NCBI GenBank assembly: GCA_034620365.1
Contig: JAQGEQ010000071.1
Location: forward strand, 5,332,001-5,396,000
DNA length: 64,000 bases
From: Pegea sp. RAD2-039
Taxonomy: Eukaryota; Chordata; Thaliacea; Salpida; Salpidae
Direction of reading: 5' to 3'
The notes beneath the pieces are model-generated. The model made no database searches. It was not told the DNA's origin and saw only the letters and a program-made list of their open reading frames with translations. Numbering within the stretch: the first letter of the stretch is position 1; the number at the start of each line of letters is the position of its first letter. This document shows, one piece after another, positions 1-64,000 of this stretch. The position numbers and the translations under genes are program-made.

Positions 1-1482
1 ATCTCTTTTAAATCTTTTTTAATAAAGATTTTTAAAACCAGCCAAAAGGCTTTTTACTGTTACCATGATTTTTATTTTTTGCTGTAAAAACCCGCAAATT
101 TCTACTACCTTCAAAACTGAAACCCTCAAGACTCAATGGTTTAAGAACCTCTAATCTCTGGTTATCACCCAGATATAAGTAATGATTAAAAAGATCGGAT
201 ATCCTGATAAACCAAAAGTTCGATCTAATGATCTTAATGGAGGCATTAGTCACTCTTACCAGTAATATTCTTGTGAAGGGAACATCATGAAGTAATAAAT
301 TTTTTAACAAGTGATATTTTGAGAAACTAATAATACTATTAAGCCTTGCTATATACAAAGCAAGGTTTGAAATAAGTTTGTGACTTGCTCAATTGGTTAT
401 CCAGTAAGATTAAACTTTTTTTTCAACGTTCGATATTCATTGCATCAGAAGTTTTCAAAGATTTATTTTTCATGTAGAAAACACAATGCAGTACAGGTTT
501 GGTGATCAACTTGAAGAATTTATGAATCTTTTAAAATTTTGGCAATTTCTTCTAACAATAGAAACATATTCAAAATATTTATGAAACTGTAATACTAAAA
601 TATATTCCTACTATTTAGCTTTATATATTAACAATTTTACTTTCTATCTTAAATATTTCAACAGGAAATTAAAAAGAATCGATCTCAAAATTCTTCATGT
701 CGACAGTTTTTTGAAAAATTCATTTTTTATCTGAGAAAATTACGGAAGCATAGAGAGTAACTTTTAGTTTTAAAGGTTGCATGTTCGATTTCATATTTAA
801 TTATATAAGAAACAAAATTGTATTTTTTCATCTATACTTATGTTTTAACTACAAATTTATAAATAGATTAGCAACATAAAATATATCAGATTAAGTCTTT
901 AAAAGCTGTTAAGTGGAAAATATAAACTTTTGAAGAATTAGGTGTTGATGATTTCAAGTACTATGTGTAAGCTAAGTGCGTTTAAAATATAGAACTTAAA
1001 AATTTATTAGTTAAAAATTTATTGTTATGAAACAGAATCATCTATGGGTTTTGATTAAGATGCCGTTAAAGTAATTTAAGAGAGAAGTGTAAAAAGTTAC
1101 AACACAAAATAATAAAAAGAATCTTTCAGCAAAATACTTCAAAGCTACAAAACAGATAATGAATAAAAAACAACCATAAAATAACAAAAGAACAAAATAA
1201 AAACTTCAATTGATTAACAGCAATTACAAAATCTGCCTTCTAGATGTTTAATTTTGTTGAACAAAAGTTTTCGATTTTTTTTTAAACTAAATGTTTGTAA
1301 ACAAAATTCAAGTGCAAATTTGTATTAGATTATTTAGAACTTTCACACTGTTTGGTTTTTGCTGATTTTTTAAAAATTAAATTTTATCATTTCATATTTC
1401 ATTTCTTCCCACAGTTTAAAATAGATATTTTGTTTAGCAGCTTAGTTTAAAAGAAACTAAACTTTATGTTACTATTTGTTGT
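1..1482. other. AT-rich flank, no gene seen
   Basis: Sequence downstream of the INTS12 stop codon. It is AT-rich and probably contains the INTS12 3' UTR. An open frame at 32-358 on the minus strand has no recognisable domain and no splice context, so I do not call it a gene. Confidence 0.6.
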
Positions 1483-4400
1483 TTAAATTGGCTGACGACC
1501 TTTCTGCTGCAATTTAGATTTCCTTTTAATCATCTGTAATTTTTTAGCACCCTCCTGTGAAAGGTGCATAGGATTACGTGTTCCAAATGATTGAGAAGAA
1601 TTATTAGTTTTAGAGTTGGTGGTCGCTTTTGTGTAGTTGTCGGAAGTGATATTAACTTTGATTCTTTTTCTTACACTGGCTTCATCATCATTATTATTAC
1701 TTGTCAGCCAGCTATCAGATAGTTGAACTTGTTTAGTGTGTTGGACGGTGGGCTTTTGGACTGGTCGCCTTGCTGGGTACACAGGTGGTGTAGGCTTGGT
1801 GTCATTCGACTTTTTTTGTGATATAGCTTCGGCCCAGGCTTCAGATTTTCCATATTTTGTTTTATCGCAAATTCGTTTCGAGGTAGCTTTGTGCCATTTA
1901 TCTCTTGAAAATAATTCAGTTGGTGCACCGTTGGTATCTTTTAAACTTTCAGATCGCTTTCCTAGAAAGGGTTTTATTTGTGTTCGTTCCACGGCTAGAG
2001 TAGAGTTGAACTTAGTCTAAAAAATTCGAATAATTTGAAAAAAAACTTGTTAAAAAGTTTATAACTTTTTCATTATTGATTAATATTTTCAGAAATAATT
2101 TGAATAAGAAAAGAATTTTTCTTCTTCATATTACCTTTGGATGATTTTTGATCTGAGAAGTTTTTGATCTTGATGTACCGTTCGATGGTCTTTCTAATTC
2201 ACACGAATTTACTAAAAAAACAAATTAAAATTCATCTAAATAAGCTCTAAAAACTAGAAAAAAATTTTCAATTTAATGTGAAAGAGATAATATTCAAAAT
2301 AAATAAGTGAAAAGATGAACTAGTAATTGTTGAAAAAGTAAAATATCTGATTTTTATACTTGAACATCCTTTTAAATAATCTTTTGATTAGGATATAAAC
2401 AAACTAATGTTGCATATTACTATCAGCATGATAATTAGTTGTCCCAATTAATTATAATTCTAAAATATCTTAAAAAGCTTTGAGAGAAAAAATTGATTTA
2501 TCTTAGTTCTGTTTAGAAATAGATAGAAACAGAAGAACCGGTCGAATATATTTAGAGGCTGACAATCAGAATTTGAATTTTTCCATCCAATTCTAGTCAC
2601 CAAAAATCTCATAATAGGTAGGAGCCTAATTAGACAAACAAAATCATTGAATTGGAGTAGACTTTTTGATTAGTACATTTTATGATTGTACTTAATTCAT
2701 TTTGTATCTTCTTGACATTTCTAATTTAACACAAGTGAAAGTTGTGTAATATTTTAGACTGTAGAAAAATATAAAGTTCTCAAGTGACAGAGAAGTTTGT
2801 AGTTTTGGGTAATTCAATAAAAATAAAGATAGAAGTTTATCTAAAATAATTCTAGATAATCTAATTACTAGTTACTAAGGCTTTAATCAAATTGCAAGTT
2901 AGAAGGAATATTTCACCTTTACTTTAATGCACCTTGAAAATTAATTGATGCAACAATTGTATCGGACAATATTAGAGGGTTGAATTGTCCTTTACCAAGT
3001 TGAAAACAGCTTGTAGTTGAAAAACAAACCCAGTCACATAAGAATTTTCATTTCTATTCTTAATATTGATGCCAACTGATAAAATAGCAACTTACCTGGA
3101 CTTATTTTCCTCTTGATCTTCTTGTAGCAATTACTACAATACCATTTCAACTTCAGATCATCGGCATCTTCACTTTTCACTTTTGGTTCATGACAATTCT
3201 ACAATTTAAAAAGAATTTTTAAGTATTCACATTTTTATATTAAGTTAAATGCCAGTTTATAGTAAACTTACTTGATGGTAAACATTAGAACATTCCAAAC
3301 ACTCGATGAGTTTGTTACCTGGAGAGTAAACCATGCTCCTAAGAGAAGAAGTTTTATTAGAGACATCTTAAGATCAGATTTAAAGTTCCAGATGCAGAAA
3401 ACTTACTTGCAGACTATACAATTCAACATTTCTAATTCGTTTTGGAAATCTTTTGAACATTCAGGAGGAATTGAATTAGTTGATAGAGATCTATGTTCGG
3501 AGTGATGAGGTCTGTTCCCATCTTTTTTCATATCACTGTTGGTTAAAGAGCTCTGCTGATAGAAATCAATTTATTAAATTAATGTATACAAGTTGATTAT
3601 ACTTAAAAATATATTTTTTAAATTTATTATTATTATAATAATTTAAATAAAATTATTATTGAATTATTTGAAGACCTCTGCAATTTTTAAGCCTGAAGAT
3701 TTATTTGAAAATGAGTCATAGATATGCCTTGAACGGTTAGAAGTTGACCTGGAGACCTCACTGTAACATAAAAAGTTCTTAAAGCAAATTTAAAAATAAG
3801 AATTCAATTAAAGGTCTATAACTATTACAGCATTTAGCAAAACAAAAAATGTAAAGAAATAATAAGAGCATATTAATTTAACAAAAGTTTTGAAATATGT
3901 TTAATTCAACCTTGATTAAAAAACAAGTTAAATAATTAAATTTAAGAAAAGAATTTTAGTGATTTCTTAGAATAGTTGTCATAGACAATTCACCAATTGT
4001 AGAGTATTTTGATAATATGAGAAAGCATTTATAAGCAAAAATAAAAAGCTTATTAACAAAGAAATTTTTAAATAAGTTTTATTATTCAATGCCATATAAA
4101 TTTATTGAATGAATTTCAACAATTTATCACAAAAATCAAATTTATATTACAAGAAGGTTGCTGAATAGTTAGATACCATACTTTTTGAAATCATACCATA
4201 CTGGATGATCTGTTTTTACTTCTATAAATCTTTTTTAAAAGCGATATATATGTTACTATATCTATGAAAAATTGTATAAACTCCATAAATAACATTTAAA
4301 TAACTCTATAAAGCTATTTGTCTATATAATTAAGGAATATAATCTTTAGAATTAAAGGAAAGAAAAAACAAAGTAATTCAAATATTTTTCATATCACTAA

Positions 4401-4617
4401 AAATAAATTAAATAATTTAGTACAAAAAAAATACTATTTTCATCTATTAAATCAGCTATGAACAAATAGTAAGCGAAAAATATTAAGATAAAATTGATCA
4501 CCTTTTGCTTGCCTCTATACTGCTATTAAGCATTTTTTTTAATATATCTGGTGATTCAGATGTATCGCATTTATAAACAATCAAGGCTTCCTTCAATAAC
4601 ATAAGTTCTTCATTCAT
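1483..4617 (-). CDS. INTS12: Integrator complex subunit 12 (PHD finger protein)
   Basis: Subunit of the nuclear Integrator complex, which cleaves and terminates snRNA and other RNA polymerase II transcripts. Seven exons, in transcription order: 4617-4502, 3760-3676, 3555-3407, 3338-3272, 3198-3096, 2211-2135, 2016-1483. Together they give 376 residues in frame. The N-terminal exon holds the short conserved helix region (ALIVYK, DILKKML) matching the vertebrate INTS12 N-terminus, which is known to contact the complex. Exons 3-5 build a C4HC3 PHD finger: C113, C116, C130, C133, H138, C141, C160, C163, ending in KWYCSNC. The last exon has a disordered tail and the conserved basic end (KKLQMIKRKSK). 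The start at 4617 is chosen because the reading frame upstream is low-complexity and hydrophobic. The donor after exon 2 (GAG/GTCTTC) is weak, but it is the one that keeps the frame. Human INTS12 is somewhat longer (about 460 residues). Confidence 0.93.
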
Positions 4618-7600
4618 CACTACAATTAATTCAATTTGTTTAATCAAACAAAAACTTTCACACAAAAAAGTAAGTAAAATTAATCCAATTAACATGTAAT
4701 TAATTAAGAGAATTAATCCTAAATTATTAAAATAAAATGATGATGTTAATATTAGACATTTTGAGTATTGATAGTTGTTAACTTCTACCATGAACAATTG
4801 TTCCTCTAAAAACAAGATCGTTAAAATTATCAGAACTTTACTAATTGAGCTAAAATAAAACCAAATATTTGATATAACAATAAAATCATTCAAAATTTAT
4901 CAATTAAATATTATAGTGAGGTCAAAATAATTTAAAATCAATAAATTTTAGAAATATTGTACTAGATAATATATATATATCATCAAAATAATTATTATAA
5001 TAACAACAAAACAATTAAACGTTTCAGGAAATAAAAACTAAATATTTTAAATAATAAAAATACTTAATATTAAAAAAAAAAATTTTATTAAATAATGAAG
5101 CTTGAAACAAAAATAAGAAAAAAAAATTATTAAATAAAAAACTTCAAGAAAATTAATAACTAATAAAGATTATAATAAAATTTTTAGCAAGAAACTTTAT
5201 CTCAAGTTTGCCAATTTTTTAAATTAAAAAAAACTTTTAAAGATTATTAAATTTCAGTATTTTTAAAACTATTTTTAAAACTGTTTTAATTTAAATCATT
5301 TAATCAATAACTAAAAAAAATAAATTTTCAAATAAAATATTTTAATAAATTAGAATATTTCTATAAATTAAAAGGTTAGTGTTTTATAAGAATATTTCCA
5401 AAGCAAAATATTCAGCTATTGTAGATCATTCAAGATTATTTTAAAATAATTCCAGCAGATCCTCTTATTTATAACAATTTATTTCAGATGTAAAATAAAC
5501 ATCTTTATCTTATTTTTAAAATTCAAAAAAACTGAATTTTTAAATTGCATGATGAGGTCAACGATATAAAACTACAGAAGTTTCGATATCTGCAAATCGA
5601 AAGACCCAAAGTACACAAACTTCTGTTTTCCTGCAGAATACTTATCAGACCTGCAAACAAATCTAATCAACCTTTTCCTGTTGAAGAAAGAAAGTTAGGT
5701 TGAAAGCTTAACGGACTGAAGTAAAAAAATATGAAGGATCGGGCCATATACTTTAGGATATATATACCAAAAATGCTGGGAGTTTCCCTAAAACAAAATT
5801 TAGTGTTTTAAAAACAGCTGATTGATTAGGAAAGTTAACTTATCTTATAATTCTAATAAAATATCCACTAGCCCAAATAATATACCATAAGACGTTATCA
5901 TAATAGTTTCCACATTTTTTTTGAATATTAGATTAATTTTTGTCATTATAATATTTAAAACATTGCCAACATCGCAAAAGTATAAAAAGTAACTTATAAT
6001 TTTATCTTTATAAAAGATTGAGCAAAGAAGTTTTTTTACTTTTAAAGTATCATCTAAGACTTTATACTTTTTAACAAATATGGAAATGATTTGCTAAAAA
6101 AAAAGTTGCAATAAATTTGTGTATATGTTGTCTGAAAATTAATCTTAAAATGATTAAAAAGTTTAAAATTTTACTAACTACATGTATAGCTTAAATCATA
6201 AAAGCTTTTTTCTTATAAGAAACTGTTTTTAAATATGTACTTGATTGAATCGCATCAGCAGCTTATAGAATCTTGTAATTAATTTGATTTTGAGCAATTT
6301 TTATAAAATTAAAAAAAAACCTTTTTTTAAATTAAGAATAAGCATATTCTGTTCTGGTTGATACCTTAACGTTCTTAGTTTTTATAATAGCTAAATTATT
6401 TTAATCAAAAAACTACTTTTTTTAACCAAAAATGAGTTTTAGCTATAATTCATACTGAGATAATAAAAAACCGGTCAATTACATTAAAAAGAAGTTTCTG
6501 AATTTAATCATAAGTATGAAGAAAAACATTGAATCAGTAAAAAGAAATAATCATTTTTTTCCTAATTTCTAAACAATTTCTAATTTCTAATAAAACTGCT
6601 TATTACTGGATGAGAGGTAAAACAATCTACAACCACATTTAGGAGCTTATGACAACTTGAGTTTTTCAATGTTAATTAATAATCAAGAATATAAAAAAAT
6701 ACTGCTATTTGCTTCAATTTCTTCTATTGAATAAACGTAAAGACGTTATTTATGAAGTTCATTAAGAAAACCTAATTGAAATTTATAACATGCTTAAATC
6801 ACTACTTTTGAAAATATTTTTTTTTCATTAAGCACTATGATTCATATAGTTCTCATATTACCTTTATAAAATAAGTTTATGCAATATAATAGTTAGTAAT
6901 TATCTTCATTTTTGTTTTTAGCCAATTTGTCTTAAATAATATGTTTAAGTTTGTTTATATTTACATACATGCTTACAAACAAAAATAAATTGTTTTGAAT
7001 TTAGATTACTTTTTTGGTTGGATTTATGAATAGAATTAATTAAATTTATGTTTTATTAGATAACCTGTAAAATTGAACAAACTAAAATCTGAGTTTAAAA
7101 TAAAGTGGTTTTTATCAAATTATAAGCCTAATTAATTATATATTTTGAATTAATCTAATTTTATATTTAAAGTTAGTTTAATTTATGTCAATATATAATT
7201 TTAATCAATGATAAACTGTTATTATATAGTATGGATAAAGTTATGTTATTATATACTTTTATTTATTTAATATAAATGAAATAATATGTTATAGTACTTT
7301 CTTTAGTTTAAATTACCAAAAGTTTTATAAGTTCAAATTAAGATCACAGAAAAATAGATAAAGAAAGTATTTCTATTAAATGAAGGTTTTTATTTTATTA
7401 TTCTATTGGTTTTTATTAGATTATTATATTTAAAATAAATGCTAATAATAATAAATTATTAGATTGGTTTGTATTCATGATTTAAAACAAAATTTAACAT
7501 GAAAAATTTAGCTTAAAAGTAAACTGATAAATACATTAAACTTAAATTTTTGTTTTTATAAGCTTATTATTTGCAAAGTAAAATACAACTATATGTATTT

Positions 7601-8941
7601 ATTAATTTATAATGATGAATAAACCAAAACTGTGTATCTTAAACTATTTTCAAGTATTTTTGTTTTGAATTAAATCAAACACATTTGATTATACTAAAAA
7701 GACTGTTTATGTTTTAACAAATTTACTTAATAAAACTATAAATCTTTTAGTGGAATAAATTATCTAAAAATCATATAATTTTATAGATAGGTTTTGTGAT
7801 AAATTTCAAAGTTGTTTATAAGATATTTGAAAAATATTACATTTTTAATTAAGATTTTTAAATTGTCATTATATGAATCTATATTTTTTTAAACATTTCT
7901 AGTTTTGTATACTTTTTATTAACTTACTTCTTTAAATGAATATTGGTCTAAATTTTGCCAATTCTTGGAAACTTAAAATATTGAGAAAAAAGTATATTAT
8001 TACTAGTTTAATATTTGAATCAATTTGTTTTATTTTTGCTTATTATTTACCTAAATTTTATTTGAACTACTAGATTAGTAACAACATCAATATCTATGAA
8101 ATTATATTAAATATTTTTCTTATTATTTTGTCATTTGTTTAAATTTATTTTTTTATTTGTTAAATATTTAGTAACAAAAGCTTTTAAGTTTTAACTTTAT
8201 TCAATGATATCCAATTAAAGATTATTATATTAAAATAAGTTTCCAAAGTCATCAATAAAAACTTAAAACATAAGTTGGTTTTCTTTTTGTAACTTTTTAT
8301 GATTATAAAACTAGACTTAATTTATTTTTAAAATATACTTTGGTTCAAAATTTAAAAATATATTTTGTAAAAAAAGAATAGAGTAAATATTATCAACAAA
8401 AAAACTGGGAAGTTCACTTTTGTTTTAAAAATTCTAATTTTAATGGATTTTTAAGATACTACATAATAAGCTTTTTTGTTTTTGTTAAAAATTTGTTGTT
8501 AATTTTTAAGTTATCATCAATGTGATGGCAATCTTTTAAGTATGTCTTATTAATTCAAATTTATAGATTTATTTTATTCAATTAATGATTGCAGATAACA
8601 ATTTATACAACTCTTAAAGCATAAAACAAAAAATAATATAAGCAGAAATATAATGAAAAGGTCTCAAATATCACAGTTTCTTATAATTGATAAAAAAAGG
8701 GCAGATATTTTTTAGATATGAAATATAAATTATCAATGCAAAGTAAAGAATTTGAAGAAAGCTGTAGTATCATATATTATTTGTTAACAAATTTACTTAG
8801 ACCATATTATTTTGAGGAAAATTTTAAAAGAGGTAATAGATGTTGATAAAAATATCTGTTTCTAACTGATCATTTATATTTTAGAAATATTTTTCAAAGG
8901 TTTATTTATTAAAAGTATGTTTAACTAAAAAAGTTGTTTAA
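4618..8941. other. AT-rich intergenic region between divergent INTS12 and the STXBP4-like gene
   Basis: About 4.3 kb holding the upstream regions of two divergently transcribed genes. Most of it is low-complexity A/T. Two segments stand out: a more complex island at about 5550-5780 (see findings) and an interspersed repeat copy at 8574-8847. No other gene is supported. Confidence 0.7.
8574..8847 (+). repeat. Diverged interspersed repeat, copy A (near full length)
   Basis: Shares an ordered set of motifs with copies at 9667-9765, 32479-32565 and 33376-33636: a TTATT start, GATAACAA..TTATA, CTCTTA(A/T)AGC, an A-rich stretch, GCAGAAA, GAAAAG followed by TCT, and a right-hand motif TTTTA(A/C)AAGAGGT(A/G)AT. 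Copies A and D have similar length (about 260-275 bp) and keep both ends. No terminal inverted repeats, tRNA-like boxes or target duplications were identified, so the class is unknown; a SINE or MITE is possible. Confidence 0.5.
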
Positions 8942-11900
8942 ATGGAAAGAAATATCAAAAATATTAAGATTAAAAAGGCTTCTGCTGGGCTAGGACTTAA
9001 ACTAGTTGGTGGTCTATCTAAAGAAGGACATTTTGATGGAATCTATGTAAGAGACATCATTTCTGGAGGAGCTGTTGATCAAAATCAATGTCTTCAGATT
9101 GGTGATCAACTTATTGCTGTTAATGACATCACAGTGGAGAACTTTTCTCTATCAAGGTTTCAGATAAATTCTTTCAAATATTCATCATTTACAGTTAATA
9201 ATTAAAATTAAAAAATTGGTTTTAATTGAGTTTTAGTCATAGACTCATTCTAAATTATTTATATTGAATTTTTTAAATTAATCAATTAGCTTTTATTGTT
9301 ATTGTATCATGAAATAGCTTTCGTGAATTTTATAGAAATCAATTTGTCATCTTAGTATAATTTTAATTAAGCTAAACAAGCTCAAATTACATTATGCTCT
9401 TTTGTGGTGCATAAAAATAATAAATAACAAATAAATTAACTTTATCTAACTCACTCATAATATCATTCAAAATGCTAAAACTCTTAAAGTTTTTATATTT
9501 AATAAGATTATTTTATATCAAGTTTTTTTAATTAAGTTATATTTCAAATTTCTTTTCTGAATTTTTGATTTATTTTTAGAGCTGTAAACTTTTTAAGGAG
9601 AGCTTCCTTTAATGATTGTGTTCATTTAACTATTTCTTCAGATCAAGTTGCCAAGTAAGTTTACTTTTATTAAACTCTTGGCTTCAGATAACAAATTATA
9701 AAGTTCTTATAGCAAACACAAACTGAACATAGAAAAGAGAAAGTGTTTCAGTTTGATAAAAGTAAACATCAAAACAATTAGTATGACACAGTTGAAAATA
9801 AAGCAAATTAATAAAAAACTTTTACAATCTAATATGTTGTGAGTTGAAAACTGTAATAAATGTTTAAAATAATTTTATAAATTTAAGTTCAGTTTTAAAA
9901 AATACATTTTTCTGTTTGAATATTCACTAAACTCAAAATTAATTTTGATCAATTGTAAAGAAAAGGATTTCAAGAACAAATGAAGATTCATCATTCAATC
10001 AAAAGCAGAAGTTGTTCACTTGGTACCTCACAATTCAATACTTTCTTCTTTATTCAATAAACAGAAGATTTTTCAGATTCAGCAAAATCGATTTCAGAAC
10101 AAAGGATTCAGTCACAAGATTCGATTGAAAATCAAGTATCAATTGATAAAACCACCGCAGGACTCGGTTTAAGATTTGAAGAAATCAAATTTTTAACTGA
10201 CTACCAATTTTCAAGTAAAAAATTTGAAATAAATTTATAATTTTTATTGGTGAAATACTGAAATTTTTGTAGTTCCTCTTCTTCGTGTTTCTACATTATC
10301 ACCTAATGGAGATGTAGCACGTGAAGGAAGCATTAAGATTGGTGATTACTTGACTGCTATCAACCATCAAAGTGTAATTGGTTGCCTTACTCTTGTACAA
10401 GTTCATTCTCTGCTACTACGAGAAAAACTGCGAGTTACCACCAGGTGCTAAAAATAGATTTGAATAATTGAGTGTATCTGATCATATAATTGTTTTTTAA
10501 TATTTTAATAATTTATTGAATATTATTTATTTAATTATCTCAAGATAATATTATTTAAACTGTTTAAAATATAAATAAATAAAATTGAACTACAAATAAA
10601 TATTTTGAAATATATATTTTTTTCATTTCAAACTTGTCTAGTGTGGTTTTTTCTTACATTCATCACAATACTCCTTTACATGAAGTTGGGAACTTCCACC
10701 TGATGAGGATTATTGCAGGGAAGCACACAGATAAATTCCCTCAAATAGGTGAATGTTAACGGTGCAAGCAAGCTGTTAAAATTGATTTTATTCTTTATGC
10801 TCAGAACGTTTTGTAACTTGCCAAAAAAAAGAAAGCGAATCTGCTGATGAAAAGGTAAGGTTTCAATTTCATCAAAATTTCTTCACAAAAAACTTGTTAA
10901 AATTTGTTGCTGTTTTATTTTAATTATTTTGTAAAGATGCATAATGAATCCAATGAAAAAGAAACATCAAAAGATTTGGAAGAAAATCCAAGAAGAAAAA
11001 ATGTAAAAAACAAATTCCTTTTGCCATCAACAACCCGAATTCAGGTTAAACTTTGAAACATTCAATTTTCTGCTTTTCGATTTAAATGATTAAATAAACT
11101 TTTAAGATATTCAATAATTTATATAAAAATCAAATTATCTTTATTTCTTTTTCGACAGTTAGGAAAGTTTGAAGAAAGTTTGTCAAATTTGCAAATCAAT
11201 CTACCTGAAGAGAAGCTGAAAAGATTTCGACAATGTCTTGAAACTGATGCCGATAACACATCTAGTTATCAGGGTAAGACTCGGCTAGCCCTCCTCTGAT
11301 AAATCTTTTAATTTTTTACTTCTAGAGTTTATCTCAGTTTTTTTGGACTTATTTGCAAATGAGCTTTTGAATGAGAAGAAAAAAATTGAAGATAAAACAG
11401 ATCTTGATTTAGAAAATATCAGTAGTGACTTGAAGTATAGTCTGCTTGAAGAGGTTTGTTTGTCGGTAAAGAAAGTCTGTCTCGTAAAAAGTAAACATTT
11501 CCAAATAAGGAAATATCGCGGTTGAATTCGAAAATAGATGAAATGAAACGAAAGAACGAAATATTAATGAAAGAACTTGACAAAAATTATGAACTTCAAA
11601 GTAAAAACGAAAAAGAAGTGAATAATGCTCAACAAAATTATAGAGATGAACTCAATCAAATGAGAAATGATTATGATGAAGTGATCAGGTAATCTTTGTG
11701 TCTTCAACTTCAACATCTATTGACTCCTCTTCTTTAGAGGATTGGAAAATGAGTTGGTTAATCATAAGAACGGAAATCTCCCTTATTTGAATAATGGAAA
11801 GAAGTTGACGATGAGATTGGAAGAATTGAATCAAATTCGTTTAAATCATGAAGAAAAAGTTGAAAAGCTGCTTGTATTCATCAACAAAATCGTTCAATCA

Positions 11901-12806
11901 GGTTTCAGGACAGTTAAATAAATCAAATAGTTTTTAACTTTCATTTCTGTAGATGTCAAATCTTTTTCAAAATATCAAAAAACTGATGAAGCGATAAAAG
12001 TTTTGGAGAAGTTTGCAGAAGAAGCAGAAGAGCTTTATCTTAATGTCAGGTTAAAAAAATTATTTTAATCTTCTGTTTTTGGAAATTTGAAAATAGTTTT
12101 ATGAATTGAATTTCAGTTTAATTGAATAATTTTTTATCTATTATTAATGATACTATTTATTAAAAAAACTGTTACTAAACTCGAGTAAAATTGATAAATT
12201 AAAACTAAATACTTGGAAACAATCATCAATTACATTTAAGTCACTTTAGCTAAAAATAGTTGTAAGAAAACTGATATTTGAACAGAAAAATCTTTTAAAT
12301 AAATTGATTTAATATTTAAAGAATAAAATTTGTTTAAAAAACGATTTAAACCAACAAATATTTGACTGTTGTAACTATATACTCGTCGATTTAGCCAAAT
12401 TTAAACTTATTTGATTGAATTTACATTTTCTAGATCAGTTTAAAACTCTTCTTGTTGTTAAATGTCGGATTTTTTGTTACTTGTAGATCCGAAATGCAAG
12501 ACGATGAGATTGCCAACTTTCAAAACTTGCCAAATACTGTTTCTGAATTCACTGACTTTCAAACTGACTTCTCCAATCTTTCTGTGGACTTTTTATCACC
12601 AAAATCAGCTGAAAATGGTTTCAAAGTCACATCTTAATTACATCTAACTTTCAAAAGATTATTTTACAGATTCACACACCTACAAGAAGAAGAAGAAGGC
12701 TTCAAAAAGTCTTAATTCATCTATAGGATCACTAACATCAAGAATATCTTCAAATTCTTCACAAAATACAGAAAATACATCTGCTGTAAAGATGAGATTG
12801 ATTTAA
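8942..12806 (+). CDS. STXBP4: Syntaxin-binding protein 4-like (PDZ and coiled coil)
   Basis: Likely orthologue of STXBP4 (Synip), a cytosolic regulator of syntaxin-dependent vesicle docking. Exons placed: 8942-9156, 9580-9654, 10065-10214, 10273-10444, 10642-10748, 10805-10854, 10937-11044, 11159-11273, 11326-11453, 11510-11688, 11738-11901, 11953-12049, 12487-12617, 12670-12806. The first two encode a PDZ domain (GLGLKLVGG carboxylate loop, GDQLIAVN). Exons 3-5 encode a second PDZ-like unit (TAGLGLRF, GDYLTAIN). Exons 7-9 match the human region around KLEMAL..SFGDFVQVA, and exons 10-12 the coiled coil (YDEVIRGLEN, VEKLLVFI against human YEEVIRLLEA, TEKLLHFV). The human C-terminal WW domain was not found. 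Exon 2 ends in phase 2 while exon 3 needs phase 1, so one exon of length 3n+2 between 9655 and 10064 is missing from this model, or the allele is frameshifted there. All other junctions agree in frame. Confidence 0.85.
9667..9765 (+). repeat. Diverged interspersed repeat, copy B (left part)
   Basis: Left-end copy of the family described at 8574-8847, lying in the STXBP4-like intron after exon 2. It shares GATAACAAATTATAAAG and TTCTTATAGCAAACA. The right-hand AAGAGGTGAT motif is not seen. Confidence 0.45.
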
Positions 12807-14209
12807 TCTTCCTTTATTTTCAGATCTTCTATTGGTACTTTTGCAGTTTGTAATTTTTCTATTTTCTATCATGTCCTATATCTTTCCACGAATCGATTTT
12901 TATTTTTAACTTGTCTTGCTAGCTTTATTTATTACTTTCCCCCCGTCCAAACCTTTTGCAGTCATCAGTAGAAATATCTTTCAAATTCTTGTCAGCTTTT
13001 TATCATTTGTTATAAACATTTCTTGCACAGCTAAAAAAATCTTTCCATTTACAAATTTCTGTCTATAAATCCTGACAAATGATTTAAAATCGATTTCAAG
13101 TGAACCTTCTGAAACTCTAAACTGACCTTTACATTGTGTGGGTAGTCTGTTTGTGTCTATGAATATTTCAATAAATTTTTAAATGTCTTGTGACATTCAA
13201 AGGTTGTGAAAGACCTAAGTACTTTTGTTTGCCTTTATATGATTGTAATATCAATTACTAAAATGTTTGTACTCTCAACTATTTAAACTTCTAATTAAAA
13301 CTGGTTTTTAATTTCAGTTTAAAAATGATTTTTTTATAAATTGAAAATAAATGAAAATTGGTGAATATCGAAATTTGACCGAAAGTGTTTCCGCTTACAT
13401 TTTTTAAATTTAGTAAATTTTGATATCAGAAAAAAATCGACCTGAAATTCAGCTGAATCCATAAATAATTATCTGATATTTAAGTCACTTAGAGCAGTTA
13501 AGATTTATTTAAAACATTACACAACATAAATCTGAAGTAAAAAGTTTGTTAGCAGATGTTCGTTTAAAATCTTATAAAATAATAAAAAAAAGTTTTGAAT
13601 TAAATAAGAAATTAAATAAGTTGTCTGGAAGCCTTTCTTCAATAATTTAAATCTATTAGAAAATATGAAATTTGGTTTTCATTTAAAAAATGTGATCAGT
13701 TTCAATATTTATTAAATTTCTTTAAAGTGTTGCAAAATGAGATTTTATTAAATTTTATCTGCAAGAAATTACATTTTGTGTTTTATAATTAAGTTTTTTG
13801 ATATTTTTATTTACGTCTCTCATACTTAAAAGTTAATTTTACAAACTTATATTACAAATTTCGTGTGATCTAATTACTTGTGCATCTCACTAAGTTTGCT
13901 TCGTTTTTAACAACATCTCGTGAGTATGACCTGCGTTCTCGGCTTAAACAGGCTTTATTATTATTATTATCATATGATCCTTTTTATAATAACTTCCTGA
14001 TCTAAATTATATTTTAATTCTAGAATTGATTAAGTTTGATAAATATTAAATAAATATTTTTATAAGTTTAAAATTTTACAAATCAAAAAATAATTTAACT
14101 GAAAATAATTTTTAGTAATAAATCTTATTTTATCATAAAACAAATCTATGACAACTTAAGACAAGAGTTGAAATTAATTGGGCGGCAAACTAGAGATGGC
14201 TATTCATCA
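12807..14209. other. 3' flank of the STXBP4-like gene and AT-rich intergenic DNA
   Basis: No protein-coding signal. It contains a polyadenylation signal at 13170-13175 and a short segment at 13928-13962 that recurs in inverted orientation at 39501-39533. Confidence 0.6.
13170..13175 (+). terminator. Poly(A) signal AATAAA, STXBP4-like gene
   Basis: First canonical AATAAA after the stop codon at 12806, followed by T/G-rich sequence. Confidence 0.5.
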
Positions 14210-14458
14210 TTATTCAGAGTTCTTTTGTCTGACTTTCTCGTCGATTGCTTTAATGGGAGGTTTGGTATTTGACCGAGTGTTCCAATTACCTCTTGTATCA
14301 GTTCTTACTTTCAATTTCTCTTTACTATGGAAGTTAAATAGCCTCGATGTAAGCGGGAAATTCCACTTCCAACGTACTCCAAGCGTTCGCTTTTTTGTAA
14401 ACACAAATCTTTTGTAACAATTTTTGTTATTTTGGTGATTCGATTTAAAACACTCCAC
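14210..14458 (-). CDS. Small orphan ORF, 82 residues
   Basis: An ATG-to-stop frame with mixed codon use and clearly higher GC than the surrounding DNA. The protein is basic and tryptophan-containing (VRWKWNFPLTSRLF, RTDTRGNWNTR) and looks protein-like, not random. I do not recognise a family. No splice-linked neighbour could be placed; it could be a single-exon gene, the last exon of a longer gene, or an old gene fragment. The opposite strand is also open (14178-14417) but gives a hydrophobic sequence typical of an antisense shadow, so the minus strand is preferred. Confidence 0.4.
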   Translation of the reverse strand: MECFKSNHQNNKNCYKRFVFTKKRTLGVRWKWNFPLTSRLFNFHSKEKLKVRTDTRGNWNTRSNTKPPIKAIDEKVRQKNSE

Positions 14459-17348
14459 GAAAAGGCAACTTATATCAAAAACAAAATAGTTATTATCTTA
14501 AAAAATCACAGATTTAAATGTAAACGTTGAAATTAAATAATAATTTAATGTTTTGTTTTTGTGAAAACAACATTTTAACTTATAGATCTTTTCTCATTTT
14601 CAATGTTTAGTTCATCTTAGAACATTTGTTTATCTGTATCCTTAAAAACAAGGTCAACTTTGCATTGTTAATATTAGAAAACTTAAAAAATTTAATCTAA
14701 TATAAACCTGTTAATAAAAATACAAAATAGTATAAACATGGTAACCACAAATATTTTATTATTATATATATTCAAATAATTAACATTGTTTTCATAGAAG
14801 TTCTATATTTAGGGCTAAAAATAAACTTTTTTGTATAAATAGTTCAAGTTATAAAAAAACATTTTTTTATTTATTGGAAATATAAAACCAAAAGCTTAAG
14901 TTTAAAAAGATGTTTGTGAATTAATTAATGTCATTTGACTGATAACTTCCTTTTCAAACTTTTTGTTAATGTATTGAAAGGGAGTTTTACAAAAAGTTGT
15001 AAAAATAGAAATTCTAAAACTTTAAGGATATAACCTTAGTAGTATGAACCATAAAAATAGCTCTTGATAAAGATTTAGACCGATTCTTATTTGCCGATTG
15101 TGACTGGTGTTGATATGGTTCAGTTCTAAAGAAGAGATGCCGAAAAACGAAAGTCATAAAAAGTGTTTGGGTTTTCTGCTCAAGTACCCTCTGGAAGCCA
15201 CGCGCTCAATATCGATCCACTTATTCTATTGTTTCTACATTCACTAGAAATTTGGTATGTTACCAAAAGTTTTGTTACTACAGCTGTATTAAACGGCTGT
15301 CAGCGGATTGTAGTTCAATATAATTTGTTATTTTATTTACTAGTGGGAAGTTCATTGTTTATTAGCTGCTAGTTTAGTTAATACTGAACATCATACTTGT
15401 TATTTTATTCAAACTTTATTTTTTATTAATATATGTTGTTCTATATCTTACCTTAGTAGTTTGAGTTTATTTCTATCTAATTTTAAAACAACCAATTAAG
15501 AAATTTTGTAATTTTTATGTCAGGTTTAGATAATTTTTATCTGTAAACTTTTTAAAAACGTTTTAAATTATAAAAAGATCTGTTGCTAAAGATGGTTTTT
15601 AAAGTAATTATTTAATTTGAAAGTTAAACCATCAGCTTTCAAAATGCCAATCTATCTTTTGTTGACTGCTCTCAAAAGCAGATAGTTTGAATAGCTTTAA
15701 TTAAATCTCTTTTTAAGAACAAAAATATTTATATTTGATTTAACAATAGACAAACTTTAGAAAATAGTCTTTGATTTGTTGATAAACTATCTAATTAGAT
15801 CTTTCAATAACTGCTTAAATTCTTTTATTTCAGTTCTTATTTTAAATAAATAACTTTTTAAAAATAAAAAGTTTATGTAATCAGTATTATGTAAACTATT
15901 TAAGCCACATTTTATACATTCAAGCGTTATTTTAGTAATAACTAATGAATTTTAAATAAAAATAACAGACAAACTAATTCTGGTAATTCATGATCATATA
16001 TTTGTTAAGAGAATCTTTGAATAAAACCTTGATAATTTGTTTTTAATAAACCGGCTGTGATTTGATTATATATTTTTTAATAACTAAAAAACTATCCGTT
16101 TTTACGATTAGTAAAACTGTTTTATTTCAAATAATTAAAAATTGAAAGTTTTAAATGCAAAAGTACTAATGTAAATATTTGAAAAAATTACCTTTAAAGT
16201 CAGATTTATATCGAAAAAGAAAAAAAAAACTTTGTAATTATTTTCTTATAAATCGGGTTTTGATTATCAAATCTGATAAATTAAAAGAAGTTTGATTTTA
16301 AAGTTATTTTGAAATGCAATAAAGTATTAGCTTTATATTTACCAGTTTTAGACTTAAACCTATAGAAGTAAAGTATGTGACCTACTTGAATAAAGCTGAT
16401 GCTTGAGTAGATATTGGGTGGTCTTAGATATCTTTTTCAAAAGTAATTTCAAAGATGAAAACATGTTTAAAGGTTCAACAAGAGCCTTTCATCATAAAGT
16501 TCAATTTGTGAATCACCGTTCACCTTATGAAGGTCGTTGGTTTCTATATTGTTAGTTGTCCTTTATTCTCATTCTATTTTTATATAAATTGTAAGAATAT
16601 AATCAATTCTTTGTAACCTATAAGGTTACTCCTTTGGCATAAATGTTGTTCTTTATTTTTTATACTGAACATTTATACTTTGGAATTAAACATAATTATA
16701 AAGTTTAATGACTTCACTTTTTACTTGATATTCAATTAGTTAATTTAGATGAAAATATATTTGAAACATTAATTTAGTTTCATAGAACTTAAAAGTAAAC
16801 AATTAAACTTTGATCAAAAAATTAAGTAATAAGAATAAAACTTTCTGTTTAGTTTAAACTATTTCTGATTTTGAAAAAGTGAATATATTGAATTTTTATA
16901 AAACTTTTTTCTTCTAAATCTACAGTTGTATTGAGTCACTTAAGATCTGGAAATCTTTTCGAATATAATCCCTTACATACTTAAATTTTAAGTAGGTCTC
17001 ATCTTCAAAAAAAACTGTAATTCAAAACCATTTAATTTGTATCTGACAGAGGTTTCGGTTTTCTATATTTTTCTTTATTCTTATCAAGCTTTTGTTTTAC
17101 TTGCTTTTTACAAATAACTGATTTTTAAATCAATCAATTTTTTCCCTATTTAATTATGATATTAAGCAAATAAATTGTTATTTAAAAGCAAAAATATTAA
17201 ATGTTAGTTTCCTATATAAGTAATAATAAGATTATTTTTCGGTTTTTCGTTTCAGTTGTCTCTTTAAATCTCTAAAAAGTTTAATCTTATTTAACAAATT
17301 TATTTTTAGAGTAAATTATTGTTTAATATAAGCTGCTAGTATTATGTG
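14459..17348. other. AT-rich intergenic region
   Basis: About 2.9 kb upstream of the large plus-strand gene. Mostly low-complexity A/T. A less AT-rich patch at about 15060-15330 has short open frames in more than one frame, none with a recognisable domain. An acceptor-like TTTATTTTTAG at about 17300-17310, just upstream of the ATG at 17349, suggests a 5' UTR intron. Confidence 0.55.
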
Positions 17349-20300
17349 ATGTCAATTCACATAAAAGAGAAAATTTCTGATTGTATCTCGCACCCAAAAG
17401 AAGAAAATGGAATTGCCCTTCAACAGTATGTTCAAAACGACCAACAACCGACAGCGATGAATCATTCATACAATATTCCTGATGTGAGTTACTAAAAACC
17501 AACATTTAAAGTGTCTTTAACAGAATTATTTTTTCAGAGCCGTGAAGACAGAGAATCCACTGTAAGTAAAGAAAATTAGCTGAGAAATTTTTGTGGGTAT
17601 CAATTTTGACTCTGTATCAAAATTTTCTTCTTTTGAAACAGTACTCAAGGACATATACTTCTGATTCCAAGTACAGATGGAAAAAGCTAGAAGGGAATCT
17701 CGATTTATTTGTCATGGAACGAAATGAAAGAGTTAATTTTCTGTTTATTTCAATTTTTGATTAGAAAATTAAATATTTAATAAAGTTATATTTTATTTTA
17801 ATAAACTGAACTACACCTGATTAAGCTAAAGTTATTTTAGTCTTAAAATGACCTAAAAGGATAGAATTTAATCAAATGATAATATCAAGACACTTTTCAA
17901 AGAACTTCTTAGAGCTATTTGTGAGAATGTGTGTCAGCAAGAGGTGCTCTTTTCAGGCATTCTCTCTTGTTTATTGTTTTAAACTTTTACTAAATTATTT
18001 TGAAAGACTTTTTTATAACAATTTCAACTTTTTGTAGCACTTAACGTCTTTGCAATGGAAATGGCACAAAGCTACAAAATCAAGGAAACGTTATTCGGAT
18101 AAAGAGGAGGTAAGATCATGAGGTTAAGATTGAAATTGCTGAAAGTGAAATTTCAGCCACAGCAAAGTGACTTGAAGTTAGATAATTGTTATTCACACAC
18201 GAAATCACATATTGAAGAAAAAGATTTAAAGATAGAATCTGAGCTTCATTCTAAGCAAAGAATAGAAAAGGTATGAGGTGGTTAAATGGTGAAAGTAGAT
18301 GAGGTTGCTGGGTATCTGGATGTTCTTGTTTCTATTCGGCTCCAATTTTACAGAATTTAGAAACAAATTTTTATAAGAAATGGAAAGTTGCTGATGAACG
18401 ACAAGTTTTGAAAAATAAATCATTTGAAAAAATCCAACAAAAAAAGGTTTTGAGAACAGAATCATTTTGAAGATAATAAATTGAATATAAATCATTCATT
18501 AAAAAAAAGAAATGTTTTTTAAATATTTATTCAAAACTTTAGTAAGTTAAAAGTATAATTAAGTTAATATTTCAATAAATGTTTTGCCGCAAAATGAATC
18601 TCAATTCTTAAAAATGTTTGTTAACAAAAGTTTATTATTAAAACAGTTGTTGAGCAGTGAAGAGAGAAAAATATCAAAATCTGAAAAGGCCCATCAAATA
18701 AAAACCACTAGAGATGATCCTCATAAAAACCGGGTTAGTTTTCATAACTACCCGGAAAAATCAATCGGATCAAAACCAGAAAATCCTTTCAAACAACGAA
18801 AAAACTCAAGTCGTAAATCAAACAAAAGTTTAAATAATGAAACTTCAAAACCTCCTCCTCAATCTGTGATAGGAAGCAAAAAACAAAAAGATTTTCATCA
18901 AAACATAAGTTTCAAGAAGTCTGGAGAACACTTCTTAAATTCTAATAATTTGTTCCGCTATCAACCAGATGAGGTTTGAGGTGGTAGAGATTGGTTTTAG
19001 AGAGGCAGTAGCTTTCATGATAACACTTTTATCTGAGATAAAAGCAAAGACAATCAAGTTATAATTTCAAATTATAACTTTCAACAAAGTTTTTTTTTAC
19101 AAAACTTTGAACACAAAATTTCACAAATTATTCGAGAGGTAGTAAAACTATTTGATTATTTACAGAGACACCATTTCTTTCAAAACTCAGCTCGCTTTAA
19201 ATATCCTCGAGAACATATCTCATCGTATCCTCGCCAACAACCAAACATCAACTACATATACTCACCGGAATTTGAGAGCAAATCCCACGACTTTACTCAT
19301 CCACAACAAATCCCTGAAATGATGTATCAACATTATCGACCTTATCTCAACTCTCAAGTAAGTTCGTCCTTGAAATTCAACTTCAAAATTTTATTCTGAA
19401 TCAATCAGTTTTTAATTTTTACAATTTCTATTTTAGCATCAAGGCAGATTTGAATATGCGGATCCTTGGCTAAGTAAAACCAAACCAACTCAATATTATG
19501 ATGTAAGCAAACCTAATTTATTCAAACGAAAATTTAATTTCGCCCAAAATCGTTTTTCTTTTTGTTTTAACCTTTTTCATGCAAATAGCGACACCTAGTG
19601 GCCGGAACTCCATTCTATGATTTCCATCATGTCCGAAATCGTATGACAAGAGATAGTATGAGACGTCCGAGAATTGTAAGAGCTCTTATGGATGATATTG
19701 ATCCCAGTGTACTTATGCGGGCTCCACAAAGAGCTATGACCGCAAAACCTGCTACACACTATCTTGGTGGACCTTTATATTCCCGAAAACCAATCTTCAC
19801 TTATTCAAACGTCGCTGAGATGATGTCTTCCAGTACAGAGTCAGAAGATGAGTTTAAAGATTCTTTCCCGTCTGAGGTTGACTCCTCAGAGGCTACTGAT
19901 CAAAAACACAACATTTTGAAAGAGAGTATCATAAAGCAACCAATCAAAACAAAGATCAAATCTTCCAGTAGTTTAGGAAGAAACAAATCTGCAATGTCTT
20001 CGTCATCTACAAGAGTTAAACGAAATGAATCGATTGTTTTTATGATAGATGGTAGGAAGTGTTATCCTGGAGGATCAGTGGATGAAAGCTTCATATCAAG
20101 CTCACTAAATGAAAATAAGGTTTCAGTAAAAAATAGAATAGAAAATAATTCTAAAAATCAAAAAAGTGATAAAAGATCGATAGGGGATATCGTCGATAAA
20201 GATCTCTTTAAGACTTCTTCGGAAACAAGTTCTTTGTTTTCATCTTCTTTAGCTGTACAGAAAAGAAAATCTTCGAAGAAAAGATCTTTATTTAAAAAAA

Positions 20301-23300
20301 GTTCCAAAGACTTGAAACAAAATTTGTTTAAAAGTGGAACTTCTGAGAGCCCAAAATTAGAGTCTGTTGACAAAAACAGAACTAATCTTTTAAATAAAGA
20401 TTCAGAGAGTTCTGAAGAAGATGTGGTCTTTAAGGAAGGTCTTCCTGAAAAACTTCTGATAAATTTCGATGAGTCAAGTGATGATGAAAATGAGATTCAT
20501 GGAAATGAAGAGGAAGTTAAAGAAGAAAAGTTTTTGTTGAAAATAAAAAATCTTGCAAATGAGTTTCAGTTACCAGTTTCAAAACTTTCTGAATTATTTT
20601 CACAAAAGTTTAATAAACAACAAAATATGGAACCTCAGAAAGAAAATGTTGATGAGGACGCCGATAAAAATATTTTAGATGAAAAACTGAATGAAGAATT
20701 TGAGGCAGTTAAAAAAGATTTGATCGATTTGGAAGAAAATAAGACCTTTATCATTTCTAGCACTAGGAGTTGTTCCGAGTCTTTAGATAAAATGTTAGAA
20801 GCAAATCTTAACTCTCTTATATCAAGCAAAAAGCTAAAAAAAGAAAAAAATCAAATTGAAATATTAAAAGAGTCAATCACACAAGCTCCAAATTTGAAGG
20901 AGTCTGTTGATGAAATTGCATCAAAATTTGATAAAAACGATTCGAATGAAGATAAGAAAAACTCAGAAACCAGAGTTGATGTTAAAAATACAATTTCTGG
21001 TGGTTTTGAGGCAAATGATGATGTTATTCAAAATAGAAATAGTTTTGAAGACAAAATTGAAAATAAAAAGGAAGTAGGTGAGAGAAACGATACCAGTGAC
21101 TTGTTTACGGATGCTATGAAGAATCGAAAAGAAAAAAGTGAAGAAATCAATCTTCACTTAAATAAAGAAGAAAAAACTGTTGAAACCTCAGCTGAAAATA
21201 AGGAAGTGGAAACAAGGATAGTTGAGTCTTTCAAAGCACATTGTAACAAAAGTATTCACTTAAGTGCTATAAAAGAAAGCAACTTTAAAGAAGAAAATGA
21301 AGTTTTACCATCTCAAAAAGGAGAAGCCAAACCACAAAAAAAGGTTAACGTAAATGCCTTTATAGAAACACTCAGTTTAGACGTCATAAACTTGGAAACA
21401 ATTAGCTGTACCAATCACACAACCGAAGCAATCATTTAACATTTCCTTTCAATGAATTCGTAAACGAGTTTATTAAAGTTAAATCTTTGATTTTTAACTT
21501 ATTAGATTTAGAATATTTTCAAATTGTTTTTTTCGTTTTGATTCAAATTAGATTTGAAATTGAAATTTGAACTTTTTCAATTTACAGCAATTTGAAAAAT
21601 GTAATCTTGTTCGTACCACCAACCGCTTGATTAGACAGCAGAATGAGGTTGGTGCTAGCATCACTTAGGATAAGATCAAAACAAACAGATCTTATCATTT
21701 CAAAATAAATTTAAGATTTATTGATTTTTAAGAAGATGTAGTTTTGATTTCATCTTCATTTTAGACTGAAAAGCAACTTTATGATATGCGTCAACTTCTA
21801 AAAGTGGAACTCGATGAACAAGACGATTCTTGTGAAAGAGATGAACGGACTCAAGAACGGATCGATGATCTTGAAAAACAGATTCATAGTTTGGATCATA
21901 AACTAGAAAAAATTAATCTTGAAATACAGGACTCACGAATGAATTCTCAACAGCAGAGTGTAAGTCCTAAAAGTTCAGTTTTTATTTCTTACTCATCTGC
22001 TGGCTTACAGGTTGGTTCATTGGATAGTAGAGGAACTTATGCCAATACTCCTCTGTTTATTGTAGGACCTCATCGCGGAATAATGGAGGTTTGACTTTTG
22101 AAGATTCAAAAATCAAATTTGAATTACAAATTTTTATTTGAGATTTGTTTGAAATATTTTTGATAATAATTATCAAATTATTTAAGTTTCTTTTTTTAAA
22201 TAATATTTGATGGTATTTAAAATACTAATTGAAATATATTTTGAAAGTCTAAAAGTTTTGGTTTTCACTTCAACTAGAGTAATTTTATTTCTGATTCTTG
22301 AACAAGCTTCCAAAAACTGTTTTTATTTTCTTAAAGTAAAATGTAATCAAAAACTATAGTTTAAAAAAATGAAAAATTCAATGATTTGAGTTTGTATTTA
22401 ATATGTTAATTTAAAATTTTAAAAATAATTAAAAGTAAATGAAAAGGTTCACTTTAACACACAGCAATGATAATAACTCATCATGAGAGGTTTATTCTGA
22501 CATAAAATAATCACAACCACAAAAGTAAATAACGATAAACACAAAAAAAAAACTTATATATAAGTAGAACGTGAATGATTGCGTTCGAATGACATTTATA
22601 TATGCGGTAAAATAATCTTTTATTATACAGTTTAAACCACGCAGACTTAATTTTTTTATGATCACTATAGACGATACCATATGAAGAAGAAGATGAGGAA
22701 GATGAAAACGAGGAGGACTTTTACAATGATCAGACTTCTGCTTATGGGACATTTGATCATGTCGAAAGTGCTTTAGAAGAAACTAAGATTCAACAAGAGG
22801 AACTTAAGGTTTAAATTCCTTAATTTGAAGTCTGTTTCTGAGTCTTAGAACTGAACTTATGAAACGTGCCAGCTAACAATACTTGAAGAAATAGTTTTAC
22901 ATTTAAACTGTTTAAGTTTTGAAATAATTCTTTTTTTAAAGCATGAATTGCAAGTTCAAATGATGAATTTAAAAGCTGAATTAGAAAAGCAGTTAGCTAC
23001 TCAAATATCTGTCGCTGAGCCTGAAAACGATGAAGTAAGTTTAATCAATTTGGACGAAAATGGCTTAAAATATTTTATGCTAAAACAAAATTCTATTTCT
23101 TGTTGTTTTATATAAACTATATTAAAAACAAGTAAACGCAATTTAAAAAAGCATTTTGAATTTTATTAACAAAATAACTGATTTTTCAAACTGTTCAGGT
23201 AATGAACGCTAGAGTTACAAACTTAGAAAAACAAATTGAAGAAATGCAGAAGCAGATAAAACAAGCTGATGAAAAAATTGCAGAAACAGATTTACAAAAA

Positions 23301-26300
23301 CAAAAGCTTCGAACAAAAGTAAAGTTTCAAGACTTCCTCTTAGCTCTTATTGTGTTTATATATAAATCAAAATAGTTGTTTAATATAAAATAGTTTACAA
23401 AAGAACTCAAGTGTTCAATAACACTTGTATTATATTTTATGATAATATTTTATTTGTAATAATTTTTATGGTTACGTTTAGACGACAAATAAAAGGTCTT
23501 CACATAAACCTGTAGCAAAAAGTCCTAGTCACGCCAGTGAAAAAGATTCAGTCCACTCAAAGCCCCAAATATCAGCAAGTCCAGTACATAAGAGATTAAT
23601 CGCAAAAACCAGGTAAAAATAGAATATATAAATAAATAACTTCAAAAATGAATTTTTAAATCAGCTCAAAAGTAACTCCAGCGCCTGAAAGGAAACAAGC
23701 GACTGAGTTAGCTGCAAATTCGATTAAAAGCTGCAGAACTAATGGAAAAAACAACAAAGAAATTAAAGAGAGATTCGAAGAGATTAATGAGGTAAAAGAA
23801 ATTATAGAAAATAATATGACGATGTGGTTAATTGTAGCAATGTTATCTTATATCATAAGAAAAATGAAATAAATTATTATTTCACTTAAAAAAGTTGTTA
23901 ATTTAGAAATAAAATTCAATCTAATCAAAAAATAAATATATAAAACTAAGTTTGTAGATTTGTTTTTGAAACTGTTTTTAATAAAATCAGTATTCTATAA
24001 CTGTTTATGCTTTATGACTTTAAGATAATTGCAGGATTTGTTTTCAAGAAGTTGTTGTTTAATTCTAAAGTATAAGATTAGCTTTTTTATCATAAATACT
24101 TACTTCTGTTGTTCGAAATTCTGACCGAATATTTCAGCGTTGATAATAAACTTTAATCTTATATTTTAAATTAATCAAATATTGCTTAGTTTATTTGTAT
24201 ACCTTGACTATGAATGAGTTCTTTTAGAATGCTCGATCTGAACCAACTTCAAGTTCAAATACCAAATGTGATTCTATTGTAAAACATTTGTCTCAAATTT
24301 CGATTGGTAAAAATAACATCAGTTCTGAAGAAGCAAAAATTATCTCTAAAAATAAAAAGGTTGAAATTTCAGAGGAAAATAAACAGAAAGTTAATAAACA
24401 AGCTGAAAATATAAATCTAAAAAATGTTGAAAAATCTGCTAAAATAAAAGAAGCAAAGATTACTGAAAGTTTAACAGATACCAAGAAAGATAAAAATCAA
24501 AAAAATGAAGATCAAGTAAAAAGATGTTTAAAAAATAATAAAGTTTTGGAACTTTCTGAAAATTTACTGAAACTTACTTCATCTAAAGAAGAAGAAAAAA
24601 TTTCAAAGTCTTCAAATGAAAGCTCTTCAAACAGAAGTGAAAATCTTTCACAAAATGATGAATCAAATAAAGATAAAAAAGAAGTCAATAAAACCATAAA
24701 AAATATAAACGAAACAAATTGTTCTGGTTTAGAAACATCCAATCATCTTTCAAAGAAAAAGTCAATCAAGCAGTCAGATGATACATCCAGCTGGAAGAGC
24801 GAGAGTGGAAGAAGAACAGAGAAGTTACAAACATTAGAATCAATTTTGACTGAAGCCAACCAACTTTCATTACAAATAGAAAATATTAGAGAAGAAAAAA
24901 CCAATGAAAGTATCACAAAGGAATCAACTCTGGATGCTGAAAGTAAAAGTGTGAAAAGTGAAGAGCAAATACAAGAAGATAAGAATTTAGATTTTGTAAA
25001 AATAACAGAAGAAATTGAATTTGAGAATAACTGCGAAGATGAAGTTAGATCATTTGCTGACAAGCCAGAAGATCACTCCATTGAACTTCCTTCAAAAACG
25101 GATTTTCATGAAAAGCTTTGTGACAAAAATGAAGCAAAAAATAAATCAGAAAATAAACAAATTGAATGCTTAAATGAAGAAGTTGATGAAGATCAATCAA
25201 CAGATCTAAAAGTAGATAGTCTTCTACAAAATAAATCAGATGTACATATCAAAGAAGAGAATAAAATATCTGAAAATATATGTTCCTCTTTTAACCAAAA
25301 CACAGAACTTGCAAAAGATACAAATAACAAAAATAGCGAACTACTTATTACATCTTTTAAAAAAGATCGTTCTTTCATCGTTTTAATGGACGATGATGAC
25401 TTTAATATAGAGATTGAAGATTCTTTTTCACATCATTCTAATGATCTTGAAAATATGAAAACTGCAAACTCTGGATATAAGCAAGTTGATGTTACTAGAA
25501 ACCTTGATTATAATTCTGATGGTTCTTATGTAATTGATGGTAAAGTTACTAAGTGGAAAGGAAAAAGTGACGACTTAGGAAGCAACAATATTCAGTATTT
25601 GCCAAAAAAGATGAATGTTTTAGAAAATGAATCAGAAACAAACTCGCCAAAGAAAATTGAGATTCTCTCAAAGCCAAAAAGAGAGAATTTATCCAAAATT
25701 TCCTCAAATTTCAATAAAAGATTAAAAAATTTATCTGAACCAAATAAAGGAAATTTAAATGAAAAAGTGAACGATAAGAAAGTTGGGTTTTGTGAAAATG
25801 TAAAAGTGAAAGAGCGGGCTTTTAAGAAGCTTCAAGAAAGTACATCTAAAGATAAATATGAGTTACTCGATAAACTTAAGTCGCTAAAACAAGATATTGA
25901 AAAGTCAAAAATCAATAATTCACTTTCATTTGATTTCAAACAATCAGACAAATCAGTTACTTTACAAAAACAAACCAACAAAAAAAGCAAAAAATTAAAC
26001 ATGTTAAAATCAAAAGACATCAGTTCTGATTTCTCTGAAAAAACTAACCAACAAGATGAAGCCTCATCAGTAGAAGAAGTTGATTTAAAAGAACAACCAG
26101 CAAAAGTAGAGATAAGTTCAAATGCAAAACAAGAAAGCAGTAAATGGAAACTTTGGTTTTCAAAGAATTCTAAACCCAAGGTTTGTTTCAAAAGTTTTTT
26201 TAATAAACTTTTTAGTGTAAGACCCAACAAATGTATTTCAACAAAATATCATTCTAATTTGTTTATGTTTCTTTACAGGTAAACCATTTAGTAGTTTCAC

Positions 26301-28212
26301 CGCAAAAAATTGTGGAAAATGAAAAAGCTACCAACAGAAAAAGTAATAATTCACCTCGGATATTTCTAGAAGAAAACAAATTTGAAAGTCAAAAAAAGTC
26401 TAAAAGCTTACTAAGTGTTTTTAAATCAGTAACAAAAAGCTTCAGTTTGAATTCCAAGTCATCAGAAGGTGTTAAAACTAACAAAGTTTCACCTTTAACA
26501 CAAGAAACATCAGATAAAAAGTCAAACAACTGCGTAGAAGGTGATATAGAAACTACACAGGAAAATAAGAGGGTAATCAAATGTAAGGTGGCGGTGATGG
26601 AAACAGCTTCATTAAATCATTTTATCAAATATTGATTTAGCTATATTTGAAAACCAATCAAAAAACTTAGTTTTATAATTTTATAGAATTGAAATTACTA
26701 ATTTATTATCTTTCAGAGTAAAGTTGCAAACTCCGCCAGCAATTCTAAATGCTTTTCAATTTCAACAGCAAAATCTAAAGTCAAAGTAAATACAGAAATA
26801 TACTTTTGCTTCATGTATTGTCTTAAACTATTTTGAAGAGTGAAATATCGAGCGTAAACAACAAGCAAAAAGTTTCATCAATTTCAACATCAAAAACCAA
26901 GCACAAAGTAAACTAAAATCTCTAAACTATTAGTATCATTAAATTTATTTTAGGTTTTTACTTTGAAGAAGATTCTAATATTTCATTTGATGAAGTTAAC
27001 TTTGTTTAAACGCTTAGATAGTTGTTGATTGAAATTATGTTAAATGTTTTATCAGGTATCAACACCAATAAGTAAAAGTAGCCGAAAAAATTCCAAACAA
27101 TCTCCAATAACTAATGAAGAGGTATAAATGTTTAAACTCTGTCGCTAGATACATGTAAAGCTGATGATTAAACTAATTAGAATTGAGATAATTTCTGAGA
27201 AGCTATAAATATTTTACAAACTAATTTTGATTTTCAGTCAAAAACACATAACAGTGTTTCCATGCCCAATTCGCATAAAATTATTTCACTTTCAAGTCAT
27301 TCTCAAAATAATCAGCAAGAAAAGCTTTCAACTAGCGACAAGTCTTCATTAAAAGAAAACAGATTAATATCCGAAGAAGGAGATGAAGACGATGAAGAAG
27401 TCTGTGAAACACTTTCTAAGTTCAATCTTTTAAAAAACTAATTTAATTTACAGAAAGAAAATCAGCTAGAAGATGATATAAGCATCATTGAGGAGGTATG
27501 AATCAAATTATTATCTGAAAACCTTTTGAAAATTTTTATTTTAAATACTTCTTTATTTTTAACCATCTAAACTATTTTTAAAGCCGGAATGTGAGACATC
27601 AAATAATCCAACAAAACGAGACTTCAAGGCCTTCTTCAATTTCAAGGGATTTGCTTTTAAAAGGTAAATTGCTTCTGAAATATTCGAATTGATCTTAAAG
27701 TTTATTGAATTGTAACTCGTTGTAGAAAGCAAAGAAGAAAAAGTATTTTGCACGGCATGGGCTCGAAGTGGTGTGCTTGTCCAAGCTTCTTGTGGAAGTA
27801 TCTTGGCGATGAAAGTGATGAAGAGATAGTCACAAGACGTAAATGTATTTCACTGATACTAGGAATCATCTTGATTCTCCTTCTACTCGCGATTGTCATC
27901 AGCCTTGTCATTGGACTTCGTAAGTTTATTTTTTTAAAATAAATATTATTATAACTATTAACTCAGTAACTTTATAGAAAATACTTGATACATAATTAAC
28001 ATTCTATTAATTAAAGTTATATTTATATTATTTATTTCATATTTCTAGAAATGAAACATGAACAGACTATCTACTCTAAAATTCTTAATTTGTTACTAGT
28101 TAACGATGAAATCTAAAATGTTTATAATTGTGCAGGAACCGAAGAAGAACCACCTCCAAAACCAACTGAATCGCCTCTGCAGTTCACTGTACTAAGTGCC
28201 GATGAAAGATAG
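17349..28212 (+). CDS. Large charged coiled-coil protein with C-terminal membrane helix, family unknown
   Basis: I do not recognise this gene. Exons: 17349-17483, 17538-17561, 17642-17731, 18038-18109, 18157-18270, 18354-18446, 18647-18973, 19166-19357, 19437-19502, 19589-21343, 21588-21647, 21765-21959, 22011-22088, 22671-22808, 22942-23034, 23199-23318, 23482-23612, 23665-23791, 24228-26180, 26279-26572, 26717-26785, 26839-26907, 27056-27121, 27238-27399, 27454-27495, 27584-27663, 27726-27919, 28136-28212. They sum to 2271 residues with every junction in frame, and 24 of 27 introns are phase 0. The protein is rich in Lys, Glu and Ser and probably mostly disordered. Coiled-coil-like segments lie near residues 957-1041 and 1114-1184. 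A basic stretch (RRKSILHGMG) precedes one hydrophobic helix at about 2222-2246, then a 25-residue proline-rich tail. It is thus a membrane-anchored protein with a huge N-terminal, presumably cytoplasmic, domain. Reading past the exon 10 donor (AAG/GTTAAC) reaches a stop at 21439, giving a 987-residue form with no anchor. It may be one gene or two fused by my splice choice there. Structure confidence is moderate; function is unknown. Confidence 0.7.
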
Positions 28213-28596
28213 AATTTAAGAAGTAGATCTACTTGCAACTAGTTTAAGTTATTTTTGTATTTAGTGATTTTTCTTTGCATTCAATATTTGTAACTACATG
28301 CTTTGAAGTAAGAGATCCGGTTTATTGTAAAAGTTCTATTTTTTTTTATGTTGAAAGCTTTTCTTTATAATATATTTGAGGAATATTATTTCGAAGCTAT
28401 TTTTCTAATTTTATTTTTAAAATTTTTTCTAAACTTGGGTTAGAAAATTTTTTGAAGTTAATCATCTGTCCATTTGAAACGTTTTTCTTTCATTTATCTG
28501 ATGCTGAAGATATCGTAAAGCTGTAAATTATATCTACCTCTTCAAGATGACAAAATTTCTATTTTTTTCATTTTTTCAAGAATTCTTTTCAATTCA

Positions 28597-28612
28597 AATA
28601 AACTTTAATAAA
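28597..28612 (+). terminator. Two tandem poly(A) signals for the large plus-strand gene
   Basis: AATAAA occurs at 28597-28602 and again at 28607-28612, about 390 bp after the stop codon at 28212. Confidence 0.5.
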
Positions 28613-28653
28613 AAACTCAAATACTAATAGATAGAAGTTTTTGAAACAAAGAA

Positions 28654-28659
28654 TTTATT
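28654..28659 (-). terminator. Poly(A) signal, GTF3C2
   Basis: TTTATT on the plus strand is AATAAA on the minus strand, 88 bp past the GTF3C2 stop codon. Confidence 0.5.
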
Positions 28660-28746
28660 TTTCAAATACTTAGAAGAGAGTTTAAAAAAATTAATTCAGT
28701 TCTACAAAATTAACTATAACTTAAAATGAAAAAAAGTAGTTAAATA

Positions 28747-31700
28747 TCAAGGGAGATTCTGTTTACAGTTTTTAAGTGCGGATAAAACTTCACCAGTTAA
28801 TAATCCATTAACACAATTTAATCTTAAGAAACCAGAGGCAGTTGCAGTTGCAACCCAAGTGAAAGATGAAAAGTTAGGATTCCATCTAGCTTTTTGAACA
28901 CCAGTATATAAACAGTCATCTAGTGGTGATGGAAAGTTTTCACTTTTTCTATAAAACAAATTTTATTCCATAACAAACCACAAAGCAACAAATACATCAA
29001 CTTACACAGATTTTTCATAAGCAACAGTAAACTGATATCCATAAAAGTTATTTAAATGAGTATCTTCAAATATCAACTTATAATCATTCGTCGAATCCTT
29101 CTGTTTGATGTATTGAAGTAAGTCGAAACCCAAAAAACTAATCCCAACTTACGCTTGTGTCTTTATCAGTCTTCATGTTTTGATCATTGTCTGGTGATGA
29201 ACATTGATAAACAACTAATCGTCGTTGCCGCTTCAGTTTAAGTCGAAAAGCAAAGTCGTTTGGTTGGCTGTGAGCTGACAACACAACACAGCCTGTATCA
29301 TCTGTACTAACAGTCGAATTCAACCAATCATTAAACGAAACACTCCATACAGTTGACTAAAAAGCATAATATTAAAAACAAATTCATTAAACTTCTATTT
29401 TCATTACTCTATTTGGACATATGGTTGAAACTTTCCATTCGTTTGTCGAAATATCATAATAGATGCAACCATGGAAACCATTCATCACAAACTCACTACC
29501 AGTAGCCACATAAAGTCCTAGTGAGTTACATGGCCACTGTAGTTCGTATACAAAGCTAGTGGGCGCCGAAGAGTTTTTCTTTAATATAATTAAGAAATAT
29601 TTAGAAAAGTGACATTTTTTTGTAACCAACAAATTAGATATTTTTTATGAAATTTTTAAGTTGAAATAGAAACTCGTACACTAATAGGGCGGTTTAGGTT
29701 TTTGATGCTCCAAACTTTAATGAGACGGTCAAAGCTACCAGTAGCAAAAAACTCTGGGTCAAAGGGACAGAACTTGATGGCACTGACGACGTTTTTATGA
29801 GCTTTGAAACAGAACAGAGGATACAACAGCTGACTTCCTGTTAATATCACCAACATTTAATGAGATTTTTTCAGGAATTTACAACACCTTCAACTTTATC
29901 TCCTAATAGAATTTCTGATTTAGTATCTATGTTCCAAATTACAACATGACCAGAAACGAAGCCACCAGCAACTATCGCAAATTTCCCTTCTAGTGTGGAC
30001 CAACAGACAGAGATACATTGACCAAAAGGCATACCTTGATGGCGATTTGGAAGAAGACGAAACAAGGGTGTACAGCTGCAACAAGTAAAGATTATTCTGT
30101 TAATTTGTAGGAATTAAAAGTTCTTTTGTAAATTAAACAAATCGATTAATAAAAAGAACTTTTGTTTACAACTTACTTGAAAATCTTATACTCTGGATAC
30201 ACTAAACTAGCTTGAGGAATATCAACCACAAAAGCCTCGCCATTGCCACTAGCAACAACAATCTGACCCAATCCAGTTTTTTTCTCACCTAGTCTATAGC
30301 TACATCTCCAATCCATATCCCAAACAGGTCCGAATTTGATTTGTAACCCAACAGCGAAAAACGGGCTCTGTAATGAAAATATAATTTTATTTAGTAATGA
30401 AACTAATGATTTTAAAATCATGATCATTACAAGATCATCGTTTAAAATTAACCCAGTTTAATAACAACCAGTTGACTAATAGCTTTTTCAATAGGGTCAT
30501 CACAGTTTAGAGTCTTTTTCCTGATTTCATCACAACATAAAATTCTGTCAACTTTTAAAATTATGCTAAAGAAGTATGATTTGAGGAAATTTGTTGAAAA
30601 TTACATATAATGTTTTGTTTTTTCTATTTAATTTGTATCTATTTAATTCTCAACTTTATTAGAACTTACATAAGTTTGCTGATATTAAAATATAGTAGTT
30701 GAAACCTTTCATTATTTCCCTATATTTATATTGTTGTGTTTGCTATAAAGTTCATGTATGAATAAACAAACCAACCTGCTGGATTTCGTTTTTTACTGGG
30801 AGTCTAGGAAGATTGCTACAATTCCAAATTTGAATTAAACAAGTCTCTTCATAAATAGCATTTCTCCTTACTAGATGTTTCTTGTTATGAGTAGCCAAGG
30901 CAATAAATTGACAAGTACTTTCCGGACTTTCCACAAGTGTAGGATACCAGGTCATCGCCCAGACCGGGCCGCCTACATATGAAGTAAAAGCAAACCGGTT
31001 TTCACTGTTACAAGTAACTTTGGTTTGAAATAAATTCAATCTTTCATAAATCAAATTAGATGTTTTTTTTGGGGTTTTCATTTTCAAATTCAGTGATTCT
31101 TGATCAATTGCAAACTGACAAGAAGAGCATTGAAGGAATTCTTGTTTCAAAAAATCTGATAATTCTATTTCTTCCAAGTTTTCTGCTTCACATAATCTTG
31201 GGAGCTTTGATAACATTTTTTCTTGATCTATTCTAAACTTGTAAGTTGATTTGATAGCTGTAGGTAGAGGTCGAGACGGTGAGAAGTAAGTCCGTTTATC
31301 TACTGGAGTACTTATCTACAAAACCATTTTATAATTATTATAAAAGTAAATCCCATCAAAAAATTTCAACTTACATTACTGAAGTCATCTGACGTTTCAT
31401 CAAAATCAAGATCTTCTTCATCTTCTACACTATAATCACTTTCTTTATCTTTTTCAGGTTCTGTATCCAAGCTTACCAGGTGATGTAGTCTTGAATGTCT
31501 TTGTCTTTTCAAACCTGGCTTTTCCAAATAGGGGTTGACATGAACACCTGTTTTATATAAACACAATTTTACTTTTCACAAGTTTATCTCATAATTATTT
31601 GGTTTTATCTAATTTCTTTAAGCATATATTTTTGAAATGATAAACATTTTATAAAATCAAAACATCTTATTTCACATCTTGTATTCTTACAAAAGTCCAA

Positions 31701-32214
31701 ATATAACTTTGCAGCTTAATAATTAAATAGTTTAATTTATAAAAAAGCATTAATAATGTCAAGATAAAAATAAAACGCAGAATTATAATTTTAAAGCCAA
31801 CATAATAAACTTATTCTAAATTATTTTTGTTAAAATTAAAAAGAATTTATTTATCAGATTGAATAAAGAGACTGAGACATGTAAATTACCCTGTATATGA
31901 AGTTTCACTTCACGGTGAGTACAAAACTTATTTTGACAAATTAAACAAATGTGATGTTGCTTGGGAGCTTCAGGACATTTTCCATTTACATGATATTTGA
32001 AACCAGGCAATGTGTTATACTTGTTACATTTACAAAATGGACAAACAACAAAGCTAATTTCTTTGTTGTCAAATTGCTCTTTAATTGTAAAATATTGAGG
32101 AGGAAAAGGAGGAAACTCAATGAAATGATCTGATCCTTTTTTTAATATCAAAGTTTTTAACTCATTGACATCTTCAGGAATATCTTCTTTAGAAATACTT
32201 TTACGATTTGGCAT
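28747..32214 (-). CDS. GTF3C2: General transcription factor 3C subunit 2 (TFIIIC110), WD40 protein
   Basis: Subunit of TFIIIC, which recognises the internal promoters of tRNA and other RNA polymerase III genes. Ten exons in order: 32214-31890, 31547-31375, 31315-30776, 30367-30177, 30075-29888, 29837-29680, 29578-29408, 29356-29153, 29100-29006, 28948-28747, giving 748 residues in frame. WD40 blades match human GTF3C2 in order: GPVWAMTWYP, FGPVWDMDW, GQCISVCWS then HVVIWNI, the strong blade ATGSFDRLIKVWSI, STVWSVSF, and a last blade ending ATATASGFLRLNCVNG. The N-terminus adds two zinc-finger motifs: C58-x2-C61-x13-H75-x4-C80 and C90-x2-C93-x12-H106-x4-H111, with H111 supplied by exon 2. An acidic disordered stretch lies between the fingers and the propeller. 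I do not recall such fingers in the vertebrate protein. Confidence 0.88.
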
Positions 32215-32478
32215 TTTCAGATTTTATTAAATTGAAAAAATTCTGAAAATTTAATATGAAAAGAATATATAAAATATAAATTATTGTTCACAACTGAACA
32301 TAAAAATAGAAATTAAATAAAGAAGACACATTTATCTTCAATAATCTGTAAAGTTAAAAATTTCATCAATAATAAAATATTATTCAAATAAAATATTAAT
32401 AACAAAATTCAATATAAGCAAAACTTAGCATAAAAAATAGAAAAAATACTTTTAAAAATGAAAAAGCGCAAATACCAT

Positions 32479-32565
32479 TTATTTACAGAATGGTACAGAT
32501 GACAAACCAATAAGCTCTTATAGCAAACACATCATGATGACTGCAGAAAAATAAAGAAAAGTCCC
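32479..32565 (+). repeat. Diverged interspersed repeat, copy C (left part)
   Basis: Shares TTATTTACAG, a modified GATGACAAACC, AGCTCTTATAGCAAACA, CTGCAGAAAA and AAGAAAAGTC with the other copies. The right half is not evident. Confidence 0.45.
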
Positions 32566-33375
32566 TCCTAATACTTTTATAACATATATAATGAAATAGT
32601 GAAAGCATGTTGAAAAATACAAAAGAGAAATGTAAGAAACTCGCTGTTAGCTGTTCATAAATAAGTAGATAAATCAAAAAAGGTATAATTAATAATATTT
32701 TAACTTAGTTTTGCCTAACTGAGATAAGAACAAGTGACTAGTTTGAAACAAAGCATCTTTTAATTTAGCTTAAATAACATTTTAAAGCAACAAAGATAAG
32801 CTAAAAATGAATTAGAAAGAATTTATGATACAAAAAGCACTAAAAGATATAATTATTAAAAAGCAAATATATCAAAGTTAATTAAAGCAAAAAAGTTAAT
32901 TTAGTATTTAAAATGATAATTGCAAAGTAGTCAATTATTTGTTATTTTTATCAAAGTTTCTTCAGCAATTGTAATATACTTTTTTATATAATGATAATTT
33001 TTACATAAGATCTTTTATAAAAATAAAAAATAAACTTTTGTAAAATCATGGCTGATAAAAATATAATAAAAGAAAGTTTTAAATCATTGTTTAATTTTAT
33101 TCTATAAATTAAAATAATTATTGAATCAAGTTGATTTGAATGAAAATGGATTTTTGTCAGTTTGAAACGATAATTTTTAATATTCAATTTTAAGAAACTG
33201 TCATTTACAAATATCTTTACAATATTTGGATTGATAAGCGATGTGTATTTACAAAGATGATAAAATCCTTGCGTGTACATATTAAGCAAGATTCTATTCA
33301 TTTACAACGTATTTACACGACAAAGTCACACTTCAAGATTAAGTGCAATTGGTTCTATCTATTTTTTAAATTATT

Positions 33376-33636
33376 TTATTGACTGCATGGCTATAGATAA
33401 CAAATTTTACAGCTCTTATAGTAAAGAAAAACAATACGATTGCAGAAAGCTAATTGAAAAGTCTTCAGTACCATAGTTTAACATCAATATTTTAGAAAAA
33501 ATAGAAATACTGCAGAAGAATAAGTAACCAAATTAGTGGAACAAATAAAAAAACTAGCAACATTCTATAAACTAGGAAATTTGTTTAAAAAATACTGTTA
33601 GACACAATTTTACAAGAGGTGATGAAATTTTGTTGC
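33376..33636 (+). repeat. Diverged interspersed repeat, copy D (near full length)
   Basis: Shares GATAACAAATTTTACAG, CTCTTATAGTAAA, ATTGCAGAAA, GAAAAGTCTTCAGTA and the right-end TTTTACAAGAGGTGATGA with copy A. Same strand and nearly the same length. Confidence 0.5.
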
Positions 33637-36064
33637 AGTTGTAATGTGTTGTAAGCCGTGATTACTCTATAAAAAGCTAAAATTATCACTATTATATATA
33701 TCAATTATTATATAATTATTATGAATATTATTAAAGTTGTTGAGTGGGTTGACTTTGAATGAAAAGTCTTAGAAGGTGTATGAAAGGTATGCATGAGATA
33801 TTTAACTGATTGAAGTTTAAATGACAAAAACCATTAATTTTAAATAGTACTACGAGGTCCAAAATGGGCTCTGACACTGCGAGGGTTTTAAAGCTTATAA
33901 AGATGGTTTTCATTACAAATATAAAATACTTTTACAATAACTGACTATTTTCTTGATTTAAATTCTTTTTAAAGAAAGTTAGTTAGTATTATCAACAAAC
34001 ATAAGAACTTACTGACTAAGAAGAATTTTGTATTTTGCTAGGTAAGGTACACCGCTCAAATTCGAGTTTGTTTTCTTTAAAGTAACAATGCAAACGTAAC
34101 TAGAAAAGATGAAGAACTAAATCTTTTAAGAAAGTCGTGACTTAGTTTATTCGTTTGAAGATGTTCGCTTTGAACTCATCTTTGTAAAACATTTCATTAA
34201 TTTTGACCAATTTACAACAATAAGTTACAGAAAAAATAATTTGCTTTTTAAAATAGTCTTATTAAAATATTTGCATTAGAATCTATAGAAGAAATGTCTC
34301 GTATTTTACAAATTTAGAGGGTTTCTTTAGACTTATTTTCTACTTGGATTTTATAATTTTATCTTAAAATCTATTTATCTGATTATTTATGCAATAGATG
34401 CTCTATAAACTCAAATAAATTATCAAATGTTAGCCAAGTCACAAGCTGCTGTAGTTTCTTAAATTATGTTCTTAGTTCTCTGCTGCTTGTTTTCATTGTT
34501 GCTTGTTTTTGATAAGTGAAATATCTTTAAGAAATCATTAATTTGAATTCAACAAGAATTATAGTTGAATAATTTTACCTGCAAATATCTGAAACTTGTT
34601 TTTGTTTAAAAACACTGAGAACAACAATAATAAAATTTATTATCAAAATAAATATGAACTTAATACATATTAAAAGCTTCAAATATTGAAGCATTTGGAA
34701 TTGTCTTTGTAGTTGATGACAAATGGTATGCTTACTTACGTAGAAACTATTTGCGCTAGTGGAAAGGCGTTTAATTGTTTTTCAAATTTCGCAATTACAG
34801 TTAAGTAAAACTAGTTTTCAATAAATTATGATGTAGCTTTTTGTAAAAGCTTTTTGTTGTTCATACTTTAAATATTTTCAAAACTTTTTCTCATCACATA
34901 AAATTGAATGATAAAAAGAAGTTCACTTTTAACAGACGAAGTAAATGAAGAAACGAACTTTTCTATGAGAAATTCACAACTTTAACAAAATCATTTTACA
35001 ATTATTTTATTCATCATTAAAAGTTTTCAATTTTCAATCAAATAAAGTTAAGAATGTCTTATATTTTAGCATCACTGAATTTGTAATAACCTTTTAATTC
35101 ACAAATCCACTTTAAACTTTAAAGGCTTCTATATATTCGAAATTAAATAAGATTTTAACTTTTACTTAACCTTTCATTGAAATGATAAATTTATTTGTGA
35201 AAAATTAGTTTTACAAAAGGATAAATTAAAGTTGCAAACGTTTCTATGCCAGTAACTTAGATGAAACAATAAATTCATCAAAAGCAAGATAATGGCAACA
35301 ATAAGAAAATATATTTGAATGTGTGTTACTTTGTACATTAGTAAAAAAGTATTTCAAAAATTGACACCAATTAATATAAATGTAACAATTTAGAAGTAAC
35401 AAACAACTTAATCGAAAAGCAATAGGTTCAGTAAACAGAGTGTAAGGTAGTTTTGATATTAAATTAAACTGCATTTAAGATATTAACATTAGACAAAAAT
35501 ACTCTATAAAATAGATAACAAAATCTCGTAAACTAGCAATATCAAAGGTGACATCAACAAAGAAAAAGCTTGTTGATGTGATTGCTTCATTGACTTGTAG
35601 ACGGAACCAATTGTGTAATCAATCAAATATTTGTAATATGAAGAAAGGAGGGGTTACGAAAAAACAATTTATCAAAGAATTTGTCAATTAAATTTGCATA
35701 AACGTAATCATGGATGAGTTTTTCATATAAGCGAAAGCATATTTCTATTTAATTGTCAGATGAGAAATAAATAAAATGTAATATGCTTTCAAATATCATT
35801 CAACAAACCCAAACAAATAGTTTGTTGAAATAACAAAACTAACTGCACAGATAACAATCTCATAGTAATATTTAGGCAAAGATGAAAATACAACTACAAA
35901 GACTCAAATGAAAGAAAACCTTTTTATAAATCAAATATCAACAGCAGAAAGTCGATAGAAGCAATTATGTTTTTCATTATGATGTTATAAACCAACTAAC
36001 TTTACATCTAGAAATCTGTGAGCTAAGGTTAGATTGGGGGTAAGCCAATAAGTAGAATATTCTT

Positions 36065-37759
36065 TCAGTAAAATAATAAATTACAATCCCACATGTTAAG
36101 AGGTTCATTGTGATGAAAAGTACTTTGATTAATATTTCCACCAACCAGTAAAAGCTGAGTTGAGCTCTTGGAGAATTTTTCTTCACAATTTCTATCAAAT
36201 GTTTCAATAGATTGTGAATTTGAAAATATTTTACTGATCGATTGTAGCTTTTCAGCATTTTCATATAAAGCAGATATACTTTTGTTTGGTAGTTTTGCAA
36301 GGTTCTCTTCATGGTTAGAATTTTCACTACTTGAAACCATTACTTTGCTTTCTATATCCTCTGGCAAATCAATAAATGATGTAGTCTCAAGATTTGTTGG
36401 TTTTTCTTGATGTGATAGGTTCCAGGTTTGTTGGAAAGGTGATAGATTATAAGAGTAATGATTAACAGTTTGAATTCGATAAAGTTTTTTATCAGAAACA
36501 GACCAGTCTAAATGATCTCCATTTTCAAACTTAATTGCATTTTTATTAGCAATTATATCTTGATGTTTTGCATTTAAAAAGTCATTTGCAAATAAAGATG
36601 ATTTTATTTTACTCTGCAAGTTTTCCTTATAATTAAAGTCACCAGTTTCTTGTGGAACTAAAAATGTTTTCTGATAAGTTGGGGAGGGTTCTTCACAAAC
36701 ATAAGATTCATTACAATTTTCATATGAAGAGGGTTCTAATTCATTTTTATGTGAGGTGATTTTGGAAGAGTTTTCTAATATAAGATGTTGATTTTCTAGC
36801 ATATTAGGGGGTGGATTAAAACAGTTATCAGATAAAGCAATGAGACAATGACCAGACATTGGGGACGGATGGACATGTCCTGTAGGACCACAAATAGTCC
36901 AAATATTATTCTGTGAAAATGCATTTGAAACTTTCCAGAGTTTCGAACAAGAAAATCCATCTTCTCGCTTTCCACCAAAGATAAATATTTCTTCATTCAC
37001 ACAAACAGCAGCATGACCAAATAGTTGAGAAGGTTTATTTTTACTTTTTATAACACACCAAATTTTAGCTATAAAGTTCCAAGTCCAAGTCTGATTTAAA
37101 TTCTTATTAGTAACACCCATTAATCCCCCACAAATCCATAAAAGATTTTCCCTGACAATACCAACATGCTTATATCTTGGTTGAGGGCAGGGTTCTATTA
37201 ATGATTCATCAATATGGCTCCATTGGTTTTTTAAGAAATTATATTTCCAAAACTCCTTTAAGGACCCTTTCAAGTCAACATACCCTCCATGTACATACAT
37301 ACAATTGTTATAGATAAAACTAATATGATCAAGTCTACCTAAGGGATAGACTTCATTGTCTGGGTTTGATAATTTTTTCCAAGTTTGGTTTGATGGATCA
37401 AATACCCATAAGGGAATTTCACCAGCACTAGCAAAGCTTAATTCTCCGCCAAATATATAAAGTTTCTTTTCAAAAACAATCATTGTATGCCCTTTTAAAG
37501 GAGGGGGTTTATCACCAACTGAATTAATTTTAATCCAACATTTTGAAAGAAAATCATATTTCCATAAATCTTGTTCAATACCTTTATGACTTCGACCACC
37601 ATGGACATATAAACAATCATCATAGACACATGTAGCATGTTCACTTCTATGAGACGGACTTATTCCTATGGATGGCAAAGGGTTCCAAACTGAAGAATTT
37701 ATCATTGGCATTATTACCATCAAAGATTTTGGCGTAAAACATCCCTTTAAAATTCTCAT
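36065..37759 (-). CDS. Kelch-repeat beta-propeller protein
   Basis: Single-exon gene, 564 residues from the ATG at 37759; the frame opens a few codons upstream but without another ATG. Kelch repeats with the diagnostic double glycine and spaced W occur in order: YVHGGR near residue 52, then YIFGGE, YVHGGY, WICGGL and IFIFGGK, each followed by a W-x-Y/F-x motif such as LWKYDF or FWKYNF. This is enough for a six-bladed propeller if the extreme C-terminus (LLLVGGN, then MWDCNLLFY) closes the ring. Between the fifth repeat and the end lie about 230 polar, poorly conserved residues. Kelch propellers are protein-binding platforms, often adaptors. Without BTB or other domains I cannot choose an orthologue; stand-alone kelch proteins of the RABEPK or KLHDC type are the nearest in architecture. 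Confidence 0.82.
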   Translation of the reverse strand: MRILKGCFTPKSLMVIMPMINSSVWNPLPSIGISPSHRSEHATCVYDDCLYVHGGRSHKGIEQDLWKYDFLSKCWIKINSVGDKPPPLKGHTMIVFEKKLYIFGGELSFASAGEIPLWVFDPSNQTWKKLSNPDNEVYPLGRLDHISFIYNNCMYVHGGYVDLKGSLKEFWKYNFLKNQWSHIDESLIEPCPQPRYKHVGIVRENLLWICGGLMGVTNKNLNQTWTWNFIAKIWCVIKSKNKPSQLFGHAAVCVNEEIFIFGGKREDGFSCSKLWKVSNAFSQNNIWTICGPTGHVHPSPMSGHCLIALSDNCFNPPPNMLENQHLILENSSKITSHKNELEPSSYENCNESYVCEEPSPTYQKTFLVPQETGDFNYKENLQSKIKSSLFANDFLNAKHQDIIANKNAIKFENGDHLDWSVSDKKLYRIQTVNHYSYNLSPFQQTWNLSHQEKPTNLETTSFIDLPEDIESKVMVSSSENSNHEENLAKLPNKSISALYENAEKLQSISKIFSNSQSIETFDRNCEEKFSKSSTQLLLVGGNINQSTFHHNEPLNMWDCNLLFY

Positions 37760-40700
37760 TACATGCACAAATGCATCTTAAATTAAAACTAAATATAAAA
37801 AAAGTAAGTTAATACCTTAAATGTTCATCTATAAATAAAAACAGGTTAGGGTTAGGTTTAAATCAAAATTTATTTGTTTAGAACTGATAGTTATTTAGAT
37901 TAATGCTAAGAATCGAAGTTATTAAAAATTTTATAATAATGACTTGATCTCGCCGGGAATGGACATGCTAAAAGTCAGTGCAGAAATTAGGAGCTGGATT
38001 CTACTCTCTATGCTAAAAAGGTATTCAACAGAACAGACAGACTGATGCAGCTACGCCCAGCTGGCATCACAGGATCTAACATAACAACACTGGGTACTAT
38101 AACAAACTGTCTATGAGGTTCTGAACATAAGACGGTTAATTAAAGTTAATTATTTATAAAAATAAAGTTTTTTAAAAACATGAAATTCATAACAATGTAA
38201 ATAAAAGAGCATTCTAATATAATTATTATCAAATGGAAATATATAAGCAATTGAATAAATCTTTAAAGTATTACAAAATGGTTATCATTTTAATCAGATT
38301 TAGTTTTGTTAATCACCTGGTATTATATAAGTTTTATGGACATTAATCAAAATGATTATAAAAAATATTTCAAATTTATTTATTTAAATTCAAACTAATA
38401 TTACCAGTTTTATGCTTGAACAAAAATAATTAATAAAACTATTCTTACACTATTTACTAGATTATAAATATCAATACTAAAACAACTTAAAAATGTTTGA
38501 AAAATGATTTAAAGAAACTAAAAAAAGTTTAAAAAACATCAGAATAATGCAACACAGAAAAACACATTTGACAATCTGTTAACAGAGAAGTTTAAAAAAC
38601 TGAAAAAAAATAAATATTTTATAATTAGCTCACTCCTTTTAAACAGATTTCTAAATGAGACAATTAAATAAAAAAAGTTTCCACTTAGATTACAAACTAA
38701 AGGTTTGCTGTTGCGTAATGTTTACTGTTAAAACTTTAATACCAAAGTTTTGTTTTATATTAAAACTTATTGTTTTATACATCAATTAAACAAATAATCT
38801 AACTAAATTTTAAAATAAAATCTTGTAAGCATATTATCATAAAGAAATTAAATCATCAATTAAGAACTTTGTATAAATAGATAGAAAGACCTTCAACTAT
38901 TGTGTAGGGTATAAAGTTACCATGACTAAAGAAACTATTAAGTAAACAAACATAAGCAAATTACTACAGTTTCTTTAAAGCAAATTATTCGTAATTTCCT
39001 ACGACCAAATTAGTCAATGATTTTTTATTTGTTATTTGTGGTATTTAGTAAAACTTAATGATGGTATTCGGAATAGAATTAATCATAGAACCAAAATGAA
39101 GTGAAACTAAAATTATTAATTAAAGCTTCTGATTATCCTCAAAAATGTATATAATACTACCTCAATTAAATGGGACTTAATAAAAACTTTAAAAACAAAT
39201 AAAAATTATTATTCAGAAATATGATTCAGTTTTTATATTTTTTAAATCACAATCGTCTTAAAATATTGTCTGTAAAGTCATAATTTAAAGAATAAGATCA
39301 GAGATTTAAAAGCAAAAAGACAGTTAGAGAACTTATAGTAGGTGCAAAAGTAAACAAATAAATTAGTAAATAATTTGAAAGTTTGCCAAAAATCTAGCAT
39401 AGGATGTAATCAAAAAAAGTTATCGCTCATTTGAATAATTAAGAAGCTTAATTAAGCAAATCATTTTTTCTGCCAAATTTATTCTTTAGATATACTAATA
39501 TTAATAAGGCATGCTTAGGCCGAGAACGGTCGTGTTGAAATTAATCGACAATATTTCGTCTTTAAATTTACATTACAGCGTTTTGCTAATTCTAAACTAG
39601 ATGAGAGCTTTTTTTGCGTGGGATAATCTAATATTGTAACTTTGGCTGATAATAATTTGATGTTTTAAATGTATGAAACTTATTTTTAACCTCTTCATAC
39701 CGTCGAATGCAATAAAAGCGATATCAACAAGAACCTCTAAAATAATAACAAATTATTAAGGCCTTTTTGAAAAAGCTTTATTTGTATTGTAGTCACTTTA
39801 TTGTATACATCCTGAAAAAGCAAATTTTATGATTTGTTTTATAAATTAGTGACAAAGATTGCATAACTGTATTTAGAATAGCTTACTGTGACTTTTATTT
39901 TAGTTCAAATTTCTAAATCAATAGATCTGTCAGAATATTTTAAAATCTCAAATCTAAGTATCAAAATACGAGAATATAGATTTTAACAAATAATTTTACT
40001 TTTCCTATATACCACCCCCTCCTTTTAATAATTCTAATAATTATTAAATTGCAGTTAACCCACAAACAAGCTCTCCTTTTTAAGGTTAATTTTAAATATT
40101 ATAAATTACTTTTAAAGTACCATTAATTATTAAAATTAAATTAACAATTTATGCAAAACATGTAAACTAATTATTTAAATCTATATTATTCTAAAAAGGG
40201 AAATTTTAACTGCATATATCTAAGGAAATTTGTTCTATATACACATTTTTTTATATTTTTAATCTTTTTAAGTTAATTCTCTCTCAATATATTTTATTAA
40301 CTTAAAAAAAGTCATTTGTACATCTCTATAATCTTTTTATCCGTAAAATCTTTTCTAACGTAAAAAATTGCTGACATTTAAAAAAATATTTTTATAAACT
40401 ATAGAATAAAAAAAATATATTTAATGCTTTCTTTAAATTAGGAAAAATAAGAAATAGTCTGTTTGATGAAAATAATTTTGAATAAGAATAATTTAACATA
40501 CTATATTATAAAAATTATAAGGTTTATGTTTTTTCTTAATTTAGAAGTAATAAATATTTTTGAAAGTTATTTATTAGAAACTAATAATGTATATTCCTTA
40601 TAAATTAAATACTTTTGTAATTTTGTGTTTTAAAAAAATTTTGTTTCGTAATCGGTGAAGTACCTTTTATTTAAAATATTTGAACTAAATAAAGCATCAG

Positions 40701-41091
40701 ATACTATTTCTTAGTATTTCAAACTTTTTTATTTGTAATAAGCATTTTTTCTGTTTTATTTATTTATTTATTCAATTGATTTTATAAACTTACACAAATA
40801 TAGTGAATTAAATGAATTAATTTATTTAATTTAAAATATTTTAATTCAAATATTATTATAAATATCAGTTTTCTAATTTTTGAAATTTTTTTAACATTAT
40901 TTTTTTATAAAATATTGAAAGTTAGATAAAATTCTAAGAATTTAAATATTCTATAAAATTATCATTTTTCAATTTCTATTTTAAAAACTTACAAAGTTTC
41001 CAACTTTAAAAAATTTTTTTCGTAATCAGTTTGAATATTTATTGTTAAATTTATTTAATAAAATTCGAAATTATTTATAGAATTAAATATT
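37760..41091. other. Intergenic region between divergent kelch gene and MCM9
   Basis: Very AT-rich apart from an island at 37941-38130 (see below) and a short segment at 39501-39533 matching 13928-13962 in inverted orientation. A two-copy TTAGGG run at 37844-37858 is too short to mean anything. No gene is recognised. Confidence 0.6.
37941..38130. other. GC-richer island with a hairpin, nature unknown
   Basis: A stretch near 45% GC in otherwise roughly 25% GC DNA. TGATGCAGCT (38043-38052) pairs with AGCTGGCATCA (38059-38069), one base bulged, around the loop ACGCCC. One plus frame is open for about 35 codons from 37941 but has no recognisable domain. It may be a transposon remnant, a structured RNA gene or a promoter element. 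Confidence 0.4.
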
Positions 41092-43781
41092 ATGAATAGT
41101 TCGTTTAATTCTGATTCTACACATTTTACTGATGGTGATTTGAATGATGAAAATCATGAAACTGATGAAGGTTTCATAAATTTCAAGAAATATGCTTTAG
41201 AAGTTCATACCCCAGATCTTATTAGAATACTTTTAGAAGAAGATCGCAACATCCATTATTCTCTTGTTATTAATGGTAGTGATTTTCTTGAAAAAAATGT
41301 CAATTTATCAACAAACCTCTTTTTTCATTCTGAGAAAACCTTAAAAATGTTTGATCTTGCTTGCCTATCTGCAAAAATTGATATTTATAGAAATCATACA
41401 TTACAAAAACACATGAAAGTGAAACCATATGTTCATGTACGTTTTAAAAAGCTTCCAAAGTGTGCTCAAACTTGGAGAGATAGGATTCCAAAGTCAAAAG
41501 ATATCAATTTGTTTCTTTCTGTAGATGGTACAGTCATAAGGACTTGTTCTGCTAAAGTCTTACAAAGCAAAGTAGAATACAAATGTACAAAATGTAGTTG
41601 TGTCTTCACTGTTAAAGCAGATTTTAAGCTTCATCATTCATTTGCGGCACCTTTGAAGTGTCCTGTAACAACTGATTGCCCATCACAAAGATTTGTTGCT
41701 GTTACTGAAAGTAAAAATAATCGAAAAAATTGTAAAGATTATCAAGAAATAAAAGTCCAAGAACAAGTTCGTAAACTCAGTATGGGGACTATCCCTCGTT
41801 CAATCGTTGTAATATTAGAAGATGATTTAGTAGATTCATGTAAAGCAGGTGATGATGTTGTAGTGACAGGTACAGTGACTTGTAGATGGAAGCCATTAGT
41901 AGCTGGTAAAAATTGTGATCTAGAACTTGTAATTAAAGCAAATAATATTGAAGTTTGTAACAACACACAGAAAATTAATAGTGATTTTGAAACTGAAGAA
42001 ATTAAAGATGAATTCAATTGTTTTTGGGCTTGTCACACTGAAAATACTTTAGTTGCTCGAAATCACATCCTTAAATCATTGTGTCCACAAGTTTATGGAT
42101 TATATGTTGTTAAACTGGCAACTGCTTTATCATTGGCTGGTGGTGTTTCCAGAATAGACCAATCAGGCTCTCATATACGAGGGGAATCCCATTTACTTCT
42201 AGTTGGTGACCCAGGCACTGGAAAATCACAATTTTTAAAATATGCAGCGAAAATTATTCCTAGGTCAGTTCTAACAACTGGTATAGGTTCAAGTACAGCT
42301 GGTCTGACTGTCAGTGCTATACGTGATGGTCCACAATGGATATTAGAAGCAGGAGCATTAGTCCTTTCTGATGGAGGAGTTTGTTGTATTGATGAGTTTT
42401 CTGGAATTAGGGAACAAGATAGATGTGCTATTCATGAAGCAATGGAACAACAGTCGATTAGTGTAGCTAAAGCTGGTTTAGTTTGTAAATTAAACACTAG
42501 AACAACTGTACTAGCTGCTACTAATCCTAAGTTAGGTCGATATGATGATAGTTCGAATATTAGTTTAAATGTTGGTATGGCAAGTCCTCTTTTAAGTCGT
42601 TTCGATGTCATTTTAGTCTTACGCGACACACAAAATCAAAGCTGGGATTCTGTAGTTGCTGATTACTTACTGAACGATGAAGCAGACGATAAATCGACTT
42701 CTAACCTGTGGAACTTACAACAAATGCAAGCTTACTTCAGTATAATTCACGAACTTAAACCAATCTTATCTGCAGATGCTAATGAAGTTCTTAAAGCTTA
42801 TTACCGGTAAGTTGACAAATCTTTCATATTTCTTCACATTTTCGATTAAAATGCTTTTACAGACGCCATCGAAACTCAAGCTGCCGAAACGAAGCTAGAA
42901 CGACAATTCGTTTGCTTGAAAGTTTAGTTCGACTTTCAGAGGCTCATGCTCGTCTAATGTATAGAGAACAAGTTTTAGTTCAAGACGCGATAGTCGCGAT
43001 TACCGTGATGGAATCCTCAATGGAAGGAGGGTCTCTTCTCCCCACTGGCAACATCTTACACTCTTGCTTTCCTAAAGATCCTGAACGCGAGTATTTGAAG
43101 CATTGTCGCTTGATTCTTGATCTGCTTGATCTCCAGTCAATTGCTGAAAAATATATTTCTAATTTCGCTTCTTCTAAATCTACTAGTGGAAAAGATGAAG
43201 AAGTATCCCTTTCACAAATTCCTGCATCTCAAGATGGTAAACTCTTCTCTTCAAGTAATTCTGATATAGTTTCAATACTACCCGCTCCTTCAGAAGATAA
43301 TTTCTCATTTGAGAACCTCTTTAAACCGAAAAGTAAACGCACAAAACTTGACATATCAACAACTAGTCAATCAACTGTTCATAACTCACAAGAAACATTA
43401 TTGAAGTTAATTGAAAGCTCACAAAAGAAACAATCTGGTTCAAAACCTGATACTTTTGCTTCCAACTCTTTACAAAGTCGTCTTTCAAAGTTTCAGTATC
43501 AACCAGCAGATAGTAGCACACCTCTTGATAGTAAATGTGATGATGAGACGTTAAAATTGAATGAAGGAATTGACTGGGATGCCTTGATAGACGATGAATT
43601 AGATTTATCGATGACAAAACCATCGACTCAAGTTGAATCTAGTCAGTCGAGTCAATTTGATATATTCAAAACTCCTGCTCCAAAAGAAAACTATCAGAAT
43701 GTGAAGACACCTAAGAGAGAGTTTGTTTCAGAAGCTCTTTCTAGAATTTTTAATTTAGATGATGTTGATCTGGATCTGTGA
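41092..43781 (+). CDS. MCM9: DNA helicase MCM9
   Basis: MCM-family AAA+ helicase that works with MCM8 in homologous recombination, crosslink repair and mismatch-repair-linked synthesis. Two exons, 41092-42806 and 42863-43781, split by a 56-bp intron, encode 877 residues. The N-terminal OB region carries a four-cysteine zinc site (YKCTKC, LKCPVTTDC). The AAA+ core has Walker A GDPGTGKS at residues 372-379, Walker B CIDEF with D434/E435, the sensor region AATNPKLGRYD and the arginine-finger motif SPLLSRFD. After the intron comes the conserved MCM9-type helix (TIRLLESLVRLSEAHARLM). The C-terminal 250 residues are Ser/Lys-rich and disordered, with a small acidic motif (EGIDWDALIDDELDLS). Vertebrate MCM9 is longer (about 1140 residues), mostly in this tail. 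It is convergent with COPB1. Confidence 0.95.
42807..42862 (+). other. 56-bp intron of MCM9
   Basis: GTAAGT donor and TTTTACAG acceptor; removal joins CG and A into an arginine codon and keeps the frame. It illustrates the small minimum intron size in this genome. Confidence 0.9.
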
Positions 43782-45230
43782 TCACTTTCGACGCTTTCTG
43801 GTTTTTATTTTATGAAATAAATTCATTTTTTTTTGAAATAATGAAAATTGGTCTTAACAAGCCTACAGTTTTGTTTAATGTTTTAAAAAGTTTCTACAAA
43901 TCCTAAAACTTCTGTTTTTAAACTCATTTGTAAGATTAGATGATGATGTAAACAGAAGACTTTTGATATAACTTCAATTAATCTTATTTTTTACTGACAA
44001 CAACAAAGTCTTCATCTAAAATAAATATTTCAAATTACAATCTTATACAATTATTTAAATAATTTTGTTGTTAATTTCATCAAACTAAATTATGGACACA
44101 ATACACAAAATGCAGCCAGTTTATTAGGAAATTATGCGATGATTTAAGGCGGTAGATACTAAAAACCACTTTATTATACCTCCTAAAATGTTCTCAAGTA
44201 AAATTTGTAACTCTTTTTTGTCAGAACTTTTTAATATATTTGAAAGTTGCTATGAAAACTAAAGCTTATTTGGAATTACATCTTTAATTCTCATTAATAA
44301 TAAGTAGAAGATATGTTGATGGTATTTAGATGACTGAAATATGAATATAGACATTAAATTTTGAAAATTTATAGCTTTTGTGCCACAAAAACATCTTAGG
44401 TTTTAGTAAACAACTATATTCTACTTGCTTTTAATAAATAGTTCCACCGCAGACAACTTTAGCTACTACCAAATATAAAATAAAATCCAACAAACTATTA
44501 TGAACGGTAGAAAAAAAATCAAGACTAATAAGAACAATTCAGTCTTTAACAAATATACAATAAATAAGAACTGAAAAAGACTTAAAAACACAATTTGAAA
44601 TTCAAGTAAATTGTATTTAACCACCAACTTGAACATTTGGCGAAGTTGAAAATTATTAAAAAGCTAACAAAGATGTTGTTGGTGTATACATTAGTAGATT
44701 AACAGACAAAAAAGGGAGTAATTTTGGTTAGCATCCAACTAGCAACAAGTATATGATCATCAGCCTCGAATATTTATCTAATTTTTTGTTAGATTATAAA
44801 AAGTTGTAGAGAATATAAGAGGAAATTGAAAGGCTGGCTTATATGAGAGGATATATAGGAAGAAGATTTGAAGAAATAGACACCACCTTTTCTACTAGTT
44901 ACAAGTTTGATATATAAGGTGCTTAAAAATGTGTAAAAAGGCCTCGTTGGTTTTGAACACCGACAAAACCACCTTCTTATGTTACTTCAAGTTGTCGATC
45001 TTAAAATACTTGTTAACTTTAAACTATTAATTGAAGATAAAACCGACTTTCAACAAAACCATTTGAGAATGTAAAAGTGATGAACAGTTCAATACAAGTT
45101 GGAATTGACCAGCAGAAACTTCTGGTGAAGATGATGAAGTGAAAGATTAAGTTCCTAAACTTCGTTCCGCAAAAGTTTTTTCAAAGTGTTTGATTTCAAG
45201 AAAAGGGAAGGAATAGAAAATTGCTGCCAG
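43782..45230. other. Convergent gap between MCM9 and COPB1
   Basis: Both genes end here. It holds the MCM9 poly(A) signal at 43816-43821. The rest is AT-rich without coding signal. Confidence 0.65.
43816..43821 (+). terminator. Poly(A) signal AATAAA, MCM9
   Basis: Canonical hexamer 35 bp after the stop codon, followed by a T-rich run. Confidence 0.6.
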
Positions 45231-48200
45231 CTACTTTTTCAGTTTCTTCTGTGCAGAGTTGACTTTATCTCCGAGACTTAATGCCATCCCCTTGAATAAA
45301 ACGTTAGTGCGAATCGAGGGGCACTTATGACGGTGTTTACCTGACTTTTAGCCCTGATCCGAACATGACCAGTAACTGCCGTGTCCGAACCAAGATGCGA
45401 CAACTTTTCAATACTTAAATTAGCAAGCGCGCTTTCTCCGAATATCGATTTTGCAAATAAATTGGCGGCGAGGAACCCACAGTCTCCATTAGGAGCCTTC
45501 TGATTGGTTAAACATTTCATGTTAGTTGATGAGAGAATTTGTTGCAGATATAAATTCAGATCAGTGATGCTAGTTTGTACAGAGACTTTATTTTCCCATT
45601 CAAACTCAGCCCACATTCGTCTGCAAACAAAAACTCATATTAAACAGTGTTTCCAAACTAAAAATTTTTAAATTGTAGCAAATAAAAACCTGAATTCCTC
45701 ATCAGAGCATTCTGCTGGTTGGATATAGTCCATGATATCGATGTGGATATCGTTGAGTACGACACAATTACGATCGTTTCCAGCTCCAATTATATCATAC
45801 ACGATGTTACCAAAAATAATTCCATTTTCTGTAGAAGCCACTTTAACGCTGGCTCTTATATTAGCAAAGTCGTGAGGTGCTAGTGTTATGGGACTCGGTT
45901 TTTCTACAAGTTTCAAATCTCCTGGAGAAGAATAGTTGATGTAGAGGTTGATGATAGAAGTGATGACGTACCAAGGGTGGCGAGTTCCACTGTGCAGTTT
46001 TGAAGTGTATCTGATGTCTGGTTGACGACTAACACATCAAGTACGATGTCGTATTGGTTTATATGGACATATGTTTCTGAGTAGACAGGGTCTGAGAACC
46101 CAGTGAGTTGGTAAACCTGAAGAAGATCAGAATAGTAAGTTGGAAGAAGCAACCAGGTTGTACCTTATCTAATTTAGTGCTTGATAAATCTTTCGCTTCT
46201 TTCTTTTGAGCAAGAGTTCCTACAGCCGCACTAAGACTCAATTCAAACTCATCTTCTAGTGATCCTGCTTCTACTGTAGCCATCAATTGATTGAAAGAAA
46301 TCGGATCATCAGGCTACAGATGAGAAGATGAAGAAGTTGATGAAAAAGATGAGGACACTTACCTGGACGTTAGTGAGAGCAGATCGGTTCTTCTCAGCTG
46401 CAGTTCGCTTCTTGTGATCTTCAGCTTGACGTGCATCCAACAAAACTGTGAGTGAATCACGTGACTTACAAGTGAAAACATCTTTAATCTGTTCATCACG
46501 ATCTGATAAAACCTGGCGATGAAACAGGTTGAAATAGAGAAATAGGAAAGAAGGAGACATCTAACCTTCAAACACACTGAAATTCTACTGATTTCATCAT
46601 CACTAATAGGAGTTTTTGGAAGACCAGACTTTCCTAAGTGTAGCACACTAGTAAGGATGTACATACACTCAGCTACAAACCACTAAAAGAAGATGAAGTG
46701 ATGATTGATGTAGATGTGAGAATATATTTACATTTCGTTGTTGTTGATTGTCACAAGCACCAAGAAAACGGAATCCTTGTTTAGTGAGTGAGGTAGAAAG
46801 ACATCCAGCAAGAGAGAAGTCACCGTCCATGAAGAATTGGCGAAGTGGTGGACGTTTGATTTCATCTGGTCCAGTTTTTTGGTTTTTATTTGAACCACTG
46901 GTGAATGCAGATTGAGTAACATAAGTTCCCATCTCTGTAACTCGTTTAGTTTGATTTTTCTGTTGATAAAAATGAAGCTTGTGAAAAAGCAGCAGCATCA
47001 GGTGGTTGTTGACATCTGATAGTTCAACTAACCGATGATTTCTCCATTTCATCTTCATTCTGATCTTCATCATCAGCTTCACCAGCAGCAACCTTCAGTT
47101 CTTTGTCAACAATTGGAAGATCACCAATGGATTTTTTCACGGCTGTGATGAACTTTAAAATTCGCCTACTTTCATCACAATGTTCCCCTAAAATCCACAA
47201 AACTCCTCTCATAGTCCTACACAAGATCAAAGATTCATCCACAAGTAATCAATTAGCTAGTCGCTTACTTGACAGATTGAATACTATGGAATATTTCCAG
47301 CAATTTATCTAACAAATCTCCTTTGTGTTCTTTATATTTATGAACTGCTTCACGTACAAATGCAAGTACATCTGCAGCAGCAAGCTCTTCGTTGTCACCG
47401 AGAAAACCCATCAGCTGTTGATGAGGGTTTGATTGAAGTCATCAACTAATAGATGGGACTTACGACTGGGACGACAAGTGAAACAACTTCAGGGAATTTG
47501 GTGGTACACGAATGCATGGTTCTCACTAGCAGCTGTCGATACTGAGCTGTGTTATCGTGTCCTTGAGTATTTGAAGATTTATTGATCTAAAGAAATAATT
47601 GAAGATTTAAAAAATGTCGAAGCCTAGAGTGGAACAAATGTTGTACCTCTTTTTCTAAAAATTTGACCAAATCTTCGACGTTTCTAGAAGTTACAAGGTC
47701 AAGGGCTAGATCAAGAGTCTTTCTACGGACTTCTATATCAGGAGATGCTAGAGCTCTCAAGATATCCATAGTTAGTTCCTAGAAATTATTCAAGTTAAAG
47801 GACAGGATGCTAAAGAAATTAAACCGAAATCCTCTAAGGGAAATGTTTAGAAGATAAATAAAGAAGAAATTGAAAATATAAATCAGCTGATTAAGCAAAC
47901 TTGTAATTGAGAACTTGTTAAAAACATAATAATCGAAAGTTGTTTTTTGTAACATATAAAAGTTCAAAGTTAAACATCAACTACCTTAAGGACTTTTTCA
48001 TGCGAGGGATGATCTTTTAGACCAACTAATCGATCCAACACAATCAACTTGACATTGTTATCTGCTTCTTTAACAATCAGATCGACATAACAGTGTGCTG
48101 CGGCTCTGTTAATGAGTTAAACATGAAAACAGTGACCAGGGGTAGACAGATGAGAACCACCTAACAGCTGTAGGAGCGCATGAGAGAGTTACAAGGGTTC

Positions 48201-49293
48201 CTGCTGCTTCATAACGTACAGCTTGACTTGAAGATTGAAGCAAGTTGTATATACACCGGATGAATCGGGACCTTTCGTTAGGATTGGCATAGCAAACTTT
48301 ATAAACCAGTTCCACGATGACAAGTTGTAAAATATCGTTGAAGGAGTTTACCTTTAATAACATCAATCAATTTGTTTTATAAAATTACATCAATTGATTA
48401 AAGTGTTGTAACTTTATTAATATCAATTACTTATGTTACCTGATCTATACAAGTGCTGAGATAGTCAAGTGCACGTTCTTGGTCAGCATGAATTAGCATC
48501 ATGAACGCGTTTCTTTTACACGAAGCATCTTTTTCACCAATTAAATGTTCATGTATAAGCTCAGGGGCATCAGGAATCAGAGTATCAAATTTTCTATTTA
48601 ATGAACAACATTTATTCTATCAGATAACTAAGTAAAAATGAAATACCTGAAAATTGTATAAATAGCTAAAATAGCATTTCGTCTAACATAGCTATGTCTG
48701 TGACCGAGACAAGCTCTTATAGCAGGCATTAAAGGTTCAAGTAGCTCTGGTTGTCTTAATTTACACAGAAATCTTAGTGTAGATCCTCTAATGAATTCAT
48801 TGGGATGTTGTAAGTCCTGGGAAGTAGATAGTTAGTTGTTTATGAGCAGACATTCAACACTAACCTTTCTGTAAGCATCACAAACTAAAATCATCTCTTT
48901 CAAAAGTTGGCCTTCTGCATCTGTTTTTGGCCAAATTTCCCAAAATATCAGCAACAACTTCTTAATTTTATGATCATCAGAAGGTAGAAGATATTTAATG
49001 ATGGTCATTAAAAGACCTAAAAAAAAGGTTTCATAAAATAAAAAATGTGGAAAAATTTAATGATTTAAAAAGAATAAATATTTTGAAGATTTTTATTCTA
49101 TTTTTTTAAGTTAATCACCTTGGGGCTTTTCACCATTTAATATCATCAATATCACTGTCTTCAATGCTTCAGTTTTCTTACCAACATCTCCATATTCAAT
49201 ATCATATTTCAGTTTTGATTCATTAACTGGTTCAGAATCAGTTACAGAAGGACAATTTATCAAAGTATAACAGACACTTTCAGCAGAAGTCAT
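45231..49293 (-). CDS. COPB1: Coatomer subunit beta (beta-COP)
   Basis: Large adaptin-like subunit of the COPI coat for Golgi-to-ER and intra-Golgi vesicles. Eighteen exons in order: 49293-49119, 49016-48865, 48816-48647, 48593-48440, 48351-48161, 48105-47985, 47778-47647, 47586-47464, 47414-47269, 47216-47033, 46959-46732, 46682-46566, 46512-46363, 46313-46164, 46116-45972, 45921-45690, 45620-45341, 45290-45231. They encode 969 residues in frame; the human protein has 953. The N-terminus ([23 protein letters not shown]) and HEAT-like trunk ([38 protein letters not shown]) are very conserved. The C-terminal appendage has [39 protein letters not shown] and [14 protein letters not shown]. An acidic linker at the 47033-47216 exon ([11 protein letters not shown]) is longer than in vertebrates. 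This is a typical, intact housekeeping gene. Confidence 0.97.
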
Positions 49294-52200
49294 CTTTGTA
49301 TTAAAATACTAAGAGCTTCTATAAAAAAAATATATTAGTTTAAAAAACTCTTGTGAAAATAAAGTAATCATAATTAAATACTTTTCTATGATTTATTTCA
49401 TCAAATTTTTTATATATTATCATGTCAAACTCTCTCATGCTGTTTAAGCAGAAGTTAAACTGTTTCAATATTGCCTAAATTGTTATTTTATAGTTTCTTT
49501 TTTTTAATATACTTAATGTTCTATGTAATTGTTCATTATTATATGTTTTTCCGACTACTGAAATGCCATATGTTGCATTTTTTGCTTTCTATATTTTCAA
49601 CTTAACTATATATAATAGGCAGTATTTGTAAGAATGTATATTAGTGAGAGGCACTTTTTTTAGGCATTATAATATAATTTTAACAAAAAGTAATAAAGCT
49701 CCTAATATCTATTTAAATCTTACAATAATTCTAGAAATAATTTTAGTTATGAGAAATATTAGAAGATATAATGAACCAATTAATTATCATTTTTACAAAT
49801 TGTATTATTTTAAAAATTATATAAAATAATAATTAATACAACACATTTTTTTAATTTTCTAAAAAATAAATATAATCATTATTTTAGGCAAAATAAGAGT
49901 TAAAACAAAAAAGTAAAATAAATTACTAAAAGTAATGAAATAAGTAATTCAATTAGTAATATAATTCTGAAAAAAATTTAATAAATAAACAGATTAAAAT
50001 AAATTTAATTTAATAATAACTAAATTTAAGAACCAGATTATGAAAAATGATATTTTAATTATACTTTAAAACAATTAATTAAATTTATGATTTTCAGAAA
50101 AAATTAATTCTTAATAATACAAGTTTATATTTTAGCTTTATAAAAGGAATCAATTTTTTAATTGAAAAAAACTTATTTGTTTTTAAGTAACACAATATTC
50201 TTCTAATCATAATTTCACAAAAAGTTGAAAAACTATTTTTTAACTTTAAAACAGAAATACTTTTCAAAAAAGTTCTTAAATGAACAGAATAAAAACTTAA
50301 AACTGAAATATACAATTAAAATAAAAAACCATCCAAAAAATACAATTAATAACTTTTATGAACTTGACAAAAGAAAAATATTATTTTAAAAAGCTCTAAA
50401 AACGAAGACTTCAAAATATATTCAAAAATTTGATACAAATATAATTGGATATGGTTATCATTTACATAAATATATGGCTGATAATCATATTAATTATAAA
50501 GTTATATCATTGGTAAAAGTTAATATATTTTGATTTCTTCTATTAACAATTATTCACTCACTCTATAGCAAAATAGAATACATCTGTTCTTTAGATTGTT
50601 AATTAATATAGATTGTTTACTTTCTTTAATTCTATTTATAACAAAAATATGAATTCAATTTTTCTTAAACCATTTAAAATTAATAAACAAATATCAAATA
50701 TAAAAAGTATTTATGAAAATAAATATGATTCAATAAATCTTTAAAATTATATATTATAGTCATAAAATTTCTATTTTAAAATACAAATACATGGAAAATG
50801 ATGATTAACTCAAATAAAAAATCATATAACTCAAAAAAATTAAAATTTATTTTTGTAAAATTTACAAAACATTTTTTAAACTTTAATCAAAACTCATTTC
50901 ATTGCTTTCAAGTTTTTAGTAAAAGAGCAAACAAAGTAGCTTGAAATATTAGATAACATAAAAATTTTTTGATAGCTGCAAAAAAATCAAATAAAATAAA
51001 AAAAAAAATTAAAAGTGCAAAATACATGATTCGATAAGACACCAGTATTAGCAAATATAAATAACATAACAAAAACAAACGATACAAAAAGGTGTCTAGA
51101 GCAGACGTGTCTGGAATGACGTCACGAACTGATTAGGACTTTTTATACTAAATGCTCCTTATGCGGAAATCACAAGTACACTATTTTGCATTATCTGTTT
51201 TAAATAAGTTAAAGTGTAAACGGTTTTTAAATGCTCCAAGAATACATTTATCAGATTCAAATTAATTTAGATGAAATATGATAGTTTAAAAATCACTGCC
51301 AGGGAGTTTCAGTGGAAACATCGAATGAAGCATTTCGGCTTAAAAAAATTACAAATGTAAGCTAAAAGAATATTCAATAGATAGTAGTTAAATGTTAGGG
51401 CTGTGACTATATAAATGAATAAACATACAATTTAAAACACTTTTTCTAGCCTTATCTGAGACAAAGTTTTTCTTTTTTAATAGTAAAGCTGTTTAAAAGC
51501 TTTCAGACCAGAAAATGTTAAATCAATTGATTTAGAAGCAGCCAAATTTTACGAAGCACTTTTAGTCACCCTAGGTAAACTTTACTGGTGGAAAGAATCA
51601 ACTGTATTGATATTGTATTACTTTTTTGAGGTTTAAACACCCAGTTAAAAATACTTTTAGCAATTTTCTAAAAGATTTTCAACCGTTAAAAATATGTGGA
51701 AAGTTTTTTAACAAAGTCAACACGTTTTGTTATGAATAAGTTTTCTTTATTTAAAGTGATGGGAGCTAATGCTGTTATCATTTTTTTCTGATAATTTTAA
51801 TATTTGTTAGTTCGCATGTAAATTTTTGAATATAAGTTTTCTACAGAAAAATAGGAAGAAAAAAAAATTACAGGATGATTATTTCAAACTACCAACAAGT
51901 ATGCAACATATTATAAAGAAAATAAATCAATTTTGTAATTATTAGTTATTTAAATAATAAAAAACTGTTTAAGAAAATTTCACAATAAGTGCTTTTACTT
52001 TGTACTCTAATCAAACAAGGGCCCAGTGCTTTCTATAAATAAGCAACTGTATAGAATGATTTACTTTACTATATTCTAATTGAAAATTTGTATGTATCCT
52101 ACTTCAAAAAATTCATAACTGTGTTTTATTAAAATTTTCATAAGTTAAGCAAAAAAGCACTGAATACTCCTAATAAAGAACCTTATTATTACCATTATTG

Positions 52201-53756
52201 CAAATAATTGACACTTAAAAAAGACTAATGAAAAAGCTTAAAATATCTATAAGTATTTAAAATATTGAAGAGAATAAACTCTAAATTTAAATAAATTTGA
52301 TCACAATAGATAGTCATGTAACAGCCTTACATTGTATATCGTTATAAGCTTTAATTGATTCATTCACAAAACTAGATTTAAAGTTATGCTTCTTGTGAAG
52401 CTAATACTTATGGCATTTTCTTGGTTGTATCAAACCTGATAAACTCGATTAACATAATATCTGTAAGCATCTTTAATTCCTTAAATAGTTCTAAATATGT
52501 TTAAAACTTTTTGACCGGATGTTGAACATGTGCTAATGAGTTACTAGAAAGGTTTAAAAATAAAAAAGTTTTTTTCTTTCTAAGCTAAAACTTTTTTGTC
52601 TATTTTAGTTTATTGCTATCATACAAATTTTTAATGTATAAATATTTTGTCGATGATAGGATTTATTCTATTACTATTTATGTGACGTGTTTTAGGGAGT
52701 ATAAAGTTAGCAATTAAAGTTAATGAATAGTTGTTATACTGGTATGTGTAATTCATTTCAATCATTATCAAATACTGAAGTGAAATTTTTATCAGATATA
52801 AAACCACTATCCAAAAAACACATAAACTATTTTATGAAAAGTTGACATTTTTTTAGTTTTTAATGCAGACTTTAATCTCATAAAATTTCAATATTCGTAA
52901 AATGATTGGTTGCAGCCTTTTTGTTCACTGAAGCGTAATTGCGATCAGGCGCCTACAAAGCTTATAGTAAGTGGATCCCACAATCTATCTGTTATCTATA
53001 AAATTGTCTACAATATTTATATACATATCAATTTATTAAATTAAACATCTGATATATCTTACCATATTTTAGTATTTTTGTCATTTAAGTATCACTAATG
53101 TTACTAAAAATAGTGAAACTTCTCAATATATTTAATTTTGTAGATCGTGTTATCTTCAAATGTTATTTCAAAAATTTTATTTATTATTTATAAAGTTGTC
53201 TAGTAATGTACCTATTTGTTTATTAATATTTGATTATGTAGCTTTATTAGTAAACTATGTTGGTTACAGTTAGAAATAAGTCTTTCAAGCAGTAGTATTT
53301 TTAATTTTGCTTTAGTTTTAATATTTTAAACTATTATTAATTTTATTGTAATTAATTTGTTAGTAAAGCAGTTATAATATTTTCTTTGTTATTAATATTA
53401 TTAATATTAAAACTAATAAATATTAATATTATATCATATGTTAAGATTATAAAAACAAACTTTTGTATTGTGTTTACCAAAATAAATTATATTTAAAAGC
53501 TGAATGTCATCATAAATGTATAAAACCTTTGGAATTATGTAAAATAGTATTTAATAAATTTATATGAAGATTTAATCATGTATTTTATAGATTGTATTTT
53601 TTAAATGTAGTTTTAATGTAAACAATTTTGATAATTTTGTTTTTTTTCTTTGTTCAATACTCATAATATTTAATATCATGTTATAATAATAAATTTAAGT
53701 TTTAACTCTTTTAATGAATTAAATGTATTTTTAGAAAGTCTTTTATTTTAGCTAAA
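49294..53756. other. Intergenic region between divergent COPB1 and LDB1
   Basis: About 4.5 kb of AT-rich DNA. It includes a CRE palindrome at 51117-51124 in a less AT-rich patch (about 51090-51170), and another less AT-rich patch near 52905-52985 with a strong donor-like GTAAGTGG. A polypyrimidine/AG acceptor (TTTTATTTTAG) sits just before the LDB1 ATG. No protein-coding gene is seen. Confidence 0.6.
51117..51124. promoter_or_regulatory. CRE palindrome TGACGTCA
   Basis: Exact consensus for CREB/ATF binding, in a less AT-rich patch about 2.6 kb upstream of the LDB1 start codon. If LDB1 has a 5' UTR intron, as the acceptor before its ATG suggests, this could be a promoter element. A single 8-bp match can occur by chance. 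Confidence 0.35.
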
Positions 53757-54845
53757 ATGTCAATTCATGCTCCAAATGGTCCAGGTATTGAAGGACGCCA
53801 TATACAATTAGTATATCCTCCGGATTATAAGATCTTCATGATGAATAAAAGACTCCATGAACGAATTGAAGATTGTGATAACCATTGGTGGGATGCTTTT
53901 GTGACTGAGTTTTTTGATGAGAAAGCAACTTATACTATTTCATTTTTTCTTGATGGCCAGAAGCATTATACACTAGGACGGGTTTTAATACCAAGATTTT
54001 TTCGTACTATGTTCGAAAGTGGTGTGATTGATATGAATATCATCACACGGTTGACTAAAGAATACACAAACACATCTAGCAATAGTGTCATTATGGATTG
54101 TGAACACACAACAATGGTTATGCATCACGCAAAACCTGTTCACACTAAAGTTTGCGCTGAAGGACATCTCTTAGTAGAGTTTAATGCTGATGAAATGATG
54201 TTAATCAGGTCTTGGCATTTTAGTATCAGAAGTCATCTAGAATATATTCCTAAACAGATGCCATTACAGCATCCTGCTATGTTAGAAGATATGTGTAAAA
54301 ATGTAACAAGGCAAGGCCTTACTCCCCAAATGTTAAACTATTTAAAATTATGTTTTATTTTGGAACCTATGAAAGAACTTATGTCCCGTCATAAGACTTA
54401 TCAAATGGATCCACATGAATGTCTAAAAAACTGTCTTTTTCAAAAATGGCAGCGAATAACAGCTTCATCTGATACAACAAGAACAAGTAAACGTAGCACT
54501 CAAAGAAGACGAAAAAATTCTAGTAGTACAGGAAGCCAGGGGGCCTCAAAGAAAAAAGGTTTTCCAGCAACTGATGTCATGATGGTTGGTGAACCAACTT
54601 TAATGGAAAGTTTTGGTGAAGATGATGAAAGAACAATTACTCGTCATGAAAATGAACAGTTTTCAAACGTTAGTAACGTTAAATCAGAAGATAATAATGA
54701 AAATGCTAATTTTTCAAACTTAAATTCACCTGCACCAACACAATGGCAACAACAAACATCAAACCAAATAAATAGTGGTTCAGTAAAGTCTGAACCCACA
54801 GATACTGCTAATAATGTTTCTTCTCCTTTGGTGACAAGTGCTTAG
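53757..54845 (+). CDS. LDB1: LIM domain-binding protein (LDB1/CLIM/Chip)
   Basis: Nuclear adaptor that dimerises and binds LIM-homeodomain and LMO proteins, linking enhancers to promoters. The 362-residue CDS is one uninterrupted exon. The dimerisation domain covers about residues 20-215: CDNHWWDAFVTEFF, TLGRVLIPRFFRTMFE, WHFSIRSH, LEPMKELMSRHKTY and LKNCLFQKWQR. A basic nuclear-localisation stretch follows (KRSTQRRRK). The LIM-interaction domain starts near residue 273 (DVMMVGEPTLMESFGEDDER, then ITRHENEQF). The N-terminus is shorter than in vertebrates and begins MSIHAPNGPG. The ATG at 53757 is preceded within a few bases by TTTTATTTTAG, so an upstream non-coding exon is likely. Most other well-conserved genes here are intron-rich, so the intronless CDS is notable. 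Confidence 0.96.
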   Translation: MSIHAPNGPGIEGRHIQLVYPPDYKIFMMNKRLHERIEDCDNHWWDAFVTEFFDEKATYTISFFLDGQKHYTLGRVLIPRFFRTMFESGVIDMNIITRLTKEYTNTSSNSVIMDCEHTTMVMHHAKPVHTKVCAEGHLLVEFNADEMMLIRSWHFSIRSHLEYIPKQMPLQHPAMLEDMCKNVTRQGLTPQMLNYLKLCFILEPMKELMSRHKTYQMDPHECLKNCLFQKWQRITASSDTTRTSKRSTQRRRKNSSSTGSQGASKKKGFPATDVMMVGEPTLMESFGEDDERTITRHENEQFSNVSNVKSEDNNENANFSNLNSPAPTQWQQQTSNQINSGSVKSEPTDTANNVSSPLVTSA

Positions 54846-56494
54846 TTTGTCATTGAAGTTTTGCCAGACAATTTTTTTGATTGTTTGTGAATGTAATTAC
54901 ATTTTAGATATAATAAATTTGTAGTTATGTGAGTTTATATGATGGTGTTCAAATCTTCTTATACTTAATTGTATATTTAAGCAGTTTTTCAATTAGAAAA
55001 ATCTAATTTACGATTTATATGTTTATGTCATCTTTTGAATAGTCAGTTTTTCTTATGTCAAATCATGACTCAGTTTGAATTAACCCTTCTTTTAACTGTG
55101 AAGACATCATCAGTTATTTTACAACTAATTGATCATAGTAAAAAAGTTATTTTAATTCTTGATTATAATTTTTATATAATTTTCATTGTTCTCTTTAAAT
55201 TTTGTTAATAGTTTTTAGTTAATTAAAAGAAAATATAAAATAAATAAGACTTAAGAATTTTAGAAAAAGTGCCTTATATTGGGTAATAATCAACTCATGT
55301 TGTTAAAATTTTTATCTTTTAATTTGCATGCCTATGCATTTTGCATTATCAGTACAATTAGTCAACTTTTAAGTAGGTATAAGTTGATAATAATTATATC
55401 CATAATTAAATTGTTAACATTTTCTTTAATAATTTAATATTTGGTAGTATCTTATAGATACCTCATATTTAAAGATCATTTTATATATTATATCTAAACT
55501 ATATAGCTATATAATTCTATTTTATTTTAAATATAACCCTTCAAAATTTTGTTACCATATCATGAATATTTTTTGTTAAACATTTATGCTGATTATAAAT
55601 AAAGAATTATCAATGTCATTATATATGTTTTTGTATCACTAGATTTGAAGAGAGATTATAATACATAATTACTTTCATAAAACTTTTTATGGATTCATTA
55701 AATATGAATCATGACTTTAAATTTATTTTGAAATAAAAATTGGAATCTGTAGTTGTTCCATTATAAGTTGTAAGTCACTGCCAAATCTAATACTTATTGT
55801 TTTATCTGCTAATTTGTCTTCATTTAGTTGATAGCTTCTAATGTTGATGTACATTCTTATGAAAAATATTGATTGATATATTGATAAAGACTTACAAAAA
55901 CCATTTTTGATAAAACTTAAAAAGTATATTGTTGGTAAAGTGGTATAATGGAGCTTGTGGTTGAGAGCTTTGTTTAGTTAATATTATTTTTTTGATTAAG
56001 TTTTTGAAAACAATTTATAAGTAATAAATTGTTAGTTACAAGAATTTGATTTTGATAATGAATTTATATAATTTGCCATAAATTTGTTTAATATATTTAA
56101 GGTTTTGGTATTTTGTTATCATTCTTAATATTTAATTTGGTGATTTTGTTTAAATTTAAAAACTTTTTAATTATTGGTCTCACACATCACAGTTTATGTA
56201 TAAAGATCAAATTGTATATAAATGTTTTTAAATGCCACAAACCACTATTCTAATTTTGCTTTAAAACCATCAACAATAATTTTATTTTTTTATTAATTCT
56301 GTGTTCATTGTGAAGAAATATAAAACAGAGGCCGCACCATCATTTGATCAACTGACTTTTATTTAAACCAAATGATCAAAGAAGACATCCACAATAAACG
56401 TCATTTGCTGTTTATTTAGTAGTTTATTGTTTTATGTGTTATTTGAATTATCTTTTTATGACATTAGATTTACATAAGAAATTTTAAGTTGAAA
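54846..56494. other. LDB1 3' flank and intergenic DNA
   Basis: AT-rich; contains the LDB1 poly(A) signal at 54912-54917 and several later ATTAAA-like hexamers. No coding signal. Confidence 0.6.
54912..54917 (+). terminator. Poly(A) signal AATAAA, LDB1
   Basis: Canonical hexamer 67 bp downstream of the stop codon, followed by T/G-rich sequence. Confidence 0.6.
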
Positions 56495-56965
56495 ATGACA
56501 AGTGAAAAAGAAACGAAATTACATGATCAAGCAATCAAAGAGATTTTAGCAGAGGTGAAAAGGGGTGAGGACCGCTCCAAAACTCTAGGAACTTCCGGAT
56601 GGTGAGTCTTGAATTAAATAATGATTTAAAAATGAAATTTCTTTTCGAAATATTTCAGGCAAAGACCTCAAGTATCTTCAATCAATAAACAATTTCTAAG
56701 AAGAACCATATTCAGTGCTGCTCTTTCTACTAATAAAACCAATCGAACTCACACTAGAAGATCTCGACTAGAAAAAAAGTCTTCAGATGACCACAAGAGA
56801 TCATCTTCCGTTGAAAAAGATCAAAAGCATCTCAAAAGATCAAATGGAAGCTCAAATAGTTTGTCATCTTCTAATTCGACTCTAAAGAAGTCTCGACGTA
56901 AAAAAGAAGATCAAACCAAAGAACTTAGCCACAAAAAAGCAAAGATCGAATCCGTCAAGTCATGA
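56495..56965 (+). CDS. Small basic protein of the POLR1D 'isoform 2' family
   Basis: Two exons, 56495-56601 and 56659-56965, encode 137 residues. The first 60 align with the human protein made as POLR1D isoform 2, which is unrelated to the RNA polymerase subunit: AIKEILAEVKRGEDRSKTLG against AIEELLKEAKRGKTRAETMG, then GW, then NKQFLRRTI against NKRFLINTI. The intron falls exactly within the conserved Trp codon (TG/G). The rest is a Lys/Arg/Ser-rich tail (KKSRRKKEDQ, KKAKIE), suggesting a nuclear location. The molecular function of this family is, to my knowledge, not established. There is no polymerase-subunit sequence nearby, so here it is a separate gene. Confidence 0.82.
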
Positions 56966-58338
56966 GGTTGATCTTCACAAACTCAGGTTTGACTTTTCAA
57001 CCTTTTCAAGCAAATCTAGAAGTTTCAAACTCTTCTGTCTGTTGACTACTTTTTGTATTTTCAATTATTTTCTACTTTTAGTCCACTGGCTTTTTTAAAT
57101 ATTAATAAATTTGGGTTTAGCTGAGTTTGACTTTTCTGTTTTTAAATCTTGAGGTGGTTGAACAATTTCATGTTTTTGATCCACATATTGAGTTGAAAGT
57201 GATACTCTTCATCTAATAGTCTCATGTATACATGTATATTTTACAAATATACAAAACTTTTCTACCTGTTTTAGGTTTAGGTAAATCTAAATCAACCCAA
57301 AGTGATTTTAATAGAAATTGAAAAATAATTTATAAACAATTAGTGAAAATAGAATTTCATGACTAAATTCGTGACTTCAAAGTTAATTTCAATAACAGTT
57401 TGGTTCTAACCTTTTAAAAAGAACTAGCAACAGGAAATGCTGACAGGATATAAGCGTGCCCACCTCCAATTTTCTTTTTAGTATTAATTTCTTTGCACAT
57501 ACAAACATGTATAAACTTTATTAGGTTAGAAAAGAACTTTTGCAGAACCACTTAACATAAATTTAATTATCTAGTAGATAGTTTTGTTTTTAGTTATCTC
57601 AGTAGTAGCAAAACTGAAGTTTTATGTCAATGTTATGAAACATCAACAGATTTAGTGAAAACTTTGAATATTTGAATTTAGTCAAAACTAAGTTTTGTAT
57701 GAAAACATTGCCAGGGTTAAATGTAGAAACTTTTTATTCCTAAAGTTTCATATTTGACAAAATATATTTCAAAATGATCTCAATACTAACAACAAATTTT
57801 CACAAACCTGACTTTAATAAATTAGAATTACTAAATTATCAGCTGACTCAACGTTTTTATCTTCAAATATTTTAGCCAAGATGGCTTAGTTCTATTTCAT
57901 AAAATAATTGCTGCTTTAATAAGTACTTTAATAATTGGTATCTTAATTGCTGGTTAAATATACTTTTGAGTTTACTAGAGCTATTCAAGTAGATTTCTTA
58001 TAAGTGGATAATCTGTTTTAAGTAGAGGCTTATTCGGCTTTTTATTCTGATTAGCAAGTATACCAAATTTTGCTAATTACTTTTTTGAGAATTTGTCAAC
58101 AAGTATTTAATGATCAGTGCATTTTAATGGCATCAATTAGCCTAGTAGCATATTTACTTGGATTAAAATAGAAACTTGAATTTGTTAATATAAACTTTTT
58201 TATGAAGTATTAATAACATTAAATCCTTTTAAAGCAAATTTAACTCAACCAAAATATTTACAATTCTGGTTTATTTTATTTGTTCAACAAATAGTTTTTA
58301 TCTTCTGAAACACATTGGTTTCCAACATTGCCTGAATC
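56966..58338. other. Intergenic DNA between small basic protein gene and syntaxin
   Basis: Contains an AATAAA at 57104-57109 for the upstream gene. Otherwise AT-rich with no coding signal. Confidence 0.6.
57104..57109 (+). terminator. Poly(A) signal AATAAA, POLR1D-isoform-2-like gene
   Basis: Canonical hexamer 139 bp after the stop codon. Confidence 0.5.
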
Positions 58339-60583
58339 ATGAACCCATTTATACTGCCAAGTGATAATACATCAGGTAGTACACTTTCACTTTACTCATC
58401 TTATATCTACTTTCATCAACAACTTTTTACTCAATAGTAATAAAAGACAGATATTTCGATTTGTTGGATTTATCTATGCATCAACCACAATTTTTCTATG
58501 AACCTGGCTGCTATGATGATTCTACAATTGATCCTGATATATTCTTCTTTCTTAAACTTGTATGTTTACTGATCTTCATATATTAGTTGACATCAAATCC
58601 ATTCAAGCTCCAAAATATTCTAAAAGAATTTTCATTTTATAATTTGATTGAAGATTTTGTTTATAGGCTGATAAAGTGAGAATCTATCTAGATATACTGG
58701 AAGAAAAACTGATAGTTCTTCAGCAGTTGCACGCAGACTCCCTGAGCAGTAGCAGTGATTATTTTTCAAAAAAATGTAGAAAAAAAGTAAATTTGAAAAG
58801 ATTTAAAGTTTCTATTTTCAACTAAAATTTAGTTTGAGTTGTTTATAAGTTCAACAAACAAAGATTTTGATGTATGACTTTTAGTAATGTTATGCTTTGT
58901 ATTGGTTTAAGCCCTCATAAAGTTATTGTTAGTTTGTGTCTAATTTCTGAAAAACTTTATTTTGAAGCTTTAATTTATTCAAGAAATTATTTGATTATTC
59001 AAATATCTAAACTTGACAACTTAAAACAACAAAACCATAATTGATATAAACTAATTTTTAAAGATATCAGATGTATGTGATGAATTTACCAGTAGTGTCA
59101 GCAAAGCTCAAAGAATTCTAAATGATATTCGACCTTCAGATAAAGTCTTAACTCATTACTTCAGTCACCTCTTAAAAGATTACCAAAACAATGTACGTTG
59201 GGGACATGGGGATGACTGTACAACGCTACAGGTACATTTAGAAGCTTCTGTGACGAGCACTTTAGCTCATTGATAGAGTTTTATGTTGCAATCTTTTATT
59301 GTATACAATTGAATAATTATTTTGATGATGCTGCTATCTTCTTAAATGGGATTATTGTTAGGTTCCTCTACATCGTTTTCGATGGATGATGACTCGAACG
59401 CCGGATCTGTTTGTTCCTGCTGATATTAGGATGCAGATACTTCAGTACAATATCCGATCTCTTCAGTAAGAGCAGAAATCTCATTTGAATTTTCATGATG
59501 TTATTCAGATAACTTTTTTCAAGATTTTTATTTATTTAAACTTTTTTTTATATAAAACAAATAATTTTCAAAGATTAAAAGAATTGTGTCACGAATTCTT
59601 CACCATGCAAAAGATCTACAATGACAAATCCAGAGCCAAGATCAACCGTCAAATAGCAATCATCCAGAATGTGACAAAATACGAAAATGGAATCCAAGAT
59701 GGGTTAGAATCATTTTGTATTTTTTAAGAACTTTTTTTAATATTTGATTAAAACGAATTTTTTTGTAAAGATATTTGCCAGACTCAGATGATGATGAAAG
59801 AAAACGTTTTCTTCATCCTCGGATTAAAGATGATGTCCAAGTCAGTAAAGAGATGCAGGATAAGCTTCGAAACGTCGCGTACTTTGAGAATGAAATTTAT
59901 GGCATAGAGGTAAGGTATTAGTTGTCAATCTCCAAACTCTTTTTATGAGATGAATTTAATTTGAATTTATAAAGTTTTATGAGATGGATTTAATGAGATG
60001 ATTTCAAAGAAATTGTTTGATGTCAGACGTAATTTTTGTGGTTAGATTTCATGTAAACAAATTAAGTTTAATTTAGCAGACTATAAAAAGTAACCAACCT
60101 ATTAGAACACTAACTAATTGGCTGTTTTTAAAAGTGGCCTGATAAAATTAAATATTTTTAAACTACTTTAAGCAAATAATATAAAATTTGTGAATGTTTT
60201 TAATAATTTATTTTCATCTGAACTTTATAATTAATTTTTTTCAAACTGATCAAGACTTTTATCAACAGAGGAGCATTTCGAAGCTTTACAATTCCTACCT
60301 CTTTGTGTCAAATATGGTCTTTGAACAAGGAGCCATGATTGACAGAGTTGAGACACATTTGAATATGTCTTCAGATTACGTCGAATCTGGGAATGTAGGA
60401 TTAAAAAAAGCTCACAAACTTCAAGATAAATATCGAAAAAAGAAATTGATTCTAGCAATTTTATTATTAGTTCTTCTAGGAACTATAATTGCTGTAACAG
60501 TTGGATCAGTTGAAAGTAATCAGCATCATCAAAGTAGTCACAAGTTAAAAAGTAGAATGATATCAACATCCGATCAGTTATAA
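58339..60583 (+). CDS. Syntaxin, Qa-SNARE of the plasma-membrane (STX1-4) type
   Basis: Target-membrane SNARE for vesicle fusion. Eight exons: 58339-58375, 58438-58559, 58667-58786, 59064-59231, 59362-59465, 59574-59702, 59771-59909, 60269-60583; 377 residues in frame. An Munc18-type N-peptide-like motif (KDRYFDLL) lies near residue 15. Habc-type helices follow (FFFLKLADKVRIYLDILEEK, RMQILQYNI, HEFFTMQKIYNDKSRAKINR). The SNARE motif spans the last two exons (ISKLYNSYLFVSNMVFEQGAMIDRVE in outline), with the zero-layer Gln in FEQGAMIDR. Then come a basic juxtamembrane KYRKKK and a membrane helix (LILAILLLVLLGTIIAVTVG). It is longer than usual (about 290): a loop with W residues is inserted in Habc (VRWGHGDD to TRTPDLFV), and about 25 polar residues follow the membrane helix. 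The first exon's ATG is the least certain part. Confidence 0.88.
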
Positions 60584-62671
60584 TCTTGTGTTTTATTTCG
60601 AAACATTCTGTTTTTTGGGGATCTATTAACATACTGTGAACAGTTTTGCGTTCAAAAAAACTTTTGAATTTTATCTAGAAGTGAAATAAAATAGTTGTTT
60701 AAAAACTGCTCTTGATATAGTGTGCAATTAATGTGTCTTTAATGATGTTATTTTCAAATATTTATTGATTTATTTGCTGTTTTATTCTTCAATTTATAAA
60801 ATTTTTTGACATATTGTGTTTTTATTTGTTTGATGATTTAATTTCAACTTGACTTTTGTTGGAATTATTTTACCTGAAATACAAGTTTAGATCTAAAATA
60901 AAACTTCAGCTCTAAATTGAATAAGAGAAATCAAAAAAGAAGGTTTTCAACTTTAACCCAGTTATTTGAGTAAAGTATTAAAATGTACATGAAAAAGTAA
61001 TTAGAAAATTTTGAAATATCTAAATAAACAGAACTTTATTTAAGTTTTATACAAACTTTCAGCCGTCTACAACCATCAGTAAAAAGTTTAATTAGTTGAT
61101 TAGAACTTCAGATAAATATTTAATGAGTTGAAACATTAGCTTAGGTTTAACCTTAATGACAGAACATTAAATATTTAAATGTTCATCATAAAAACCTAAT
61201 CTTTTTTCACAGAATTTTATTTTAAATGATATTTGTGTCAGACTAAATGCGAGTTTACTAATAAATGTTTTTTAATTACAGTGATAAGCTTTTTAGTAAA
61301 CATTGTTAGCTTTCATTTGCTAAAGAAATTCAATAACCGACTTTGGAAATATTTTTTTCATTGGTAGCTTTTGTCAAAAGTAAAATATATTTATAAGAAA
61401 TGATCGATAAATAAAAATTTTATTGTCAAATAGAAATAAGTGAAAATTTGAAACTTGTAAAAATTATTCTTATTTTTAGGACATTTTGACCTAAAAGACA
61501 TTCAAACGCCTACTGTCCTAATTTGCTGTCTAAATAAATTACAGTAATTTTGTGGTAGTAGCACTTAGTGATTTATCTTATTAAGCAGTACAATAATAAC
61601 ATTTTTTTTTCTTTTTTTTTATATCTTAGGAATAATCTTTTAGCTATAAAATTGAAAGTAAATCAGTAGTTATTTCATGAAAAGTAAAAAAATATCTAAA
61701 TAAATAAAACCTTTTACTTACATTCACATATTCTTTAGTGAGAATTTAGTTTATTTTTTATCTTCTATTTAACATCAGCTTTTATCTTAAGTCTCTGTCA
61801 AGTTAATTGCTGATAGAAAAACGAAATAAAATAAAATGACATCATCTACTCCTGAAAGTGTCTTCTTTTAACAATGAAAATTTCACTTATTCAATGACAA
61901 CATCTAATTTTAGGAAAATTATATTGTTATCTAATTAGTAAACTTTCGAACATTTGAAATATGTAAAGAATTGATTTATAGTTACTCAAAACTTAAATAA
62001 TTTAATATTTTTGTGTGGTTCTATTTTGGTTATCATTGAGTTGATGTAAAAAGAAAAAAATAAATCGATAAAATATTTTATTAACTATTCGGTGAATATA
62101 TTTTTTTTACTTTTTTAACTCAAAAAAATTTGGTTTAAACCCAAATTAGCTTTTAGTTTATCTTTTAGAATTTCTTTCATAATTTTGTTCAAATTTTATA
62201 ATCAAAACTGATTCATAGTTTTAAATTGATCTGTAATCTAAATGATACTTTCAAAAACTAAAACTATTTGTAAACATTTTATTCATGACATTAGATTTCC
62301 AGTAAAAAAAGTACCAACAATTAGAAGTTAGAATAAATTCACGAAAAAGAGAAATCCATTTAAAATGCATCAGATTAAATTTGTAACATTTTTTTAGTAC
62401 TGAAAGCAGAAAACATTTAAAGAGTTTAAATAAAATGAAGTTTAGTTAATAATTTCTGATTATAACTAACCATCAATAAATAAAACTAAAAAAAGATCAA
62501 CAATCTATAAAAGATTTGTTTTGTTCTCAAATTTATTCTCTCTTCAGCTTTTTATAATTTTCAATTTTTTGTCGTTTTTATGAAATCAAGTCACGTGGCT
62601 TCGTTTTATCGGAAAATTTACAGCAATAAAAGATTAGAGATCCCAACTAGATGAGGATCAGAAGAGTTCAA
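60584..62671. other. Convergent gap, AT-rich
   Basis: Downstream of both the syntaxin and the minus-strand coiled-coil gene. It holds the syntaxin poly(A) signal at 60685-60690. No coding signal. Confidence 0.6.
60685..60690 (+). terminator. Poly(A) signal AATAAA, syntaxin gene
   Basis: Canonical hexamer about 100 bp after the stop codon at 60583. Confidence 0.55.
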
Positions 62672-63949
62672 TCACAACCAGATGTCCATGATCGCTGACT
62701 CTTTTTCAATCTTCTTTTTTGAGTCATCTTCCTTTTTTCTTCGATTTAGCGTCGAATCGCGACTTGATCTTCCAGACTTTTCACTTCGGGACTCTGACTT
62801 TTTTCCTGATCTTCTTTTATCATCTAAATCATTTTTGTGTCTCTCTTCTTTCTTCCAAGATAGCTCTGAAGACTTTAAATAATCCTTTTCACTCCGGTAT
62901 CTATGATCTTCTCGCTTTTGAATGATCTCATTAATCGCTCCGAAGGCTCTTTCGCGATCTTTGATCTCTTCTCTTCTTTTCTCAACTGCAGACAACCTCC
63001 GAGTTAGTTCCGAATCTCTCTTCACTAAAGATCCCTCTTTGATATGAAGTCCCTGCTCCTCTTTCCGGATCCGCTTCTCCCGCTCCCTCACCTGATCTTC
63101 CTTCTCGCGGAGTAAGATCTCTTCATCATCTAATCTCATTTCTGTTTCACGAATCTTCTCTTCTTTCGCAAGAAAGAGAGCTCTTCGAAGACACAATTTC
63201 GCGTGACGTTCATCAATCTTCGCTTGTCGCGCTTTCAATCGCGCCTCAAACTCATCAACGCGCGCTTCCGCTGAGTTTATCTTCTTCTCCATCAACGTCT
63301 TCTTCTCAATTTTTGTCTTCTTCTTTGCGATCCGTTCCAGCTTCTCAGCTCTTTGAATGCTAATTGCTGATGCCAAACCTGTCGCTGCATCCTCCAGTGG
63401 GAACTCAATCTCTTCTTCCTCCTCCTCTAACGTGTTTGGAAGATCATAGTAGATATTTCTATCGGATTGAGTTGAAGGTGAGACTATTCTAGTGGGAGAA
63501 ACGCTCGCCTTTCTAGCATCTACTTTCTCAAATTTAAAGGAAGTACCTTTAGGACTTTCAGGAGCATCAGGGGATGTTTTTTGGGTTTCAAAATGATCAG
63601 ATAAGACCTCTTTCGATATTCTAACTTTATTGATCTTCATTTCTAACTCATCTTCATGATCTTCTTCTTCTTCACTTGCTGATATCTCCTCACGTTCCTG
63701 TTCTTTTAATAAGATCTCTTTTTGATTCTCTAAACGTTTTCTGATCATTGCAGCGTAAAACTCTCCACTACCATCGAGGGACGGATTCCTCTCAGGGTCC
63801 TGGAGGCTTCTGGAGTCATCCGAATTTTCAGCTGCTGACTCAACAATTGCGTTTTTATCTTTTCTTTCAGAGTGAATGGATTTGAGTAAGGATGTAGTCG
63901 AGCTTCCACTGGTCATCGGACCTGGAATTATTGGTTTACGAGATGGCAT
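62672..63949 (-). CDS. Charged coiled-coil protein, family unknown
   Basis: Single uninterrupted frame of 425 residues. The N-terminal 190 residues are polar with acidic runs (EEEEDHEDELE, TLEEEEEEIEFP). Residues about 200-330 form a long heptad-like, highly charged helix (RAEKLERIAKKKTKIEKK, EARVDEFEARLKARQAKI, LREKEDQVREREKRIRK). The C-terminus is Lys/Arg/Ser/Asp-rich and ends in the hydrophobic IMDIWL. GC content and codon use are clearly above the flanking DNA, supporting a real gene. An acceptor-like TTTCTGACAG lies about 35 bp upstream of the ATG, so the window may show the last exon of a gene that starts beyond 64000, or a 5' UTR intron. I recognise no orthologue; generic similarity to other coiled coils would be misleading. 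Confidence 0.75.
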   Translation of the reverse strand: MPSRKPIIPGPMTSGSSTTSLLKSIHSERKDKNAIVESAAENSDDSRSLQDPERNPSLDGSGEFYAAMIRKRLENQKEILLKEQEREEISASEEEEDHEDELEMKINKVRISKEVLSDHFETQKTSPDAPESPKGTSFKFEKVDARKASVSPTRIVSPSTQSDRNIYYDLPNTLEEEEEEIEFPLEDAATGLASAISIQRAEKLERIAKKKTKIEKKTLMEKKINSAEARVDEFEARLKARQAKIDERHAKLCLRRALFLAKEEKIRETEMRLDDEEILLREKEDQVREREKRIRKEEQGLHIKEGSLVKRDSELTRRLSAVEKRREEIKDRERAFGAINEIIQKREDHRYRSEKDYLKSSELSWKKEERHKNDLDDKRRSGKKSESRSEKSGRSSRDSTLNRRKKEDDSKKKIEKESAIMDIWL

Positions 63950-64000
63950 TGAGATGTGTTTTGAGGTTAAAAAATTTCTGTCAGAAAACGAAAAGATCTT

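Follow-up and report, generated by a model that had tools for sequence, protein, structure and literature searches.

KASH proteins (nesprin, Klarsicht and kin) combine a large cytosolic body with a transmembrane (TM) helix near the C-terminus and a short conserved outer or lumenal tail, golgins and other C-terminally anchored tethers are built on a long coiled coil with a TM anchor in the Golgi or ER, and MARCKS has basic residues mixed with phenylalanines and serines beside the membrane. Here we describe a locus at positions 17349-28212 on the plus strand of the window (the whole 64,000-nucleotide stretch of DNA that was analysed) whose predicted product invites comparison with each of these systems. 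Its best explanation, to which we assign a probability of roughly one half, is a single-copy tunicate gene for a single-pass, C-terminally anchored scaffold with an arm length varied by exon skipping. Given that lineage-restricted disordered scaffolds are common, we regard the find as useful rather than startling.

The coding chain and its relative

An exon-chain gene finder trained on 264 kb of the genome of the host, a tunicate, returned a plus-strand coding chain spanning exactly 17349-28212, recovering both the start ATG at 17349 and the stop codon ending at 28212. The chain scored 455.4 against an antisense best of 14.1, and the top score in 40 dinucleotide shuffles was 10.0, with 222 codons in the longest shuffled chain. 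Correction of the initial 27-exon model with a relative, P0121, resulted in a final chain of 28 exons and 2271 codons with the stop, giving 2270 residues. The corrected chain bears out the original prediction of 28 exons closing in frame, but the 2271 residues it gave appear to include the stop.

P0121 is an unnamed protein of 674 residues from a 2385-nt contig (sources jgi and lgn). Among the 5.77 billion proteins searched, it was the only relative found at E <= 1 (E 5.9e-50; 49% identity over 93% of the searched region). A gap-lenient alignment gave 355 identities in 638 aligned residues, with matches running in order from the N-terminal exons to the TM helix and tail. Within the single chain of P0121, sequence corresponding to exons 3, 4, 8 and 9 stands together with sequence corresponding to exons 11-18 and 26-28. 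The two proteins are collinear from the N-terminal helix and aromatic block through the hairpin, the long helix and the basic patch to the TM helix and tail; the alignment gave no convincing counterpart for exons 5-7, exon 10, most of exon 19 or exons 20-25. Because P0121 matches both the N-terminal and the membrane-anchor exons, sequence comparison argues that the locus is one gene, corroborated as real by this relative. All 8 matches (E <= 1) of P0121 in the 105.7-Mb genome fell inside 17349-28212, in order, and no second copy was found in those 105.7 Mb; the gene thus appears to be single-copy. The gene finder alone gave no firm one-gene verdict: a split at exon 10 cost only 1.5, and cuts at some other junctions (e.g. 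17800, 21700 and 22815) gained 2 to 4, in each case before the second-gene penalty. Therefore, the joining depends on P0121. Since the P0121 product has only 674 residues, the 2270-residue full form is one possible product, perhaps among others.

The chain opens with exon 1 (17349-17483; residues 1-45, with the start codon), upstream of which lie strong acceptor-like sites at 17256 and 17310, followed in the final model by exon 2 (17538-17561). Exon 3 (17642-17731), with weak splice sites (2.0 and 2.2), was missed by the initial model and added on the support of P0121, in which 21 of its 30 residues are identical. Exon 4 (18038-18109) encodes a basic-aromatic segment that is conserved, with the same residue in P0121 at 16 of 24 positions. 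Phase-0 exons 5-7 (18157-18270, 18378-18446 and 18647-18973) placed only 4 of 170 residues in the alignment. They precede the conserved, aromatic-rich exons 8 and 9 (19166-19357 and 19437-19502), identical to P0121 at 26 of 60 and 14 of 21 aligned residues. Exon 10 (19589-21343) is a disordered mega-exon with phase 0 at both ends; of its 585 residues, 8 aligned to P0121. Read-through from exon 10 to the next stop (21344-21439) has a neutral coding score of 0.12, and scores as low were found in 1.8% of 617 coding windows against 73.7% of 559 intergenic stop-free windows. Because the read-through scores like intergenic rather than coding sequence, exon 10 is most likely spliced onward, and we interpret the extension as intron. 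Further downstream, retention of the 51-nt intron at 21960-22010 would keep the frame open for 17 residues; P0121 is compatible with the intron, the 17 residues falling in a gap. Exon 13 (22011-22088) belongs to the final chain, and a weak 13-residue candidate exon at 22568-22606, present in the initial model, was removed; P0121 neither supports nor excludes it.

Conserved modules and disordered exons

The predicted product is rich in lysine (13.3%), serine (13.0%) and glutamate (11.1%), as had been claimed for its N-terminal bulk. The core conserved with P0121 comprises an N-terminal basic helix, an antiparallel helical hairpin, a long helix, a basic-aromatic patch, a 25-residue TM helix and a 17-residue outer tail, the hairpin, helices, disorder and single TM segment being predictions. 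The hairpin is encoded by exons 11 and 12 (21588-21647 and 21765-21959), in which 10 of 15 and 40 of 57 aligned residues are identical. AlphaFold2 gave block-mean pLDDT values of 87-98 for the corresponding region of P0121 (residues 171-250); a pair of helices joined by a turn was again predicted for exon 12 alone, with no alignment supplied. An acidic stretch and then a long helix or coiled coil follow in exons 14-16 (22671-22808, 22942-23034 and 23199-23318), and a basic linker in exons 17 and 18 (23482-23612 and 23665-23791). Of the two coiled-coil zones originally predicted, the helical character of both stands, with the first now predicted as an antiparallel hairpin and the second as one long helix; in the window protein, residues 1136-1165 were the one place where the heptad score rose above the highest of 20 shuffles.

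Exon 19 (24228-26180), the second disordered mega-exon (651 residues, phase 0 at both ends), is weakly matched in P0121 at its start and contains three in-frame internal donor-like sites scoring at least 4. Both mega-exons are charge-balanced and contain few aromatic residues. In P0121 itself, pLDDT is below 50 in 359 of 674 residues, over half. Exons 20-25 (26279-26593, 26717-26785, 26839-26907, 27056-27121, 27238-27399 and 27454-27495) placed 4 of 241 residues in the P0121 alignment.

Each of the two proteins contains one hydrophobic segment, and both have basic-aromatic stretches at two places, close to the N-terminus and next to the TM helix. The juxtamembrane one (residues 2159-2206 in the window protein, 561-612 in P0121) begins in exon 26 (27584-27663). 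Basic-aromatic windows numbered 31 in the window protein, within the range of its shuffles (maximum 39), and 42 in P0121, above that of its own (maximum 31). Exon 27 (27726-27919; 43 of 64 residues identical in P0121; weak donor, 1.5) carries the remaining juxtamembrane segment and the TM helix, whose core of 25 uncharged residues at 2221-2245 (27844-27918) confirms the hydrophobic helix foreseen near 2222-2246. The expected short proline-rich tail was also found: exon 28 (28136-28212, with the stop) adds 25 residues with 5 prolines, 12 of 21 aligned residues being identical in P0121. The tail shares the motif KPTE-[SA]-PLQF-x-V, and ends in SADER in the window protein and AAEGT in P0121.

Neither P0121 nor gene pieces jointly covering all 28 exons gave a credible Pfam match, no family profile scoring over its cut-off save for one coiled-coil artefact, and no PDB sequence matched the coil region or P0121 at E <= 0.2. 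With P0121 as the sole relative found, the absence of a recognised family that was originally noted thus persists, and these searches point to a sound new orphan family of ordinary type, without a Pfam entry. A SNARE identity was rejected, as PF05739 was unmatched by the coil region (E <= 10) and by P0121 (E <= 1); a syntaxin-like open reading frame in the window does match this profile.

Intron phase, proposed role and alternatives

Phase-0 introns make up 24 of 27 in this gene against 172 of 357 in other predicted genes (Fisher p 2.2e-5). The excess is not unique to it, since another large predicted gene here has 33 of 41. The exons without a convincing P0121 counterpart are all flanked by phase-0 introns, and a message without exons 5-7, 10 and 19-24 would still read in frame, for 637 residues, near the 674 of P0121. 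Isoform switching is suggested here by a protein from another organism, and P0121 may simply lack the extra exons.

The most likely role, partly inferred, is that of a scaffold that faces the cytosol, probably at the plasma membrane, and has a reach that splicing may adjust. Given that an RRK lies on the body side of the TM helix, the body would sit in the cytosol, with the tail of 25 residues outside. The basic-aromatic patch, together with conserved cysteines, would lie against the inner leaflet. The membrane is probably the plasma membrane, proposed because the 25-residue TM core is long and a basic patch adjoins it, both weak indicators. The helical modules may oligomerise or bind a cytosolic partner, and the conserved tail may bind a partner outside. 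If phase-0-flanked exons, including the mega-exons of 585 and 651 residues, are included or skipped in frame, the arms on one anchor would measure between about 640 and 2270 residues, with reach and docking sites tuned accordingly. The single-pass anchor and helical or coiled-coil parts of the proposed membrane scaffold are predicted, and "scaffold" itself is a reading of this architecture. A bolder version is doubtful: a tunicate-restricted, splicing-adjustable tether with conserved anchor and helical core, in which the two mega-exons and small phase-0 exons are switched to give cortical arms of about 640-2270 residues and the conserved outer peptide ties the cell surface to an outside partner (for instance the tunic or a neighbouring cell).

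The gene could instead belong to a widespread animal family from which it has diverged beyond recognition by sequence search, which we hold to be somewhat unlikely. Tunicates evolve fast, and the protein search depends on identical 5-residue words and restricts the length of candidates, so that a divergent ascidian orthologue could escape; the null Pfam results over all exons and P0121 and the null PDB results for the coil region and P0121 speak against it. The predicted clade specificity is likely, though short of proof: ascidian proteins are present in the searched database, yet such an orthologue could be missed. An endomembrane or nuclear-envelope tether, with its TM helix in the membrane of the ER or the outer membrane of the nucleus and a conserved tail that binds a lumenal partner as in KASH-SUN pairs, is improbable: its topology would be the same, and SUN-domain exons exist in the genome (2 matches), but the locus has no KASH match and neither tail ends in PPPX. 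Similarly doubtful is the same anchored protein in a specialised cell (muscle, ciliated or epidermal) with mega-exons serving only as entropic spacers, without docking; their charge balance, paucity of aromatics and lack of a convincing P0121 counterpart fit this reading, and nothing here separates it from the main explanation. Two genes, possibly a trans-spliced operon of a kind tunicates have (A, 17349-21439, soluble and disordered; B, about 21786-28212, an anchored coiled coil), are very improbable, for although the left (200.5) and right (259.4) chains together nearly equal the single chain's 461.4, counterparts of both halves in one 674-residue protein largely refute the split and the stop of A needs the exon-10 read-through, which does not look coding.

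Comparison with known systems

The anchored-scaffold reading shares its overall layout with KASH proteins, but neither the window protein nor P0121 has the PPPX ending, and the KASH profile (PF10541) found nothing in C-terminal pieces of the window protein, whether at E <= 10 or at E <= 1. Over the whole genome, this profile gave 2 matches at E <= 1, both away from 17349-28212: one on C24, at 38.9 bits, and one on C259 that stays sub-threshold. The genuine KASH protein terminates in PPPI. Because the profile does pick up a true KASH gene at another place in the same genome, the gene described here is not KASH. The hairpin resembles in shape the antiparallel coiled coil of Kif21A (PDB 5nfd; Foldseek target TM 0.76 over 78 columns), a common helical arrangement that, at E 0.43 and 20% identity, is no evidence of kinship.

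The juxtamembrane segments of both proteins look, by sequence only, like the MARCKS effector segment, which binds acidic lipid. By contrast with MARCKS, neither begins with the Met-Gly needed for myristoylation (MSIH in the window protein, MSSP in P0121), and the window protein has a TM-helix anchor and helical modules. If its mega-exons really are switched, the gene would offer a natural test of how disordered-arm length tunes a membrane scaffold. For a comparison with golgins and other C-terminally anchored tethers, the product offers predicted helical modules and a predicted TM helix. A family with clear modules and no Pfam entry would extend the set of coiled-coil scaffolds anchored in membranes, and would do so in the closest animal relatives of vertebrates.

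The exon chain and its setting

An exon-chain model of codon content, splice-site weights and intron lengths was trained on 264 kb that comprised the window and its surroundings; long open reading frames, together with eight kinase loci, served as seeds. Applied to positions 14000-28700, it returned one chain of 27 exons whose ends, 17349 and 28212, are those of the original prediction. A heavier gene penalty combined with a stretch lengthened to 31600 extended the chain into the neighbour gene, and a lighter penalty fragmented it. Though the training set contained the region itself, the coding chain far exceeds what chance would produce, with a score of 455 versus 14.1 for the best antisense chain; 40 dinucleotide shuffles gave a maximum score of 10.0 and chains of at most 222 codons. 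An exon at 17642-17731 was added on the evidence of P0121, a 674-residue relative of the window protein, and is real; the intron at 21960-22010 is probably real too. A candidate exon at 22568-22606 (13 residues), opposite which P0121 has about 10 dissimilar residues, was omitted for its weakness. The final chain comprises 28 exons and 2270 residues plus a stop, the exon number originally proposed, and is very probably that same model.

Median splice-site scores of the final chain were 4.4 for donors and 4.6 for acceptors; among background sites, 3.8% of 521 GT reach at least the former value and 10.0% of 532 AG at least the latter. Weak sites flank exon 3 (2.0 and 2.2); also weak are the donor of exon 27, at 1.5, and the acceptors preceding exons 7 and 10, each at 1.0. 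Strong acceptor-like sites directly upstream of the start codon, at 17256 (5.3) and 17310 (5.6), could mark an intron within the 5' UTR or, alternatively, a site of trans-splicing.

The genome spans 105.7 Mb in 387 contigs, and the window, at C1:5332001-5396000, is animal-gene-bearing and AT-rich (19-37% GC in 2-kb steps). Introns are frequently very short (5th percentile 47 nt, 25th percentile 52 nt). A single-exon LIM-domain-binding gene at 53757-54845 served as a tunicate marker. In a protein search its best named matches were Ciona (58% identity), Phallusia (58%) and Clavelina (55%), with Styela (51%) ranking below unnamed entries and two unnamed proteins nearer than the named ones (74 and 76%). 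In a tree of 22 rows its product grouped with the database proteins P0001, P0002 and the long-branched P0013 (support 100/100), Phallusia and Ciona being the nearest named rows by path. These matches and the tree placement therefore identify the host as a tunicate. Pfam also marks PDZ (8942-9202, +), kelch (36068-37777, −), MCM (41062-43778, +) and SNARE (60194-60580, +) reading frames, while a strongly charged, probably coiled-coil single-exon frame of 425 residues at 62675-63949 (−) lacks a Pfam match. Protein-kinase matches cluster on contigs C75 and C265, where a single open frame covers the entire domain without introns.

A single gene and its relative

Residues 240-440 of the first model, used in a protein search, scored against 0 of 91 candidates. 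With exons 11-16 in the final numbering, the doubtful 22568-22606 exon and the 51-nt stretch at 21960-22010 as query, P0121 was the sole match at E <= 1 among 5866 candidates (E 5.9e-50). It is encoded on a 2385-nt contig; its N-terminal side matches exons 3-4 and 8-9, its middle holds the helical hairpin (exons 11-12), a long helix and a basic linker, and a juxtamembrane segment, the transmembrane (TM) helix and the tail stand at its end. Against the whole genome P0121 gave eight matches at E <= 1, all collinear within this locus, and separate genome searches with the aromatic block and with the TM region found no second copy, giving one unrelated match (E 3.08). A collinear match confined to the locus therefore shows one gene, with conserved modules and no second copy detected.

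Few residues align to P0121 in exons 5-7 (4 of 170), 10 (8 of 585) and 20-25 (4 of 241), and the 97 of 651 aligned in exon 19 do so weakly; all of these exons are in phase 0 at both ends. Omitting exons 5-7, 10 and 19-24 leaves an open frame of 637 residues, near the length of P0121. Either the organism of P0121 simply lacks exons 5-7, 10, 19 and 20-25, or P0121 is a short splice form. Phase 0 was found in 24 of the 27 introns here versus 172 of 357 in other predicted genes (Fisher p 2.2e-5), and in 33 of 41 introns of another large predicted gene nearby. The latter, a 42-exon chain, adjoins a predicted coiled-coil frame that carries near-identical short repeats with a motif like EVTSLKDQMTLMTSQL; the two occupy C1 ~42-58 kb before the window start. 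Exons 21 (26717-26785) and 22 (26839-26907), each of 69 nt, are identical at 42 of their 69 bases and at 9 of their 23 residues, which may reflect a tandem exon duplication.

A division into two genes at the stop after exon 10 would cost merely 1.5 plus the price of the second gene, and splits at certain other junctions gain 2 to 4 before that price. However, the 93 nt of exon-10 read-through to this stop have a coding score of 0.12, as low as only 1.8% of 617 coding windows, which were drawn from genes also used to train the model; among windows free of stops, 73.7% of the 559 intergenic and 10 of the 14 intronic ones score as low. Because its read-through scores non-coding-like, exon 10 is, most likely, joined by splicing to a downstream exon. 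Moreover, P0121 carries counterparts of the N-terminal exons, hairpin, TM and tail in one protein, arguing against two genes.

Predicted architecture

AlphaFold2 prediction of P0121, with four window exons as additional rows, gave a mean pLDDT of 58, with 359 of 674 residues below 50. Predicted helices 166-207 and 213-249 make up the hairpin (block means 87-98 from residue 171), and others were predicted at 42-80, at 299-398 as one helix, in two short segments and, as the TM helix, at 616-652. Exon 12 alone, without alignment, was predicted as two helices and a turn (mean pLDDT 88.8); PDB matches to the hairpin were merely generic. Of the two coiled-coil zones originally proposed, the first is predicted as a helical hairpin and the second as one long helix. 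The heptad score of the window protein exceeds the best of 20 shuffles solely at 1136-1165. In P0121 it does so in four partly overlapping stretches.

The window protein, likewise predicted to contain helices, disorder and a TM helix, is rich in K/S/E, and 12 of its 14 blocks, helical ones among them, fall on the disordered side by charge-hydropathy. Its single hydrophobic segment, which has an uncharged core of 25 residues with a 25-residue tail beyond it, lies near the C-terminus and agrees, together with the TM helix predicted in P0121, with the proposal of an anchored protein. Both tails share the motif KPTE-[SA]-PLQF-x-V. Both proteins also have a basic-aromatic stretch adjoining the TM and a second near the N-terminus; such windows number 42 in P0121, above the shuffle maximum of 31, and 31 in the window protein, not above its maximum of 39.

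Membrane placement and family status

The N-terminal body would lie in the cytosol and the tail outside, because RRK precedes the TM; the basic patch may hug the membrane, the helical modules may mediate oligomerisation and in-frame splicing may set arm length. A long TM core and an adjoining basic patch are hints of the plasma membrane, which is our first-choice location because of these two features, both weak arguments. The protein could act via a lumenal partner.

KASH membership deserved testing because the topology fits, and was rejected: genome-wide, the KASH profile gave no match at 17349-28212, its matches lying elsewhere, in a genuine gene at C24:111858-112028 (L038 1369-1674; 38.9 bits, ending in PPPI) and at a sub-threshold site on contig C259. 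With SUN-domain exons on contig C249 (L040, L041), the tunicate host retains, as read from its sequence, nuclear-envelope linker parts of both kinds. In line with the original view that no known family applies, Pfam gave no credible match for pieces jointly covering all 28 exons, nor for P0121. Cob_adeno_trans, at 25.3 versus a cut-off of 24 bits, was taken as a coiled-coil artefact, P0121 reaching only 11. Such a protein is not described in the portions of the open-access literature consulted, including that on tunicate genomes. The family, likely restricted to tunicates or one tunicate branch, is a new one within a familiar kind, that of anchored, partly disordered coiled-coil scaffolds.
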